Source of the DNA: Rhizobium indicum
GTDB lineage: Bacteria > Pseudomonadota > Alphaproteobacteria > Rhizobiales > Rhizobiaceae
Assembly: GCF_005862305.2 (NCBI RefSeq)
Contig: NZ_CP054024.1
Coordinates: forward strand, 124,001-188,000
DNA length: 64,000 nt
Direction of reading: 5' to 3'
The notes beneath the pieces were generated by a model. That model ran no database searches. It saw nothing but the letters and a program-made list of their open reading frames with translations, and was not told the DNA's origin. Every line of letters starts with the position of its first letter. Position 1 is the stretch's first letter. Position numbers and translations under genes: made by a program. Below, piece by piece: positions 1-64,000 of the stretch.

Positions 1-131
1 CTATGATAATTTTTTTCACTTCTTTTCTCCCCGCTCTTGACGCTGGAAATCCAGCACTTGAACAGGCCGAAGATTGACGCGATACTGGCTCAACTGAAAG
101 AGCAGCTTTAGACGATTTTGAGGGGACCAAT

Positions 132-1631
132 TTGACTAAATGTCGCACCCGCTTTCCCTCCGATATGCTTGTTCTCGATAGAGAAGCCAGCGTTCCGATG
201 CACCGGCAGCTTTACGAGAAGTTGCGCTCAGAAATACTGGCCGGTCGTTTGAAGGCCGACACACGCCTTCCCCCAACTCGTTTGATGGCTGAGGATCTCG
301 GCGTCAGCCGCAACACTGTGATCAGTACCTACGATGCCCTACTCGCTGAGGGTTATCTTGAATCTCGCTCCGGATCGGGCACCTGGGTAGCGACGTTGCC
401 TGCAGATGCTGTGACTGCGCGCAATGCTCTTGACAAGACCGGCGCGCCGTCTCTCTCGTCGCGAGGGTCGAGGATGGCGAAACAGCCTCGAGACCGAACG
501 ATCCCCGGTCACATCGCATTCCATCCCGGATATCCAGAAATCAAAAGCTTTCCCTTCTCGACGTGGGCGCGGCTGCTCAAACGGCACACCCGCTACTCCC
601 AGGAGGACCTCTATGGCTATCACTGGGTCACGGGCCATCCTCGGCTGAAGACAGCGATTGCGGAGTACTTGCAGGCTTCGCGCGGCGTCGATTGCGGACC
701 AGAACAGGTGATCGTTGTCAATGGCACCCAGGCTGCCCTGGACATTCTCGCGCGTGTGCTCGTCGATGAGGGAGACGTCTGCTGGATGGAAGAGCCCGGC
801 TACATTGGCGCTCAGAATGCGCTATTGAGCGCCGGAGCAAGGCTCGTGCCCTTGCCGGTCGGACGGGATGGCTGGTCGCTCGACGATGAGGCTCGCCCAG
901 CGCCGCGCCTGATCTTCGTCACGCCGTCTTGCCAGTGGCCGCTAGGTTGCGTGATGCGCATGGAAGATCGGCTTCGGCTTCTCCAGATCGCCGAAAGGCA
1001 TGATGCCTGGATCGTTGAGGACGACTACGACAGCGAATATCGCTTTCGAGGGCGGCCGATACCGGCGATGCAAGGCTTAGACAAATCCGGCCGCGTGATC
1101 TACATGGGCACGTTTGCCAAGACGCTCTTTCCGTCTCTCAGGATTGGTTTCGTCGTTGTGCCCCCACATCTCGCCGACGGCTTTAAGCGGGTCGCCAGTA
1201 ACACCGGACACTATCCATCTCTCCTGCTGCAGGCGGCGCTCGCCGACTTTATCAGCGAGGGCTACTTCGCCACGCATCTTCGCCGGATGCGGCGCCTCTA
1301 TGCTGAGCGCCAGAAGGTGTTTGTATCAATGTGCCACCACAGTCTCAATCGCTGGCTTTCTATCGAGGAAAGTGACGCCGGTATGCAGCTTGTCGGTCGG
1401 TTCACGCAGGCAGTCGAAGATGAGACGCTTTGGGCCGCAGCACAAAAACAGGGCGTGAACTTCTCACCGCTTTCGCGGCAGTTTTTCAGCAGCCCACCTG
1501 AACAGGGCGCCATACTGGGTTACGCGGGCATCGACCTGAAGGCCATGCGGGAGGGAATTGCCTGCCTGCGAGCGGCATTCATTGATGCTGAAAATAGCGG
1601 CACTTTTGAAAAACAACCGACGTCTGGTTAA
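132..1631 (+). CDS. mocR: MocR/PdxR-family regulator (GntR HTH fused to aminotransferase domain)
   Basis: A 499-residue protein with an N-terminal GntR winged-helix domain (about residues 15-85, with LPPTRLMAEDLGVSRNTV) joined to a fold-type I aminotransferase domain. The PLP lysine lies in GTFAKTLFPSLRIG. This is the MocR/PdxR architecture of PLP-sensing activators. The start is probably TTG at 132, because AGGGGA lies about 9 bases upstream and the next in-frame ATG (165) has no ribosome-binding site. It is followed in the same direction by mocD, mocE and mocF homologues, the rhizopine-catabolism genes for which the MocR family was named. That context, more than sequence alone, suggests it is MocR itself. 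A different MocR-family regulator remains possible. Confidence 0.8.
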   Translation: MTKCRTRFPSDMLVLDREASVPMHRQLYEKLRSEILAGRLKADTRLPPTRLMAEDLGVSRNTVISTYDALLAEGYLESRSGSGTWVATLPADAVTARNALDKTGAPSLSSRGSRMAKQPRDRTIPGHIAFHPGYPEIKSFPFSTWARLLKRHTRYSQEDLYGYHWVTGHPRLKTAIAEYLQASRGVDCGPEQVIVVNGTQAALDILARVLVDEGDVCWMEEPGYIGAQNALLSAGARLVPLPVGRDGWSLDDEARPAPRLIFVTPSCQWPLGCVMRMEDRLRLLQIAERHDAWIVEDDYDSEYRFRGRPIPAMQGLDKSGRVIYMGTFAKTLFPSLRIGFVVVPPHLADGFKRVASNTGHYPSLLLQAALADFISEGYFATHLRRMRRLYAERQKVFVSMCHHSLNRWLSIEESDAGMQLVGRFTQAVEDETLWAAAQKQGVNFSPLSRQFFSSPPEQGAILGYAGIDLKAMREGIACLRAAFIDAENSGTFEKQPTSG

Positions 1632-1793
1632 CCATCTGAGACGTGCTGAGTTCCGGATATGCGTTGTTCAGGACGAATTGCTGCGTACTTTTTTGCGGAA
1701 GAAGTGGTTCTGGAGAAAAGGACGAAGGCGGCTCTAACGAAGGGTCCACTAAACCTCTAGGCTCGTGCCTCAGCATTGCGACGGAGGCAATCC

Positions 1794-2879
1794 ATGGTTT
1801 TAGCGCAAAGAGATTACAGCCTGGTTGGTCGTGGATCGCGAGCTGCGGTTGCGAGTGGACTTGCGGCAGCGGAATGGTATCACACCGACATTCCGCGCAA
1901 GGAGATGAAGGCGCTGATGCAGCGCTCCGATGCGCCGGCGATCCGCGACACGGCCCTCTGGCTCGGTAGTATGGCAGTTTTTGCGGGGCTCGGCATCTAC
2001 TTCTGGGGCTCGTGGATCGCGCTGCCTTTCTTCCTGGCCTACGGTGTGCTTTACGGCTCGGCCTCCGACAGCCGCTGGCACGAATGCGGCCACGGCACCG
2101 CCTTCAAGACGCGATGGATGAACGCTATTGTCTACCAGATCGCCTGCTTCATGATCATGCGCAATCCGGTAACCTGGCGTTGGAGCCATGCGCGCCATCA
2201 CACCGATACGGTGATCGTCGGCCGCGATCCAGAGATCGCCGTCATGCGGCCGCCGGATCTGTTGCGGCTAATCCTCGACTTTTTCGGCATTCTCGATGTC
2301 TGGCACGCAGTTGTGGACATGCTGCGCAATTCCGCTGGCAATGTCTCGGAAGAGGAGAAGACGTTTATCCCGGAGACGGAACAGCGCAAGGTCGTCCGCG
2401 TGGCGCGGATCTGGCTCGCGAGCTATGCAGGGACGATCGCGTTGTCGATGTGGCTCGGCTCGGTCCTGCCACTCCTGTTGATCGGTCTACCTCGACTTTA
2501 TGGTGCGTGGCATGCTGCAATGACGGGCCTGCTCCAGCACGGCGGCCTTGCAGACAACGTAACGGACCACCGCCTGAACAGCCGCACAGTCTACATGAAT
2601 CCGATCAGCCGCTTCATCTATTGGAACATGAACTATCATGTTGAGCATCACATGTTCCCAATGGTGCCTTACCACGCACTACCGAAGCTGCACGCGCTCA
2701 TCAAGCACGACCTGCCGGCACCCAATACCTCCATTATTGATGGCTACCGCGAGATGATCCCGGCCTTTATTCGACAGCTGCGCTACGAGGACTACTACGT
2801 CAAGCGCGAGTTGCCGCCGACGGCGAAACCTTATCATGTGGAACTTCACGGCGCTCAACGCGTGTCCGCCGTCGAGTGA
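1794..2879 (+). CDS. mocD: Fatty-acid-desaturase-fold oxygenase, MocD-like
   Basis: Membrane di-iron oxygenase/desaturase family with the three histidine boxes HECGH, HARHH and HVEHH in order, separated by hydrophobic segments. In the moc cluster of Ensifer meliloti, MocD, MocE and MocF are proposed to remove the O-methyl group of the rhizopine 3-O-methyl-scyllo-inosamine; MocD would be the oxygenase component. The ATG at 1794 was chosen because GGAGG lies 7 bases upstream; a TTG at 1776 in the same frame is less likely. A Rieske ferredoxin and a ferredoxin reductase follow directly, which supports an oxygenase role rather than lipid desaturation. The substrate is inferred from context. Confidence 0.82.
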   Translation: MVLAQRDYSLVGRGSRAAVASGLAAAEWYHTDIPRKEMKALMQRSDAPAIRDTALWLGSMAVFAGLGIYFWGSWIALPFFLAYGVLYGSASDSRWHECGHGTAFKTRWMNAIVYQIACFMIMRNPVTWRWSHARHHTDTVIVGRDPEIAVMRPPDLLRLILDFFGILDVWHAVVDMLRNSAGNVSEEEKTFIPETEQRKVVRVARIWLASYAGTIALSMWLGSVLPLLLIGLPRLYGAWHAAMTGLLQHGGLADNVTDHRLNSRTVYMNPISRFIYWNMNYHVEHHMFPMVPYHALPKLHALIKHDLPAPNTSIIDGYREMIPAFIRQLRYEDYYVKRELPPTAKPYHVELHGAQRVSAVE

Positions 2880-2924
2880 CAGAACACGATCAAGATCGAA
2901 GCGAGACATTCGGATGGAGCAAAC

Positions 2925-3242
2925 ATGAGCCAAGGTTGGGTTGAGGTGTGCGGGGTCGATGATATCGATGAGGAAGACCTCATCCGCTTCGATCATGACG
3001 GGCGCACGTTCGCGGTCTACCGCAGTTCCGATGGTGGTTATTATGCAACGGACGGCTTGTGCACGCATGAGCAAATACATCTGGCTGATGGGCTTGTCAT
3101 GGATGAAATCATCGAATGTCCAAAGCACAATGGCCGCTTCAACTACAAGACTGGCGAGGCAATGGGAGCGCCGGTCTGCGTCAATCTGAAAACCTATCCG
3201 GCGAAGGTGGAGGCCGGGACCGTCTTCATCGCGATTTCGTAA
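2925..3242 (+). CDS. mocE: Rieske [2Fe-2S] ferredoxin, MocE-like
   Basis: A 105-residue soluble protein with the Rieske cluster ligands C-x-H (CTHEQIHLADG) and C-x2-H (CPKHNGRF), separated by 16-20 residues as in bacterial oxygenase ferredoxins. It would carry electrons from the reductase encoded next (3280) to the MocD-like oxygenase upstream. The gene sits 45 bases after mocD and 37 before the next start, consistent with one operon. Its length and motif spacing are normal. Confidence 0.88.
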   Translation: MSQGWVEVCGVDDIDEEDLIRFDHDGRTFAVYRSSDGGYYATDGLCTHEQIHLADGLVMDEIIECPKHNGRFNYKTGEAMGAPVCVNLKTYPAKVEAGTVFIAIS

Positions 3243-3279
3243 TTCGATGACGCGACGCTTCACGCGACGGGGAGGAAAG

Positions 3280-4512
3280 ATGAGTAAGATCATTATAGTC
3301 GGTGGCGGAGAATGCGGAGCAAGGGCCGCGTTTGCTTTAAGGGAGCAAGGTTTTAACGGCGACATCACCCTGATCGGCGCCGAACCACATCTTCCCTATG
3401 AGCGGCCACCACTTTCAAAAACGGGTCTCGCCAGTGCCGCACCGCCTCAATATGTGGCCGGTCCGGCGCGTTACGAAGAGGCCAGGATCACCATTCTAAC
3501 AGGCGTTCCTGTTGACACGGTCGATCGGCAAAGCAAACTGGTGAGGCTCTCCGACGGCCGAAAATTTCCTTATGATCAGCTTCTCCTTGCGACGGGTGCC
3601 CGGCCGCGCCCCTTTGCAGGAGTATCCGGTGATCCAGGTTTGGGGCGCATCTGCATGCTGCGGAACCATGGCGACGCAGTCGCGATCCACGAGGCATTAG
3701 CGCCAGGCAAGAGTCTTGCCGTTGTCGGCGGCGGCTTCATTGGCCTGGAAATTGCTGCGACCGCCCGGAAACTCGGTGCCGAGGTATTACTGATCGAGAG
3801 TTCACCCCGCGTCCTTTCGCGGGGGGTGCCGGCAGAAATCGCGAAGGTCGTCACCGAGCGACACCGGCAGGAGGGTGTGAACATTTTATGCGGTGAGCAA
3901 ATCACATCCATCGCAACTGAAAATGATAAGGTGCAAATTCTCTTTGCGAACGGAACCACCAGACTGGCCGATATTGTTGTCGTCGGCATCGGAGTCATCC
4001 CCAATGTGGAACTTGCCGAGGCTGCTGGACTTTTGATTGACAACGGCATCGCCGTCGATGCCACGCTCAGGACATCAGACCCTGACATCTTTGCCGCTGG
4101 TGATTGTTGCTCGTTTCCACTTTCGCATTATCGCGAACGCCGGGTGCGGCTTGAAGCTTGGCGGAACGCGCAGGATCAGGGAATGCTCGTTGCGGCCAAT
4201 CTGCTGGGCAGGGGCCTCGCAATCGCAAGCGTGCCCTGGTTTTGGTCGGATCAATATGAACTGACGCTTCAGATCGCCGGTCTTTCCGATGGTGCTGCGA
4301 CAACCGTTCGACGCGACCTTGATCAGGGGGCGTTCATCCTCTTTCATCTTGATGGCGAAGATCGCTTGATTGCCGCTAGCGGCATTGGCCCGGGAAACGC
4401 CGTCGCGCGCGATATTCGACTTGCCGAGATGCTAATCGCTGCAAAACGGCGGCTGGACCGGGAAGCGCTTGCTTCCCCAAAAACCAACCTCAAAAAACTA
4501 TTGGCCGCGTAA
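3280..4512 (+). CDS. mocF: FAD-dependent ferredoxin reductase, MocF-like
   Basis: About 410 residues with the N-terminal FAD-binding GGGECGARAA, the ATGARPR motif, the NAD-binding VVGGGFIGLE, and a C-terminal AAGDC motif, in the order of rubredoxin/ferredoxin reductases of Rieske oxygenase systems. The ATG at 3280 has GGGGAGG 5-6 bases upstream and is preferred to the in-frame ATG at 3247. It should transfer electrons from NAD(P)H to the Rieske ferredoxin just upstream, completing a three-component oxygenase. Its assignment as MocF rests on the MocD-E-F gene order. Confidence 0.85.
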   Translation: MSKIIIVGGGECGARAAFALREQGFNGDITLIGAEPHLPYERPPLSKTGLASAAPPQYVAGPARYEEARITILTGVPVDTVDRQSKLVRLSDGRKFPYDQLLLATGARPRPFAGVSGDPGLGRICMLRNHGDAVAIHEALAPGKSLAVVGGGFIGLEIAATARKLGAEVLLIESSPRVLSRGVPAEIAKVVTERHRQEGVNILCGEQITSIATENDKVQILFANGTTRLADIVVVGIGVIPNVELAEAAGLLIDNGIAVDATLRTSDPDIFAAGDCCSFPLSHYRERRVRLEAWRNAQDQGMLVAANLLGRGLAIASVPWFWSDQYELTLQIAGLSDGAATTVRRDLDQGAFILFHLDGEDRLIAASGIGPGNAVARDIRLAEMLIAAKRRLDREALASPKTNLKKLLAA

Positions 4513-4551
4513 AGCTGCCACCATTCACTCTAAAACGTGCTGGAGATTTCC

Positions 4552-5394
4552 ATGAATCATCGCCGCCCGACCGTCGCCGACCTGTTGTCAATCAGAGGTC
4601 ACAGGCAGCTCAGCATGCTGCGGGTCGTCACGCTTGAGGAAGCCGAGGCGGCGGAGAAGGCGGGCATCGATCTCGTCTCGGTTCCTCCGGAACTGCTTGG
4701 CCCCGCCTTTCGCGAGGTGGCCCCAACCGTGTTCGCATTTCCCGGTTTGGATGATCTGATTACTGCTGAGGACTATCTTCGAGCCGCCTTCGAGGCAATT
4801 CGTGCCGGCGGCGACGCTGTCTACTGCGCCGCCGGAATGTCGACCGTGCGACGCCTACGGGAGGAAGGAATCCCGGTCTGTGGCCATGTCGGGCTTATTC
4901 CGTCTAAAGCGACATGGACGGGCGGCTTTCGCGCAGTCGGTAAAACGGCCGCCAGTGCATTTGAGGTCTGGCGTCAGGTGAAAGCTCTCGAGGAGGCCGG
5001 CGCCTTCGCAGCTGAAATCGAGGTAGTGCCTGGCGAGGTCGCTGCGGCGATTTCCAAACGCACATCACTCCTGATGCTTTCCATGGGTGCGGGCACAGGA
5101 TGTGATGCCCAATACCTTTTTGCCGAGGATGTGCTTGGGCAGAACCGGGGTCATTATCCTCGCCATGCTAAAGTCTACCGCGATTTTGCTTCTGAATTCG
5201 ATCGGCTGCATCGGGAGCGTGTGGAAGCGTTCCGCGAATATGCTGAAGACGTGCGATCTGGTGCATACCCAGAGAAGGGGCACTTGGTCAGCATAGCGCC
5301 AGAGGAGCTCGAAGGCTTTCTGAGAAAAGTCGAAAGTGAACAGCCGTTTTCCGCCAACGCAAGAGAATGTCGTGATGGCACCGCAGCGAATTAG
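4552..5394 (+). CDS. PanB-like (ketopantoate hydroxymethyltransferase family) enzyme
   Basis: A 280-residue TIM-barrel type protein of the PanB/PEP-mutase superfamily. Visible matches include VADLLSIRGHRQLSMLRV near the start, GHVGLIPSK near the middle and EVVPGEVAAAI after it, as in ketopantoate hydroxymethyltransferase, but many positions differ from housekeeping PanB. PanB proper uses 5,10-methylene-tetrahydrofolate. The ATG at 4552 is preceded by GGAG and preferred to GTG at 4537. The gene lies between a demethylating oxygenase and purU/folD, so a folate-linked one-carbon reaction on a different acceptor is a reasonable inference. True pantothenate synthesis is an alternative. Confidence 0.6.
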   Translation: MNHRRPTVADLLSIRGHRQLSMLRVVTLEEAEAAEKAGIDLVSVPPELLGPAFREVAPTVFAFPGLDDLITAEDYLRAAFEAIRAGGDAVYCAAGMSTVRRLREEGIPVCGHVGLIPSKATWTGGFRAVGKTAASAFEVWRQVKALEEAGAFAAEIEVVPGEVAAAISKRTSLLMLSMGAGTGCDAQYLFAEDVLGQNRGHYPRHAKVYRDFASEFDRLHRERVEAFREYAEDVRSGAYPEKGHLVSIAPEELEGFLRKVESEQPFSANARECRDGTAAN

Positions 5395-5403
5395 GGATAA
5401 AGC

Positions 5404-6288
5404 ATGACCAATTATGTTTTGACGGTGACGTGCAAGTCGACGCGCGGCATCGTCGCGGCGATTTCGAGCTATCTGGCCGACAGGGGCTGCAACATCATCG
5501 ACAGCTCGCAGTTCGACGATCTCGATACCGGCAAGTTCTTCATGCGCGTCAGCTTCATTTCGGAAGAGGGGCTTTCGGGCGCCGATATCGACGCCGGTTT
5601 CGCGACCGTCGCCGCTCCTTTCGAAATGGATTATGATTTTCACGACAGCGAGAAGCGCATGAAGGTGCTGCTGATGGTGTCGCGTTTCGGCCATTGTCTG
5701 AACGACCTGCTTTACCGCTGGAAGATCGGCGCGCTGCCGATCGATATCGTCGGCGTCGTCTCCAACCATTTCGACTACCAGAAGGTCGTGGTCAACCACG
5801 ACATTCCCTTTCACCATATTCCGGTCACCAAGGCCAACAAGGCGCAGGCCGAGGCCCATATCATGGACGTGGCCGAGCAGACCGGCACCGAGCTGATCGT
5901 GCTCGCCCGCTACATGCAGATCCTGTCGGACGAGATGTGCCAGAAAATGTCCGGGAAGATCATCAATATCCACCATTCCTTCCTGCCGAGCTTCAAGGGC
6001 GCCAATCCTTACAAACAAGCCTATCAACGCGGCGTGAAGCTGATCGGGGCCACGGCGCATTACGTCACCGCCGATCTCGACGAAGGCCCGATCATCGAAC
6101 AGGACACGGCGCGCATCACCCATGCGCAGTCACCCGACGACTATGTCTCGATCGGCCGCGATGTCGAAAGCCAGGTGCTGGCGCGGGCCATCCACGCCCA
6201 TATCCATCACCGCACCTTCATCAACGGCAATCGCACCGTGGTCTTCCCGGCAAGCCCCGGCAGCTTCGCTTCGGAAAGGATGGGGTGA
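5404..6288 (+). CDS. purU: Formyltetrahydrofolate deformylase
   Basis: A 294-residue PurU: an N-terminal ACT domain (about 1-80) and a formyltransferase-like hydrolase domain with IINIHHSFLPSFKGANPY and the GATAHYVTADLDEGPII motif. It hydrolyses 10-formyl-tetrahydrofolate to formate and free folate. It starts 9 bases after the PanB-like gene and is followed at once by a folD remnant. PurU/FolD pairs commonly accompany demethylation operons in rhizobia, where they dispose of excess one-carbon units. By eye its codons are more GC-rich than the flanking genes, suggesting a separate, perhaps chromosomal, origin. It appears complete. Confidence 0.92.
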   Translation: MTNYVLTVTCKSTRGIVAAISSYLADRGCNIIDSSQFDDLDTGKFFMRVSFISEEGLSGADIDAGFATVAAPFEMDYDFHDSEKRMKVLLMVSRFGHCLNDLLYRWKIGALPIDIVGVVSNHFDYQKVVVNHDIPFHHIPVTKANKAQAEAHIMDVAEQTGTELIVLARYMQILSDEMCQKMSGKIINIHHSFLPSFKGANPYKQAYQRGVKLIGATAHYVTADLDEGPIIEQDTARITHAQSPDDYVSIGRDVESQVLARAIHAHIHHRTFINGNRTVVFPASPGSFASERMG

Positions 6289-6291
6289 GGC

Positions 6292-7104
6292 ATGGCGTAT
6301 GTTTTGCTGGGAAAACCAATCGCCGATCGGGTCCTCGATGCAGTGAAGGCAAGGGCAGCTGAGCTTCAGAACACCTCTGGGGTCGAAGCCGGTCGCAGTG
6401 GTCATTCTTGGGGACGATCCGGCTAGCCGTACCTATCTGAACGCCAAAAGCGAGCTGGCCAGCCGGTGTGGCTTCCGTTCGATGCAGTATAATCTTCCTG
6501 CAGAAACCTCACAGGAAGAGCTGCTAGATCGGATAGCGCTGCTGAATGCGGACAAAGTTATCCACGGAATCCTCGTTCAGTTGCCATTGCCGAAACACTT
6601 AGAGCAAGAAGAGATCATCCGGTCTATTCTGCCGGAGAAGGACGTCGATGGCCTGCACGTCGTAAACGCCGGGAAAGTGGCGAGTGGGAATCTCGTTACT
6701 GGACTGGTCTCCTGCACACCGGCCGGTGCTATGATGCTCATTCGGCACGCCGACGGAGACAACCTTTCCGGCTGAATGCTCTTGTCATCGGTCGGCCGTC
6801 CCGAATTGGTTCGCGGTGATTGGCTGAAGCCAGGCGCGACAATCATCGATGTCGGTATAAACCGCGTGCTGGCTCCAGAATAAGGCGAGGCAAGACACGG
6901 CTTGTCGGAGAGGTTGCTTTCAAGGAGGCTGAAAAAGTCGCGGCGGGGATCACGCCCGTTCCAAGAGGTGTCGGGCCTATGACGATCGCCATGCTGATGG
7001 CTAACACTCTAAAATGTGCCGAAGATTCACTTGCGCGTTTTAGCGAGGCATCGAACATGCCGCAGCTTTCGGAGCGCCTGCAGCACTCAGATAGCGATCG
7101 CTGA
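6292..7104 (+). pseudogene. folD: Broken folD (methylene-THF dehydrogenase/cyclohydrolase)
   Basis: FolD would interconvert 5,10-methylene-, methenyl- and 10-formyl-tetrahydrofolate. The reading frame opens well ([19 protein letters not shown]) but shifts near 6380. It resumes as [20 protein letters not shown] and runs through QLPLPKH and [13 protein letters not shown] second one-base shift falls at 6775, in the usual SGLNA site. About 50 residues after VIGR are missing before [17 protein letters not shown] stop follows at 6881, and the conserved end appears as [20 protein letters not shown]. At least three lesions make an active enzyme very unlikely. A chromosomal folD presumably serves the cell. 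Confidence 0.88.
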
Positions 7105-7255
7105 GACTCGGCGTCGCTGACCGAATCTTGTCGCCAATTGGGCGGAGAGACCATTCCCCAGTCGACACTCCTCTCCCCGCCGAGAAACTCACAATCAACT
7201 AACGCGACCTCATGCCTAAACAGGTTGACGGCGCACTTTTTCTAAAACGTAGCAC

Positions 7256-8119
7256 TTAGCCCACATGGGCAACAAGGTCAGTGAGGTCATCGAGATTGAC
7301 TTCGTCGCGCCTGAAGGTGCCAACAACCTTTCCCTGCGAGAGGACAACAAGATCGTCAGCGACCGCTAGGGCGTGCCGGAAGTTATGGGTGATGAAAATG
7401 ACGGCCTGACCTTGGTCGCGGGCAGTGACGATATGATCGAGAACCTTGCCCGCCTGCCGCACCGCTAAGGCCGATGTCGGCTCGTCGAGAATGAGGAGAG
7501 AGGATCCAAAATACATGGCCCTGGCGATAGCGAGCGACTGGCGCTCGCCACCGGATATGTTTGCTCCTCTTTCGTCCAAACCGCGCTCCCAGCGCACGCC
7601 TAACCGATGAAGAGCCGACTGCGCCATTTCATTTGCGCGTTTTAGATCGAGCCATTTGAACGGGCCTAAACCTCGTTGCGGTTCTCGTCCGAGAACGATG
7701 TTACGGGTGACGGAGAGAAGTTCGCAAACCGCCAAATCCTGAAACACCGTGGCGACGCCACGTTCACGCGCGTCCTTCGGATTGCGGAAAACAATGGCTT
7801 CCCCATTGAAGCGCAGCTCGCCGCGATCCGCTGGAAATACTCCGGAAAGGATTTTGATCAACGTGGACTTGCCCGCTCCATTGTCGCCTAAAAGGGCAAG
7901 AATACGACCCGAGTAGGCTTTGAGAGACACATCCACCAACGCCGTGGTCGCGCCAAAGCCCTTCGATAGTCCGATGGCTTCAATGACCGGCACGTCTGCC
8001 GGTTTAATTGGCTCAATCTGGCGCGTGAGCCCCCTCATATCATCGCTGCCGCTGCCTGCGGGTAAGGCACGAGTAGCGACCGCTGCCTGGCTGTCATTAG
8101 AGATCACGTCCTTGCTCAT
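7256..8119 (-). CDS. Sugar-type ABC transporter ATP-binding protein
   Basis: A 287-residue single-domain ATPase with Walker A GDNGAGKST, signature ISGGERQSLAIARA and Walker B LLILDEPTSAL. It resembles FrcA-type ATPases rather than the double-domain RbsA. A stretch of about 40 residues before the domain is unusual. It is the last gene of a binding protein-permease-ATPase operon (six bases separate it from the permease) that faces the moc genes. By position it is likely to import an inositol-like compound or rhizopine, but the substrate is inferred. Confidence 0.88.
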   Translation of the reverse strand: MSKDVISNDSQAAVATRALPAGSGSDDMRGLTRQIEPIKPADVPVIEAIGLSKGFGATTALVDVSLKAYSGRILALLGDNGAGKSTLIKILSGVFPADRGELRFNGEAIVFRNPKDARERGVATVFQDLAVCELLSVTRNIVLGREPQRGLGPFKWLDLKRANEMAQSALHRLGVRWERGLDERGANISGGERQSLAIARAMYFGSSLLILDEPTSALAVRQAGKVLDHIVTARDQGQAVIFITHNFRHALAVADDLVVLSQGKVVGTFRRDEVNLDDLTDLVAHVG

Positions 8120-8125
8120 TTCAAT

Positions 8126-9226
8126 TCATCCGTTCGTGTTCTTGCTGATCGCGGTCTGGGCGTTGATTGCTGCGTCTGCTGTCGAACTGTCCCGACGATA
8201 GCCCGACAAAGGTCGCGACTTTGACATCCGCTTGCTGATCGATGTATTGAGGATGACGGCACCAACCACGATCATTCCGGTGAGGGTCTTGAAGAGATGG
8301 CCCGGGGCTCCCGCGAGAACCAGCCCGACCTGGATCATTCCGAAGGTAACGGCGCCCAGGATCGTTCCAATAACGCTACCATAGCCACCGGAGAGGAGTG
8401 TCCCCCCGATCACTGTCACTGCGACCGCTTGAAGTTCGAAACCTTCGCCCCGCAGCGCATCTACGGATCCAAAGCGTGCAACCTGAATTATTCCTGCGAT
8501 GGCAGCCAGCGCGGAGCAGATCATGAAGACGATGATGGTGACCCTATCGACCGGTACGCCGAGATTCCTGGCCGCGTTCTCGTTCTGGCCCCGTGCTTGG
8601 ATCCAGTTACCGAGTTTCGTACGGGAGAGCAGAAGCGTCCCTGAAAACCCTATCAAGAGAAACCATAACATCGACATACGAAAATCGCTGATCAACGGTC
8701 CGGCCATCGTCGCCCGGAAGCTTGCAGGGATCTCCACCGTCATCGGAAATCCGCCGGTAAGCGCAATCAAAACACCGCGCCAAATGAGCATTGTGCCAAG
8801 CGTCACCACGAAAGAGTGGATGCGGAAACGCACAACCATGTATCCGTTGACCGCCCCCAGCGCTGCGCCGGCGGCGATCGCGACGGCCGATGCCGAAACT
8901 GGATCAAATCCATAATCGCGCATCAATACAACACAAACGTAAGATGTGAGGCCGAGTACAGCGCCGACCGAAAGATCGAAATGACCGCAGATCATCAACA
9001 GCGTCGCGCCGATAGAAACGATCCCGAGTTCAGCAGCGATCGCCATGATGCTGATATAAGTAATCTTGGTCGGAAACAGCTGCGGCGCGAGTAGGGAAAA
9101 CAGGATGAAAAGGATGACAACGGCAGCGACCGATGTTGCTTCAGGCCGAAGCATGAAGCGGCGGAACGCTTCAGCGCAAGCGATGCTGCGTGTAGGGGCG
9201 TGGGCGAGGTGGACTTCGTCGGACAT
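8126..9226 (-). CDS. Sugar-type ABC transporter permease (RbsC family)
   Basis: A 366-residue membrane protein with about ten hydrophobic segments and RbsC-family landmarks such as GHFDLSVGAVLGL and TVIGGTLLSGGYGSVIGT near the C-terminus. It forms the channel for the ATPase (7256) and binding protein (9298) genes that flank it on the same strand. The gap to the binding-protein gene is 71 bases. No truncation is visible. Confidence 0.9.
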   Translation of the reverse strand: MSDEVHLAHAPTRSIACAEAFRRFMLRPEATSVAAVVILFILFSLLAPQLFPTKITYISIMAIAAELGIVSIGATLLMICGHFDLSVGAVLGLTSYVCVVLMRDYGFDPVSASAVAIAAGAALGAVNGYMVVRFRIHSFVVTLGTMLIWRGVLIALTGGFPMTVEIPASFRATMAGPLISDFRMSMLWFLLIGFSGTLLLSRTKLGNWIQARGQNENAARNLGVPVDRVTIIVFMICSALAAIAGIIQVARFGSVDALRGEGFELQAVAVTVIGGTLLSGGYGSVIGTILGAVTFGMIQVGLVLAGAPGHLFKTLTGMIVVGAVILNTSISKRMSKSRPLSGYRRDSSTADAAINAQTAISKNTNG

Positions 9227-9297
9227 TTTGGCCTCCCGCCAAATTGATTAGAAGATTGCGACCCGGCGAAATGACCGGGTCGCTCCCAGACTATCGC

Positions 9298-10311
9298 TCA
9301 ACGATAACCCTTGCCCACCAGCGCCTGAACCTTCTCAACGTTGGTCTTGTCCACGATCGTCGGGCCGGTCAGGAAGTAGTTTCCTTCGAGCAAGCCATAT
9401 TTCAGGTAGTGAGTGAGCAGCAGAACAGGCATGTAGCCGCGCCAGAACTGCTGCTGGTCGATCGTGAAAGCCTGCCGCCCATCACTGATCGCCGTGAGCG
9501 ATTGTGCATTGATGTCGTAGCCGGTCAGGATCAGGTCGTTCCGTCCGCTGTCCGCTTTCGCCGTCAGGAAGCCGTCCACCACGTCACATGTGCTCGTCGC
9601 GGCGACTGTGTCAGGGTTGCGACGCAGATAGTTGGATAGGGTTTCGGCCTGCTGGCCCGGATCCATTGACATTTCCAGGAAGTCCGCCGTGATCCCACCG
9701 GCTTTGAGGGCATCTATTTCGGAGGTTGCACGCAGCTGGCAAGTTGCGTCACCGGGTTGCTGATTGGCAACAACCACGCGTCCTTTTACGCCCATGTCGC
9801 GCAGACGTCGGGCCGACAGCTGTCCGGCGGCGCCTTCGTCAGAACCGGCGCGGAAGAGAAAAATATCGTCCGGCTTTCGAATGTGCGACCCCGGCGGAGG
9901 CGCCGCGGCGCTGCCGAACGCGATCCCGGCTTCTTTGGCTCGTGCAGCCACATCGGCATAGGCGGCGTCGTCGGCGAAAGCGCAAACCGCGATACCGTCC
10001 GCCTGAGCTGCCATGGCTTCCTCGATCTTTTGGATCTGGTTGGGAATTGTCAGCTGGTCGGGATAGATATAGTTGACCTTGACTCCAAGGTTTTTTCCGG
10101 CCTCTTCAGCGCCGCGCGCAAGATAGCCGTGGAAGCCGGTTGGCGCCGCACACCCGACGAAGTAGATGGAAATATTTTCTTCGGCAGATGCAGGTGCTGC
10201 ATTTGAAATGCAGATGAGCATAAGCGCCCATGCCAATGTGCTGGTGGCCGTAAGGGCTTTACTAGCCGACATCATTGCGCAGTTGTTTAGTAGCGGTTTT
10301 AACGCTTGCAT
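9298..10311 (-). CDS. Periplasmic sugar-binding protein of ABC transporter, possibly MocB-like
   Basis: About 337 residues. The N-terminus has a hydrophobic signal segment ending near SNAAPASAEE, followed by a Peripla_BP_4/RbsB-type fold beginning ISIYFVGCAAPTGFHGYL. The ATG at 10311 was chosen because AAGGGA lies 7 bases upstream; the frame extends further upstream without a better start. MocB of Ensifer meliloti is a binding protein of this class, so rhizopine or inositol is a plausible ligand here, but that is inference from the adjacent moc and mos genes. It heads a three-gene transport operon. Confidence 0.88.
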   Translation of the reverse strand: MQALKPLLNNCAMMSASKALTATSTLAWALMLICISNAAPASAEENISIYFVGCAAPTGFHGYLARGAEEAGKNLGVKVNYIYPDQLTIPNQIQKIEEAMAAQADGIAVCAFADDAAYADVAARAKEAGIAFGSAAAPPPGSHIRKPDDIFLFRAGSDEGAAGQLSARRLRDMGVKGRVVVANQQPGDATCQLRATSEIDALKAGGITADFLEMSMDPGQQAETLSNYLRRNPDTVAATSTCDVVDGFLTAKADSGRNDLILTGYDINAQSLTAISDGRQAFTIDQQQFWRGYMPVLLLTHYLKYGLLEGNYFLTGPTIVDKTNVEKVQALVGKGYR

Positions 10312-10800
10312 TGTTGTTCCCTTTGTTCTTCCGCGCAAGTGTAATTCAGTCGCGGGTTTGGGAACATTAGACAGTATTGGGTCGATAAGTAGAACCGTTT
10401 CTGAACGATTTCTTAGGTCCACCTCCGGCCCGTGGCGGCGAGCGTTATCGGAGCTAACGAAAGCCTTTGACGATGAGTGGAGCATGCTGGCAGCACGCAG
10501 GTTTGCGAGGGAGATCGAGCTGGGCATGAGCCGGCAGCCCGTAATTCGTACATTATTGGCGGCGGATCGGTGCGGAAACGCCACATCAGGCAGAGCAAAA
10601 AACGTACGGAGATAGCATTTCGCGAGCACGGTGAACGCGTGCGGCAGAGTAATAAACAGCTCGCGCGAAGACCGCCGTCATACAAATGAGGCCGAACGGG
10701 GCGCGAAAGCCCTCTCCCAGAGATGGAAACCGCAGAACTCAAGATGGGTTTCGACTCACCTGTGTCGGGGCAACTGAAGACAACAATCTGGACATGAGCA
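10312..10800. other. Intergenic region between ABC transporter and mos duplication
   Basis: About 490 bases between the divergent transporter operon and the first NifA site. Open frames here have no recognisable protein signature and run across the binding-protein start. It presumably holds the transporter promoter, but no clear -35/-10 pair or operator palindrome was identified. Confidence 0.5.
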
Positions 10801-10807
10801 CGTCCAA

Positions 10808-10883
10808 TGTCGGACATCCGACACCGCCAAGCGCGAAACTCCCCTTCATTTCCGATGCGGGTCTGGTTGGCACGAGCAGTGCT
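10808..10883 (+). promoter_or_regulatory. NifA site and sigma-54 promoter, copy 1 (before dead mosB copy)
   Basis: TGT-CGGACATCCG-ACA at 10808-10823 is a perfect TGT-N10-ACA activator site. TTGGCACGAGCAGTGCT at 10867-10883 matches the -24 element fully and the -12 element except for one T-to-G. The UAS-promoter spacing of about 44 bases is short for NifA, which usually acts from about 80-150. It drives only the truncated mosB copy that follows. Confidence 0.75.
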
Positions 10884-10928
10884 AAGAGTAGGCCGAGGAT
10901 GCACCAACCAGACAGAGGATAGATAGAG

Positions 10929-11160
10929 ATGCCCTCAAGCCCGAACTTTCGGATTCTCTCTGCAGAGCCCGGCGAAACCCGGACGCTGCATCCGTGGCCG
11001 ATTCTGACGGGAGCGATCTACCGGAAAGTCATCGTGTGTATTTCGCCTGGTGAACTATCCGGCTCGGGTCGGGAAGTCATTACTGAGTTTGAAAAGAAGT
11101 GGAGAATTGGATCGGCAGTGGGCATGTCGTCTCGACAAATAGCGGTACTGCCGCGCCGAT
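10929..11160 (+). pseudogene. Truncated duplicate of the mosB 5' end
   Basis: Encodes the same opening as the intact aminotransferase at 11322 (MPS-PNF, SAEP, TRTLH-WPILTGA-YRKVI). A single-base deletion after FEKK (near 11100) throws it out of frame, and the match ends near 11160. Differences are scattered, so the duplication is not brand new. Together with its own NifA/sigma-54 promoter, this forms a tandem duplication with a period of about 390 bases. Confidence 0.85.
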
Positions 11161-11179
11161 GATAGCACTACACGATCAT

Positions 11180-11262
11180 TGTCCAATGTCGGACATACGA
11201 CGCAGCTCAGTTCGAATTTCCTTTTTATTTTCAATGGAAATCTGGTTGGCACGAGATGTGCT
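11180..11262 (+). promoter_or_regulatory. NifA site and sigma-54 promoter of mosB
   Basis: TGT-CCAATGTCGG-ACA at 11180-11195 is a perfect NifA site. It overlaps the remnant of the copy-1 style site TGT-CGGACATACG-ACG (11187-11202), where the last base is mutated. TTGGCACGAGATGTGCT at 11246-11262 is a sigma-54 promoter 60 bases before the mosB start. This predicts symbiosis-specific expression of mosB and mosC. Confidence 0.78.
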
Positions 11263-11321
11263 CAGTATGGAAGCGGGCAACTTTGACGCCCTGGATGCAC
11301 CAACCCACGGGGATGAATTAA

Positions 11322-12587
11322 ATGCCATCAAAGCCAAACTTTCAGGTTCCCTCTGCGGAGCCAAGCGGAACCCGGACGCTGCATCGGTGGCCGATTTTAA
11401 CGGGAGCGAACTACCGGAAAGTCATCGCGTGTATTTCGTCTGGTGAACTTTCCGGCTCGGGTCTGGAAGTCATTAATGAGTTTGAAAAGAAGGTAGAGAA
11501 TTGGATCGGCGGCGGTCATGTCGTCTCGACAAATAGCGGCACTACCGCGCTGATTGTGGCCCTCCTGACACTCGGCGTTGGGCCGGAAGACGTTGTTCTT
11601 GTGCCTTCCTACACCTGGAGCGCCACTGCATTTGCAGCGACTCTTATCGGCGCCATTCCCCGCTTCGTCGACATTGATAGCGACACCTACAATCTCTCTA
11701 CCGAGGCAGTGGCTAAAGCGATTACGCCGGACGTCAAGGCAATCATCGTCGTTCATATGCATGGCCTGAGCTGCGAAATGGACGAGATTACCGCCATTGC
11801 GCGGGAGAAAGGGGTTCCCATCATTGAGGACTGCGCCCAGGCCCACGGCGCACTCTATAAGAAACAGTATGTTGGGACTCTTTCTGACATCGGCTGCTTC
11901 AGCATGCAGAAAAGCAAGCATTTCTCCGCCGGCGACGGTGGCTTCCTTGTGACGAGAAATGCCGCCCTTGCCCAAAAGGCACGCGATATCTGCAACTTCG
12001 GCCTTCCTACGCCAAAGCATAATTATCACTTTGAGGAGGGGCTGCGCGAAGGATATGCCGTATTTCGTGAGTGCGAGCAGATCGGCGGCATGTTTAGGTT
12101 AAACCCGCTTTCGGCGGCTCTGGTGATCGATCAGCTAGAGCATCTCGATCAACGGATAGAATGGCTCCAGGAGGCTATGAAGCCACTCGTTGCGGAGGCG
12201 GCACAAGTTCCCTTTCTCAAAATCACCCAGCCCGGCTCCCACCAAACGCATGTTTGGCACAAGATCCGCGTCGGTATCGACTATGGGGCAGTCGATCACT
12301 ACGGGAGATCAATGGCGGACATCAGACAAGGGCTGCGCAACACTCTTGCTAGGAGCGGCATTCCGAGCACGCTGTGGACAGCACCTATACTCCCGCTTCA
12401 GAAGGTGTTCAGGCCGTATGCGGGCACGATCGACTGGACCAAAACTGCGGGGCACCTTGCAATCGAAAACTCGTTCATCGTTTTCGACGAGAAGTACCCA
12501 TTGATTGCCCAGGACCCCTCAACCATGACGGCTCTCGTCTCGAAGCTCAGGCAAGTCTGGAGCGATTACTTTGCTTCATTAGAATAG
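11322..12587 (+). CDS. mosB: DegT/DnrJ/EryC1/StrS aminotransferase, MosB-like
   Basis: A 421-residue PLP enzyme of the L-glutamine:scyllo-inosose aminotransferase family. The phosphate-binding region is STNSGTTAL, the carboxylate-bearing motif is IIEDCAQAHGA, and the internal aldimine lysine is K199 in SMQKSKHFSAGDGG. MosB of Ensifer meliloti belongs to this family and is thought to aminate scyllo-inosose to scyllo-inosamine. The gene sits behind a NifA/sigma-54 promoter, as mos genes do, and is followed by a MosC-like transporter. The rhizopine role is therefore well supported by context. A general sugar aminotransferase is the alternative. Confidence 0.85.
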   Translation: MPSKPNFQVPSAEPSGTRTLHRWPILTGANYRKVIACISSGELSGSGLEVINEFEKKVENWIGGGHVVSTNSGTTALIVALLTLGVGPEDVVLVPSYTWSATAFAATLIGAIPRFVDIDSDTYNLSTEAVAKAITPDVKAIIVVHMHGLSCEMDEITAIAREKGVPIIEDCAQAHGALYKKQYVGTLSDIGCFSMQKSKHFSAGDGGFLVTRNAALAQKARDICNFGLPTPKHNYHFEEGLREGYAVFRECEQIGGMFRLNPLSAALVIDQLEHLDQRIEWLQEAMKPLVAEAAQVPFLKITQPGSHQTHVWHKIRVGIDYGAVDHYGRSMADIRQGLRNTLARSGIPSTLWTAPILPLQKVFRPYAGTIDWTKTAGHLAIENSFIVFDEKYPLIAQDPSTMTALVSKLRQVWSDYFASLE

Positions 12588-12667
12588 ACCAGCAACCCAC
12601 GGGCCTGATGGTTCTGGCAGCTCTACGCAGGTCCTGATCCATCTCGACAACGGAAGCGGAGCCTCCA

Positions 12668-13831
12668 ATGAGTAACGCTCGCATATTTGTTCCCCAAACG
12701 CGGGTCATGGCGGTGGCTTTCCAGTTCTTTATAAACGGAGTGGTATATGGCACCTGGGCGACAAACATACTTCATATCCGACGGTCGTTTGGTCTGAGCG
12801 AGTTCGGGCTCAGCATCGTGTTCCTAACAATGGGAGCCGCAGCGGTGTTGATCATGTCGCTCACGGGCTATCTCGTGCAGATTTTCGGGAGCCGGCGGAT
12901 ATCGATCCTGTCCTGCCTATTCTTTCCAGCTGCGCTATGTTTTGTGTTTGTAGCTCCAAACCACATCGCCCTCCTGGTCGGCGTCGGCCTGTTCGGCGCC
13001 GCGAACGGCTCAATGGACGTTTCGATGAACGACCAGGGCACCAATCTTGGTAAGAGAGGAAGCGATCCCGTCATATCGCTACTGCATGGTTTCTCCAGCA
13101 TTGGAGCGCTTGCGGGTTCACTTCTGTCCTACTGGTGGATTGGTAGAGGCTATCATCCGCTGGTCCAGGCCATTGCCTTGCTGGTTGGCACTCTAATGCT
13201 TTCTTGGCGACTCTTCCCACACCTTGATCTGGACGCTGATCGGAGCAGGATCAGTCTGCAGTTAGGGGCATTGGGCAACGGCAGGCTCATTTTGCTCGGA
13301 TTCCTGTCATTCCTCACCATGATGAGCGATGGAGCAATCGCCGATTGGAGCACGATCTATCTAGAGGACTACTGGCCGACGTCGCCTCAGACTGCCGTCC
13401 TGGGTTACCTGGCCTTTGCGGTCTTTATGATCGTCGGCCGGATCTCAGGAGACCGCATCGGAAGCGTTATCGGTGATCGCGCCATGATTGCGATTAGCGG
13501 CGGCCTCATGTCGGCGGGCATGACAATAGCATTGTCAATCCCGTTTTTCGCAGCTGCGCTCGCCGGCTTTTCCTTACTGGGCATAGGCATGGCTAACCTG
13601 GTGCCTATCATCTTCAGAAATGCAAGTGAGATGGTGCCAGACGGTCTCGGGATCGCATTTGTGTCGGTCTGCGGCTATTCCGGATTTCTCGTCGGTCCAC
13701 CCATTATTGGTGGCGCGGCCGGCGCAGTGGGGCTCAACAAAGCCTTGCTGATCGTCAGTGCGGTCGGAGCGACGCTGGCGTTTGCATCGGTCCTTTTTCA
13801 AGGACGCAAACGCCCACCCGCTTCAGGCTGA
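12668..13831 (+). CDS. mosC: MFS transporter, MosC-like
   Basis: A 387-residue membrane protein with about twelve hydrophobic segments and major-facilitator features (FFINGVVYGTWATNI in the first helix, a GRISGDRIG loop in the second half). It lies 80 bases after mosB on the same strand. In Ensifer meliloti the gene after mosB encodes a membrane transporter of this type, thought to export the rhizopine. The substrate is inferred. mosA is absent from the expected place upstream of mosB. Confidence 0.82.
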   Translation: MSNARIFVPQTRVMAVAFQFFINGVVYGTWATNILHIRRSFGLSEFGLSIVFLTMGAAAVLIMSLTGYLVQIFGSRRISILSCLFFPAALCFVFVAPNHIALLVGVGLFGAANGSMDVSMNDQGTNLGKRGSDPVISLLHGFSSIGALAGSLLSYWWIGRGYHPLVQAIALLVGTLMLSWRLFPHLDLDADRSRISLQLGALGNGRLILLGFLSFLTMMSDGAIADWSTIYLEDYWPTSPQTAVLGYLAFAVFMIVGRISGDRIGSVIGDRAMIAISGGLMSAGMTIALSIPFFAAALAGFSLLGIGMANLVPIIFRNASEMVPDGLGIAFVSVCGYSGFLVGPPIIGGAAGAVGLNKALLIVSAVGATLAFASVLFQGRKRPPASG

Positions 13832-13882
13832 TGGCCTTGGGATGAGCGGCAATAAGCTTTGTTGCAAAAGGGAAGCTCCAAT

Positions 13883-14614
13883 ATGAAAAGGAGAGACGTA
13901 CTAACTCTCATCGGGGCGCTCGTTGCCGCCGGTCCGATCGGATGCAAGCCCGCCTGTGGCGAGGAAATGAGTGGATCCCCCACCGGGACTGACTCAAATA
14001 AAAGATCCCCCCTGAAGTCGATCGAGCACGGGGGTTTTCGCAAGGCTCTCATGGATGATGAGGACGTGAGGACCCTAAAGGCGGTATTCGATCGTCTGAT
14101 TCCCGAAGATCAGTTTGGACCATCAGCATCGAAAGTTGGATGCCTTGATTTCCTCGACGCACAACTTACCGGCGGGTACGGGGAAGCCTCGACGCTCTAT
14201 CGAGAAGGACCTGAGCAACCGCACGAAGAGCAAATGCTTCAGAAGGCCCAATTTATCGCCATACCGCGCGAGCGATACCGTGCCGGCCTCCAAGCGCTGC
14301 GAGCTTATATCTTAGAAACGGACGGCGCGTCCTTCGCCGACCTGCCGCCGAGCCGCCAGGATGAAATTCTAGCAGGTATGGAGCAGGGCACGATCAAATT
14401 GGGAATGGCCCTCAATACTGGGGCTTTTTTCGAACTTATGTTGACCAATGTCCGCGAGGGTTATTTCGCCGATCCGTACTATGGCGGGAACAAAGATATG
14501 GCGGGCTGGAAGATGATCGGCTTCCCCGGTGCTCGCTACGATTACAGAGCTTACACCGACCGGACAGGACAGAAGCTCAATCTGGTCCCCGTCAGTCTCG
14601 TTCCGAAGAACTGA
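13883..14614 (+). CDS. Gluconate 2-dehydrogenase subunit 3 family protein
   Basis: About 243 residues. The N-terminus has a twin-arginine-like signal (MKRRDVLTLIGALVAAG), followed by a domain typical of the small subunit of membrane-bound FAD dehydrogenases (LKAVFDRLIPED near residue 65; GGYGEAS; GYFADPYYGGNKDMAGWKMIGFPGA near the end). This subunit is needed for export and folding of the GMC flavoprotein encoded next. The ATG at 13883 gives the signal peptide at the terminus. The gene is 51 bases after mosC and may be co-transcribed with mosBC. Confidence 0.85.
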   Translation: MKRRDVLTLIGALVAAGPIGCKPACGEEMSGSPTGTDSNKRSPLKSIEHGGFRKALMDDEDVRTLKAVFDRLIPEDQFGPSASKVGCLDFLDAQLTGGYGEASTLYREGPEQPHEEQMLQKAQFIAIPRERYRAGLQALRAYILETDGASFADLPPSRQDEILAGMEQGTIKLGMALNTGAFFELMLTNVREGYFADPYYGGNKDMAGWKMIGFPGARYDYRAYTDRTGQKLNLVPVSLVPKN

Positions 14615-14658
14615 GGAAGCGTTTCTCTGCTTCCTGCAATTATCGAGGTTCAACAAGT

Positions 14659-16443
14659 ATGACCACCAGACGCACCAATCCCAAGGTTGACGCTGTCATC
14701 GTCGGGTTCGGCTGGGCAGGTTCGCTCATGGCCGCGGAACTTTCCCGCGCAAATATGAACGTCGTTGCGATTGACCGCGGTCCTTGGCGAGATACCTTTC
14801 CAGATACGCCGCTTACGGCTGATCCCGACGAGTTGCGCTGGAAAACGCGCAGGGAGCTGCTCGCACCGCCGCACGACACCACTCTCACCATGCGCAACAC
14901 GTTGGACCAGACGGCCGTGCCACAGCGTGACTTCGGTATTTCGGAGCTCGGCGGAGGCGTCGGGGGCCAGGGGTTCCAATGGGCAGGAATGGCCTGGCGC
15001 TTCAATCCCTGGGACTTTCGGGTTCGTAGCGAAACGATCGAACGCTATGGCATGGCCCGCGCTGAAGACGGGGAATTGCAGTTGCAGGACTGGGGCATCA
15101 CCTACGCTGAGCTGGAACCCGACTATGATCGTTGGGAGCAAATTGCAGGCGTAGCCGGTCAGGCAGGCAACCTCAGGGGCAAGCTCACAAGCAGGGGCAA
15201 TCCCTTCGAAGGGCCGCGGTCGCGGGAATACCCGACACCGAAGCTGAAAACGCTCCGCATGATGGAGATTTTCAACAAGGCGACATCGGAGATGGGTCTT
15301 CACCCTTTTACTATTCCCTGTGCGAATGTCTCGCAGGCTTATGTCAATCCGCTCGGTGTTACGATGGCGCCATGTACCTATTGCGGCTTTTGTTCGTCCT
15401 ACGGGTGCGGCAACTATTCGAAGGCAAGTCCGCAGACGTGCGTCTTTCCAGCTCTGTTGAATAATAACCCCAACTTCAGGCTCATCACCAACGCATGTGT
15501 CACGCGCGTCAACAAAGCTGCTGACGGAAAATCTGTGACCGGCGTGACCTATATCGACCAGAACGGTAGCGAGGTTCTGCAGCCGGCCGATATCATTTGT
15601 CTAACGGCTTTCCAAATGGAAAACGTTCGACTAATGCTTCTGTCGGGCATAGGCAAGCCGTATGACCCGCTCACAAGCGAAGGCGTCGTCGGCCGCAATT
15701 TCAGCTTCCAGACCGTGTCTGGGGCAGATCTCTGGTTCGAGGAAGACCACATCAATCCGTTCATCGGGGCCGGTGGCCTAGGCTCTCAAATCGACGACTA
15801 CAACAGCGACAATTTCGACCACTCGTCACTCGATTTCATCGGTGGGGCGGGCATCTTGACTCTTTCGCGCGACGGCACACCGATTGCCAACGCCAACAAG
15901 CTACCACCGGGCACGCCACGCTGGGGCTCGGGCTTCAAGAGAGCTTATTCGAACTACTACCAGAACTATGGAGTCCTGTTCAATCAAGGGACATCGATGC
16001 CGATCAAGCGTGGGTACCTTGATCTCGATCCCACCTACAAGGATCCCTTCGGCCTTCCGCTGTTACGTCTGACATACGACTATGCCCGAAATGACCGCGC
16101 CATGGCGACGTTCACCATGAATCGCGCGATACAAATCGGCAAGCGAATGGGCGCATCGCAGTTCAGCGCCTTCAACTTCGCCGAGAAACCATTCACCACG
16201 GCGATCGGCGCGTCAAACCATACGATAGGTGGCGCCGTCATGGGGGCCGACCCGACCAGTTCGGCGGTAAATTCGTACCTTCAAAGCTGGGACTGCCACA
16301 ACGTCTTCGTCGTCGGTGCATCGGCCTTTCCCAACAACGGTGGGTACAATCCGACGGGAACCGTGGGCGCGCTGGCGTTACGCGCGGCGCGCGCGATCTG
16401 CGGAAATTACGCTCGCAAACCCGGCGCATTGCAGAAGGGCTGA
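14659..16443 (+). CDS. GMC-family FAD dehydrogenase large subunit
   Basis: A 594-residue flavoprotein with the dinucleotide-binding motif GFGWAGSLMAAEL near residue 16 and a C-terminal GMC domain (VVGASAFPNNGGYNPTGTVGALALRAA). A cysteine-rich stretch, CTYCGFCSSYGCG, is typical of gluconate/fructose dehydrogenase large subunits. It oxidises a sugar or polyol alcohol in the periplasm and passes electrons to the c-type cytochrome encoded next. Lying directly after mosC, it could act on an inositol, but no substrate can be read from sequence. Confidence 0.87.
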   Translation: MTTRRTNPKVDAVIVGFGWAGSLMAAELSRANMNVVAIDRGPWRDTFPDTPLTADPDELRWKTRRELLAPPHDTTLTMRNTLDQTAVPQRDFGISELGGGVGGQGFQWAGMAWRFNPWDFRVRSETIERYGMARAEDGELQLQDWGITYAELEPDYDRWEQIAGVAGQAGNLRGKLTSRGNPFEGPRSREYPTPKLKTLRMMEIFNKATSEMGLHPFTIPCANVSQAYVNPLGVTMAPCTYCGFCSSYGCGNYSKASPQTCVFPALLNNNPNFRLITNACVTRVNKAADGKSVTGVTYIDQNGSEVLQPADIICLTAFQMENVRLMLLSGIGKPYDPLTSEGVVGRNFSFQTVSGADLWFEEDHINPFIGAGGLGSQIDDYNSDNFDHSSLDFIGGAGILTLSRDGTPIANANKLPPGTPRWGSGFKRAYSNYYQNYGVLFNQGTSMPIKRGYLDLDPTYKDPFGLPLLRLTYDYARNDRAMATFTMNRAIQIGKRMGASQFSAFNFAEKPFTTAIGASNHTIGGAVMGADPTSSAVNSYLQSWDCHNVFVVGASAFPNNGGYNPTGTVGALALRAARAICGNYARKPGALQKG

Positions 16444-16446
16444 CCA

Positions 16447-16899
16447 ATGGCCGAGTGGAAAAACATTATTGGTGCGCTCGTCGTTGCGGCCTTCGGTGGC
16501 TCAGTCCACCAGGCGGGCAATCTCTTCGTTTTAAGTCGATCGCTCGTCGTTGATTCCACCCGCGCCCCGATGCCCATTCCTTCCTGCGCAATGACACAGG
16601 CAGCACTTAGCTACGAGGTGAATTGTTCGACTTGCCACGGCGCTCGGGGCGAAGGCATCGAGTCAATGATCCCATCGCTTGCCGGGAATGGTGTCCCTAA
16701 GGCTAAGCATCTGATTGAAATGATCATTGCCGGCACAACCGGCGGGCAGGGGGGAGTTCACATGCCGCCGTTTGGGTGGAAAATGAGCAATGAAGAAATC
16801 GCGCGACTGGCAAATTACGTTCTCAGCAACTGGGGCGGTGCCGCCATTTGCGTCACAGCTGAAGATGTCGCCAACGTGCGAGAGGCACTCCCGGGGTGA
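16447..16899 (+). CDS. Mono-haem cytochrome c, probable dehydrogenase electron-transfer subunit
   Basis: A 150-residue protein with a hydrophobic N-terminus and one haem site CSTCHGARGEG; a possible axial Met lies in VHMPPFGWKMS. It starts three bases after the GMC subunit, so the two are almost certainly translated together. The usual third subunit of gluconate dehydrogenase is a larger tri-haem cytochrome, so a single-haem version is a simplified arrangement. Confidence 0.85.
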   Translation: MAEWKNIIGALVVAAFGGSVHQAGNLFVLSRSLVVDSTRAPMPIPSCAMTQAALSYEVNCSTCHGARGEGIESMIPSLAGNGVPKAKHLIEMIIAGTTGGQGGVHMPPFGWKMSNEEIARLANYVLSNWGGAAICVTAEDVANVREALPG

Positions 16900-17670
16900 T
16901 AACGGTGGATTAGCAGGCCGTTGGGACGAAAAGACTGACGATCCGCTACGAAATCCGCAGGTCGCCGTAGAAGCCACTCGTTAGGACGACAGCTAGGACC
17001 GATCGACATTCAGGATTGAACAAAGCCGCTATCGCGGCATTTGGCCGGACCGCTCGCCTCGGCGGGCATGTCCAGCGGTGTCAGGACTGCGCGGCGTTCC
17101 GCAATCGTCTTCCAGAACAAAAATGCCGTTCACACGATCTCTTTCGCGTCGTCGCCGAAACGCTGCGCAGGCTTGCTGCCGAACGCAGTCACCAGCCATA
17201 GATGTGTCGAGAACCTGACGGAGATGATTAATGTGTCGACTTCTACCACCATTGGCCAACCACCGCTGGACTGCTCCCATTTCGGCCAGACACCCAACCT
17301 AAGCAGGAAGGGAAAGGCGTTGTCGCTCACGCGTAGTCCGTTGGCCAACGTTTTGCAGTGACTCCATAGCCAATCGGAAAGCTCCGAAGCTCTCTCTTCA
17401 GTATTCCATATGTTAAATGGATTGCCCCTGTCGTTGGGTGTTCAGCCATAAACCTGGCCCATAGCTCGTTCCTTCAATTGCAAGGAAATGATGAACCGTC
17501 AAAACCCGGGATTGAACGCTCAAACGCAAATGAGCCTCCGAGTGGGCTTGCCCAAGGGCAACAATGAATGACGCAACGTGAACTTGACGGTGGAGTAGTC
17601 AGCATGTGTCAACGGATCAAGAGCCTTTGCATTTATAGCCGCAGCGTCGTCCCGTCTTTCTGTCCTCTCG
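16900..17670. other. Long intergenic region before fixN
   Basis: About 770 bases separate the cytochrome gene from the fixN anaerobox. Several overlapping open frames on both strands (for example 17130-17348 minus) look faintly protein-like, but none has a ribosome-binding site or family signature. It may contain degraded genes. No insertion sequence or clear terminator was recognised. Confidence 0.5.
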
Positions 17671-17684
17671 TTGATGTGGATCAA
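17671..17684 (+). promoter_or_regulatory. FixK/FnrN anaerobox upstream of fixNOQP
   Basis: TTGATGTGGATCAA is a perfect TTGAT-N4-ATCAA palindrome 80 bases before fixN. This is the standard binding site of FixK/FnrN and predicts induction of the oxidase at low oxygen. Confidence 0.9.
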
Positions 17685-17763
17685 GGAGCATTTTGCGGCT
17701 TCGTGACAGTGGTGGCGAGAAAGACGGCCGCGACGCGGTCGTCGGCGTACTGGGGACGACATC

Positions 17764-19386
17764 ATGAATTACACAACGGAAACGATGGTGATCGCGGTCG
17801 CGGCGTTTCTAGCGCTGCTAGTAGCCGCATTCGCGCGTGATCATCTCTTTGCGGTCCATATGGGCATAGTTTGCCTCTGCCTCGTTATGGGGGCTGTGCT
17901 GATGGTCAGGAAGGTCGACTTTTCGCCGGCAGGCCAACAGCGCAAAGTCGATAAGTCCGGCTATTTCGACGAGGTGATACGGTATGGCTTGATCGCCACG
18001 GTGTTTTGGGGCGTGGTTGGTTTTCTGGTTGGCGTGATCATCGCGCTGCAACTGGCCTTTCCTGACCTCAACATCGCCCCTTATCTCAATTTCGGGAGGC
18101 TGCGGCCCGTTCACACGTCGGCGGTCATCTTCGCCTTCGGCGGCAACGCGCTAATCATGACGTCGTTCTACGTGGTGCAACGCACCTGTCGCGCGCGTCT
18201 TTTCGGCGGCAACCTGGCCTGGTTCGTATTCTGGGGCTACCAGCTTTTTATCGTGCTGGCTGCGACCGGATACGTTCTTGGAATCACCCAGGCCCGTGAA
18301 TATGCCGAACCTGAGTGGTACGTCGACCTCTGGCTGACGATCGTTTGGGTCGCCTATCTCGCAGTGTATCTTGGGACGATCCTGAAGCGCAAAGAGCCGC
18401 ACATCTACGTGGCAAACTGGTTCTATCTTGCCTTCATCGTCACCATCGCCATGCTGCACGTAGTTAACAACCTGGCGGTTCCCGCGTCGTTCCTGGGCTC
18501 CAAAAGCTATTCTGTCTTCTCGGGCGTTCAGGACGCGCTGACCCAATGGTGGTACGGCCACAACGCCGTCGGCTTCTTCCTCACCGCCGGCTTCCTGGGC
18601 ATGATGTACTATTTCGTGCCGAAGCAGGCCAACCGACCCGTCTATTCATACCGCCTTTCGATCATCCACTTCTGGGCGCTGATCTTCATGTACATCTGGG
18701 CCGGTCCGCATCATCTGCATTACACGGCACTGCCCGACTGGGCCCAGACGCTCGGCATGGTTTTCTCGATCATGCTCTGGATGCCCTCCTGGGGCGGCAT
18801 GATCAACGGTCTCATGACCCTTTCGGGCGCCTGGGACAAAATTCGCACCGATCCAATCATCCGTATGATGATCGTCGCCATCGCCTTTTACGGGATGTCG
18901 ACCTTCGAAGGCCCGATGATGTCGGTGAAAACCGTCAATTCGCTCAGCCACTATACCGAATGGACGATCGGTCACGTGCATTCCGGCGCTCTCGGCTGGG
19001 TGGGAATGATCACCTTCGGGGCGATCTACTACCTGACGCCGAAACTATGGGGACGCGAGCGTCTCTACAGCCTGCGGATGGTCAACTGGCACTTCTGGCT
19101 CGCAACCCTCGGGATCGTCGTCTACGCCGCCGTGCTTTGGGTTGCCGGCATCCAGCAGGGGCTCATGTGGCGCGAGTACAATTCCCAGGGCTTCCTCGTC
19201 TACTCCTTCGCGGAGACGGTCGCGGCGATGTTCCCCTACTACGTGCTGCGCGCCGTCGGCGGAACGCTTTACCTGGCGGGCGGTCTCGTCATGGCCTGGA
19301 ACGTGTTCATGACGATCCGCGGCCATCTGCGCGACGAAGCTGCGATCCCAACCACTTTCGTGCCCCAAGCACAGCCTGCCGAATGA
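17764..19386 (+). CDS. fixN: cbb3-type cytochrome oxidase subunit I
   Basis: A 540-residue integral membrane catalytic subunit of the high-affinity cbb3 oxidase. Hydrophobic segments fill the protein. Histidine motifs for haem b and the haem b3/CuB site are visible ([60 protein letters not shown]). It reduces oxygen in bacteroids at nanomolar oxygen. The gene is first in fixNOQP, nine bases before fixO. Confidence 0.97.
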
Positions 19387-19394
19387 GGTGAGAC

Positions 19395-20129
19395 ATGGCA
19401 TCGATACTCGATAAACATCAGATCCTCGAGAAGAACGCGACGCTTCTTCTCGTCGGCTCGCTGCTCGTCGTGAGCATCGGCGGCATCGTCGAAATCGCAC
19501 CGCTTTTCTACCTGCAGAACACGATCGAAAAGGTGGAAGGCATACGGCCGTATACGCCGCTCGAGCTGGCCGGACGAAACATCTACATCCGCGAGGGCTG
19601 CTACCTCTGCCATAGCCAGATGATCAGGCCGTTCCGCGACGAGGTCGAACGTTACGGCCATTACTCGCTCGCGGCCGAGTCGATGTACGACCATCCTTTC
19701 CAATGGGGATCCAAGCGAACCGGGCCGGATCTGGCCCGTGTCGGCGCGCGCTACTCCAACGAATGGCATGCCCAGCATCTCGCCGATCCTCGGGCAGTCG
19801 TGCCGGAGTCGATCATGCCGAGTTACGCCTTTCTCAAAGAACAGAGGGTGACGGTCAAGGACGTGGGAATGGACCTGAAGGCCAACGAGGACGTGGGCGT
19901 GCCTTATGACGACGACATGCTTGCGAACGCGGAGGCCGACATGAAGGCCCAAGCCGATCCGAACGCAGATACGACGGCCCTGCTTGCCCGCTATCCGAAG
20001 GCGAAGACCGGCGATTTCGACGGCGATCCTGCTGCGCTGACCGAAATGGATGCCTTGGTGTCCTACCTGCAGATGCTCGGAACGTTGGTCGATTTCTCGA
20101 CCTACGACGATGCGACCGGCTACCGATGA
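19395..20129 (+). CDS. fixO: cbb3 oxidase mono-haem cytochrome c subunit
   Basis: A 244-residue protein with one membrane anchor (about residues 17-37) and a single haem-binding [12 protein letters not shown]. It passes electrons to FixN. Length and position are normal for FixO/CcoO. Confidence 0.97.
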
Positions 20130-20137
20130 GGTGATCC

Positions 20138-20290
20138 ATGGAAACCTACACTGCAATGAGACACTTCGCCGACAGCTGGGGCCTCCTGGCAATGACGGCA
20201 TTCTTCGTCGGCGCGGTTGTGTTCACCCTTCGCCCAGGCAGCAAGCAGACGGCGAAAGAGGCCGCCGATATTCCCTTGAAGGATGATTGA
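20138..20290 (+). CDS. fixQ: cbb3 oxidase small subunit
   Basis: A 50-residue protein beginning METYTAMRHFADSWG, with one transmembrane helix (LLAMTAFFVGAVVFTL) and a charged tail. This is the expected CcoQ/FixQ between fixO and fixP, 8 bases after fixO. It helps stabilise the oxidase complex. Confidence 0.93.
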   Translation: METYTAMRHFADSWGLLAMTAFFVGAVVFTLRPGSKQTAKEAADIPLKDD

Positions 20291-20291
20291 G

Positions 20292-21155
20292 ATGTCGGAA
20301 AAACACATCGATGAATTTAGCGGCGTCAAAACGACCGGACATGAATGGGACGGCATCCGCGAACTCAACAATCCGATGCCCCGCTGGTGGGTGTGGACCT
20401 TCTACGCCACCATTGTCTGGGCGTTGGGCTATGCGATCGCATATCCCGCGATCCCGATGACTACCGACGCCACGAAGGGTATGCTGGGCTTTTCCAGCCG
20501 CGCCGAGCTGCGGCAGAACCTGGATCAGGCCAAAGCATCGCAGACGGCGCTTCATGATCTGATCGCCGCCAAGACGGTGGACGAGATCGATTCCGATTCT
20601 GCTCTTCGCGAATTCGCGATCGCCGGCGGCGCATCTGCATTCAAGGTGAACTGCGCGCCATGCCATGGCTCGGGAGCAAGCGGCGGCCCGGGATTTCCGA
20701 ACCTCAACGACGACGATTGGCTGTGGGGCGGAGACCTGCATGCCATCCAGGCGACGATCGCGCATGGGATTCGCTTCGACGGGGATACGGACACTCATGC
20801 TTCCGAGATGCCGCCCTTTACCGATGTTCTGGATCCCCTCCAGACAAGACAGGTCGCGGCTTACGTCTGGGGACTGACCAATACACCGTCGGACCCCGGT
20901 CTCGCAGAGGCCGGAAAACAGGTCTTCCTCGATAACTGTGCCGCATGTCACGGCGACGACGCCAAAGGAAAGGCCGACATGGGCGCGCCGGATCTCGCCG
21001 ATGCGATCTGGCTGAAGGCACGCGGCGAGGATGCGATCATGCGCCAGGTAGCCGCTCCCAAACACGGCGTCATGCCTGCTTGGGCAGGGCTTCTCGGCGA
21101 CACGACGGTCAAGGAATTGACGATCTTCGTCCATTCGCTCGGCGGCGGAACCTAA
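20292..21155 (+). CDS. fixP: cbb3 oxidase di-haem cytochrome c subunit
   Basis: A 287-residue protein with an N-terminal membrane helix (WWVWTFYATIVWALGYAIAY) and two haem sites, CAPCHGSG and CAACHGDD. It accepts electrons from the bc1 complex. The ATG at 20292 gives the family-typical start MSEKHIDEFSGV; an ATG at 20283 overlapping fixQ is possible. Confidence 0.96.
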   Translation: MSEKHIDEFSGVKTTGHEWDGIRELNNPMPRWWVWTFYATIVWALGYAIAYPAIPMTTDATKGMLGFSSRAELRQNLDQAKASQTALHDLIAAKTVDEIDSDSALREFAIAGGASAFKVNCAPCHGSGASGGPGFPNLNDDDWLWGGDLHAIQATIAHGIRFDGDTDTHASEMPPFTDVLDPLQTRQVAAYVWGLTNTPSDPGLAEAGKQVFLDNCAACHGDDAKGKADMGAPDLADAIWLKARGEDAIMRQVAAPKHGVMPAWAGLLGDTTVKELTIFVHSLGGGT

Positions 21156-21165
21156 GGAGGATGCC

Positions 21166-21351
21166 ATGTCAGATCATGACCACAATCCAATCCTCGGCCT
21201 CTACGGCACGCCGCGCGCCGACATCCGATCACGTATATCGGAGCGCGCTGGGACGATGCCCCCATTATACGATCACGACGATCCGGCAAAGATCGGCAGT
21301 TCGATCGTCAGTTTGACCCGCCTCAAAAACCACCAGCAGACAAGCCGTTAA
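21166..21351 (+). CDS. Small hypothetical protein after fixP
   Basis: A 61-residue frame with a strong ribosome-binding site (AAGGAGG, 5-6 bases before the ATG), 10 bases after fixP on the same strand. It is hydrophilic and rich in charged residues and has no membrane segment or metal motif. I do not recognise it. It could be a real small protein co-transcribed with the oxidase or the remains of a longer gene. Confidence 0.5.
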   Translation: MSDHDHNPILGLYGTPRADIRSRISERAGTMPPLYDHDDPAKIGSSIVSLTRLKNHQQTSR

Positions 21352-21402
21352 CCGCAATTTTGTCGAGGACGTCCCAGCTGTGGTTGTTCCCCGCAGCTCA
21401 GG

Positions 21403-21426
21403 GCCACGCCTCTCCAGAGGCGTGGC
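21403..21426 (+). terminator. Hairpin, probable terminator after fixNOQP
   Basis: A perfect 10-base stem (GCCACGCCTC pairing with GAGGCGTGGC) with a 4-base loop, followed by only GTTT. It lies between the two fix operons. The weak T-tract leaves the type of terminator open. Confidence 0.6.
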
Positions 21427-21454
21427 GTTTCGCTTCGCGGGAAAGCCCTCGCTC

Positions 21455-21468
21455 TTGATCTGCATCAA
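21455..21468 (+). promoter_or_regulatory. FixK/FnrN anaerobox upstream of fixGHIS
   Basis: TTGATCTGCATCAA, a perfect TTGAT-N4-ATCAA palindrome 52 bases before fixG. It predicts co-regulation of fixGHIS with fixNOQP. Confidence 0.9.
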
Positions 21469-21519
21469 GGACGGATGCGCGGCAGATGGGACAACGGCAG
21501 GTGAAATCGGATAGGTCCT

Positions 21520-23088
21520 ATGAACCTCTACACTGCATCAGATCCCGAAAACATCAAAAGGCTCAGTGTCAAGCCGGTCAATGCCCGTCGCAATCGACAG
21601 CCTCTCTACGCACCTCGAAAGAAGGTTTTTCCCAGGCGTACAGAGGGACGTTTCCGTCGGTTCAAGTGGATCGTGATGCTGATCACCCTCGGCATCTACT
21701 ATCTCGCGCCATGGATTCGCTGGGATCGCGGTCCTTACGCGCCTGACCAGGCAATCCTCATCGACCTGTCTTCACGGCGCTTTTTCTTTTTCTTCATCGA
21801 AATCTGGCCCCAGGAATTTTATTATGTGGCGGGTCTCCTCGTCATGGCGGGGTTCGGCCTGTTTCTCGTCACTTCCGCGGTTGGCCGCGCATGGTGCGGT
21901 TACGTTTGTCCGCAGACCGTCTGGGTTGATCTCTTTCTCGTCGTCGAACGTGCGATCGAAGGCGATCGAAACGCGCGAATGAAGCTTGACGCTGGTCCCA
22001 TGAGCGTTGCCAAGCTCAGGAAGCGTGTGGTCAAACATTCGACCTGGCTGTTGATCGGCGTCGTCACGGGTGGAGCGTGGATCTTTTATTTTGCCGACGC
22101 GCCGAGCCTGCTTGTTTCCCTGTTCACCGGCCGCGCGCCTGCAGCCGCCTACACCACGGTCGCCATCCTTACTGCAACGACCTATGTGCTCGGCGGTCTG
22201 ATGCGAGAGCAGGTGTGCACCTACATGTGCCCGTGGCCACGTATCCAGGGTGCGATGCTCGACGAAAATTCTCTCGTCGTCACCTACAATGACTGGCGGG
22301 GCGAGCAGCGGTCGCGTTACCCGAAGAAAGCTCGAGCCAAGGGCCTGCTGGTCGGGGATTGCGTCGATTGCAATGCCTGCGTGGCGGTGTGTCCGATGGG
22401 GATCGATATTCGCGACGGGCAGCGGATGGAGTGCATCACATGCGCGCTCTGCATCGACGCCTGCGACGGCGTCATGGACAAGCGCGGGAAGCCTCGCGGC
22501 CTGATCGCCTACGCCACGCTGAGCGAATATTCGAGCAACATGTCGCTTGCCACGGACGAAGGACGAACGGCCGTCCAGCCGTCCAGGGTTCGAAACGATA
22601 ATGGAACTTTCGTTCCGGCGATCCGGTACTTCAACTGGCGTATCATCTTTCGTCCGAGAACCGTCCTTTACACAGTCGCCTGGGCGTCGGTCGGCATGGC
22701 CATGCTCGTCCATCTCGCCTTTCGGGAGCGCCTTGAACTCAACGTCGTTCACGACCGAAACCCCCAATATGTTCTGGAAAGCGACGGCTCTCTGCGGAAT
22801 GGCTACACGCTTCGTGTCCTGAACATGGTGCCGACGCCGAGGGATGTGAACATAAGCCTGGTCGGGCTGGAGGGGGCGACGATGCGCATTCCTGAGTTCG
22901 GCAAGGAAGACGCTCGCAGCTTTACAGTCCATGCCGAACCCGACGCGGCCACGACGCTCAAGGTCTTCGTTACGCGCAAGCCTACCGGAGCCGCGACCAA
23001 TGAATTTCTGTTCGTTATCGAAGATACCGATCATGCCGATCGGGCAACCTACCGCGCGGCGTTCAATGCACCGGGAGACATCAAATGA
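21520..23088 (+). CDS. fixG: cbb3 oxidase assembly ferredoxin-like membrane protein
   Basis: A 522-residue CcoG/FixG with several membrane segments and two [4Fe-4S] motifs (CVDCNACVAVCPMGIDIR and CITCALCIDACDGVMD). It is needed for copper handling and maturation of the cbb3 oxidase. FixH overlaps its end by four bases. Confidence 0.96.
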   Translation: MNLYTASDPENIKRLSVKPVNARRNRQPLYAPRKKVFPRRTEGRFRRFKWIVMLITLGIYYLAPWIRWDRGPYAPDQAILIDLSSRRFFFFFIEIWPQEFYYVAGLLVMAGFGLFLVTSAVGRAWCGYVCPQTVWVDLFLVVERAIEGDRNARMKLDAGPMSVAKLRKRVVKHSTWLLIGVVTGGAWIFYFADAPSLLVSLFTGRAPAAAYTTVAILTATTYVLGGLMREQVCTYMCPWPRIQGAMLDENSLVVTYNDWRGEQRSRYPKKARAKGLLVGDCVDCNACVAVCPMGIDIRDGQRMECITCALCIDACDGVMDKRGKPRGLIAYATLSEYSSNMSLATDEGRTAVQPSRVRNDNGTFVPAIRYFNWRIIFRPRTVLYTVAWASVGMAMLVHLAFRERLELNVVHDRNPQYVLESDGSLRNGYTLRVLNMVPTPRDVNISLVGLEGATMRIPEFGKEDARSFTVHAEPDAATTLKVFVTRKPTGAATNEFLFVIEDTDHADRATYRAAFNAPGDIK

Positions 23089-23570
23089 AGACCTCCGCTC
23101 AAGGTTTTACAGGCCTGCACATGCTGCTTTCGACCTCGGCATTCTTTTGCGTGGTGATCGCGGTAAACGTCACCATGGCCTTCTATGCCTCTTCCAGGTG
23201 GAGCGGTCTGGTCGTGGAAAACACCTATGTCGCCAGTCAGGAGTTCAACCGCAAAGCGGCGGCGATGAAGGCAATGGCCACTTCCGGCATCGAGGGCACC
23301 CTTTCCATAAAGGGGCACGAGATCCGCTACGACATTCACGACAAGAGCGGATCGCCTGCGATCGTCGACGACGTCGTTCTGAATTTCAAACGGCCCGTCG
23401 GAGACCACGAGGACTTCCACCTTACGCTCAGGAAGACAGCCGCGGGGCGGTTCGAAGCCGAGCATGGCCTAGCCGAAGGTGACTGGATCGTCGAGGCCAT
23501 CTCGCGAAACGGCGGCGTGGTCGTCATGCATGAGGCAAAACGCCTCGATACTGCGGAGTTAGGCCAATGA
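23085..23570 (+). CDS. fixH: cbb3 oxidase assembly protein FixH
   Basis: A 161-residue protein with one N-terminal membrane helix (about residues 12-33) and a periplasmic domain, as in FixH/CcoH. The start ATGA overlaps the fixG stop, and its own stop overlaps fixI. The family is required for stable cbb3 assembly. Confidence 0.93.
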   Translation: MKTSAQGFTGLHMLLSTSAFFCVVIAVNVTMAFYASSRWSGLVVENTYVASQEFNRKAAAMKAMATSGIEGTLSIKGHEIRYDIHDKSGSPAIVDDVVLNFKRPVGDHEDFHLTLRKTAAGRFEAEHGLAEGDWIVEAISRNGGVVVMHEAKRLDTAELGQ

Positions 23571-25852
23571 CCTGCTGTACCATGGACGCAGAAAGCGTGC
23601 TTGCCCTCAGCACGACATCATCCAGTGCCGAAGAGGTTCGCCTTTCCAGCCAGCCGCTCGGCGAGGGATTGCGTCAGCTGGACCTGAGTGTTCCCGACGT
23701 TCAGTGCGGCGGCTGCATTTCGACCATCGAAAGGGCGTTGTTGACGCTTCCCTTCGTCAAGACAGCGCGAGTCAATCTCACGGCTCGAAGGGTGACCTGC
23801 GTTTACCAGGAGGAGATCGAGACGCGTGCAACCGATCCTTCCAAGATCCTCGCAGCGATCAACTCGGCCGGATACCGCGCGCATCTCTTCACGCCCTCAG
23901 CTCCCGAGAAGGACAAGACCAGAAATCAGCTTTTTCTCGCGATCGGCGTTTCCGGTTTTGCGGCCGCCAACATCATGTTGCTCTCGGTATCGGTCTGGTC
24001 GGGCGCAGATGCCGCGACGCGCGACATGTTTCATTGGATCTCGGCGATGATAGCAGCGCCCGCGCTGGTTTATGCGGGGCGCTTCTTCTTCAAATCGGCC
24101 TGGAATGCGCTCCGGCACAGGCGCACCAACATGGACGTTCCGATCTCGCTCGCCGTGACGCTCTCCTATGCCGTTTCATTGTGGGAGACCGTCCATCACG
24201 GCGAGCATGCGTGGTTTGACGCTTCGGTCTCGCTGCTCTTCTTCCTGCTGATCGGCAGAACTCTCGATCATGTCATGCGGGAAAAGGCTCGGGCGGCGAT
24301 CAACGGACTCGCAAGACTGGCCCCGCGCGGAGCATTGCTGATCAATCCGGACGGGTCGCGACGCTACATTGCGGTAGAAGAGATCGCGGCGGGGGATGAA
24401 ATCTCGATAGCCGCAGGCGAACGGGTTCCCGTCGATGGCATAGTCGTCAGCGGAGAAAGCGACGTGGATCTCTCCATCGTCACCGGCGAAAGTAGCCCCG
24501 TCGCCGTTGCCATCAACAGCGAAGTGAGTTCCGGGGCGATGAATCTGACCGGCTCGCTCGTGTTGCGGGCAACGAGAATTGCCAAGAATTCGCTTCTCTC
24601 CGAGATCATCGGCCTGATGGAAGCCGCTGAGGGCGGAAGGGCTCGCTATCGCAGGATCGCCGATCGCGCTGCCGCACTCTATTCCCCGATCGTGCATCTG
24701 CTGGCACTGGTCTCTTTCCTTGCCTGGGGCATCCTGGGCGGAGACTGGAAACAGGCCATGCTGGTCGCCGTAGCGGTGCTGATCATCACCTGCCCGTGTG
24801 CATTGGGTCTTGCCGTGCCCGTGGTCCAGGTTGTCGCTGCGGGGGAGCTTTTCCGGAAGGGCATCATGGTGAAGGACGGTTCAGCACTCGAAAGACTGGC
24901 CGAGGCCGACACCGTGGCCTTTGACAAAACAGGCACCTTGACGATGGGCAGTCCGCGGCTTGTCGGAGTGGACACCATGGACGAGAGCGCCACTGCAATC
25001 GCCTGCGGATTGGCCGAGCATTCACGGCATCCTCTTTCTCGGGCTCTGGTGCGGGACGCCGAAACCGCCCCCATATCCTTCGACAGCGTCACGGAAATCC
25101 CCGGTGGCGGACTGAAGGCCAGGAACGGAGCGGATATCTATCGATTGGGCAACACGGCGTTTGCCGGCGGAACCAGCTTCGTACCCCGGACTGCCGATAG
25201 TCCGTACTCGGAAGTGGTCTTGTCGAAGAATGGCGTCGATCTTGCCCGCTTCTTCTTCGACGACACGCTTCGTCCGGGTGCGTGCGAGGCCATCGATCGG
25301 CTCGGTGCAGCCGGTCTTGAAACGCTGATCGTGTCCGGCGACAGGCAGACCGTCGTCGACAATACGGCGCATGCTCTGGGTATCGACAGGGCTTTTGGCT
25401 CTCTGACGCCGAAACAGAAGGTCGAGGAATGCCAGAGGCTGAATGGCCAAGGTCGTCGCGTGCTGATGGTTGGCGACGGTATCAACGACGCCCCGGCACT
25501 TGCCGCGGCGCATGTCTCGATGGCGCCGGCCACGGCCTCCGATATCGGCAGACAGGCCGCCGACTTCGTTTTCTTCAACGATCGGCTTGACGCTGTTCCG
25601 GAAGCGATCGCCGTTGCGCGAAGATCCTCCAGCCTCATCCGGCAGAACTTCGCTCTCGCCATCGGTTACAATGTTCTGGCGGTGCCGATCGCCATCGCCG
25701 GATTGGCGACGCCGCTCATAGCGGCGGTGGCAATGTCGACATCCTCGATCATCGTCGTGACGAACGCACTGCGGCTGAACGCTTTCGGCAAGCGTCGGGA
25801 TATGCAAATTCGAGGGGGGATCGGCAGGAGGGCGGAGGTCGAAGCCGCATGA
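23567..25852 (+). CDS. fixI: Copper-transporting P-type ATPase for oxidase assembly
   Basis: A 761-residue P1B ATPase. It has an N-terminal heavy-metal domain (QCGGCISTIE), actuator TGES, membrane CPC in TCPCALGLAVP, phosphorylation site DKTGTLTMG and hinge GDGINDAPALAAA. It supplies copper for the cbb3 oxidase. The gene is translationally coupled to fixH and fixS by four-base and three-base overlaps. Confidence 0.97.
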   Translation: MTCCTMDAESVLALSTTSSSAEEVRLSSQPLGEGLRQLDLSVPDVQCGGCISTIERALLTLPFVKTARVNLTARRVTCVYQEEIETRATDPSKILAAINSAGYRAHLFTPSAPEKDKTRNQLFLAIGVSGFAAANIMLLSVSVWSGADAATRDMFHWISAMIAAPALVYAGRFFFKSAWNALRHRRTNMDVPISLAVTLSYAVSLWETVHHGEHAWFDASVSLLFFLLIGRTLDHVMREKARAAINGLARLAPRGALLINPDGSRRYIAVEEIAAGDEISIAAGERVPVDGIVVSGESDVDLSIVTGESSPVAVAINSEVSSGAMNLTGSLVLRATRIAKNSLLSEIIGLMEAAEGGRARYRRIADRAAALYSPIVHLLALVSFLAWGILGGDWKQAMLVAVAVLIITCPCALGLAVPVVQVVAAGELFRKGIMVKDGSALERLAEADTVAFDKTGTLTMGSPRLVGVDTMDESATAIACGLAEHSRHPLSRALVRDAETAPISFDSVTEIPGGGLKARNGADIYRLGNTAFAGGTSFVPRTADSPYSEVVLSKNGVDLARFFFDDTLRPGACEAIDRLGAAGLETLIVSGDRQTVVDNTAHALGIDRAFGSLTPKQKVEECQRLNGQGRRVLMVGDGINDAPALAAAHVSMAPATASDIGRQAADFVFFNDRLDAVPEAIAVARRSSSLIRQNFALAIGYNVLAVPIAIAGLATPLIAAVAMSTSSIIVVTNALRLNAFGKRRDMQIRGGIGRRAEVEAA

Positions 25853-26007
25853 ACATGCTGATCTATCTCATACCGATCGCGCTGCTGATGGGAGGAATGG
25901 GACTCCTGGCATTCCTTTGGTCGCTGAAGAGCGGCCAGTATGACGACCTTCAAGGCGCCGCCTGGCGAATCCTCGCCGAGGACGAAACCGATCAACGAAA
26001 ACCCTAA
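25849..26007 (+). CDS. fixS: cbb3 oxidase maturation protein FixS
   Basis: A 52-residue protein with one helix (LIYLIPIALLMGGMGLLAFLW) followed by SGQYDDLQGAAWRIL, the typical CcoS/FixS pattern. Its ATG overlaps the fixI stop (ATGA). It is the last gene of fixGHIS. Confidence 0.93.
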   Translation: MNMLIYLIPIALLMGGMGLLAFLWSLKSGQYDDLQGAAWRILAEDETDQRKP

Positions 26008-26071
26008 CCACACACTGGGTCCAAACACGAAAGGAATATGGACAGTCGCGACAATCTGTACCGTCGTCGTT

Positions 26072-26188
26072 TGTCGGCTTCGCGACAAATGCCCTTTCGC
26101 AACCAAGTTCACTGTTCGCCATAAATCACTGAAACTTAAGCATATTCTTTTTCGGAATCCAGTCGATGGTTTGGCACGCTTCTTGAAA
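26072..26188 (+). promoter_or_regulatory. NifA site and sigma-54-like promoter of rpoN2
   Basis: TGT-CGGCTTCGCG-ACA (26072-26087) is a perfect NifA site. TTGGCACGCTTCTTGAAA (26171-26188) has a perfect -24 element; the -12 has GA where GC is usual. The spacing of about 85 bases is normal. This makes rpoN2 self-reinforcing: NifA plus sigma-54 would raise sigma-54 in the nodule. Confidence 0.82.
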
Positions 26189-26326
26189 GCTATTACGCGC
26201 CGAGGCGCCAAAGTTGCCTCAAGTGGTTCATGATGCCAAGCACGTGCCAATTTCACGTGAAGGCATCGATCGCCGTATCCCGAGGTCATGATCAGGTTGG
26301 TCCCACGAATTAAGTGGAATTTTATC

Positions 26327-27883
26327 ATGAAACTGTCCGCCAATCTCTTACAGCGCCAGACCCAGTCCCCGGTGATGACAGCGCGACTGAGGCAATCCAT
26401 CCAGTTGCTGCAGATGACGCACTTCGAAGTCAACCAGTTCATCGCTCAAGAAGTGGAACAGAACCCGCTACTCGAATTTCCGTACAACGATGATGAGGCG
26501 GGCGGCGAAGCCGAAGATGGAGAATATGCTCATCAGCCGGAGGATGCCGGGTCGGACGACGGCTATGACAACCGCACCGAGGCGCTCTCCAGCGACTGGT
26601 ATGACAATGGTGGCAGCGCCAGTACGAGCCGGCTGAACGACGAACTCGACGCCAATTACACCAATGTCTTTCCCGATGACGGTGCCCCGCAGCGCCTCGA
26701 TGCGCCGGAACTGGTCAGCCAGTGGAAGTCGATGCCGGGCAGTGGCGAGGGCGCCGACTACGATCTCGACGATTTCGTCGCCGGCCAGGTGTCGTTGCGC
26801 GATCATCTCGCCCAGCAGATCCCCTTCGTCCTGCCTGAAATGGCCGACCGGCTGATCGCGCAGAATTTTGTCGACCAGCTCGACGACTGCGGTTATCTGC
26901 AGGCCGATATCGTCGAGGCGGGCGAGAGGCTGGGCACGAGCCTCGCACAGGCCGAGCGCGTGCTCGCCACCCTGCAGAGCCTCGATCCGCCGGGTGTTTT
27001 CGCCCGCTGCCTCGCCGAATGCCTGGCGATCCAGCTCAAGCAGAAGGATCGATACGACCCCGCCATGCAGGCTCTGGTCGAAAACCTCGAACTGCTGGCC
27101 CGGCGTGATTTTGCCACGCTGAAGCGGCTTTGCGGCGTCGACGAGGAAGATCTTCTCGACATGCTCGGCGAGATCCGTCAGCTCAATCCGAAGCCTGGCA
27201 GCGGCTTCGAGGCAGGTGTTTCCGAAGCGATCATGCCCGATGTGGTCGTCAGAGCCTCTTCGGACGGCGGCTGGCTGGTCGAGCTCAATCCGGATATGCT
27301 GCCGCGCGTGCTGGTCAACCAGTCCTATTTTTCTCGCGTGACCAAGACCAAGGATGCAGAGGTTCAGGCCTTCCTCTCTAATTGCATGCAGACCGCCAAC
27401 TGGCTGACGCGCAGCCTCGATCAGCGGGCAAATACCATCATGAAGGTGGCAAGTGAAATCGTCCGCCAGCAGGACGCCTTCTTACAGCACGGCGTCGATC
27501 ACCTGCGCCCGCTGAACTTGAAAACGGTCGCCGAAGCGATCGAGATGCATGAATCCACCGTCAGCCGCGTCACGTCGAACAAATATATGCTGACGCCGCG
27601 CGGTCTCTTCGAACTCAAATATTTCTTCACCGTCTCGATCAGCGCCGTCGCCGGCGGCGACAGCCATTCGGCCGAGGCCGTGCGTCACAAGATCCGCGCG
27701 CTGATCCTGCAGGAGAGCCCGGAGGCGGTGCTTTCCGACGACGATATCGTCGACATGCTGAAGAAGGGCGGCGTCGATCTCGCCCGCCGCACCGTTGCGA
27801 AATACAGGGAGGCAATGAACATCGCCTCTTCGGTCCAGCGCCGCCGCGAGAAGCGGGCACTCGCCAAGGTCGCAGGCTTCTGA
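26327..27883 (+). CDS. rpoN2: RNA polymerase sigma-54 factor, second copy
   Basis: A 518-residue sigma-54. Region I is glutamine/leucine-rich (LLQRQTQSPVMTARLRQSIQLLQM), followed by an acidic region II and a C-terminal helix-turn-helix. The RpoN box ARRTVAKYRE lies near the end. The ATG at 26327 gives the normal family start; an upstream ATG at 26288 would add 13 residues. It would direct RNA polymerase to the nif, mos and other -24/-12 promoters in this window. The gene directly follows its NifA promoter, with no prxS between as in Rhizobium etli. Confidence 0.96.
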   Translation: MKLSANLLQRQTQSPVMTARLRQSIQLLQMTHFEVNQFIAQEVEQNPLLEFPYNDDEAGGEAEDGEYAHQPEDAGSDDGYDNRTEALSSDWYDNGGSASTSRLNDELDANYTNVFPDDGAPQRLDAPELVSQWKSMPGSGEGADYDLDDFVAGQVSLRDHLAQQIPFVLPEMADRLIAQNFVDQLDDCGYLQADIVEAGERLGTSLAQAERVLATLQSLDPPGVFARCLAECLAIQLKQKDRYDPAMQALVENLELLARRDFATLKRLCGVDEEDLLDMLGEIRQLNPKPGSGFEAGVSEAIMPDVVVRASSDGGWLVELNPDMLPRVLVNQSYFSRVTKTKDAEVQAFLSNCMQTANWLTRSLDQRANTIMKVASEIVRQQDAFLQHGVDHLRPLNLKTVAEAIEMHESTVSRVTSNKYMLTPRGLFELKYFFTVSISAVAGGDSHSAEAVRHKIRALILQESPEAVLSDDDIVDMLKKGGVDLARRTVAKYREAMNIASSVQRRREKRALAKVAGF

Positions 27884-28232
27884 GGCTGTCATGCTTCGAG
27901 CTGAACCGAAAATTCCTGCCTTAAGCGGCGCGACCTTATGAAAGCTAGCCCTTGGGTGAGTTTGGATCACGCCCGCGGCTTGCGCAGGCCAAGTCTGCAT
28001 TGTTAACTGTGGGCGCGGCTCCGGTTTCTGGGTCCTAGCTCGCTTCGCGGGTCACTGCGTGTTTTGTGTCGAAATGTGCCGGCACCGCGCTTAGCGTCGC
28101 AACCGCAATCGGGGTTAGATCGCACCCTGCGCTCGAGCTGGATCAAGAAGTGCGGCGGCTATGACAGCATCTGCGACAGCAAACTCAATTCCTCAGATAT
28201 CTCAGTGCAGGAACAGGTATCGCGGCGCCACA
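27884..28232. other. Intergenic between rpoN2 and lysC remnant
   Basis: About 350 bases between the rpoN2 stop and the convergent lysC remnant. I found no convincing gene, hairpin terminator or repeat in it. Confidence 0.45.
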
Positions 28233-28829
28233 TTATACGACGGAGACGTACAATTTTTCGACAAGCGAGAGCCTGCACTTTGCGCCATGCCGCGACATCT
28301 GCGCGATTGTCCGGTAGGCAATCTTCGGGACTAATCGTGCCCCTGGGACAAGATTAGGATCTGCCGTGTAGACGCTCTTAACATCTGAATATATGTCGCA
28401 GGCTTGCTCTCCCAACATAGCTGCGATCACGACTGCTGTCAGATCTGAGCTGTTTCTGCCGAGAAACGTTAGTGCCCGACTGATCAATTGTCTGACTACC
28501 CGCGGCAATGACAATGTCATGCTCCTGGAGTGCAGCCCCTGATTGGCTGAGGATCCACGCTTTTTACTGACGCTCGGCCGAAGTCTGAATTAGTGCGTAT
28601 CCTAAGGACATAGCCGTTCGACGACGTTACGGGAGTTCCAAGGCAGCTGACTGCAGCATCCATCAGGCAGGCACTTAGCATCTCGCCGGTGGCAAGCGCC
28701 GCATCAAGATTCGATGGTGATGCTTCCCTGTTGACGCCAAGCATGGTTGCTTTCAGCTTGTCGGTCATTCCAGACATTGCGCTGACCACGGCGATAATCT
28801 TACTTCCTCCTGCAGTCCGCAGCTCAGCT
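28233..28829 (-). pseudogene. lysC: Broken aspartokinase gene
   Basis: Aspartokinase signatures are present in order on the minus strand but in different frames: VSAMSGMTDKLKATMLGVN, then RASVKSVDPQPIR, then a shift, then FLGRNSSDLTAVVIAAMLG and CDIYSDVKSVYTADP. The first 25 or so residues (the KFGGTSV motif) and the whole C-terminal regulatory half are missing. It begins immediately after asd, so asd-lysC was once one operon. Confidence 0.88.
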
Positions 28830-29931
28830 AAATGCCGAGCGACTCAAGCGTATTACAAGGATCTCGAAAACTCGACCCCCGAACTTGACAGTCTTCATGT
28901 TCACCGATCAAGTTATTGGCGATCGCAAGCTGTGCGATGAGGAGTGCGTTGAGTGCGGCCCCAACCTGAAGGTTGTCGGCTACCACCCACATCCACAGCC
29001 CGCGCGGATTCTCGGGATTAACTCGGACCTGTCCGACGTGAACATCGGCAGGATCTCCCAGAAAGCGCGGCGTTGGATATCCGTCGCGAATTTCATCAGC
29101 ATAAAGTCGAACACCTGGTTCATTTGCCAGGAGCTCACGGACCTGTTCTAGTCGAACATGATCGTCGAACTCGACGTATACCGCCTCGGAATGACCCGTC
29201 TTTACCGGCACTCTAACGCAGGTGGCAGTTAATTGCAGATGAGGCATACCGAAGATCTTCCGTGATTCTTGAACCAGCTTGCGTTCCTCAAGAGCCACGC
29301 CTTCGCGGGAAATCTCTCCGATCTGCGGTATGACATTGAACGCGAGAGGGACAGGAAACCTCTCCGAAGGGGGGCCGGCGCTCCCCTCGAGCACGGCTTC
29401 GGCACCGTTTAGTAGCTCCTTACACCCGAGCAGACCCATTCCAGACGCTGCCTGATAGGTAGTCAAAATGATCTGGTGAATGTCGAACGTCGCTATCAGC
29501 GGCTTCAGTGCCCGAACCAGCTGTATCGTGGAGCAATCTGGGTTTGCTACTATTCCAGACGGTGGGCGAACAGTAAGTGAACGGGCGTTAACTTGTGGTA
29601 CGATGAGTGGTACGTCAGGGTCCATTCGAAAGGAGTTCGATGTGTCAATCACCAAGGTGCCTTGGGATGCGAACGGAGCCCCCCATTTGGCGCTTACGTC
29701 ACCGCCTGCGCAGAAGAATGCGATATCGGTTTTTGTATCGGCGATATCGCCGATGTCGCGGAGTGCCTCAACTAAATATGTTTGGTCTCGAAACTTGAAT
29801 TGGCGCGCACCTGAACTAGAGGAGAACAGCCGCAGTCGATTGATCGCAATCTCGCTTTTTTCCAATAACTTGATAAGGGCCGTTCCAACCGCCCCGGTTG
29901 CTCCAACGACAGAAATATCTAATGCTCTCAT
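28828..29931 (-). CDS. asd: Aspartate-semialdehyde dehydrogenase
   Basis: A 367-residue enzyme that reduces aspartyl phosphate to aspartate semialdehyde. It has the NADP-binding VVGATGAVG at the N-terminus, catalytic C133 in IVANPDCSTIQ, and a conserved GHSEAV histidine. The ATG at 29931 is preceded by GAGGA; ATG at 29943 is also usable. The frame is intact although the lysC fused behind it is dead. The tail after about residue 345 (HEDCQVRGSSF...) looks non-conserved. It lies 370 bases downstream of a copied nifH leader, which may place it under symbiotic control. A plasmid copy is unusual because asd is normally chromosomal. Confidence 0.92.
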   Translation of the reverse strand: MRALDISVVGATGAVGTALIKLLEKSEIAINRLRLFSSSSGARQFKFRDQTYLVEALRDIGDIADTKTDIAFFCAGGDVSAKWGAPFASQGTLVIDTSNSFRMDPDVPLIVPQVNARSLTVRPPSGIVANPDCSTIQLVRALKPLIATFDIHQIILTTYQAASGMGLLGCKELLNGAEAVLEGSAGPPSERFPVPLAFNVIPQIGEISREGVALEERKLVQESRKIFGMPHLQLTATCVRVPVKTGHSEAVYVEFDDHVRLEQVRELLANEPGVRLYADEIRDGYPTPRFLGDPADVHVGQVRVNPENPRGLWMWVVADNLQVGAALNALLIAQLAIANNLIGEHEDCQVRGSSFRDPCNTLESLGI

Positions 29932-29943
29932 GAGTATCCTCAT

Positions 29944-30284
29944 TTAGAAGCTCCCGGTTGGATCTTGCTTTCAAATTACGAAGCTCGCTTCCGCCACCCA
30001 AGGATGTAACCGGAAGGCCGTCGACCTCGTCGGCGGGTTTACATGCTCCGAGGTCGACCACATCGAGTCCGGACGGGGTGGGCATGACGTTGGTTTCACT
30101 CGCGACAGTCGCTTCGGCGACGCAAAGAATAATGGCAGAGAGGTAAGTCGCGGCTTGATTCACAGTTCAATGTCCCCTCTCTTCGGATCGTTGGACTTTC
30201 GACCTGGTGTTTCCAGTGATGATCGTCTCCGAATGGCAGATTGGATGCCCAGAAAGAGCTTCGCGTCGCATGGCTGGATTTGCT
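29944..30284 (-). other. Region between nifH-leader copy and asd
   Basis: Holds one open frame (30163 down to 29816) that runs into asd. It starts with a hydrophobic stretch (MNQAATYLSAIILCV) but has no clear ribosome-binding site or family match. I cannot support it as a gene. The frame opened by the copied nifH start ends here at 30096. Confidence 0.4.
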
Positions 30285-30400
30285 TTCACGCAAAGCTGCC
30301 ATGCCGCCTTCTCCACGCCTTCGAACCGATGCGATTGTCTCGCACTGTGAATAGCGCCGGCGGCTTCTACCGCTCCGAACGGAATTCAAGATTCGTGCAC
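30285..30400 (-). repeat. Partial duplicate of the nifH promoter/leader and first codons
   Basis: Read on the minus strand, GCACGAATCTTGA, then TGCGAGA-AA-CGCAT and TCGAA, and finally ATGGCAGCT-TGCGT match the nifH leader (38031-38140) in the same order. This includes the -12 region and the first five codons (MAALR). After codon five the sequence diverges and the frame runs out. The -24 element is damaged (GTGCAC for GGCAC), so promoter activity is doubtful. Confidence 0.78.
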
Positions 30401-30709
30401 CGCACGATCATCAACGGCGATATGAGTCTGGCAATTCTTGGGACAGACGCGTGCGCACGCTCCGCAGCCGATACAGCGGCCGGGATAGTCAATGACCATG
30501 ATCACGCGACTGAGCTCACCATTAAAGTCGTCCTCGCCATCGCAGATACCGAGCATTTCACCTGCTTCATCGATGCCGTAGGGATGCATGACCTCACGTG
30601 AGCAGACCTTGAAACAGCGACCACAGCCGATGCACATCGCAGGGTTGATCGAATTCAGATATTCCGGAATCCATAGGGACCCGTCGCGAGTCACGGATGA
30701 GCTTGTCAT
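30386..30709 (-). CDS. fdxB: nif-associated ferredoxin (FdxB/ferredoxin III type)
   Basis: About 107 residues with two [4Fe-4S] motifs, CIGCGRCFKVC and CIGCGACARVCP, plus the long insert between them typical of nif-specific ferredoxin III. The ATG at 30709 has GGAGG 6-7 bases upstream and is preferred to the start at 30745. It is the last intact gene of the nifHDKEN operon and probably donates electrons during FeMo-cofactor synthesis or to nitrogenase. Confidence 0.9.
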   Translation of the reverse strand: MTSSSVTRDGSLWIPEYLNSINPAMCIGCGRCFKVCSREVMHPYGIDEAGEMLGICDGEDDFNGELSRVIMVIDYPGRCIGCGACARVCPKNCQTHIAVDDRAVHES

Positions 30710-30722
30710 AGATTCCTCCAAT

Positions 30723-31020
30723 TTAGCGAGTTCTGCCGATGACAAATGTGACCGCCGAGGGCGCGCCGATTGCGGGACAAAATGCGAGCCGGCAGCTGTC
30801 TAACGCCGCTGTCTTTGCCCCGGTGCAGTCTCCTTCGATACGGTGTCTTCCGATCTCGTCGGAGATATCTCGAACCTAGCGGCTTCCACGAAGATCCACG
30901 GCGTCGCGCGTCGCGTCATAGATGGCCAATCATTTGCCCGATCGATTCGCAAAGCGCCCAACTGCCATTTCGTCCGCGTTGATAAGTCCGCCATTGAAGA
31001 GCGAGAGGCGACGAACTGAT
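30723..31020 (-). pseudogene. nifX: Degraded nifX
   Basis: Between nifN and fdxB, exactly where nifX belongs, a degraded reading frame can be pieced together. It has SVRRLSL near the start, then LAIYDATRDAVD, then FVEAARF in another frame, then DISDEIGRHRIEGDCTGAK and ALDSCRLAFCPAIGAPSA. These are NifX/NafY-family features. An internal stop (TGA at about 30930), two compensating frameshifts, a lost start codon next to AAGGAG and an internal deletion show it is dead. NifX carries FeMo-cofactor precursor in other bacteria and is often dispensable. Confidence 0.68.
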
Positions 31021-31052
31021 CTCCTTTTTGCGATTCCCGCCTGTCGGTTGAG

Positions 31053-32372
31053 TCAAGTGGGCCAGGGGTTCGGAGGGTGGTTAGTCTGAATAATGTTCGC
31101 GAAGTCGAAGATCACGTCGCGGGTTCCCCGGTATAATATTGTAAGCTTGTGCTGGCTGCCGAAGCGGTCGAACATGGGGAAACCCACCCGCATCAGCGGA
31201 ACGCCGAGACGTCTGGCAGCTTCTCGGCCGTGCGAGTGAGTGACGATAAGATCGGCCGTTGCGGCGAGACTTTCCAGATCACTGAGATCGCCGACTTTGA
31301 CGGTCTTCGCCGGTACCATCTCGAGCGCCTTCGAAGTGCCGGTCGTGGTGACCGCGGCCGCAATTTCCGCACCCATGGCAGTAAAAAAATCGGAGAACTG
31401 GAAGAGTTGATCCGGCTCGGAGGCAATTGCGATCTTCTTGCCTGCCATATGGAAATGTCCGTCGAGCATGGCATCCTGCAACTGCATTCGGTTACGGCGG
31501 ACATTGAGCGGTGTCTGTTTGCGTGACACAGCGGCAAGCACGCGAATAAAGCGATCGACGTTCTCTAGGCCCGTCAGCGATCTAAACAGCACGTACGGCA
31601 CGCCGGTCAGTCTCTGCAGCGCTTCAGCCGGTCGCCGCATATGTTCACCGATTGCGATACACTGCATCGCCGCACCGAGATCGCAGATCTCCTCCAATTT
31701 CGTGCCGCCATACGTTGTCGGCATCCATTCTTCGGGGATGGAGCCGTCGAGCGCTCCGGATACGTCGGGCAGAATAACCGGGTCGAGCCCGAAGCTTACG
31801 GCCGTCTCGCGCAGATGTTCTATGTCAGCAACTGTCAAGTTCCAGCCAGGCAAGATCGCGATCTTCCTCGGATTGCGATACTGCTTGTCAGATCGCGCTA
31901 TTGCCTCGATCACGGCGGTAACAGCTTTGGACCAACCTTCCTCTATCGCGCCGTCAAAGTCCGGCGTGTTGGCGAGTACCACTTCGGTGCCCACAAGTTC
32001 TATCGCCCGCTTGCGTTTGATGTTTTCGACGTCACCGGCGACATCCTCGTCGCGGGCCTCTACCGATGCGGTCGTGCATATCCCGATCAGTCGTGGCCTT
32101 GTGCGGGCTTTGAGGCTGAGAATTGCCTCTTCGAGACGATCCGCGCCGCCGACGATTATCGCGGCTTCGTTCATCGCCGTCGTTTGCAGCGGGATCGCTT
32201 CATTGAAATGCCTCACGAGCAGTGCGAGCGCGAAGCTCGTACATCCCTGGCTGCCATGTAGCAGAGGTATTGCGCCGTCGACGCCCAGAAAGGCGAAGGC
32301 AGCACCAAGCGGCTGAGACGACTTCAGGGGGTTGACCGCCGCCGACTTCGTTTGAGATACGACGCGTGCCAT
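31053..32372 (-). CDS. nifN: FeMo-cofactor scaffold subunit NifN
   Basis: A 439-residue NifK-like protein. It has PLKSSQPLGAAFAFLGVDG and the HGSQGCTSFA cluster-cysteine region at the N-terminus. With NifE it forms the scaffold on which FeMo-cofactor is completed. It lies 77 bases downstream of nifE. Confidence 0.95.
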   Translation of the reverse strand: MARVVSQTKSAAVNPLKSSQPLGAAFAFLGVDGAIPLLHGSQGCTSFALALLVRHFNEAIPLQTTAMNEAAIIVGGADRLEEAILSLKARTRPRLIGICTTASVEARDEDVAGDVENIKRKRAIELVGTEVVLANTPDFDGAIEEGWSKAVTAVIEAIARSDKQYRNPRKIAILPGWNLTVADIEHLRETAVSFGLDPVILPDVSGALDGSIPEEWMPTTYGGTKLEEICDLGAAMQCIAIGEHMRRPAEALQRLTGVPYVLFRSLTGLENVDRFIRVLAAVSRKQTPLNVRRNRMQLQDAMLDGHFHMAGKKIAIASEPDQLFQFSDFFTAMGAEIAAAVTTTGTSKALEMVPAKTVKVGDLSDLESLAATADLIVTHSHGREAARRLGVPLMRVGFPMFDRFGSQHKLTILYRGTRDVIFDFANIIQTNHPPNPWPT

Positions 32373-32449
32373 AGTACGACCTCAACATTTGTTGCGAGTG
32401 ATCTCGCGGTTTTGGTTCGACGCGCTTACGCTTCTCTTTTCGCTCGTTT

Positions 32450-33847
32450 TTAAACGACCAAGGCCGGCTCCCATGGCGCCGGCTCGCGCACCTGCGGCCA
32501 CATTGGATTGTGGATTGCCAGGTCAATTTGTCGAGCAAGTTGCACCATTCCCTCATAGCCAGCGTAAGCGTGATGACGCTCCTGGTTAATGTCGAGCCAG
32601 GGCAGTTTTGCCTTTAGCGCTATATACTGGGTGCGTCCGCCCGACAGCATGATGTCAGCCTTTCTGTCGAGCAGAAGCGAGAAAAGCTCGCGCGGCGACA
32701 TCGACTCGAACAGGAGGTTCTCCTCCTTCAGGGTCTGTTTCACTCGCTCCCTATCTTCGAGCGTCGATTTCTTGACTGATGTGCCGACGATCTCCATGCC
32801 GATCTCCATCAAGGCATGGACGACCGACCAGGATTTCACGCCGCCTGTATTTAGAAGCACGCGCTTGCCCTCAAGGCGAGGTCGGTAGGCTTCCAGCCTC
32901 TTCCACACCTTTTCCTCTTCTTCCGCTACAAGGATTTCTGTGCGATGCAAAAGCGAGGGGTCAGCACCCTTCTTTACAAGCAGATCGGCGATCCGCCGGA
33001 GTGCCTCCGAGGTGCCGGAGATGCCATAAAAGGAGCCCTCGAAAAATGGAATGTCCCAGCGTTCCTGCATCTTACGTGCCAACGCAACGAACGCTGTCGA
33101 ACACACCGTCATCGCTGCGCGCGAGCGGTGGGCGGAGGCGACTTGCAGATATCGCGCGTCTCCGGGAATACAGGCGCGGACGCGGATGCCGAGCTTATCC
33201 AAGAGCGGCTTCACCTGCCAGAACTCACCCGAGAGGTTAAATTCGCCGAGTATGTTGATGTCGCAAAGGCCTGGTTCATCGGGCTCCACGGTACCTATGA
33301 CATGCTTGAGCAGCGCCTCGCCCGCTAGCTTGTTGCCGAGGTTTTTAGACCCGACAAAGCCGGGCGCATTGACCGGCACCACCGGTAAGGCAAATTCGTC
33401 CGTCGCTCGCTTGCAAACAACGTCGATGTCGTCACCGATCATCGCCGTAACGCAGGTTGAATAGACGAAGATTGCTGCGGGCGCATACCCATCCTTGATT
33501 TCCCGGATCGCTTTAAAGAGCTTCCGTTCACTGTGTCCCATTACGATGTCGATTTCCGTAAGATCAGTCGTGAAGCTCGTGCGCCAAAGTGTTGGGCCTG
33601 ACGAGGCAGCGCCACGGTTGTCCCAGGAATTTCCCTCGCAGGCGAGCGGCCCGTGAATAAGATGTGCGACATCCGTGATCGGCTGCAGTGCGACCTTGGC
33701 GCCGTCGAAAGCGCAACCGCCGACGGCCGTTCCCGGGGCCATTGGCCTCGCGCAATTCCTTAGGCGCGCCTTAGGACCCTTGCTGCCGCTCTTTTCACTC
33801 GCTAGCTCGTGGAAGGCATCTTTGTTTTTGGCGTTGAGCGAGGACAT
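32450..33847 (-). CDS. nifE: FeMo-cofactor scaffold subunit NifE
   Basis: A 465-residue NifD-like scaffold protein with cysteines in RNCARP, GGCAFDGAK and GPLACEGNSWDNRG. The frame is open for another 246 codons upstream, but the family-typical start MSSLNAKNKDAF at 33847 follows the nifK stop by 53 bases. Its ribosome-binding site is weak (AAGG). Confidence 0.95.
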   Translation of the reverse strand: MSSLNAKNKDAFHELASEKSGSKGPKARLRNCARPMAPGTAVGGCAFDGAKVALQPITDVAHLIHGPLACEGNSWDNRGAASSGPTLWRTSFTTDLTEIDIVMGHSERKLFKAIREIKDGYAPAAIFVYSTCVTAMIGDDIDVVCKRATDEFALPVVPVNAPGFVGSKNLGNKLAGEALLKHVIGTVEPDEPGLCDINILGEFNLSGEFWQVKPLLDKLGIRVRACIPGDARYLQVASAHRSRAAMTVCSTAFVALARKMQERWDIPFFEGSFYGISGTSEALRRIADLLVKKGADPSLLHRTEILVAEEEEKVWKRLEAYRPRLEGKRVLLNTGGVKSWSVVHALMEIGMEIVGTSVKKSTLEDRERVKQTLKEENLLFESMSPRELFSLLLDRKADIMLSGGRTQYIALKAKLPWLDINQERHHAYAGYEGMVQLARQIDLAIHNPMWPQVREPAPWEPALVV

Positions 33848-33900
33848 TCGTCTGCCTTCATATCTGGTTGAGAGATAGGCCGCCTGGGCGGCCGCCGCTT

Positions 33901-35442
33901 TTAGCGAGTGAGGTCGTACGAATAATCTGTCACACCCGCGTGCATTGTTTCGCGATCGAGGTTGTCGAAGATCTTGTCGAGGATCGCCGTTAAAAGACGC
34001 AGTCCGCCTTGGTAGCCCATGAGGGGGAATCGATGATGATGGTGCCGGTCGAAAATTGGAAACATCAGCCGAACCAGTGGGGTACCGGTGTCCCGTTCGA
34101 GATACTTCCCATAAGAATTTCCGATCAGGAGATCCACCGGCTCGGTGAACAGTAGCGAGCGCAGTGCCCAGAGATCTTTGCCTGGCCAAACCTGTGCATT
34201 CTTCCCGAAGGGCGAGGATGCGAGGAGTTCCTTCATCTCGTCCTCCCAAGCTGAGGTGCCATTTGTGGCGAGGCAGTGGGTTGGCTCGCCGCCGGTCTCC
34301 ATGATGAAGCGCGCCATCGCATAAACGAAATCTGGATCGCCGTAGATCGCGTATTTTTTTCCGTATAGCCAAGCTTGGCTGTCCGCCATCGCATCGATGA
34401 GTCGGCCGCGCTCCAGACGGATCGCCTCGGGAATTTCTCTGCTGGAAATCTCCGATATCACCATCAGAAATTCGTCGGTAGCTTCGACGCCGAGAGGGTA
34501 GTGGAAGGAGGTCGCCGCTTGTCCAACGTCTCTGCAGTAATCTAACGTCTTGCGAGTGTTGTAATATTGCAGGGACAATGTCCACTCCGCGTTCAACGCC
34601 GCCTTCACGTCATTGATGCTGGTCCCGCCGTCATACATCCGAAATTTGCCATCGGAAGGCGTATCGAACTGATCTGATGCGTCCTGGATGAACATGTAAG
34701 TCACTTGCATCAAGTCGAGCAGGCGTTTTAATTCGCGATTGTTCCCAACGCAGAAGCCATCAAATCCAGGAATGATGTTGATAGAAGCGGTGGCTTCCTT
34801 TCGCGCGGCATCCTTCCAGAAATTCTCCAGCACACCTTTTACCATGCTGTCATAGCCATCGACATGGCTGCCGACAAAGGCAGGTGTGTGGGCGAAGGGG
34901 ACATCGAAATCGCGCGGGACCGAACCTTCACTTTTGGCGTTTTCGATAAAACCATGCAGGTCATCTCCGATGACCTCTGCCATACATGTGGTCGACACCG
35001 CGATCATCTTCGGGCTATAGAGCTTGTACGTATTGGCGAGACCGTCGACCATGTTTTTCAGGCCGCCAAATACAGCGGCGTCTTCTGTCATTGATGACGA
35101 GACCACCGATGACGGCTCCTTGAAATGGCGCGATAGGTGCGATCTGTAGTAGGCAACGCAACCTTGGCTGCCATGGACGAACGATATCGTTCGCTCGAAT
35201 CCCGCCGCTGCGAAGACCGCGCCGAGTGGCTGGCAGGCTTTGGCTGGATTGACGACAAGGGCTTGGCGGCCCAAGTTTTTCTCGCGGTATTCCCAGGTCT
35301 GCGTGAATTCGCGTTGGTCTGACACGACCTGATCAGGGTGTGGGCATTCGAAGTTCAACTTTTTCTCGGCCAACATCTGCCTATATTCCGGCTCGCAGAA
35401 CAAAGGCGCATGGTCGAGAGCTTTCTCAGCTGATTGCGGCAT
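33901..35442 (-). CDS. nifK: Nitrogenase MoFe protein beta subunit
   Basis: A 513-residue NifK. P-cluster cysteines are visible in AKACQPLGAV, HGSQGCVAYY and STTCMAEVIGDD. The sequence runs colinear with rhizobial NifK throughout. It forms the alpha2beta2 MoFe protein with NifD. Confidence 0.97.
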   Translation of the reverse strand: MPQSAEKALDHAPLFCEPEYRQMLAEKKLNFECPHPDQVVSDQREFTQTWEYREKNLGRQALVVNPAKACQPLGAVFAAAGFERTISFVHGSQGCVAYYRSHLSRHFKEPSSVVSSSMTEDAAVFGGLKNMVDGLANTYKLYSPKMIAVSTTCMAEVIGDDLHGFIENAKSEGSVPRDFDVPFAHTPAFVGSHVDGYDSMVKGVLENFWKDAARKEATASINIIPGFDGFCVGNNRELKRLLDLMQVTYMFIQDASDQFDTPSDGKFRMYDGGTSINDVKAALNAEWTLSLQYYNTRKTLDYCRDVGQAATSFHYPLGVEATDEFLMVISEISSREIPEAIRLERGRLIDAMADSQAWLYGKKYAIYGDPDFVYAMARFIMETGGEPTHCLATNGTSAWEDEMKELLASSPFGKNAQVWPGKDLWALRSLLFTEPVDLLIGNSYGKYLERDTGTPLVRLMFPIFDRHHHHRFPLMGYQGGLRLLTAILDKIFDNLDRETMHAGVTDYSYDLTR

Positions 35443-35530
35443 AGGGTCACCTCTTTCGGTCTAGCTGCGACATGGAGGCGGTACAGAGACCTTCGGCGCG
35501 GAAGGCCTCCCGCGTTTTCTTCGAGAAATA

Positions 35531-37036
35531 CTAGGTCCTCATGCTACTGCCACCCGCCGAAGCGCGGTCATTCTTCCACGGCGCGTCGTAAAGACCCCAA
35601 ACGGGATTGTTGATGGCCATATCCATGTCCCGGGCGAAAATCGAGAAGCCGTCATAGCCGTGATACGGACCAGAATAATCCCAGGAGTGCATCTGACGGA
35701 ACGGAATGCCCATTTTCTGCACCGGGTATTTTTCCTTGATGCCGGACCCGACGAGATCGGGCCGAATTCCCTCGATGAATTTCTCTAGTTCGTAGCTAGT
35801 CACGTCGTCGTAGATCAACGTGCCTTCTTTTACGTAGTGGCCGGTGCGCTGATAGTCGTCGCCATGACCGAATTCGTAGCCGGTTCCTACGATTTCCATT
35901 CCGAGGTCCTCATAGGCGGTGATGACGTGACGAGGACGCAATCCGCCGATGTAGAGCATCACCCGTTTGCCAGAAAGGCGCGGCCAATATTTGTCGACCA
36001 CAGCCGAAACGAAGGGTCGGTATTTGGCGATGACTTTTTCCGTTCTATCTTCGATCTCCGGCCCGAAATGCTTGGCTATGTTGCGCAGAGAGGCTTCGAT
36101 CTGGAATGGGCCAAAGAAATTATACTCCATCCAAGGAATGGCATATTTTTCCTCCATGTGTCTGGAGATGTAATTCATCGACCGATAGCAGTGAATGAGG
36201 TTGAGCGTAGCTCTCGGAGCGCGCTCCACTTCGGCGAGAGTTGCATCTCCCGACCAGTTGCCGACCACGCGCAATCCGATCTCTTCGAGCAGGATGCGCG
36301 ACGCCCATGCATCGCCGCCAATGTTATAGTCGCCTATGACATTTACGTCGTAAGGACCCGGCTCGAATTTTAAGTCTTTCTTGTCGAAGACCCAATCTCG
36401 AATTGCGTCGTTGGCGATGTGGTGGCCAAGCGATTGTGACACACCACGGAAGCCTTCGCAGCGCACCGGCACGACGGTCGTCGTGTGTTCTTTGGCCTTT
36501 TTTCGCGCTACGGCCTCAATGTCATCGCCAATCAGACCGATCGGACATTCGGACTGCAGGCTGATGCCATTGCTTAGCGGGAAAAGTTCAGCAATCTCGT
36601 CGATGACCTTTTCCAGTTTCTTGTCACCGCCGAAAACGATGTCCTTCTCCTGGAAATCGGAGGTAAATTGCATAGTCACGAAAGTGTCGATGCCTGTCAG
36701 ACCGACGTAATAGTTGCGACGTTGCGACCAGGAGTATTGACCGCAGCCGACCGGCCCGTGTGAAATATGAACCATATCCTTGATCGGTCCCCAGACGACG
36801 CCCTTTGAACCGGCATACGCGCATCCGCGGATCGTCATCACGCCAGGAACAGACTTGATGTTCGACTTTACCTCGCATTCGCTAATCGCGTTTGGGTCCT
36901 CGCCGGCGTCCTTTTCGCTCGTTGCCACGCTAAGGTGTTTACTGCGGCGCTTCGCCGCTTTGCCCGGATATTGCGACAGCACGTCTGCTATAAGCTTCGC
37001 ATGGAAGTCACTGTCATTGTCGTATTTGAGGCTCAT
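35531..37036 (-). CDS. nifD: Nitrogenase MoFe protein alpha subunit
   Basis: A 501-residue NifD with P-cluster ligands in [20 protein letters not shown] and [11 protein letters not shown], and the cofactor-binding histidine region near [17 protein letters not shown]. It houses FeMo-cofactor. The gap to nifH is 116 bases. Confidence 0.97.
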
Positions 37037-37152
37037 TGGCCCTACCCCTTAGAAAATCCGGATGAAGCCTCATTGGCGAAACCTCCCTCACGGGATGGCG
37101 GGCGCTTTGCGTGTCGCTGCGCGCTCGTGTCAGTGTGATCACTGGGCAGCTA

Positions 37153-38233
<1,081 letters not shown>

Positions 38234-38389
38234 AAGGTGACGACAATGTCGCAAATTGGATGTCGAGAATTTCGGTTAATCGGGCCATCTGGAACTGCGA
38301 CTTGCGACCCATGCAGGAAGAAATTAAGCGGAGATCGCATTGCCCTCAATTTCGGTAGAGGGGGAGTCCGATCGCCGATGTCTGTCGGC

Positions 38390-38525
38390 GGCAACATGCC
38401 GGCATACTTCTTCTTCCAATTGAAGTAGGTCGCCTGACTGATGCCCGCTTTGCGGCAGATCGCAGCAACAGACAACTTCATAGAATGAACGCCTTCTGCG
38501 CGTCCGAAAATTGCGATGCCTTCAT
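38390..38525 (-). pseudogene. IS3-family OrfA remnant
   Basis: On the minus strand, MKASQFSDAQKAFIL (from 38525) stops after one frameshift. The frame continues as SVAAICRKAGISQATYFNWKKKYAGMLP, the helix-turn-helix of IS3-family OrfA. Nothing of OrfB or the inverted repeats follows. It lies just upstream of the nifH activator site, so an insertion event has defined one edge of the nif region. Confidence 0.8.
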
Positions 38526-38736
38526 CGTTGTTCCTTTCCCAGCCAGAAAATGCACCGGAAAACTTTAGCTAAAACTGGGCCAGTTTGAGGTGTTCAGATC
38601 AGCTGACGAAAGGCCTGCTCCGATGGAGCGGGAAGTTCGTTGGCGCGGCAAAGTGCTTGTTGGCTGCTGAGTGTTGACTAGCCACGTCGGCGTGTTTAAA
38701 ACGTTATGTAGATAACAACCCGTCACGAGTGTATTT

Positions 38737-38994
38737 ATGCTGAATATAGCCAATAGGCAATTTCCCGACGACATGAGCTTGCACTCGTTCTCCTTGCGCG
38801 AGGTTGCGGAGATTCTCGGCGTATCGGGCAGCTATCTGCGCCAGTCGTCCATTGATGGGGGCCAACACCGGAGCCAGGGACCGCAGGAAGACGATCCTAT
38901 ACGCTTCGACAGATCAACGAACCTCCGTGCTTATCTCGCTTGGGCCCGTCCGAAACATTCTTTGAAGTTTTTGCCCGCAGGGGCTCGAGGGTGA
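38737..38994 (+). pseudogene. repA: RepA (repABC plasmid partition ATPase) N-terminal fragment
   Basis: FSLREVAEILGVSGSYLRQSSIDG, then NLRAYLA and LKFLPA, match the N-terminal DNA-binding part of RepA from repABC replicons. The frame ends before the Walker A motif (GGSGKTT), and no repB or repC follows. It is a relic of another plasmid replicator. Confidence 0.7.
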
Positions 38995-39201
38995 ATCGGC
39001 CCCGATACGGGAAGTTGTATTCTGTCAGGGGAGCGGTAGGCCGATCGGCGTACGAGCAAGCGATCAAATCGCTGACTTCCACCAATGCGGAGGTAATGGA
39101 CATCGTATCCAAGGTTTGGGGCCGTCCCCCGATCTATATGTCACAGGCTTCGTGCTCCAGGACTGCAGGTAATGCGAACTCCCAATCCAGGGACTTAGCA
39201 G

Positions 39202-40261
39202 ATGAGCCCACGCACGCAGCGCATACGCTTCATGTTGTACGGAACGGCCGAGCTCTTGAAGGCGACCAACGGTGGTCCAAAGGTCCAGGTCGAAATTGGT
39301 CATCTGCCTAATCAGGTGGGTCATGACTTCGCCAGTGGCTTTCTGCGCACAATCCAGACGCAGGGCAAGAGCTCCCGATATTATCGCAACAAGGCCGTCT
39401 CTTTCGAGTCCACTGACTTCGAAGGCACGAACGAAACAATGCGCGTGCATAAGCTCCCTGCTGTAAGCCGGGACGACGTCGTGCTTTCAAAGGCGACTAT
39501 GGGCCCAACTCGACACGCACGTCTTCGATTTTGTTAAATGCCGGGAGGAGTTGAAGCGCCTCGGCCAGTCAGGACAGAAAGGGATTCTGCTCTACGGAGA
39601 GCCTGGCACCGGCAAGACCCATGTCGTCCACTATATCGCTGCCAACCTGCCCGAGCACAGCACAATTCTGGTCACGGCTGAGCAGATGCTGGATATGGAG
39701 GAACACTTCGCGCTGGCTCGTGTCCTGCAGCCGTGCATTATGGTGATTGAGGATGTGGATCTGGTTGGCCGTTCGCGCGAAGATATTTCTGGCCAAAAGG
39801 CAGAAAGCCGCCTGAACCGTCTGTTGAACGAGATGGACAGTCTCGGCACAGACGCGGACATCCTCATCATCCTGACCACGAATCGGCCGAAATCCCTCGA
39901 GCAGGCACTCGCCACCCGATCGGGCCGTGCAGATGCGGCTCTTGAGATCCCTCTCCCTGATGACGATTGCCGCGAGCGGCTGTTCAAGCCATACGGTCAT
40001 GCGCTGAACTTCCAGGGTGGAGCTTTGGCCGAAGCCGTCTTCCGCTCAAAGGGCGGCAGCGCCGCTTATGTCAAGGAAATTGTGCGCCGTCTCGCCCAAC
40101 GGAGCATTATAAGAGGTGTCGGCCCGCTCGTCCCACGCGAGGATGTTGAGGTGGTCCTTTCTCTCGCTGAAGCAGAGCGCAGCCCCTTCGAGAGGCATGA
40201 GGAAACGGTAAGAAGACACATCGTAGAGCAAGACGATGAAGACGATTGCGGTTCCTGCTGA
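39202..40261 (+). pseudogene. AAA+ ATPase with a frameshift
   Basis: A clear AAA core lies in 39551-40261: Walker A GEPGTGKTH, Walker B CIMVIEDVDLVG, sensor ILTTNRPKSLEQAL, arginine region RSGRAD. Just upstream the family text continues in that frame (LDTHVFDFVKCREELKRLG) but must shift near 39500 to join RVHKLPAVSRDDVVLSKATM and KAVSFESTDF in the frame that starts at 39202. This makes one lesion in an otherwise readable ATPase of about 350 residues. A short product from an internal start in 39551-40261 cannot be excluded. Its C-terminal acidic tail ends DDEDDCGSC. Function unknown. Confidence 0.65.
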
Positions 40262-40440
40262 CGCTTGCAAGACGTCCAGCGCGTCATGCCGGTACTCCCC
40301 CGCTGTTCGTGCGGTGGAATATCTGGCGCCGACAATCGCCGCGTAGGACGTCTTCCACATGCCGCCTTAAGTCATTGGCTGCCGGCAGCGCTTGCCGGTC
40401 ACCTTCCGCCCTTTCATCGCATAGAGAGTGAAGTGCCATC

Positions 40441-41609
40441 ATGTCCGGACAATCCTTGCCGACGCTGCCGATGTGGCGCGTCAATCACATCGACCCCTCG
40501 CCCGAGATGTTGGCGTTACGCGCCAACAGTCCGATCCACCGCGTGCGCTTCCCGTCCGGGCACGAAGGTTGGTGGGTAACAGGCTACGAGGAAGCTAAGG
40601 CGGTACTGTCCGACGCGGCTTTCCGGCCCTCGGGAATGCCGCCGGCGGCATTCACCCCGGCTACGGTGATTCTTGGTTCGCCGGGGTGGCTGGGCTCGCA
40701 CGAGGGCAGCGAGCATGCCCGGTTACGCACGATCGTGGCGCCGGCCTTCAGAAACCGCAGGGTGAAGCTGCTCGCGCAGCAAATCGAGGCGATCGCCGCG
40801 CAGTTGTTCGAGACGCTGGCGGCCCAGCCCCAGCCCGCCGACCTGCGACACTACCTCTCCTTTCCGCTTCCGGCCATGGTCATCAGCGCGCTGATGGGCG
40901 TGCCCTACGGGGATCACGCCTTTTTCGCCGAGCTGTCCGACGAAGCGCGGCGCTCCTGGCCTGGGAAGAATTGCGCACCTACATTCGCGGTAAGATGCGA
41001 GGCAAGCGCCAGGATCCGGGCGACAACCTGCTGACGGATCTGCTCGCGGCGGTCGACCAGGGCAAGGCGACCGAGGAAGAGGCGATCGGCTTGGCCGCGG
41101 GCATACTAGTGGCGGGGCACGAGAGCACCGTCGCACAGATCGAATTCGGCCTGCTGGCCATGTTCCGCCATCCGCAACAGCGCGAACGCCTGGTCGGCGA
41201 TCCATCCCTCGTGGACAAGGCGGTGGAGGAAATCCTGCGCATGTACCCGCCGGGCGCGGGCTGGGACGGCATCATGCGCTATCCGAGGACCGACGTGACC
41301 ATCGCGGGCGTGCATATTCCCGCGGAGAGCAAGGTGCTGGTCGGCCTGCCGGCGACGTCGTTCGATCCACGCCATTTCGACGACCCGGAAATCTTCGACA
41401 TCGGACGCGCCGAAAAACCGCACCTGGCGTTCTCCTGCGGGCCGCACTACTGCATCGGCGAGGCGCTTGCCAGGCTGGAACTCAAGGTGGTGTTCGGCTC
41501 GATCTTCCAGCGCTTCCCCACGCTGCGCTTGGCCGTGGCGTCCGGAGAACTGAAGTTGCGCAAGGAGATCATCACTGGCGGGTTCGAGGAGTTGCCGGTG
41601 CTCTGGTGA
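40441..41609 (+). pseudogene. Cytochrome P450 CYP112 with a frameshifting deletion
   Basis: The N-terminal part (MWRVNHIDPSPEMLALRANS, GWWVTGYEEAK) and C-terminal part (AGHESTVAQIEFG I-helix, haem loop FSCGPHYCIGEALARLELK) match CYP112 of the rhizobial gibberellin operon along their whole length. Near 40955 about ten codons are missing and the frame shifts (SDEAR to LLAWEELRTYIRGKM), so no full product is possible. None of the other operon genes (CYP114, ferredoxin, SDR, CYP117, GGPS, CPS, KS) follow. Only this relic remains here. Confidence 0.88.
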
Positions 41610-41700
41610 TGCTCGGACACCACCGGGAATCGCGATCTTTCCGGAATTTGCCGGCGCAACTACATGGAGGCGAGCGGCCAAGCTGCTTTCGCGTTCTGAC

Positions 41701-41910
41701 CATGCGGTTTCGTTGCTCCCGTTGCGGGGAGGGGTGGCCCGACCATCCCGACACCCGCGTCCCTTGCCCCACATGCCATGTCAAGGCGGGAACATAGTGC
41801 AAGCGCCGTCCGGTCATCGCGCCGCCGAGCTTCATATCGACCGCGAGCACGCCGCCCTTGCGGCCGGCGCGGCGCAGCTATCCCTCGATCTGCAGGACAT
41901 TCATCATGGG
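41701..41910 (+). pseudogene. Small zinc-ribbon protein remnant
   Basis: MRFRCSRCGEGWPDHPD and PCPTCHVKAG carry two CxxC pairs. The frame stops and the rest continues shifted as PSGHRAAELHIDREHAAL and QLSLDLQDIHHG. The pattern resembles short plasmid-borne zinc-ribbon proteins with a CKRPSGH motif. One frameshift near 41798 breaks it. Function unknown. Confidence 0.55.
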
Positions 41911-41985
41911 TGATAAGAGCGTAGAGGACTCCCATCGGCGGCACGGAACCGACAACGAACCGACCGCCTCAGGCGCAAGCGCATC

Positions 41986-42321
41986 ATGCCGCTCTTTTCG
42001 AAGCGCTCAGAGGAGGATCGACCATGCCGACATTGCGACGTGCGCATCGATCTTGACCCCTTGGACCGGGCCACCATTACCGCCGCGTTGATCTTCTGGC
42101 GCGATGCGGAAACCCGCCCGGACGAGTTGATATCTGTCATGCGGGTTGGCGAATTCGCCGCCCTCGATGCGCAGGGTATCGACAAGCTCGCCGCCGCGAT
42201 CAACCAACGGCGACCTTGGCAACCGGCCCTTCTCGAGAGGAACGGTTTTGGCCGAAACACGCGATCCTGGAGCCTGCATCGGGGCGTCGAACCCCGGCGC
42301 CGGCTTTGCTGCGCAAGACAG
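41986..42321 (+). CDS. Hypothetical protein
   Basis: An open frame starting MPLFSKRSEEDRPCRHCDVRIDLDPLDRATITAAL that reads as a plausible small acidic protein for about 75 residues and then becomes arginine-rich and low quality, running into the inverted repeat at 42322. It has no convincing ribosome-binding site. The conserved part may be the remains of a plasmid gene. I do not recognise the family. Confidence 0.35.
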
Positions 42322-42366
42322 CCCACCGTTGTTGTTCTTGACAACAACGGTGGGTGATGTTATTAA
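42322..42366 (+). promoter_or_regulatory. Promoter with overlapping 13-base inverted repeat before the toxin-antitoxin genes
   Basis: CCCACCGTTGTTG (42322-42334) and CAACAACGGTGGG (42342-42354) form a perfect inverted repeat with a 7-base spacer. The right arm overlaps a TTGACA -35 (42338-42343), and TATTAA lies 17 bases further (42361-42366). This is a classic autoregulated operator placement. Confidence 0.8.
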
Positions 42367-42373
42367 AAACAAC

Positions 42374-42655
42374 ATGGAAGCCGTGCTGATCGAAAAATCC
42401 AGAACCGCCCTCAGCGATACGGCATTTTTCGAAACGGTTCTGTGGCATGTGCCGATACCCGTGCCCGGCAGCAACCACCATTTTAAATATCGTCTGGCGC
42501 TGATCGTCAACGGCGAGTGCGTCATGCGTTATGACAATGAGCGCGGCAAGGGCGATCATCGCCATCTCGGGGATATCGAGGAACCGATGGAATTCACAAC
42601 GCTGGAAGCATTGTTCGATGCGTTTCAGGCGGACATGGAAAGGATACTCGCATGA
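42374..42655 (+). CDS. Toxin of a TA pair (DUF6516/TumE-like)
   Basis: A 93-residue protein (KSRTALSDTAFFETVLWHVP, HHFKYRLALIVNGECVMRYDNERGKGDHRH) resembling the small DUF6516 toxins paired with an HTH antitoxin (TumE-TumA type). The HH..KYR and GDHRH segments are typical conserved positions. The ATG at 42374 lies only 8 bases after the -10 element and has no ribosome-binding site, so the mRNA may be leaderless. Its stop overlaps the antitoxin start (ATGA). Confidence 0.7.
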   Translation: MEAVLIEKSRTALSDTAFFETVLWHVPIPVPGSNHHFKYRLALIVNGECVMRYDNERGKGDHRHLGDIEEPMEFTTLEALFDAFQADMERILA

Positions 42656-43011
42656 GGACGCTCGTCATCAGACTAAGCTCGATTGCCGATGCCAAGGCCC
42701 GCTTCGTGAATGCGGGGCAGAAGGCATTGGAAGGCGTCGTCGTTCCTGCTACGCCGTCGGTGAATTTTCCAAGCTACGACGACATGCACAGGGTTCTTGC
42801 GCCGCCGCGGCTTGCGATCGTGAAGGCGATGGCAGGGCAGGGGCCGCTGGCGATACGGGAAGTCGCCCGACGTGTCGGCCGGGACGTGCAGGCCGTCCAT
42901 AAGGATGTGACGACGCTTGTCAACGCGGGTGTCCTGGACCGGACTGACGCCGGCGTCGAATTCCCCTATGACCAGCTTCATTTCGAGTTCGATGTGAAGG
43001 CGGCCGCCTGA
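42652..43011 (+). CDS. HTH antitoxin/regulator of the TA pair
   Basis: A 119-residue protein with a C-terminal winged helix (MAGQGPLAIREVARRVGRDVQAVHKDVTTLVNAGVLDR), as in TumA-like antitoxins. It overlaps the toxin by four bases. It probably binds the inverted repeat at 42322 to repress the operon and neutralises the toxin. The toxin-first order is the one usual for this family. Confidence 0.72.
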   Translation: MRTLVIRLSSIADAKARFVNAGQKALEGVVVPATPSVNFPSYDDMHRVLAPPRLAIVKAMAGQGPLAIREVARRVGRDVQAVHKDVTTLVNAGVLDRTDAGVEFPYDQLHFEFDVKAAA

Positions 43012-43343
43012 TCCGGTCGCCAATCAGGCCATCGTTTTCTGGCCGCACTGGGGTTTCGGTTTGTATCCGTGCGACCGCCTCTTCCTCCCGAGGGAAATGG
43101 TGGACTTCCCTCTTGCCACCAGAGCCGATGCGCCCCCAGCGCCGCGTCAAGCAGGCCTCCCCAAACAAACGTCGGCTCGATTGACATAGCGTAAAATCGG
43201 GCCATGTTTTTCGAAGCGTCGAAGGTATGCATCCGGTGAAGGCCGCAGGTTAGGCTGCTTGAGCGTTCAGTCCTTGTGGCTGCCAATTCAGCAAACAAAT
43301 GAAAAACTGCCGTGCAAGCTCCGGCCTGCGGGCGGAGGATGCG
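43012..43343. other. Intergenic stretch after the TA pair
   Basis: About 330 bases with no convincing gene. It separates the TA operon from the phaE remnant. Confidence 0.4.
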
Positions 43344-43457
43344 ATGAAACAGCAGAAGCGCATTCTGGTCAACAATCCGCGCAAGCTCGACCACGACCAG
43401 GCCCGGGCGATCTATGCCAGCGCGCTTGCGGGCCGCGGCCCGGCCGCAGGCGAGTGA
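43344..43457 (+). CDS. 37-residue hypothetical protein before phaE remnant
   Basis: MKQQKRILVNNPRKLDHDQA..., preceded by GGAGG about 6 bases upstream of the ATG at 43344. It ends 6 bases before the phaE start and may be a small conserved upstream gene of a PHA synthase operon. It is too short for a family call. Confidence 0.4.
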   Translation: MKQQKRILVNNPRKLDHDQARAIYASALAGRGPAAGE

Positions 43458-43463
43458 GCCGAC

Positions 43464-44168
43464 TATGACCCCGAGCTCGGACGACCAACCGGAATTCTCG
43501 CAGATGCTGCTGCGCATGTCGGAAATGTGGCGCAGCAACATCGAGCAGGCAGGGGAATTAGAAAAATGTGGTTCAAGTCGATGATGCCCTTCCTCACCAC
43601 GCGCGCGGTCGACAGCAGCCTGTTTGCCGTTGCGCTGGGCGGCGAGATCTCGGAAGCCTTCAAACGCATGGCGGAAGCCCCGCGCCTTGCCGACGTGTGG
43701 AACTTCGACCGGCAGGTCTATGCGCTGATGGCGGCCTGGATGGACGTCGGCCAGCGCATGGCGGCCTATCACGTCATCGCCTCGGTGCCGTGGAACAAGG
43801 CCTATGAACGCTATAGCGCAACGCTCGCTGGCATGAAGGAAGGAGACGCCAAGGATTTCGGCTGGCGCAAGGCTTTCGACAAGTGGAGGGACATTGCGAA
43901 CAAGGAACTGATCAGCAACCTGCGCTCTAAGGATTTCCTCGCGGCGCAGCGCGAATTGCTGCTCGCCGCGCTGGACCTGCGCACCTGCCAGCAGCAAATG
44001 ACCGACGGCGTCGCGAAGCTTTTAGGCGTTCCGAGCCAGCACGACTTCGACGAGCTGACGCGGCAGTTCACGGAACTCAGGCGGGAGGTGCACGCCAGCC
44101 CAACACAGCGCGATGCGGTCGAAGGTGCGGCGGCGTCGCCGGACAACCAGGAAAGGGATGAGCGATGA
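43464..44168 (+). pseudogene. phaE: Frameshifted phaE-like PHA synthase subunit
   Basis: Opens MTPSSDDQPEFSQMLLRMSE and shifts frame near 43560. It then continues as FLTTRAVDSSLFAVALGGE, WNFDRQVYALMAAWMDV and, at the end, LGVPSQHDFDELTRQFTELRREV. That last motif is the typical C-terminal motif of PhaE, the non-catalytic subunit of class III polyhydroxyalkanoate synthases. One frameshift breaks the N-terminus. An internal start at 43566 would still give about 200 residues, so partial function cannot be ruled out. The stop overlaps the next ATG. Confidence 0.5.
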
Positions 44169-44198
44169 CCGAACCCCGCGAAACCGCATGTGCAAGCA
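44165..44198 (+). pseudogene. Stub of the gene after phaE (expected phaC), cut by an IS remnant
   Basis: An ATG overlapping the phaE stop (ATGA) with a good upstream GGGATGAG begins a coding frame (MTEPRETACASN). Homology to an IS3 OrfB starts on the other strand by 44199. The expected catalytic PhaC is therefore lost after about ten codons. Its identity is inferred only from position. Confidence 0.4.
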
Positions 44199-44360
44199 AC
44201 GATAGCCTTACCGCACACGCGTCTCGCAGATCGCACGAATACGACGTTCCGGACCGGCCTGATCGGCGTGGAGAGAGGTGTAGTGGTAGGTGGTCCGATC
44301 GAAGTTCAACGGCCCACAGGCACGCCGGATCGAGACCATCTAATCCCGGCACATGTCCTT
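44199..44360 (-). pseudogene. IS3-family OrfB fragment
   Basis: On the minus strand, VSIRRACGPLNFDRTTYHY and RRIRAICETRVR, then a stop in place of Y, then GYR. These are the start of IS3-family OrfB (VS-RRAC, STYHY, ETRVRYGYR). The DDE catalytic residues are gone. It joins the OrfA-like tail of the MerR chimera next to it. Confidence 0.75.
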
Positions 44361-44770
44361 CACCCCTCCCGCTTCCGAGCAGGCCTTGGACGTTTCGGCG
44401 AATGGACCTCCCGCAACATATTGAGCTCCAGCGCCTGCTCTGCGACAATCCGTTTCAACCGGGCGTTTTCGTCTTCGAGCTGCTTCTGCTTCTTCATTTC
44501 CGGAATGGCATCACTCGCGTCCGTGCCCGCTTCTGGCGAAGACTTCCTGAGATCTTCGCGGATCCCCGCGATGGTGAGTCGTCTGTCTTTTCTGAGCGAT
44601 GCGATACGCTTTAACTGCGTAACGTGGTCAGCGTCGTACTGCCGGTGGCCGTTTTCCGAGCGATCCGGTACGATGAGACCCTCCTTCTCCCAAAGCCGAA
44701 GTGTCGATGCAGAAACCCCCGCTAGACGTGCAGCTTCCGCAACGCGATAGATTTTCTTTTTGTGGTTCAT
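44360..44770 (-). CDS. MerR-type HTH fused to an IS3 OrfA-like coiled-coil tail
   Basis: A 136-residue frame. Residues about 1-75 are a MerR helix-turn-helix and wing (IYRVAEAARLAGVSASTLRLWEKEGLI, ENGHRQYDADHV). Residues about 95-122 (LEDENARLKRIVAEQALELNMLREV) are the leucine-zipper tail of IS3 OrfA. An OrfB remnant follows on the same strand. The start at 44770 is preferred to the far upstream frame opening. It looks like a gene fusion made by the IS. It could be expressed and bind DNA as a dimer, but function is unknown. Confidence 0.62.
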   Translation of the reverse strand: MNHKKKIYRVAEAARLAGVSASTLRLWEKEGLIVPDRSENGHRQYDADHVTQLKRIASLRKDRRLTIAGIREDLRKSSPEAGTDASDAIPEMKKQKQLEDENARLKRIVAEQALELNMLREVHSPKRPRPARKREG

Positions 44771-45059
44771 CTCGGCACTTTCGTTCAGCCGCAATTTTTG
44801 CCGTTTATAAGCACGCTCGATCCAAGGAAGTGTCTTGAACGCTGCATTGTTTGCAAAATGCGTTCGCACAGGGAAAGACACGGGCACATTTGGAGAAAAA
44901 TACCCGTGGCAGATCGAAATCAGTGTGGGATTTCATAGCCATGTGTTCGATCACTCGCAACAGCGACGCTGGCGAATTTATCAAACAGGTCAGCGAGAAA
45001 GGCGCCTTTTAAGGGCTGATCCTGCTCACCTGTGGCGCTGGGCCACATCATCCGCTTCC

Positions 45060-45335
45060 TCGCACCGATCACTACCAAGGAAAACGCTTTCGACACATCG
45101 CTCGCATTGCTTGCAGAGCGCGCAGGCCTGTCGACTGGTGTCTTCATGTTCTGCTCTCCGAGGATTCCCATTTATTGGCCGAAATTCACGGAGAACGAGA
45201 AGGTGCGCAAGCTCACCTTCACCGGCGCGACCAATGTCGGCAAGATCCTGATGCTCCAGGGCGCCAACGAGATCATGAAACGCGGCGCCGAGCTTGGCGG
45301 CAACGCCGTTCATTGTTTTCGATGGCGCCTCGCAA
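45060..45335 (+). pseudogene. Aldehyde dehydrogenase (gabD-like) fragment
   Basis: AERAGLSTGVF, FTENEKVRKLTFTGATNVGKILM and ELGGNAVHCF match the middle of succinate-semialdehyde dehydrogenases. The rest of the gene, including the catalytic Cys, is absent. It resembles the intact blcA protein at 48869 but is not an exact copy of it. It is a relic from another locus or a diverged duplicate. Confidence 0.75.
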
Positions 45336-45497
45336 CGAGTGAGAGCGTAGCGGACCACCTCGGCTGTCTTGGACTTGCCGGAGACCACTAATTTTCCGAT
45401 TTATGGACCCCGAGCACGGCGGGTGTGGCCGACTACAGCCACGACGACGGCAGCATCTGCTGGCTCGGCTTAAGGAAAAGGGAGGGCCCGCCCGCTC

Positions 45498-46673
45498 CTA
45501 TTTGACCTCAAGGAAGGCTCGAATTCGCTCTCCCGCCTGAGCAATGCTCAATAAGCCATCCATGTGCCCTCGCGTACCTTCCAGTTCGACGAATTCGACC
45601 GGCGTACCATCGGTTTTGATAATCGTTCCTGTCTCTCGCACTGCGTTTCCAGGAAAAATCAAGTCTTCATCGGTATAGATCAGCATCACGGGTACATTGA
45701 TATCTAGGAGCCCTTTGTACAGGCTGTCTTTGGGCTGTCCAGCGACGAACAACTGATTGGCGCGCGCCAGATAAAGGAAATGGTTCGCATCTGACTGGGC
45801 AACGCGTGCTGCGCCCGCCTCGTTCAGCTTCGTGACGACCTTATAGTCATTCGCCCAACTCTGCCCGGGATCTGCACCTTCTATGGCCCAGTCCCGCCCA
45901 AATGTACCATCGGTCCATTCTGCCGAATTTGCCTGCAGTGTTAAAGTCTTCAGGGCTTGAGCCAGCCCTGCTTTTGGCGCCCGGCCTGTGTAATAATCTC
46001 CACCATTCCAGTTTGGATCCAGTTTGATAGCCGACGCCCAGACGTCCAGCCACGCGATCAGATTCGCATCTGCCCAACCAGAGGAAATGACTGGAATCAC
46101 TCGCTCCAGTTTGTCGGGATAGCGTGCTGCCCATTCATAGCTTTGCAGCCCTCCCATGGAGGCGCCCATGACAGCATGCCATTTCTCAATCCCCAGTCGC
46201 TCCATCAGCCCTTTCTGCGTATCAACGAAATCGCCGATCGTCATGATTGGAAAATCCATACCCCAAGGCTTTCCTGTTTTGGGATTGATCGTCGCCGGTC
46301 CGGTGGTGATGACGTTCGGATCGTTGGCACCGAGATTGACCGGTGTGTCGACCGACACGACAAAGTATTTGTCCGTATCGATGGGCTTGCCGGACCCGAT
46401 GATCGCATCCCAATAGCCGGCGCTTACATCTGCCTCCTTATATTTTCCCGCTGCGTGACTGCTTCCACTGAAATAATGCGGAATCAGGATGGCATTATCT
46501 TTGGCGTCGTTCAGCGTGCCATAAGTTTCGTACCCCAGCCGCATTTCGGGAACCGTCCTGCCTCCACGTGTCACGAAGTTCTTTAGGGTAAATTCCCGCT
46601 TCTCAACCAAAGGCTCATACGCCAATGCCGGGCCGGCCATCATGGCGACAGTGATAAGTATTTTCAGGCGCAT
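45498..46673 (-). CDS. Exported MetX-like alpha/beta hydrolase
   Basis: A 391-residue protein with a signal peptide (MRLKILITVAMMAGPALA) and a homoserine-acetyltransferase-like alpha/beta fold. Nucleophile Ser172 is in GASMGG, the acid is in YTDEDLIFPG and the histidine is in TRGHMDG. MetX enzymes are cytoplasmic, so the signal peptide points to a periplasmic esterase or acyltransferase with another substrate. It lies 168 bases downstream of blcC on the same strand and may take part in lactone or ester breakdown. Confidence 0.8.
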   Translation of the reverse strand: MRLKILITVAMMAGPALAYEPLVEKREFTLKNFVTRGGRTVPEMRLGYETYGTLNDAKDNAILIPHYFSGSSHAAGKYKEADVSAGYWDAIIGSGKPIDTDKYFVVSVDTPVNLGANDPNVITTGPATINPKTGKPWGMDFPIMTIGDFVDTQKGLMERLGIEKWHAVMGASMGGLQSYEWAARYPDKLERVIPVISSGWADANLIAWLDVWASAIKLDPNWNGGDYYTGRAPKAGLAQALKTLTLQANSAEWTDGTFGRDWAIEGADPGQSWANDYKVVTKLNEAGAARVAQSDANHFLYLARANQLFVAGQPKDSLYKGLLDINVPVMLIYTDEDLIFPGNAVRETGTIIKTDGTPVEFVELEGTRGHMDGLLSIAQAGERIRAFLEVK

Positions 46674-46841
46674 TTACTTCTCCTTGGTCGGGATTACCAA
46701 CGAAACAAAGCGGTGGCCTCAGCCTTTCAAAGCCGTATCCTGGTCACCGGATTTCACATTGATCCAGGTCAAAACTTCTCAGCTTCTAAGGGGCTTATTC
46801 GCCCCTGTAGGATCATGTCGCGGCCAGACCGCAGCGACTTC

Positions 46842-47633
46842 TCAAGAGTAATACTCTGGTGCCTTCTTGAAGGTCGACCACGCATCCGGGTCGTGGCCGG
46901 TGACGACGTTTGCCCCCGTTCTTTCCGCGATTGTGCGCAGCTTCTGTACAGAGCGAACAGTATCCACCGTCGATGCGAGGAAGCCCGGCAGCGCCTTTTC
47001 ATCCCAATGGTCGAGTGTGTAGGCGGCATCGATCGTCAGAAGCAGCGGCTCACTATTGGGAAGGCGGACGAGAAAGGATTGATGGCCCATCGCATGGCCA
47101 GGACTGAAGATCGTCGTCAGCGTTCCGTCGCCATAAACATCGTAAAAATCGTCTTGAGTGCCGTTCAAAAACTGCCATTTCAGACCAGGGCGATCGAAAT
47201 CCTTGCGGATATAGCCGCCATCGGCAAACCAGTCGGGCGTGAAGGCATATTCATATTCGGCCCTCTGCACGATATGCGTGGCATTCGGAAAGCGGCCGAT
47301 CGCGCCGGTATGGTCGAGATGCAGGTGGGACTGCACGACGTATTTAACATCCGCCGGATCGAAGCCGAGAGCTTTGATCTGATCGACGCATCCTTTGTCC
47401 TTGTCAAGGACCGGCCAGTACACATCGCAAATACCGCCCCAGTGGCCGCGCGGGTCCGTCGCGACTTCAATGGCGTTTCCACCGTCGATGACGGTGTGAC
47501 CGTCGGGATGGGTGATCAGGAAAAAAGGAACCGGGATTTCGTAATCCGCACCATTTCCCTGATTCATTTTGATGTTGTGCACTTTGCATTTCAGGGTGCC
47601 GGACTGAAGCATGTAAAGTCGGATATCCGTCAC
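46842..47633 (-). CDS. blcC: N-acyl-homoserine lactonase / gamma-butyrolactonase (AttM/BlcC)
   Basis: A 263-residue metallo-beta-lactamase-fold lactonase. The zinc motif SHLHLDHTG is intact, and further ligands lie in FSPGHAMGHQSF and TIDAAYT. The whole sequence closely follows Agrobacterium AttM/BlcC (DIRLYMLQSGTLKCKVHNIK at the start). The start is GTG at 47633, with GGGAGG 8 bases upstream. It opens gamma-butyrolactone and cleaves AHL signals, so it also quenches quorum sensing. Last gene of blcABC. Confidence 0.95.
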   Translation of the reverse strand: MTDIRLYMLQSGTLKCKVHNIKMNQGNGADYEIPVPFFLITHPDGHTVIDGGNAIEVATDPRGHWGGICDVYWPVLDKDKGCVDQIKALGFDPADVKYVVQSHLHLDHTGAIGRFPNATHIVQRAEYEYAFTPDWFADGGYIRKDFDRPGLKWQFLNGTQDDFYDVYGDGTLTTIFSPGHAMGHQSFLVRLPNSEPLLLTIDAAYTLDHWDEKALPGFLASTVDTVRSVQKLRTIAERTGANVVTGHDPDAWSTFKKAPEYYS

Positions 47634-47679
47634 GTTGGATCCTCCCATAATGTTATAATGGCGGATGTCTGCGGAATCT

Positions 47680-48843
47680 TCAGAAAGCTTCCCGATACAG
47701 CGCCAGCGCATCCTCTTCCCGAACCTCGACCGGATTGTTGACGAGCAGGCGCCCCTGGTTTTTTATCGCATCCGTGGCCAGCATGGCGAGGCTGTTGTCG
47801 GTTACCCCGACATCGCGGAGCCGGCGCGGCGCGCCGCTTTTATCCATCAGCACCTGCATATGGGTAACGAAGTCCTCGGAACGGGCCGCAGTGTCGCCGC
47901 TTCCCTTGACTCCAAGCACATCGGCGAGCTCGGCGTAAAGCGGGGCAGCCGACTGTGCGTTGTAACGAAGGACTGGGCCGAGCATCAGGGCGTTCGAAAG
48001 ACCATGCGGAATGTGGTAATGTCCACCCAGCGGATAGGCCAGCGCGTGGACCGCAGCCACCGGGGAATTGGAGAAAGCCTGGCCCGCAAGCATTGCACCG
48101 AGAAGCATGCCTTCGCGTGCATCCCGGTTTGTCGGCTCCTTGCAGGCAGCGATTAGATTGCTGCCAAGAAGCCGCAACGCCTCACGCGCAAGCGCGTCCG
48201 AAAGTGGGTTTTTCTTATACTTACTTGTATAGCCTTCGATGGCATGCACCATCGCATCGATGCCGCTTGCTGCGGTGTGAACCTGCGGCAAACCAACGGT
48301 CAATTCCGCATCCAGGAGCACGAAATCCGCATAGAGTTGCGGCGACACGACCCCCATTTTGGTCGTCTCGCCGGTGGTGATGATGGAAATGTTGGTGACT
48401 TCGGAACCGGTGCCCGCAGTCGTCGGAACGAGAACCAGTGGGACACGCGCCCCCTGAACTTTGCCGATGCCGTACATGTCGGCGAGCGGTTGTGCCGATG
48501 GCAGCAGCACCGCAGCGAGCTTTGCTATATCCAAGGACGAGCCACCACCGAGACCAATCACGATATCGGCTGCGACTTGCCGCGCCTCCTCGACACAACC
48601 ATACAAAACACTTTCCGGTGGATCTGGCACAACCCTATCGAAAATCGCCACGCTGAAGCCAGCCGCCTCCAGACTGGCGGCAATGGGCGCAATCAACCCA
48701 GCCTTCACAAGGCCCGCATCGGTGACCAAAAGCACCTTGCGCGCGGCAAAACGCGCAGCGATGATTTCACCTAATCGCTTAGCTCCGCCCCAGGCCATTT
48801 CAATGGATAGGACAGTTCGAAACTCGAACGGATTGATCGTCAT
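47680..48843 (-). CDS. blcB: Iron-containing alcohol dehydrogenase (GHB dehydrogenase, AttL/BlcB)
   Basis: A 387-residue class III alcohol dehydrogenase with the GGGSSLDIAK cofactor motif and metal-binding histidines in VAAVHALAYPLGGHYHIPHG. In the blc pathway it oxidises gamma-hydroxybutyrate to succinate semialdehyde. It lies 25 bases after blcA and 46 before blcC. Confidence 0.93.
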   Translation of the reverse strand: MTINPFEFRTVLSIEMAWGGAKRLGEIIAARFAARKVLLVTDAGLVKAGLIAPIAASLEAAGFSVAIFDRVVPDPPESVLYGCVEEARQVAADIVIGLGGGSSLDIAKLAAVLLPSAQPLADMYGIGKVQGARVPLVLVPTTAGTGSEVTNISIITTGETTKMGVVSPQLYADFVLLDAELTVGLPQVHTAASGIDAMVHAIEGYTSKYKKNPLSDALAREALRLLGSNLIAACKEPTNRDAREGMLLGAMLAGQAFSNSPVAAVHALAYPLGGHYHIPHGLSNALMLGPVLRYNAQSAAPLYAELADVLGVKGSGDTAARSEDFVTHMQVLMDKSGAPRRLRDVGVTDNSLAMLATDAIKNQGRLLVNNPVEVREEDALALYREAF

Positions 48844-48868
48844 TCAGTCCTCCCTTGTCGTCAGCTGC

Positions 48869-50320
48869 TTAAGCGATCGCCGAGCACAGATATTTGATTT
48901 CCAGGTAGTCATCGATCCCGTAACGGGAGCCTTCCCGTCCGAGGCCGGACTGCTTGACGCCGCCAAATGGCGCTACCTCGTTCGAGATCTGACCGGTGTT
49001 GTGACCCACCATGCCGTACTCCAGCGCTTCGGCCACTCGCCATGTCCGACGGACGTTTTCAGTATAGAAATAGGCAGCCAATCCGAATTCCGTATCGTTG
49101 GCCATAGCGACCGCCTCTTCCTCTGTCTCAAAGCTGAAGAGAGGCGCGACTGGCCCGAAGGTTTCCTCGCGTGCGACCTTCATCGCCTGTGTCGCTCCCG
49201 TCAGGACGGTTGGTTCGAAGAATGTCCTGCCAAGGCTGTGTCGCTTGCCACCTGCGACCACTTTCGCTCCCTGCGCGACCGCATCGCTAATATGGTCCTC
49301 GACCTTGGCAATGGCGTCAGCATCAATCAGCGGCCCGATCGTTACGCCCATCTGCGTACCTTCACCGACTTTCAGTGCAGAAACCTTCGCGGCAAGCTTT
49401 TCAGCGAAGACAGCGTAAACACCGGACTGCACGTAGATACGGTTTGTGCAGACGCAGGTCTGACCAGCATTACGGAATTTCGAAGCGACGGCACCATCGA
49501 CGGCGGCATCGAGGTCCGCGTCGTCAAAAACAATAAAGGGTGCGTTGCCGCCGAGCTCCATTGATAGTTTTTTTATCGTCGGCGCCGACTGCGCCATCAG
49601 AATTCGCCCCACCTCGGTCGATCCGGTGAAAGAGAGTTTTTTGACAATGTCGCTTTCCGTCAGCACCTTGCCGATCTCGCGTGCTTTTCCTGTCACAATC
49701 TGGAAAACGCCGGCGGGAATGCCTGCCTGATCGGCCAGAACGCCGAGAGCAAGCGCCGTGAGGGGTGTCTGCTCAGCCGGCTTAACCACCATTGTGCACC
49801 CGGCAGCCAGCGCAGGCGCCGCCTTGCGTGTAATCATTGCTGCCGGGAAGTTCCAGGGCGTGATCGCAGCGCAGACACCGATCGGCTGCTTGAAAACCAG
49901 GATGCGCTTGTCGGTGGTGGGTGCGGGTATGATGTCCCCATACACTCTCTTTGCCTCCTCGGCAAACCATTGAATGAAGGAGGCAGCATAGAGTATTTCC
50001 CCCCTGGCTTCGGAGAGGGGCTTACCCTGTTCAGCCGTCAACAGCGCGGCGAGATCGTCTGCATTTTCTACTATCAGGTCGAACCAGCGAAGCAGGACGG
50101 CCGCTCTTTCCTTGGCTGCAAGCGCGCGCCACGATCGGAACGCCATCTCGGCCGCTGCGACCGCCTGCTCAATATCTGCCGTCTCCAGCGCAGGGACGGT
50201 GCCGACAATCTCCCCCGTCGCGGGGTTCTTGACGGCTACGTTGTTCTGAGAGCTCGCAACCCACTTGCCATTTATCAGGCATCGATCGCGTAGCAGTTCC
50301 GTTTTTTTTAGATTGACCAT
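48869..50320 (-). CDS. blcA: Succinate-semialdehyde dehydrogenase (AttK/BlcA)
   Basis: A 483-residue aldehyde dehydrogenase with TPWNFPAAMITRK, FTGSTEVG, the catalytic glutamate in MELGGNAPFIV and the catalytic cysteine in GQTCVCTNR. It turns succinate semialdehyde into succinate, completing butyrolactone breakdown. The ATG at 50320 has a GAG-rich ribosome-binding site; a TTG at 50332 is less likely. It is the first gene of blcABC, divergent from blcR. Confidence 0.93.
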   Translation of the reverse strand: MVNLKKTELLRDRCLINGKWVASSQNNVAVKNPATGEIVGTVPALETADIEQAVAAAEMAFRSWRALAAKERAAVLLRWFDLIVENADDLAALLTAEQGKPLSEARGEILYAASFIQWFAEEAKRVYGDIIPAPTTDKRILVFKQPIGVCAAITPWNFPAAMITRKAAPALAAGCTMVVKPAEQTPLTALALGVLADQAGIPAGVFQIVTGKAREIGKVLTESDIVKKLSFTGSTEVGRILMAQSAPTIKKLSMELGGNAPFIVFDDADLDAAVDGAVASKFRNAGQTCVCTNRIYVQSGVYAVFAEKLAAKVSALKVGEGTQMGVTIGPLIDADAIAKVEDHISDAVAQGAKVVAGGKRHSLGRTFFEPTVLTGATQAMKVAREETFGPVAPLFSFETEEEAVAMANDTEFGLAAYFYTENVRRTWRVAEALEYGMVGHNTGQISNEVAPFGGVKQSGLGREGSRYGIDDYLEIKYLCSAIA

Positions 50321-50338
50321 GACCTCTCCCAAGCATAC

Positions 50339-50375
50339 AGTTCAATCTGATGAACCAATATCGTCGTATTGAACT
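50339..50375. promoter_or_regulatory. Inverted repeat between blcA and blcR, probable BlcR operator
   Basis: AGTTCAAT (50339-50346) and ATTGAACT (50368-50375) form a perfect 8-base inverted repeat with a 21-base spacer. It lies in the 77-base gap between the divergent genes, 18 bases before blcA. IclR-type BlcR is known to bind repeated sites at this position in Agrobacterium. Confidence 0.75.
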
Positions 50376-50397
50376 AGCCTGACAGGAGGTATCGGAG

Positions 50398-51228
50398 GTG
50401 TCAAGTGCAAGACTCACCCCAGTGGAAGACACTGCGATCGGAAAATCGGTCGATTCTGTTCCGGCGCTCAGGCGCGCCGTCTCGATCCTCGATCTTGTCA
50501 CCAATTCCAGCGACGCAATGTCGGCCGCCGACATCACACGGGCTATGTCGTTGCCAAAAAGTACGGCGCACGGGCTACTTGGCGTCATGGTAGAGCTTGG
50601 CCTCCTTGTTCGCAAACAGGACGGCACATTCCGGCTCGGTCCACATCCTATGCGCTGGGCGCACGGCTTTCTATCCGAGATGGACATGGTGTCAGTTTTC
50701 CGGAATTATTTTGCTTCGGATACCACATTGTCTCCTTACACGGTTACACTGACGACCCTTGACCGTCACGAGGTCGTCTATATTGATTGCCGAAATTCCG
50801 ACCAGCCCCTGGGACATACTTTCCGGATTGGAATGCGTCTTCCTGCCACCTTTACCGCAACAGGCAAAATGCTGCTTTCCGAAATGCCGGAGGATAAGCT
50901 CGAGGCTCTCTTCAGAGCGAACTTTCCTTTGCCCCTCACCTCTAGAAGCGTCAAAAATCTTGCCGCACTAAGGCAGGAGCTGGCTGACATACGTATGCGC
51001 GGTTTTTCGATCGATAACGGCCAGGTTCGCGAAGGGATGATCTGCATCGGCACCGCTCTGAGAGATCATACGAGATGCGCGGTTGCCGGCATTGCCATCA
51101 GCCTTCTGGAAAGCGAAACGACTCCGGCGCTTATCGAGTCACTCGGAGAGACGATGCGCAAATCAGCCGCCATTCTTTCCGAGCAATTGGGGCATAGCAG
51201 CTCATCACGCATCAGCGTCGAAGGATAG
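50398..51228 (+). CDS. blcR: IclR-family repressor (AttJ/BlcR)
   Basis: A 276-residue regulator with an N-terminal winged helix (RRAVSILDLV, MSAADITRAMSLPKSTAHGLL) and a C-terminal effector domain. The GTG start at 50398 has AGGAGG 9 bases upstream. It is divergent from blcABC. In Agrobacterium, BlcR represses blcABC until succinate semialdehyde or a related metabolite binds. Confidence 0.92.
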   Translation: MSSARLTPVEDTAIGKSVDSVPALRRAVSILDLVTNSSDAMSAADITRAMSLPKSTAHGLLGVMVELGLLVRKQDGTFRLGPHPMRWAHGFLSEMDMVSVFRNYFASDTTLSPYTVTLTTLDRHEVVYIDCRNSDQPLGHTFRIGMRLPATFTATGKMLLSEMPEDKLEALFRANFPLPLTSRSVKNLAALRQELADIRMRGFSIDNGQVREGMICIGTALRDHTRCAVAGIAISLLESETTPALIESLGETMRKSAAILSEQLGHSSSSRISVEG

Positions 51229-51655
51229 CGTAGCGTTTGGGGAGAGCGGAAATTTGCTGCCGAGCAAAGGGTGGGGTTGGCTCAGCTTGAGCAACGCGGC
51301 TGCTCTCTGACCCTAACGCAGGCCGTCGCAGCGTCGAACCGAATGGCTGCGAAAATGTACATTTGGGCTCACCGTCAATCCGATGCAAGTGTCGATGTCG
51401 CGGTTCGCTCTCCAGGCGAATGGCTACATAAGCAGCTGACGAAAATCCTCTCCACGTCGATTTTTTGATGGAGGTTTTGCCAAAAGCGAGCTCCTGGGGG
51501 AGTTCAGGAGAAGTCGTCTTCGGGGATTCTTCGTGAGGCTGACGTCGCCCGTTTCCCCTTTAGGAACAGTTCGCGCCGCTGATTGTACTCACCTTCTGGC
51601 TGAACAGCCGCTCCTCCATCTTGACGTTGGTTGCAATACTCACTATACACAGTAA
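51229..51655. other. Intergenic between blcR and the Liv-type transporter
   Basis: About 430 bases with no supportable gene; the open frame at 51271-51468 has no family signature. The far end carries the TGAACT repeats described separately. Confidence 0.45.
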
Positions 51656-51679
51656 TGAACTAAGTTCAATAGAATGAAC
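51656..51679 (+). promoter_or_regulatory. TGAACT/AGTTCA repeats upstream of the Liv-type operon
   Basis: Three alternating half-sites lie within 24 bases: TGAACT (51656-51661), AGTTCA (51663-51668) and TGAACT (51675-51680). Together they give the palindromes TGAACT-A-AGTTCA and AGTTCA-N6-TGAACT. The half-site is the same as in the blcA-blcR operator. They lie about 95 bases before the binding-protein gene. Confidence 0.6.
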
Positions 51680-51774
51680 TCAGTTGCGTGGCCGCAGCGT
51701 GAGAGGACGCTTCGGCCTACCACGCAAGCGTGTCATTGCACCGGAACAGGCAATTTGCCGTAGAGGAGGAATCT

Positions 51775-53055
51775 ATGAAGAAGTCGTGGTCTCTGACCAT
51801 TGCAGCCATCTTTCTGTCTGCCACCGCCCCCGATGGCCTCTTGGCTCAGGAGCCAAAGCCCTTCACGATTGGCGTTGTGACATTCCTGTCCGGTGCACCG
51901 GCTGGTCCCTTCGGCATCCCCGCAAAGATTGCCGCCGAAGTCTTTGCCCAGCAGGTCAACGCCGGTGGCAAGCTGCCGGCGCCGTATGACAAGGTCGGCT
52001 TTGGCGGCCGTCCGATCGAACTCGTCATTATCGACGAGGCCGGTGGCACCACCAAGCAGGTTTCCGAACTACGCAATCTCGTAGAACAGCAGAGCGTAGA
52101 CATGATCGTCGGCTACACGTCCTCGGGAGATTGTCTTGCGGTCGCGCCTGTTGCCGAAGAACTGAAAACGATGACACTTCTCTTCGATTGCGGCACGCCG
52201 CGCATCTTCGAGGAAGCTGACTACGAATATGTATTCCGCCCCGTTGCAACCGCGACGATGGACAACGCCGGTGCCGCACTCTACGTCAACGAGACAGTCA
52301 AGAAATTCAACACCTACGCCGGCATCAACCAGAACTACGCCTGGGGTCAGGACGCCTGGAACGACTTCGAGGGCACACTGAAGAGCCTTCGCCCCGAAGT
52401 TACGCTGACGACCTCGCAGATGCCGAAGCTCGGTGCCGGTCAGTACAATACTGAAATCTCCGCAATTCTCGGCAGCAAACCCGATATCATTCATTCGAGC
52501 TTCTGGGGTGGCGACCTTGAGGGTCTCGTGCTTCAGGGAGCGCCGCGCGACCTGTTCAAGAACGCCACTGTCGTTCTGACGGCAGGCGAAACGGCGATTC
52601 ATCGCCAGGGCAAACAAATCCCAGATGGCACCATCATCGGCGCCCGCGGTCCAAACGGCATCTTTGCACCGGACAACGCCTATAACGACTGGTTCAAGAC
52701 CGCTTACAACGCCAAGTCCGCCACGCCCCCCAGCTATCCGTCCTACCACATGGTGCAGACGCTTTTTGCGGCGAAGTTCGCTTATGAGAAGGCACAGGGC
52801 GGCGACACCGCCAAGACGCCGACTACGGAGGAGATCGCCGCTGCTCTCAAGGGTGCCACCTTCCAGAGTCCCTCGGGCGAAGTGAAGATGTCGCTGGGCA
52901 AGGGCAACCAGGCTGTGCAAGAAATGGTCTATGGCCGCACCAAGACCGTCGATGGCAAGCTGACCTTCGTCGATGTGATCCGCTACGCTCCAGAAAAAGT
53001 GAACCCACCGGAAGGCATGACCAGCCATGAGTGGATCAAGAATAAGCTGAAGTGA
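51775..53055 (+). CDS. Branched-chain-amino-acid-type ABC binding protein
   Basis: A 426-residue periplasmic protein with a signal peptide (KKSWSLTIAAIFLSATAP, cleaved near LLAQE) and a LivJ-type fold (IGVVTFLSGAPAGPFG, IIDEAGGTTKQV, DMIVGYTSSGDCLAVAP). The ATG at 51775 follows GAGGAGG by 6 bases. The ligand could be an amino acid, an amide or an aromatic/short-chain acid. The shared operator motif with blc hints at a lactone or hydroxybutyrate-like ligand. Confidence 0.9.
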   Translation: MKKSWSLTIAAIFLSATAPDGLLAQEPKPFTIGVVTFLSGAPAGPFGIPAKIAAEVFAQQVNAGGKLPAPYDKVGFGGRPIELVIIDEAGGTTKQVSELRNLVEQQSVDMIVGYTSSGDCLAVAPVAEELKTMTLLFDCGTPRIFEEADYEYVFRPVATATMDNAGAALYVNETVKKFNTYAGINQNYAWGQDAWNDFEGTLKSLRPEVTLTTSQMPKLGAGQYNTEISAILGSKPDIIHSSFWGGDLEGLVLQGAPRDLFKNATVVLTAGETAIHRQGKQIPDGTIIGARGPNGIFAPDNAYNDWFKTAYNAKSATPPSYPSYHMVQTLFAAKFAYEKAQGGDTAKTPTTEEIAAALKGATFQSPSGEVKMSLGKGNQAVQEMVYGRTKTVDGKLTFVDVIRYAPEKVNPPEGMTSHEWIKNKLK

Positions 53056-53196
53056 TCCGGAAATTTCACCGCGGCATCGCTTGCGCGGGTTCCCGGCGCG
53101 TTTGGCGCCGCAATCCCTTTGAAGCGGTTTTCACCTTTCGCGCGCCGACTGGCACCGAAGATGGATCCCGTCCCTCCTTCCGAAACGGTGTGTGGC

Positions 53197-54093
53197 ATGA
53201 ACGCGTTTCTAGGCGCCGTGATTGACGGCATTCTGTATTCCGCATGGCTCTTTATCATCGCAGTCGGCTTGACGCTGATCTACGGTGTGATGAAGATCCT
53301 CAACATGGCCCATGGCACGTTCTATGCCATCGGCGCCTACGTGTCGGTTACTCTGTTAAGTTACTGGTTCGCCCAGGGGCTGCCGCCCGCTGGAAGCATT
53401 CCGGTCATGATTGTCGCGGCGCTGATCGCCGGTACGATTGTCGGCCTCGTCGTCGAACGGGGCGTCCTGCGCTTCTTGGCGGGCCGCGATCCGGTCGTGC
53501 TGCTACTGGTAACCTACGCGCTCTTCCTCATTCTGGAAGACGTGGTGAAGCTCATCTGGGGTGTCGATCCATGGATAGCGTCCGACCCGGTGTGGGCTTT
53601 CGGCAACGTCCATCTCGGCCCCCTTGTCTACCCGACCTACAATCTCATTATCGTAGTCGTGGCGATCATCAGTGGTGGTCTCCTCACGTGGTTTCTGCAA
53701 TTCACTGCCAAGGGCAAGATGCTGCGCGCCGTCATCCATGATCCGGAAGCATCGCTGGCGATGGGCATCAATGTCAGCCGCTGGAAAATGTCGGCCTTTG
53801 TGGTCGGCTCGATTCTCGCCGCGCTCGGCGGCGCCTTCACAGCTCCGACCATCTCTGTGGCGCCGGGCATGGGGGTCGAAGTGATCGTCATGATGTTCGC
53901 CGCGGTGGTGATTGGGGGGCTCGGATCGATTCCTGGCACCGTCGTCGGTGCACTGATCGTCGGCTTCGTCCGCTCGCTTGCCGTCCACTATTGGCCCGAA
54001 GTCGAAGTGTTCAGCATCTATGCAGTGATGGCTATCGTTCTCGCCCTGCGTCCGCAGGGGTTGTTTCCCGGTGTGGAGTTGCGCAAGATATGA
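53197..54093 (+). CDS. Liv-type ABC permease (LivH family)
   Basis: About 298 residues, hydrophobic throughout. It has the family GLTLIYGVMKILNMAHGTFYAIGAYV near the N-terminus and GSIPGTVVGALIVGFVRS near the C-terminus. The start at 53197 (MNAFLGAVIDG) is the family norm; ATG at 53161 is an alternative. Neither has a strong ribosome-binding site. It overlaps the next gene by one base. Confidence 0.9.
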   Translation: MNAFLGAVIDGILYSAWLFIIAVGLTLIYGVMKILNMAHGTFYAIGAYVSVTLLSYWFAQGLPPAGSIPVMIVAALIAGTIVGLVVERGVLRFLAGRDPVVLLLVTYALFLILEDVVKLIWGVDPWIASDPVWAFGNVHLGPLVYPTYNLIIVVVAIISGGLLTWFLQFTAKGKMLRAVIHDPEASLAMGINVSRWKMSAFVVGSILAALGGAFTAPTISVAPGMGVEVIVMMFAAVVIGGLGSIPGTVVGALIVGFVRSLAVHYWPEVEVFSIYAVMAIVLALRPQGLFPGVELRKI

Positions 54094-55049
54094 TGAACAA
54101 ACCCCAAACCTTTGTGCCTCTCGCCGTCGGCGCGGCACTTTTCCTTATTGCCGCAGCCTGGGCGCTGCCCACCTGGAACTTCGTCATCTCGATCGGCCTT
54201 GCCAAGGGGCTTGCGGTACTCGGCCTCGTGCTGATGATGCGGGCCGGGCTGGTCTCGTTCGGCCAAGGACTTTACTACGCAATCGGCGGCTATTCCGTCG
54301 GCCTGATGGTCAATCTCTGGAAAATCAACGAAACGGTTCTCCTGCTCATTACCCCGGTCGCCATCGCCGCGGCGACTGCAGCTTTCGCCGGTCTCCTTCT
54401 GTCGCGTTACCGCGACATCTTCTTCGCGATGCTGACGCTGGCTCTTTCGATGCTTTTATACGGTCTTCTGGTGAAGTCGGTGGAACTTGGCGGCACGGAC
54501 GGGTTCAACATCCGAGGTGTGACCTTGTTCGGCCTGCCACTTAGCGGTGCTGCGCGATCCAATGGCCTCGTTATCCTCATCCTGATCTGTTTTACAGCGG
54601 CGATAACCGTTTGGTACTTCGGCAAGACGTCTCTCGGTCGCCTGCTGCCGGGCATCAAGGATAACGAAATCCGCGTCGAGTATCTCGGTGCGTCCGCAAA
54701 CAAGACGATCTATCTCTCCTACATCCTTGCCGCAGTTCTAGCCGCCCTGGGCGGTGCCATGAGCGGCATTTTCGTCGCGCATGTGGATCCGGAAATGGCT
54801 TTCTGGGCAACTTCGGGCGAATTCGTAGTGATTGCGGTCCTAGCCGGTACCGGGAACATCTTCACGCCTTTCATTGCCGCGCTCGCACTCGAATTTGTCC
54901 GGACGTTCGCCTATCAGCACGCCCCCAACACCTGGCAACTGGTACTTGGAGTCATCATCCTATCGATGATCTTGTTTCTGCCGACAGGCCTTGGCGGCAT
55001 CCGTTTTGGTAAGCGCAAGGCAACCGTCGAGGCAGGAGAAAAAGCATGA
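54093..55049 (+). CDS. Liv-type ABC permease (LivM family)
   Basis: About 318 residues with LivM features (GLVSFGQGLYYAIGGYSVG, AGTGNIFTPFIAALALEFVR). Two adjacent ATGs (54090, 54093) overlap the previous stop codon; the next gene's ATG overlaps its stop. Confidence 0.9.
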   Translation: MNKPQTFVPLAVGAALFLIAAAWALPTWNFVISIGLAKGLAVLGLVLMMRAGLVSFGQGLYYAIGGYSVGLMVNLWKINETVLLLITPVAIAAATAAFAGLLLSRYRDIFFAMLTLALSMLLYGLLVKSVELGGTDGFNIRGVTLFGLPLSGAARSNGLVILILICFTAAITVWYFGKTSLGRLLPGIKDNEIRVEYLGASANKTIYLSYILAAVLAALGGAMSGIFVAHVDPEMAFWATSGEFVVIAVLAGTGNIFTPFIAALALEFVRTFAYQHAPNTWQLVLGVIILSMILFLPTGLGGIRFGKRKATVEAGEKA

Positions 55050-55822
55050 AGCCGATTATTGAAGCAAAGAGCCTCATTAAGCGGTTCGGCGCGGTAACTG
55101 CCGCAAACGACGTAAATGTCGACATCATGTCTGGAACGATTTCGGGGCTGATCGGCACAAACGGCGCCGGCAAGACGACGTTTATCAATATGATTACGGG
55201 CTACCTCGGCCCGGACTCCGGTTCGATCCTGCTCGACGGACAGGAAATCGTCGGGCTTTCACCTCGTCAGATCACTCGGCGCGGCGTTGCCCGGTCCTTT
55301 CAGATACCGCAATTGTTCAACTCGCTGACAGCGATTGAGAACCTGATGTTTGCCTACAGCGCCACGGACAGCGTTGGCATCAAGGGCTTTTCAATTCTTT
55401 CCGACGACGAGCTCGCGACCCATGCTGACGAGAGGCTCGAGGTGTTCGGACTTGGAGCGTTCCGCAACTCGATTGCCGGCACGATGCCCGAAGGCATCCG
55501 CAAGCTTCTCGACATTGCAATTGCCATGGTTGGCAAGCCGAAGGTTCTTTTCCTGGACGAGCCGACGAGCGGCGTCGCCAGCGAAGAAAAATTCTCGGTC
55601 ATGGACCGCATTATTGATGCGACCCGTGTCGCAGGCGTCAGCGTGCTCTTCGTCGAGCACGACATGGAGATCGTTGGCCGCTACTCCGACCGCGTGCTCG
55701 CTTTCTTCGAAGGCCGGGTGCTGATTGATGGACCTCCGGAAACCGTCCTCAGCGACCGACAAGTGCGCGAACTCATCATTGGTGAAGAACATTGCGTTCT
55801 CAGGGAGGACAACCATGCTTGA
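55046..55822 (+). CDS. Liv-type ABC ATPase (LivG family)
   Basis: A 258-residue ATPase with Walker A GTNGAGKTTF and Walker B VLFLDEPTSG. The signature region reads MPEGIRKLLDIAIAM in place of LSGGQ, a divergence seen in part of the LivG family. It overlaps both neighbours by a few bases. Confidence 0.9.
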   Translation: MKPIIEAKSLIKRFGAVTAANDVNVDIMSGTISGLIGTNGAGKTTFINMITGYLGPDSGSILLDGQEIVGLSPRQITRRGVARSFQIPQLFNSLTAIENLMFAYSATDSVGIKGFSILSDDELATHADERLEVFGLGAFRNSIAGTMPEGIRKLLDIAIAMVGKPKVLFLDEPTSGVASEEKFSVMDRIIDATRVAGVSVLFVEHDMEIVGRYSDRVLAFFEGRVLIDGPPETVLSDRQVRELIIGEEHCVLREDNHA

Positions 55823-56459
55823 AGTGAAGTCAATCAACGTCTCCATCGGCGGGGTACCTATTCTGCGTGACGTTTCCATGAAGGTCGAAGCCCGCTCGAT
55901 GGTCGGAATCGTCGGCCGCAATGGTGCCGGCAAGACCACGTTGATGCGTGCGATAATGGGGCTCTTGCCACTCCGGGCAGGTTCGATCCATTATGAGAAG
56001 AAGGACATTTCCCGTGAGGCGCCGCATCTGCGCGTGCACCACCAGATGGGCTTCGCGCCGGAAGACCGGCGCCTTATTCCCGAACTGACTGTTGAGGAAA
56101 ACCTGCTTATTCCGGCATGGGCAGCTGGCGTCACAGATGCGCAGAAGCGGCTCGACGATGTCTATGCGCTCATTCCGGAGGCAGCGGACTTCCGCCATCG
56201 CCGCGCCCTGCAGCTTTCAGGCGGCCAGCAGAAACTCGTGGCCATCGGTCGCGCACGCATGACTGGCACCCAGCTGTTAATGCTAGACGAGCCATTCGAA
56301 GGCGTCGCCCCCGCGCTTTCCAAGCGCATTTCCGAGGTAGTCGCATCCCTGCAGCCGCTTGGTCTTTCCATCCTTCTTTCCGGCGCCGATCTTCGGCACG
56401 CCGGTAAGGGCCTCGATATGGTTTATCGCATGGACCGTGGCCAGATCACTTCTATTTGA
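55815..56459 (+). CDS. Liv-type ABC ATPase (LivF family)
   Basis: A 214-residue ATPase with Walker A GRNGAGKTT, signature LSGGQQKLVAIGRA and Walker B LLMLDEPFEG. The ATG at 55815 overlaps the end of livG (ATGCTTGA) and has AGGGAGGA upstream. It is slightly shorter than typical LivF. Last gene of the operon. Confidence 0.9.
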   Translation: MLEVKSINVSIGGVPILRDVSMKVEARSMVGIVGRNGAGKTTLMRAIMGLLPLRAGSIHYEKKDISREAPHLRVHHQMGFAPEDRRLIPELTVEENLLIPAWAAGVTDAQKRLDDVYALIPEAADFRHRRALQLSGGQQKLVAIGRARMTGTQLLMLDEPFEGVAPALSKRISEVVASLQPLGLSILLSGADLRHAGKGLDMVYRMDRGQITSI

Positions 56460-56876
56460 CCGTCATTGGCAGCGCCTGTGCATCTCTGCTGCGTCCCAAC
56501 CGCCGCATACGAAATTGTGAACCACTTCGGTAACCTGTGGTTTCGACGGTTGCTCTTTCAAGGCTGCGTTGGAGGCATTCGCGCGGGCTTAGGAGCGCGG
56601 GTCTAAATACTGGTCATTCTTTGTTCTTCATCATTGCCGCCTGAAGCTGTGGGCAAGTGGGATCCTATCCCAAGGTATGGTTTAGCGGGATAGCACTGGC
56701 CTACCAGTGTTTCGGGTGGGTCAGTTGTTGATGACAATCAACTTACGACATCGTCGTCACCTTTTTCGGCTTCGCGAGACGAATTCTTCCTCCCCCAATC
56801 GCGTATTTTTCGCCCTGAAGCCTATCGAACCGCCCCTGCGTTTGCGGTGGTGATCGGGACGGATTTCGACGCGACA
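56460..56876. other. Intergenic between Liv-type operon and NifA site
   Basis: About 420 bases with no supportable gene; no clear terminator hairpin with a T-tract was seen. Confidence 0.4.
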
Positions 56877-57035
56877 TGTCGGCAACCCTACAAAACCCCT
56901 CCGCATGGCGACAACGAAACATGTGCAATCTCGAAGGCTTACCGGCGCAACCTGATTGGCACGAGTAGTGCTCAGAGTAAGCCGGGTCGCTAAAGCCCGA
57001 TCGTGGTCCCGACCTGATTGGCACGAAGGGAGACT
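56877..57035 (+). promoter_or_regulatory. NifA site and two sigma-54-like elements before the TPP-enzyme remnant
   Basis: TGT-CGGCAACCCT-ACA (56877-56892) is a perfect NifA site. TTGGCACGAGTAGTGCT (56956-56972) is a sigma-54 promoter very like the two mos promoters. The same CCTGATTGGCACGA start recurs at 57014-57027, but with no -12 match, 12 bases before the ATG. It looks like a short local duplication. Confidence 0.78.
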
Positions 57036-57038
57036 GAC

Positions 57039-58706
57039 ATGGCAGAAATGCAAAAAAGATCACCTCCAGCCCTGAGGGCGAACAGCGCGAGGTCAAGGGG
57101 TCCGACCTCTTTGTCCGGGCGCTTGAAAACCAGGGAGTCACGTGCATCTTCTACATCCCCGGCGAGGAAACCATCGACCTCTTCCATTCGCTGAGCAACT
57201 CGACGATCAAGGTCGTGCCGACCCACACCGAGCGGGCCGCGGCCCTTATGGCCGCCAACTGGGGTCGGCTCACCAGCCGCACTGGCGTCTGCATCACCAC
57301 CTGCGGTCCGGGCGCGCTCAACGTCCCGAACGGCGCGGAATATGCCCGGCTCAATGGCATGCCGGTGCTGCTGATCGCCGGCCAGAAGGCGATCAAGAAC
57401 CGCCGCCAGGCGGGTTTTCAGAGGTCCGCCACCGTCGAGGTGATGAAGCCTGTGACCAAGCACGCAATACAAATCACATCGGCGGAGATGATCCCGCCAA
57501 CGGTCAGTGAAGCATTCCGCATCACCCAGGAGGGAAAGAAGGGGCCGGTGTATATTGAACTTCCGGAAGATATCGCGGCCGAAAATGCGAGAAGGAGGTA
57601 GCGCCGATTGCGCCGCACAAGCGCGAACTGCCGATAGCAAACGATGCGGCCCTCGATCGCGCCGCCGCCCTCATCACCGCAGCCAAACGTCCGCTTCTCG
57701 TGTTCGGGGCCGCCGCCCCGCGTCGCGCCGCCTCGTGTCCCGGCTTGATAGCGGTTATGGAGCAATTTGTGAACCGCACGGGCATTCCGTTCTTTACCAC
57801 TCAAATGGGCAAGGGTGCTGTGTCCGAAGACTCCCATCTCTATATGGGCACGGCGGCGCCTTCCGAAGGCGACTATGTGCATGACGCCGTCGACAAGGCC
57901 TACCTGATCATTACGATCGGCCATGACACGACCGAAAAACCGCCCTTCCTCATGGGGCCGAAGGGACGGGAGGTCATTCACATCGGAGATCAGTCGCCGC
58001 CCGTCGAGCAGGTCTACTTCCCGCAATCCGAGGTCATCGGCGACATCGGCCATTCGCTCAAGGCGCTGGCGGATCGCCTTGAGGGCAAGCTGCCCAATGC
58101 CCGCGCATTGCTGCCGCTGCGCGAGAAGATCCTCTCCCGGATGTCCAACGACGCCGATGAAGAACGTTGGCCGGTCACGCCGCAGCGACTGGCGCACGAC
58201 GTGCGCAAGGTCATGACGGAAAACGGCATCGTTGCGCTCGACAACGGCTTGTACAAGCTCTCGTTCGCCCGCAACTACCCGACCTATCTCCCCAATACGC
58301 TGCTGCTCGACAACGAGCTGGCGACCATGGGCGCGGGACTGCCGTCGGCGATTGTTGTCGCGATGTCAATCCCGGGCGGCGCGTCATGGCGGTCTGCGGC
58401 GACAACGGCTTCCACATGACCAGCCAGGAACTGGAGACGACCCGCCGCCTCAAGCTCAACCTGGTCGTGCTCATCGTGGAGGACGGCGGCTACGGCATGA
58501 TCCGCCATAAGCAAGCCGCCCGCGGTTTCCCGGATTTCGGCAACACCGTCGACAATCCGGATTTCGTGAAATTGGCCGAAGCCTATGGGGTCAAGGGTAC
58601 GCGCGTCGAAGCGCTGGACGATCTGGTGCCAGCGCTGGAAGCCGCTTTCGAAGGCGGCGGCGTCCATGTCGTCGTAGTGCCGATCGATTATGCGGAGAAC
58701 AAGTGA
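57039..58706 (+). pseudogene. Broken acetolactate-synthase-like TPP enzyme
   Basis: A TPP-dependent enzyme of the IlvB family can be read across frames. FVRALENQGVTCIFYIPGEET carries the N-terminal domain, and the catalytic glutamate is in PTHTERAAALMAANWGRL. The middle domain is next, then AVCGDNGFHMTSQELETTRR and the TPP/Mg motif end EDGGYGMIRHKQ. Frame lesions fall near 57055, 57598 (one extra base before VAPIAPHKREL) and 58383 (IPGG to RRVMAVCG). The gene is long and otherwise well preserved, so inactivation is recent. The substrate is unknown. A strong NifA-type promoter sits in front. Confidence 0.85.
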
Positions 58707-58849
58707 GTGCTCACCGACGAGCTGCAACTCGCGCAAAGCGTAACCGGGATAAACCGCCCTCAGGAGCCCAGGAGGTCGACAGCAATGATCATCTTTTCAG
58801 AGCGGACGGCGGGCCCTGCTGTCCGAGAAAGCAACAGGAGGACCACAAC

Positions 58850-58945
58850 ATGAAACAGTTTATCTTCCAGACCCCGCCAAACATCCTTATCGAGGCAGGC
58901 GCATCCAGCAAGATCGCCGACGTCCTCAAGGGCTACAAGGCCGCC
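58850..58945 (+). pseudogene. Iron-containing alcohol dehydrogenase N-terminal stub
   Basis: ATG with an AGGAGG ribosome-binding site, then KQFIFQTPPNILIEAGASSKI, the standard N-terminus of class III alcohol dehydrogenases. After about 31 codons it runs into folC-derived sequence in another frame. It was probably the next gene of the NifA-controlled operon. Confidence 0.7.
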
Positions 58946-59351
58946 CGGCGCCGAGATCTGGATCGATGGCGGGCATAATCCCGGTGCCGGCGAAGTGATC
59001 GCCGAAGCCATGGCCAATTTCGAGGAACGCCAGTCTCGGCCGCTTTTTCTGATCATCGGCATGATCAATACCAGGGATCCGGTCGGCTATTTCAAGGCCT
59101 TTACCGGCCTGGTCGAAAAGGTTTTCTGCGTGCCGATCCGCGGCAGCGAAGCGATGGTCGACCCGGTGATATTGTCGAATGCCGCTTATGATGCCGGTTT
59201 GGTTGCCGAACCGATGTTGAAGGTCGGCGATGCGCTGGAGGCGATAAAGGCATTTCTCGATCCGGAGGAATTGCCGCCACGCATCCTGGTCGGCAGATCT
59301 CTCTATCTCGTCGGCGACGTGCTTGCCGACAACGGCACGCCGCCGAAGTGA
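58946..59351 (+). pseudogene. folC: folC 3' fragment
   Basis: AEIWIDGGHNPGAGEVIAEA, then LFLIIGMINTRDPVGYFKAF and PPRILVGRSLYLVGDVLADN, are the C-terminal third of bifunctional dihydrofolate/folylpolyglutamate synthase. The ATP-binding N-terminal two-thirds are absent. With the terminator and trxA after it, this looks like a block of chromosomal DNA carried into the plasmid. Confidence 0.85.
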
Positions 59352-59362
59352 AGGCTGCAAAA

Positions 59363-59394
59363 TGAAAAAAGCCCGGTCTAGCCGGGCTTTTTCA
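59363..59394. terminator. Bidirectional rho-independent terminator
   Basis: GCCCGG-TCTAG-CCGGGC stem-loop flanked by an A-run on one side and a T-run on the other. It sits between convergent folC and trxA and would stop transcription from both sides. Confidence 0.88.
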
Positions 59395-59422
59395 TCAATG
59401 TGATATAATTCGTCGATATCAA

Positions 59423-59743
59423 TCAGACAGCGCTCGAAATCCAGTTCGAAAGAACCGTCTTCGGCTTTGCGCCGACAGAGATATCGGCAACTTCGCCGCC
59501 CTTGAAGATTGCAAGGGTCGGAATGGAGCGCACACCGAACTGTGCAGCGAGTTCCGGGTTCTCGTCGATATTCAGCTTGGCGACCTTGACCTTGCCTTCC
59601 ATCTCGACGGCGATTTCTTCGAGGCTCAGAGCGATCATCTTGCACGGGCCGCACCATTCGGCCCAGAAATCGACGACGACGGGTATTGCGGATTCCAGAA
59701 CTTCCGACTGGAAATTATTGATATCGACTTTCACGATAGCCAT
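59423..59743 (-). CDS. trxA: Thioredoxin
   Basis: A 106-residue thioredoxin with WCGPC at residues 30-34 and the cis-proline region [13 protein letters not shown]. The ATG at 59743 has AAGGAG upstream. It looks functional and is a second copy beyond any chromosomal trxA. It is convergent with the folC fragment. Confidence 0.94.
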
Positions 59744-59980
59744 GGGCTGCTCCTTTACCGGAATTGGGTGTTGAACGGGCGTGTCGCAAAGCGGTCGGCC
59801 GAACGCATTGAGCTGAAATACGTTCTGCAGCGGCTCGACAAATACACCCCGGTGATTTCGTCTTCTGAAATGGCTTCTGCGGTTACGTGCCATTTGAAAG
59901 TATCCTTCTTTTGGGAGAGTGCCGACGCCCCGCTGGCAGGTGAGCCGCCGTAGGGGGCGAGCTATGAAGGCCGCCGCCGG

Positions 59981-60128
59981 CTCAGCTGGATCTTCGAGTT
60001 GCGCAGCGACTCGACTGCGTCAAAGTTTTCCTCGGCGGAGACGCCGAACATGTACTCGACTCCCTCGTCTCGAGTGCCGAGACAAGAAAGTCAGCCTCCT
60101 TGAGGCGTGCATCTACAGACTGAGGCAT
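59981..60128 (-). pseudogene. Second TPP-enzyme N-terminal stub
   Basis: On the minus strand from ATG 60128: ARLKEADFLVSALE, then after a one-base shift [21 protein letters not shown]. This is the start of an acetolactate-synthase-like protein, different in detail from the one at 57039. It breaks off after about 48 codons. Confidence 0.7.
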
Positions 60129-60286
60129 ACATAACCTTCTGACGGTTTTTATCTCATTGACGGCTCCATATCGTCACGACGATCTAGATACACCTCTTCA
60201 AACCGCGCAGTCAAGAATCATTTTGCACCAACGAACGTGCCGGCTCCATCGGAGCAGGCCTTTCCTCAAGCCATTGAATTTTTCTC

Positions 60287-61440
60287 TTAGTGAGGGCGCA
60301 GCGAGGAAATTTCCTCGGCGATCCGCTCCGCAGTCGGGCGCGGATTCGTCTTCGGCCGGGACGAACGATCCCCCACGTCGGCGGGCAATTCGTCGACCTT
60401 GCCACAATCCTCCATGCTTTTGGCAAGCCACTCGGCCAGCTTCGCGTCATCGGGTGCGAAAAGGGCTGCCGGATGCACGAAACGTTCTTTCTTGAAGTGC
60501 TCGACAAGGGCAGCGCGGGTGTCCCTGACGCGCGGGCGGGGAACGACACTCGTGCCGCCGCAGGACGCTTCCAAAGCCGGGCGGGTGAGGCACGCGAGGA
60601 ACTCCTCCTTGCCCATGTTCGGAAGATCTGCGTCGGCGCCGATGGCATCGCCGGCAATGCGGACAACGACGCCGCTGTCCGAACGATTGGTGCGCGCCGA
60701 CAGGGCGTCGATCAGGGTCAACCTTGCCACGACACGAAGCGTGTCGATGTCGACCTCCAGCTTGCCGTTTTCGCCGATCAACTGGGCAGCGTGCCGGGCG
60801 AACCGCCTGGACCCATAGAGATGCCCGGAGGCTTCGGAGCCGGAGTCGACCGAGACGTTCTGTCCAGCAAACGCACGCACCAGCATTGCCATGAGCGTAT
60901 CTTCCTCGATCGGGGCCCGTGCCAGCGCCTCGTGCAGCGCGTCGGTGCGGAAATCGCCGATCATGTCGATGCCGTTTCGGGTCACGTCCGGCCCGGTCTT
61001 GGCTGAAACGTCGATGGCAGCCTCGTTTCCGTCCTCGCCGCCGGGCGCGGTCGGATCGCCCTTGCCTTTCGCTTGTCTGGCTTCCGGCATCCGAAAATGG
61101 GCAGACTGCACCTTGCCCTCACGATCGAGAAACATGGCGATGCAATCGCCTTTGCCGGGCTTGCCGTACAGGTAACGCCACTTACCGCGGATCTTGACGT
61201 AGGTCTCGTCGATCCTGACCGAACCACAATGCGAGCGCCGAAACTGGCGCAGCCGCTTCTCGATCATCGGAACATAGGCAAGTACCCAGCGGTTAATCGT
61301 GCTGTGGTCCACTTCGAAGCCGCGCTCTTGGAACATCTCCTCAAGGTCTCGGTAGCTGAGCGGATACCGCAGATACCAGGCCGCCGCCTGCACGATGAGC
61401 CATGCTCGAAATGCCGCCCTTTGAAATCATCTTTCGACCA
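60287..61440 (-). CDS. Chimeric ORF: IS6 transposase N-terminus fused to ParB-like C-terminus
   Basis: From about residue 1 to 78 the frame reads as IS6-family transposase (WYLRYPLSYRDLEEMFQERG, VDHSTINRWV, RIDETYVKIRGKWRYLY), including the first catalytic Asp. It then passes without a stop into a different protein (FLDREGKVQSAHFRMPEARQ, IEEDTLMAMLVRAFAGQNVSV, IAGDAIGADADLPNMGKEEFLACL) typical of the C-terminal part of large plasmid ParB/RepB-like proteins. The transposase start (DFKGRHFE near 61425) is one frameshift upstream; a GTG at 61393 opens the chimeric frame. It is probably the result of IS-mediated deletion into parB. Whether it is expressed is unknown. Confidence 0.75.
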
Positions 61441-61626
61441 GCGCTTCAGCTTCTCGGCAATGGTATTCAGAAACACAGGCTCGCTCCACAAATTCGAAGC
61501 GAGAATTTCTCCGGCGAGTGTCAACAGACGGTTAACTAAGAAAATTTGCGACAGGCCCGGTCATCGCCCTGGCCCCGAGGACGCTGGAACGGGACGAGCG
61601 ACTTGGTTTTTCGCAGTGAGTTGCTG

Positions 61627-62397
61627 CTATGGAGCGCCGACCTTTGCTTCAACTCCAGTCACACCATAGCCGTCCTGCTCAAGGGCGGCGGCGTACGCGA
61701 CGGCATATGCCGCGATCTTATTCGCACAATCCATTCCATTGATAACTTGGCGAGCGTCGATGAAGTTGGTTGCCCGAAGATTAATGTAATCCGAGAGCTT
61801 CTTGCCGGTAAACCAGCCTTCCTTCAAGCCCATGACAAGCACCTTCGCCGCAATTTCCGGTACCAGTGCTCTTGCTGGAACGGAAACGATATCAATGCCG
61901 AGCTTGATGCTGGCCACGCGGTAGTTTTTCTTGTGCGTGAGTTGGGCGTATCCTCTCCCAAACCAGCCTTTACGCCAATATGGGGAGGAGACCCAAGGCA
62001 GCCCGCCCTTTGCCCATGCGCTGTCAAGACGGGCAATCGCCTGAAAGTCAGATATCGCGAGAGTCTCGCGCACCGGCTTCATAAGGCATCTAGTTTCATG
62101 AAATGCCGTAGCCAACACGTAGGCGCATTGGTTGCGCTGTAATGTGTGCACCTTGCATTCCGAGATTAGAAGTCGGGTGTCCCCGCGGTCGAGGTCGCCG
62201 ACGCCGCTTTTGGCGGCAAACGCCACGGCGACGCAAATTAAAATAATCAGGCATGCTGCAGCGAGTGTTCGGAGTATCGGCTCCGCTTCCCGTTCAGGGT
62301 GCCGCATGAGTGCGCCACCTACGTATTCGAAGGCGTCCCGTGCGTGTTCTACGTCTGATGACGGGCGGTACTTGCCATAGTAGTAGGCTATCTGCAT
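61627..62397 (-). CDS. Membrane-anchored GH19/endolysin-like peptidoglycan hydrolase
   Basis: A 256-residue protein. One hydrophobic anchor spans about residues 43-62, followed by a glycoside-hydrolase-19-like lysozyme domain. Probable catalytic Glu101 (AFHETRCLMKPVRE) is followed by GWFGRGYAQLTHKKNYRVAS and the C-terminal FIDARQVINGMDCANKIAAYA. The fold is shared by phage endolysins and bacterial chitinase-like enzymes. With the anchor it would act on the cell wall from the membrane. No phage genes surround it. Confidence 0.82.
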   Translation of the reverse strand: MQIAYYYGKYRPSSDVEHARDAFEYVGGALMRHPEREAEPILRTLAAACLIILICVAVAFAAKSGVGDLDRGDTRLLISECKVHTLQRNQCAYVLATAFHETRCLMKPVRETLAISDFQAIARLDSAWAKGGLPWVSSPYWRKGWFGRGYAQLTHKKNYRVASIKLGIDIVSVPARALVPEIAAKVLVMGLKEGWFTGKKLSDYINLRATNFIDARQVINGMDCANKIAAYAVAYAAALEQDGYGVTGVEAKVGAP

Positions 62398-62828
62398 CGC
62401 TTAACTCCGCAATATGCTGAGAACAAATCGACAGACGCCCCGCATAGGTGCGCAACTCAATTTTAATTTGTAAACAATAGGGTAGCGTACGTAACGGACC
62501 AAGGAGAGCAAAGTGACTCTTGCCGGGCGCCGCTCTGTCAATCGTTGTACTTATGGGCTGTGGCCAAAGAAAAAGGGAACCCACGTCGACACTCCCAATG
62601 GAGAAAGAGAACGTTGGGAGCTATGAGCGCGCGAGAATGGCGAGCGCGAAGTTCGGATCGCCTCCTTTCCATGCTCCTAGAGCAGCCTCTGGACCTCGCG
62701 TATCGTCTCCTCCCGACTCGACAGCACGTTGATGAATTCGGGCATGTGGGAGATGTCCTCGCGGGCGATCACTCTGTTTTTGCCTGTTTGATCATCATGG
62801 ATCGCGAATTCGGATCACCTTTCCTGAC
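62398..62828. other. Intergenic between the GH19 gene and adk
   Basis: About 430 bases. On the minus strand near 62690-62790 a short stretch (HMPEFINVLSSREETIREVQ) ending in a stop looks like the tail of a lost gene, but it has no start and no family match. Nothing else was recognised. Confidence 0.4.
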
Positions 62829-63461
62829 TCATTCGAATTCGGCCCGCGACAGACTGGTTTGTTCGCTTTCGGGTTTGCGATGGAGCCGCAATTCCGCAAG
62901 AAGGCTCGACGTAACCTGATCGATGGGCCTCAGCCCATCAACGGTGCGTAGGAGGCCGGCGGTGCGGTAGTAGTCCGCGAGCGGCTGCGTCTGAGTCCGG
63001 TAGGCTTCGAGCCTGACTTTCAGCGCCTCCGGATTGTCGTCGGCGCGCACCGGCAGGCCTGCGGCCTTGGCCTCGCGCGCCCGATAGATGATGCGGTCGA
63101 GGAGCACGGATTCGACGACCTTCAGTTCGAGCACCGCATCGAGCCCGATGCGCGCCTGTTCGAGCGCTTCGTCGAGGGCCCGCGCCTGTCCCAGCGTGCG
63201 GGGAAAGCCGTCGAGGATGAAGCCGGATGCAGCGCCCGGCTCGGCGATGCGTTCGAGGACGCAATTGACGACGATGTCGTCGCTAACCAATTCGCCCCGC
63301 GCTATGAAGTCGCGCACAGCAAGGCCGACCGGCGAGCCCTTGGTGACCGCAGCGCGCAGCATATCTCCCGTCGACAGCTGCGGCACGCCCAGCCGCTCTG
63401 CCAGGCGCGTTGCCTGCGTTCCCTTGCCCGCCCCCGGCGGTCCAAGGATGATCAATCTCAT
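62829..63461 (-). CDS. adk: Adenylate kinase, plasmid copy
   Basis: A 210-residue short-form Adk with P-loop GPPGAGKGTQ, FILDGFPRTLGQA and the DRIIYRAREA lid region lacking the long zinc lid. The ATG at 63461 has GAAGGAGG 7 bases upstream. It follows acs on the same strand. Acs yields AMP, which Adk recycles, so the pairing makes metabolic sense. Confidence 0.94.
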   Translation of the reverse strand: MRLIILGPPGAGKGTQATRLAERLGVPQLSTGDMLRAAVTKGSPVGLAVRDFIARGELVSDDIVVNCVLERIAEPGAASGFILDGFPRTLGQARALDEALEQARIGLDAVLELKVVESVLLDRIIYRAREAKAAGLPVRADDNPEALKVRLEAYRTQTQPLADYYRTAGLLRTVDGLRPIDQVTSSLLAELRLHRKPESEQTSLSRAEFE

Positions 63462-63563
63462 CGTTCCCTCCTTCGTACGTCTGGCCATTGTCTTTCCCTT
63501 GATCGCCCCGTCGGCCCCGATGAGGCGACACGCCGGAACCCACGTCTTCATCTTGTGCTGCCG

Positions 63564-64000
63564 TCAGCCAGCCTTCCGGTTCAGCCGGTTGTCTATCAGG
63601 TGGTCGACCACGGCGGGGTTAGAGAGCGTCGAGGTGTCACCGAACTCGGTGCATTTGTCCTCAGCTATCTTGCGCAGGATGTGGCGGATGATTTTCCCCG
63701 AGTTTGTTTTCGGCAGACCCACCGCGAACTGAACCTTGTCGATCGTGAAGATCGGGCCGATCGCCCTGCGAATCCAGGAAACGAGTTCATTGCGCAGCTC
63801 GTCAGAGGCAGTCTCGCCGTCGATAAGGACTACGTAAGCGTAGATGTCCTGCCCCTTGATCTCGTGCGGATAGCCGACCACCGCGGCTTCCGAAACGCTA
63901 GCGTGGGCGACTAGGGCGGACTCGAGTTCCGCCGTGCCGATGCGGTGGCCGGAGACGTTGATGACGTCGTCGACGCGGCCCGTGATCGAGTAATAGCCGT
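63564..64000 (-). CDS. acs: Acetyl-CoA synthetase, C-terminal part (runs off the window)
   Basis: The visible 145 codons are the C-terminal domain of Acs: [21 protein letters not shown] hinge, then the acetylation motif [17 protein letters not shown] with its regulatory lysine. The N-terminal part lies beyond position 64000. It activates acetate to acetyl-CoA and forms a pair with adk about 100 bases downstream. Confidence 0.93.

Follow-up and report, generated by a model that had tools for sequence, protein, structure and literature searches.

Gene content and the catabolic side

The window analysed here, 64,000 nucleotides of Rhizobium indicum DNA, opens inside a full rhizopine locus on a symbiosis plasmid of the R. 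leguminosarum/R. indicum type (a pea-nodule bacterium). Rhizopine is a rare nutrient derived from inositol, made within nodules and consumed outside them. The initial annotation had named homologues of mocR, mocD, mocE, mocF, a sugar-type ABC transporter, mosB and mosC, all of which are present about where it placed them; the locus exceeds that region at both ends, with mocB, mocA, a YdjC-like gene, a Gfo/Idh gene and mocC upstream and mosDEF downstream. All seven moc genes (mocCABRDEF) were found, mocR divergent from mocB and mocCAB just outside the window in an upstream stretch, L009. Identities to S. meliloti are given below, with strains RCAM1115 and BL225C as stand-ins for L5-30; those of MocD, MocE, MocF, MosB and MosC are to the mos-moc products of RCAM1115 and support the proposed homologies, as does the score of MocR against the NCBIfam MocR equivalog NF052281 (cut-off 650).

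L009 13949-14836, plus strand: mocC/iolE-like gene, 84% to S. meliloti mocC
L009 15172-16176, plus strand: second Gfo/Idh gene, syntenic with the S. meliloti locus
L009 16806-17699, minus strand: YdjC-like deacetylase gene, syntenic with the S. meliloti locus
L009 17877-18797, minus strand: mocA, syntenic, 80% to S. meliloti mocA
1..19, minus strand: 5' end of mocB (the rest in L009 19090-20000), syntenic, 89% to S. meliloti mocB
132..1631, plus strand: mocR, GntR/aminotransferase-type regulator, NF052281 760.8 bits, 87% to S. meliloti
1794..2879, plus strand: mocD, desaturase-type oxygenase, PF00487, 76-82% to S. meliloti
2925..3242, plus strand: mocE, Rieske ferredoxin, 83% to S. meliloti
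3280..4512, plus strand: mocF, ferredoxin reductase, 72% to S. meliloti
4552..5394, plus strand: panB-like gene, under both PanB cut-offs (123 bits against 272, 102 against 207.6)
5404..6288, plus strand: purU, formyltetrahydrofolate deformylase, 428 bits against a cut-off of 223
6292..7104, plus strand: folD remnant with a broken reading frame, catalytic-domain match in 6398-6775

MocC scores above the IolE equivalog cut-off (394.7 against 290), and in the mocDEF loci compared the panB-like gene adjoins mocF. About 12 kb from mocB lies a paralogue of it without its 5' end. The start of mocR is annotated at 198 in a near-identical record, and the folD region carries no CDS in a 100%-identical record whose gene table omits pseudogenes.

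The genes mocDEF had been offered as evidence for rhizopine; they are indeed present, but by themselves they say little. Relatives of MocF occur in 247 plasmid records (E <= 1e-100), so that mocDEF-panB-purU is not diagnostic alone, whereas MocR at 80% identity or more is found in 13. These 13 comprise one Phyllobacterium plasmid and the 12 plasmid records that hold both MosB (over 96-100% of its length) and MosE (at least 76%). NGR234 encodes MocDEF-PanB-PurU with no match to MocR, MocB or mos within about 8 kb on each side, which rules out mocDEF as proof of rhizopine, and PMC3538637, in the parts available, places mocDEF of several rhizobia next to LacI-type regulators.

Synthesis genes and their promoters

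The initial annotation had also proposed a synthesis operon, which stands for mosB and mosC but had been drawn too short: mosDEF (14051-16899) had been missed, and the operon is mosBCDEF, in the order seen in S. meliloti RCAM1115. According to the available text of PMC6668481, these five genes in this order are common to all tested producers of 3-O-methyl-scyllo-inosamine (3-O-MSI). The genes mosDEF correspond to the published ononitol dehydrogenase.

10802..11160, plus strand: tandem duplicate of the mosB promoter and 5' end, 79% identical to 11181-11554
10808..10823, plus strand: NifA upstream site of the distal promoter, TGT-N10-ACA
10868..10883, plus strand: sigma-54 -24/-12 element of the distal promoter, 11/12 consensus positions
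11180..11195, plus strand: NifA upstream site of the proximal promoter, TGT-N10-ACA
11247..11262, plus strand: sigma-54 element of the proximal promoter, 11/12 consensus positions
11322..12587, plus strand: mosB, aminotransferase, PF01041, 72% to S. meliloti mosB
12668..13831, plus strand: mosC, MFS transporter, PF07690, 52% to S. meliloti mosC
14051..14614, plus strand: mosD, gluconate 2-dehydrogenase subunit 3 family, PF13618, 79% to S. meliloti
14659..16443, plus strand: mosE, GMC oxidoreductase, 77% to S. meliloti
16447..16899, plus strand: mosF, cytochrome c, PF13442, 32% to S. meliloti at the same place

Best matches of the aminotransferase and the MFS protein to unrelated families would have spoken against their assignment. 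The best full-length matches of MosB outside Rhizobium are instead S. meliloti and S. kummerowiae mosB, at about 72%, and the next such matches, among those listed, fall to about 29%; MosC is related to its positional counterpart in S. meliloti.

Signals for NifA and sigma-54 had been noted ahead of mosB, and the scan recovered two pairs there, using consensus patterns of the NifA site and the sigma-54 element. Two NifA/sigma-54 promoters are predicted in tandem ahead of the gene, and behind the first of them lies a truncated mosB copy whose coding part runs out of frame past a one-base gap. Three such pairs occur in the window; 40 Markov-shuffled windows averaged 0.075 and never exceeded 2. 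Sigma-54 elements alone are also enriched (7 against 0.76 expected), whereas TGT-N10-ACA alone shows no enrichment in the window (10 against 7.4). The gene mosA is absent from the locus: of 18 DHDPS-family matches genome-wide, only one lies on C4, a fragment (64278-64442) that falls outside the locus. In L5-30 mosA adjoins mosB, and the available text of PMC6668481 describes it as not widely distributed.

Compared gene by gene, the locus is syntenic with those of R. bangladeshense, R. lentis, R. leguminosarum Vaf-46 and the S. meliloti strains RCAM1115 and BL225C. The two S. meliloti loci share mosBCDEF, mocDEF-panB-purU, mocR divergent from mocBA, the YdjC-like gene, the second Gfo/Idh gene and mocC. 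Their mos and mocDEF operons converge, however, and AbcSPA was not found in them, whereas in the window mocDEF-panB-purU and mos are co-oriented, AbcSPA lying between them on the opposite strand. The folD remnant, the duplicated mosB promoter and the identities of MosB, MosC and MosF (72, 52 and 32%) also set the window apart. This agrees with the earlier description of a closely linked mos/moc set, rearranged and extended; the extension is an ABC transporter.

The AbcSPA transporter

The locus is of a known kind; its new part is the transporter AbcSPA (7256-10311, minus strand), a complete set of solute-binding protein (SBP), permease and ATPase divergent from mosB.

7256..8119, minus strand: AbcA, ABC ATPase with a single nucleotide-binding domain, PF00005
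8126..9226, minus strand: AbcP, CUT2-type permease, PF02653
9298..10311, minus strand: AbcS, CUT2-type solute-binding protein, PF13407

AbcS scores 137.9 bits against NF052284 ('rhizopine catabolism ABC transporter SBP'). Because this falls far below the cut-off of 420, AbcS is not filed as a member, and the profile is ruled out as proof that AbcS binds rhizopine. MocB itself reaches only about 40 bits, while both SBPs tested from MocR-adjoining loci of the order pass; the name of the profile seems to rest on genes adjoining MocR, not on MocB. Nor is AbcS MocB: their NCBIfam profiles and solved-structure matches differ. The modelled fold of AbcS matches sugar- and inositol-binding proteins, although SBP folds do not fix the ligand.

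Within the genus (148 genomes), AbcS accompanies mosB in all four genomes that carry it and is absent from the other 144, a co-occurrence that is partly plain linkage and rests on four genomes. At 60% identity, AbcSPA was found in none of eight Sinorhizobium mosB records. It could be an unrelated sugar transporter, inserted between mocDEF-purU and mosB and without a role in rhizopine use, a reading we consider unlikely. Its position is conserved in R. bangladeshense at 86-90% identity, while MosB there is 75%, and in another family of the order a close relative (AbcS 73%, AbcP 75%, AbcA 79%) adjoins a MocR equivalog (726.8 bits, cut-off 650) in a locus without mosC-F; both points argue against a chance arrival. 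Its low NF052284 score would fit one, as would its many close relatives (119 others among the matches listed, 72-89% identical, largely from metagenomes and counted by sequence) and a Ti plasmid relative of AbcS (51%) that adjoins a LacI gene and an amidohydrolase gene, not MocR. So too would the split frames of AbcS and AbcP, each over two frames, in the R. lentis record and of AbcP in RCAM2802, where mocR, panB and purU are split too; these are either sequencing errors or decay.

A moc-box-like site ahead of AbcS, found both here and in R. bangladeshense, likewise speaks against an unrelated transporter. The motif is that published in PMC10107442, as given in the available part of that paper, and we scanned 84 kb for it.

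99..133, minus strand: moc-box pair upstream of mocB (two 11-mers, 13 bp apart), matrix rank 1 in 84 kb (in the training set), consensus-only rank 2-3
1701..1735, plus strand: moc-box pair upstream of mocD, matrix rank 2 in 84 kb (in the training set), consensus-only rank 1
10391..10425, minus strand: candidate moc-box pair 79 nt before the AbcS start, weak by consensus alone

The gap from pair to start is 79 nt at both AbcS and mocB. A first matrix, trained on six mocB and mocD sites, ranked the AbcS site sixth in the 84 kb. A second, retrained on 11 sites from other loci that score best upstream of MocR (and so mildly circular) and excluding AbcS, ranked it fourth, with a chance of about 0.002 per 200 bp. 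The site is the best in the scanned stretches of Vaf-46 and R. bangladeshense, which hold AbcS but neither the mocB nor the mocD promoter. Against the published consensus it matches 16/22 positions, tying with four other sites in the 84 kb and standing below three; the match is weak in the window and stronger in R. bangladeshense. The motif is loose, since of 19 distant loci only 7 have the best matrix match upstream of MocR.

AbcSPA might instead serve synthesis, bringing a precursor (ononitol or inositol) into bacteroids under NifA control together with mosBCDEF. The intergenic region it shares with mosB, its restriction within the genus to genomes with mosB and the modelled resemblance of AbcS to sugar- and inositol-binding proteins would suit such a role, but we think it quite unlikely: every sigma-54 element found in the shared region points towards mosB, none matching at least 9/12 positions was found there on the AbcS strand, and L5-30 makes 3-O-MSI (PMC6668481, in the part available) while the S. 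meliloti loci compared lack AbcSPA. Relatives of AbcSPA moreover adjoin MocR, often with IolE-like genes, in loci without mosC-F; among 18 further loci of the order without mosC-F or mocDEF, 11 have such a transporter next to MocR. That the locus is a decaying relic in which synthesis or catabolism no longer works, as the folD remnant, the truncated mosB copy, the mocB paralogue without its 5' end and the split frames in relatives might suggest, is very improbable: the core mos and moc frames are open in this genome, R. lentis and Vaf-46 have most of them unsplit at 93-100% identity, and folD is not part of the published mos and moc sets.

Proposed working, origin and meaning

Taken jointly, the findings make it likely that this is a complete rhizopine locus, for synthesis and catabolism; our proposal that AbcSPA is a MocR-induced rhizopine importer is reasonably likely. 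In nitrogen-fixing bacteroids, NifA and sigma-54 would turn on mosBCDEF from the two tandem promoters. MosDEF would oxidise plant ononitol to 3-O-methyl-scyllo-inosose and MosB would transaminate this to 3-O-MSI, activities that are published for S. meliloti and predicted by homology for the proteins here; MosC is probably the exporter. Free-living kin would import the rhizopine, and MocR would sense it and activate mocBA, mocDEF and, we propose, the AbcSPA operon. MocDEF would take off the O-methyl group as a one-carbon unit, plausibly passed to the folate-dependent PurU and the PanB-like enzyme, and MocA, the second Gfo/Idh enzyme, the YdjC-like hydrolase and MocC would lead on to inositol catabolism. 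AbcSPA would be a dedicated rhizopine or aminocyclitol importer, providing membrane parts of the kind for which MocB has no neighbouring genes in the S. meliloti loci compared. Because those loci lack AbcSPA and L5-30 is reported to grow on 3-O-MSI (PMC6668481, in the part available), AbcSPA is probably not essential in general.

The hybrid of MocB and IntBC in PMC10107442, as its available text presents it, likewise gives CUT2-type import of scyllo-inosamine, but was engineered from MocB and the membrane parts of an inositol transporter, whereas the putative importer AbcSPA occurs naturally as a full SBP-permease-ATPase set and belongs to a different CUT2 branch. In the available text of PMC2597717, the SMb20712-4 operon of S. 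meliloti 1021, annotated as a putative rhizopine transporter, is the myo-inositol importer. Among open-access papers, the available parts of PMC6668481, PMC10107442, PMC3538637, PMC2597717, PMC3454389, PMC5852556, PMC5320631, PMC4653623 and PMC9249168 describe neither an ABC permease from a mos-moc locus nor a deacetylase; AbcSPA may be drawn in the supplementary figures of rhizopine loci (Fig. 5 of PMC6668481, Fig. S1 of PMC10107442).

Loci of the order with MocR (NF052281) and an NF052284-type protein share the MocR neighbourhood, the AbcS-P-A gene order, the single-domain ATPase, often an IolE-like MocC and sometimes YdjC; mosC-F and mocDEF are unmatched within the stretches compared, and AbcS is only 25-30% identical, save at the one locus with 73%. 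Phyllobacterium zundukense Tri-48 shares mocC, Gfo/Idh, YdjC, mocA, mocB, mocR, mocDEF, panB and purU. It differs in that no mos gene is annotated in the 35 kb compared, the record yields no MosE match at or above 60%, and its ATPase-permease pair is a different one (36% identity to AbcA, 29% to AbcP). A module of MocR, an IolE-like MocC, an AbcSPA-type importer and sometimes a YdjC-like hydrolase or DegT aminotransferase recurs through the order in loci that have neither mosC-F nor mocDEF. R. bangladeshense keeps AbcS-P-A-YdjC, its YdjC being 72% identical to that of a mos-less module and the old YdjC gone, whereas in the lineage of the window both AbcSPA and the old YdjC are present. We tentatively suggest, at somewhat less than even confidence, that rhizopine use is a specialised outgrowth of this older, widespread module for MocR-controlled aminocyclitol catabolism, that an importer and its YdjC gene were grafted from such a module into the Rhizobium rhizopine locus, and that the YdjC step would be a required but unnamed part of rhizopine catabolism.

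Plant-controlled signalling towards nitrogen-fixing bacteria is being built with rhizopine, whose uptake is a limiting step: the published sensor uses inositol-transporter membrane proteins whose overexpression harms growth (PMC10107442, available part). If our reading is true, AbcSPA would offer such signalling a direct test case, as well as a candidate part, in the form of a complete natural importer linked to MocR, the YdjC-like and second Gfo/Idh genes, beyond the published moc set, would be likely steps of the pathway, and MocR would serve a wider aminocyclitol catabolism.

Gene content of the rhizopine locus

The window (bases 124001–188000) lies on contig C4, which accounts for 313,895 bp of a 7.5-Mb genome. 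Over its first 14 kb it matches two plasmids from pea at 100% identity, pPR13E04 of Rhizobium indicum and one of R. leguminosarum, and two further plasmids, from Lathyrus and lentil, at 98.6–98.9%. The genes run in the order mocR, mocD, mocE, mocF, a panB-like gene, purU, a broken folD, an ABC transporter on the opposite strand (AbcSPA, divergent from mosB), mosB, mosC and mosDEF, with cbb3 oxidase genes from 17764 on.

AbcA, ATPase: 7256–8119, minus strand
AbcP, permease: 8126–9226, minus strand
AbcS, solute-binding protein (SBP): 9298–10311, minus strand
mosD, mosE and mosF, after mosC: 14051–16899

This content bears out the initial annotation, which placed mocR, mocD, mocE and mocF homologues and an ABC transporter beside mosB and mosC and read them as a rhizopine locus. 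The system is of a known kind and extends beyond the stretch then described, with mosDEF after mosC and further moc genes upstream of the window. The order of mosDEF is that of S. meliloti, following mosC as in RCAM1115 and BL225C, and identities to the S. meliloti proteins are 79, 77 and 32%, respectively. MosDEF is reported as an ononitol dehydrogenase, and all rhizobia found to make 3-O-MSI are reported to have mosBCDEF (Geddes et al. 2019, PMC6668481). Upstream, the same contig encodes mocB, mocA, a YdjC-like (ChbG/HpnK-type) deacetylase, a second Gfo/Idh oxidoreductase and mocC, so the published set mocCABRDEF is present in full; mocR is divergent from mocB, as it is in S. meliloti.

Two further genes deserve mention. 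The panB-like gene (4552–5394), which accompanies mocF in the loci we compared, scores under both PanB cut-offs and may serve another one-carbon role. Another mocB-like gene, with about 76% identity to mocB and about 12 kb away from it, is found in the upstream part of the same plasmid (L009, 6336–7190), in RCAM2802 (L092, 211–1140) and in R. lentis (L045, 17503–18402); it is full length in the latter two and lacks its 5′ part in the first.

Promoters of mosB and the moc-boxes

The NifA/sigma-54 signals that had been noted before mosB are indeed there, as two NifA-type sites, each followed after 44 or 51 bp by a sigma-54 element matching 11 of 12 consensus positions. The window holds three such pairs, against a mean of 0.075 and a maximum of two in 40 shuffled windows; the third (sigma-54 element 11/12) lies at 56877–56972 on the plus strand. 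The two mosB promoters are halves of a tandem duplication (10802–11160 and 11181–11554, 79% identical), the first of which finishes with a shortened copy of the start of mosB that has a gap of one base. This duplicate is common to R. lentis, Vaf-46 and RCAM2802, and R. bangladeshense likewise carries two sigma-54 elements, of which the proximal alone is preceded by NifA sites, and these overlap.

The moc-box is described as a direct repeat of two 11-mers separated by 13 bp, with a scyllo-inosamine response shown for the mocB and mocD promoters (Haskett et al., PMC10107442). We found pairs before both genes and a weaker candidate before AbcS, 79 nt from the start codon, a gap equal to that at mocB.

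moc-box pair before mocB: 99–133
moc-box pair before mocD: 1701–1735
candidate moc-box pair before AbcS: 10391–10425

With a matrix trained on mocB and mocD boxes from three species, the AbcS site ranks sixth in the 84 kb formed by the window and L009, and 20 random sites score as high in 3.36 million positions. Applied to Phyllobacterium, which was outside the training set, the four best matches of this matrix precede mocB, ggt, mocD and mocC. A second matrix, which adds 11 distant sites, places the AbcS site fourth in the 84 kb (12 chance matches in 2.52 million positions) and first in two stretches that exclude the mocB and mocD promoters, 20 kb of Vaf-46 and 21 kb of R. bangladeshense, where it scores 20.0 and no chance match is as high. 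By consensus alone the site is unremarkable in the window, matching 16 of 22 positions, under three other sites and tied with four. No sigma-54 element of at least 9/12 was found pointing at AbcS. Weighing the matrix ranks and the absence of such an element together with the weak consensus match, we consider MocR control of AbcSPA likely.

Other moc-box pairs were also uncovered. In Phyllobacterium zundukense Tri-48 (L047), a pair at 2239–2273 (33.5 bits) precedes a gamma-glutamyltransferase gene (310–2052, minus strand), which suggests that ggt belongs to the MocR regulon of that strain. A pair also precedes mocC, both in S. meliloti RCAM1115 (L008, 36966–37000, 26.9 bits) and in our plasmid (L009, 13827–13861, 14.7 bits), whereas L5-30 mocC is reported to be constitutive (PMC10107442).

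Distribution of AbcSPA and the diagnostic genes

MosB (E ≤ 1e-80) occurs in four of 148 genomes of the genus and AbcS (E ≤ 1e-40) in the same four, co-occurrences that are not independent because the genes are linked. One of the four, assigned to R. bangladeshense, keeps the order and orientation of the window; its MosB is 75% and its AbcS 88% identical. The 12 plasmid records that carry MosB comprise four from Rhizobium, all with an AbcS of at least 60% identity, and eight from Sinorhizobium, none with one, and two S. meliloti loci compared in full (RCAM1115 and BL225C) contain no AbcSPA match. Counting against the importance of AbcSPA, AbcS and AbcP are each broken across two frames in one R. 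lentis record (L044). In RCAM2802, abcP is likewise broken, as are mocR, panB and purU; the split frames in these two may be sequencing errors or decay.

AbcS is not MocB, as their profile matches differ: AbcS scores 138 bits against NF052284, the NCBIfam family named rhizopine SBP, and weakly against other families, and the families that MocB matches best are those binding galactose and ribose. AbcSPA-like sets also occur on Ti plasmids (pTi-SAKURA, L038 10788–16996, 51–59% identical; L046 6788–12992), adjoining LacI, amidohydrolase and VOC-family genes.

Across 72,556 plasmid records surveyed for MosB, MosE, MocR and MocF, MosB was found in 12 (at least 71.8% identity over 96–100% of its length). 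All MosE matches of at least 76% fall in these 12, each of which has one, and MocR of at least 80% occurs in them and in one Phyllobacterium plasmid, where the 35-kb stretch contains moc genes without any annotated mos gene. Five more S. meliloti records among the matches listed carry a partial mosB in two pieces; in one, SM11, the stretch examined yielded no further mos or moc gene. MocF relatives (E ≤ 1e-100), in contrast, occur in 247 records, and NGR234 has MocDEF-PanB-PurU with no other rhizopine part nearby. MocR, MosB and MosE are therefore diagnostic of a rhizopine locus, and mocDEF is not.

A wider MocR module

Of 397 genomes of the order, 18 have a match to the MocR equivalog NF052281 at E ≤ 1e-180, and in 17 the match exceeds the family cut-off. 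We compared 18 MocR loci (three under 20 kb) besides the window and L052, a locus from another family of the order found through its AbcS. An AbcS-AbcP-AbcA set adjoins MocR in 11 of the 18, an IolE-like MocC is present in 12, a YdjC-like gene in four and a DegT aminotransferase likewise in four; none has a mosC-F or mocD-F match. Both SBPs tested from these loci exceed the 420-bit cut-off of NF052284 (494 and 434 bits). That family thus fits two MocR-adjacent SBPs and not MocB (about 40 bits), and its name may mislead annotation, MocB being the published rhizopine SBP.

In L052, AbcS, AbcP and AbcA (73, 75 and 79% identical) adjoin genes for a MocR equivalog, a YdjC-like protein and a DegT aminotransferase, with no mosC-F or mocDEF. 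The YdjC-like gene that follows AbcA in R. bangladeshense shares 72% identity with its L052 counterpart and 43% with the gene of the window locus, which is flanked by mocA and the second Gfo/Idh gene. R. bangladeshense has none in that position, and our 84 kb contain only the mocA-adjacent copy, none of the R. bangladeshense/L052 type. From these identities and positions, AbcSPA seems to have travelled with YdjC, the window and R. bangladeshense loci each retaining one YdjC, which suggests that a YdjC step is needed in the pathway.

For S. meliloti, the chemistry of MosDEF and MosB, control by NifA, the response of MocR to scyllo-inosamine and the induction of mocB and mocD have been reported (PMC6668481, PMC10107442). 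Here, the complete gene set, the promoter elements and the transporter with its distribution are established at the level of sequence. By extension, the strain would make and use rhizopine, AbcSPA would import it under MocR, the one-carbon product of MocDEF would pass to folate enzymes, and YdjC and the second Gfo/Idh enzyme would act in the rhizopine pathway. The locus is thus a known rhizopine system; what is new is the probable importer, its probable regulation and the link to a wider MocR module.
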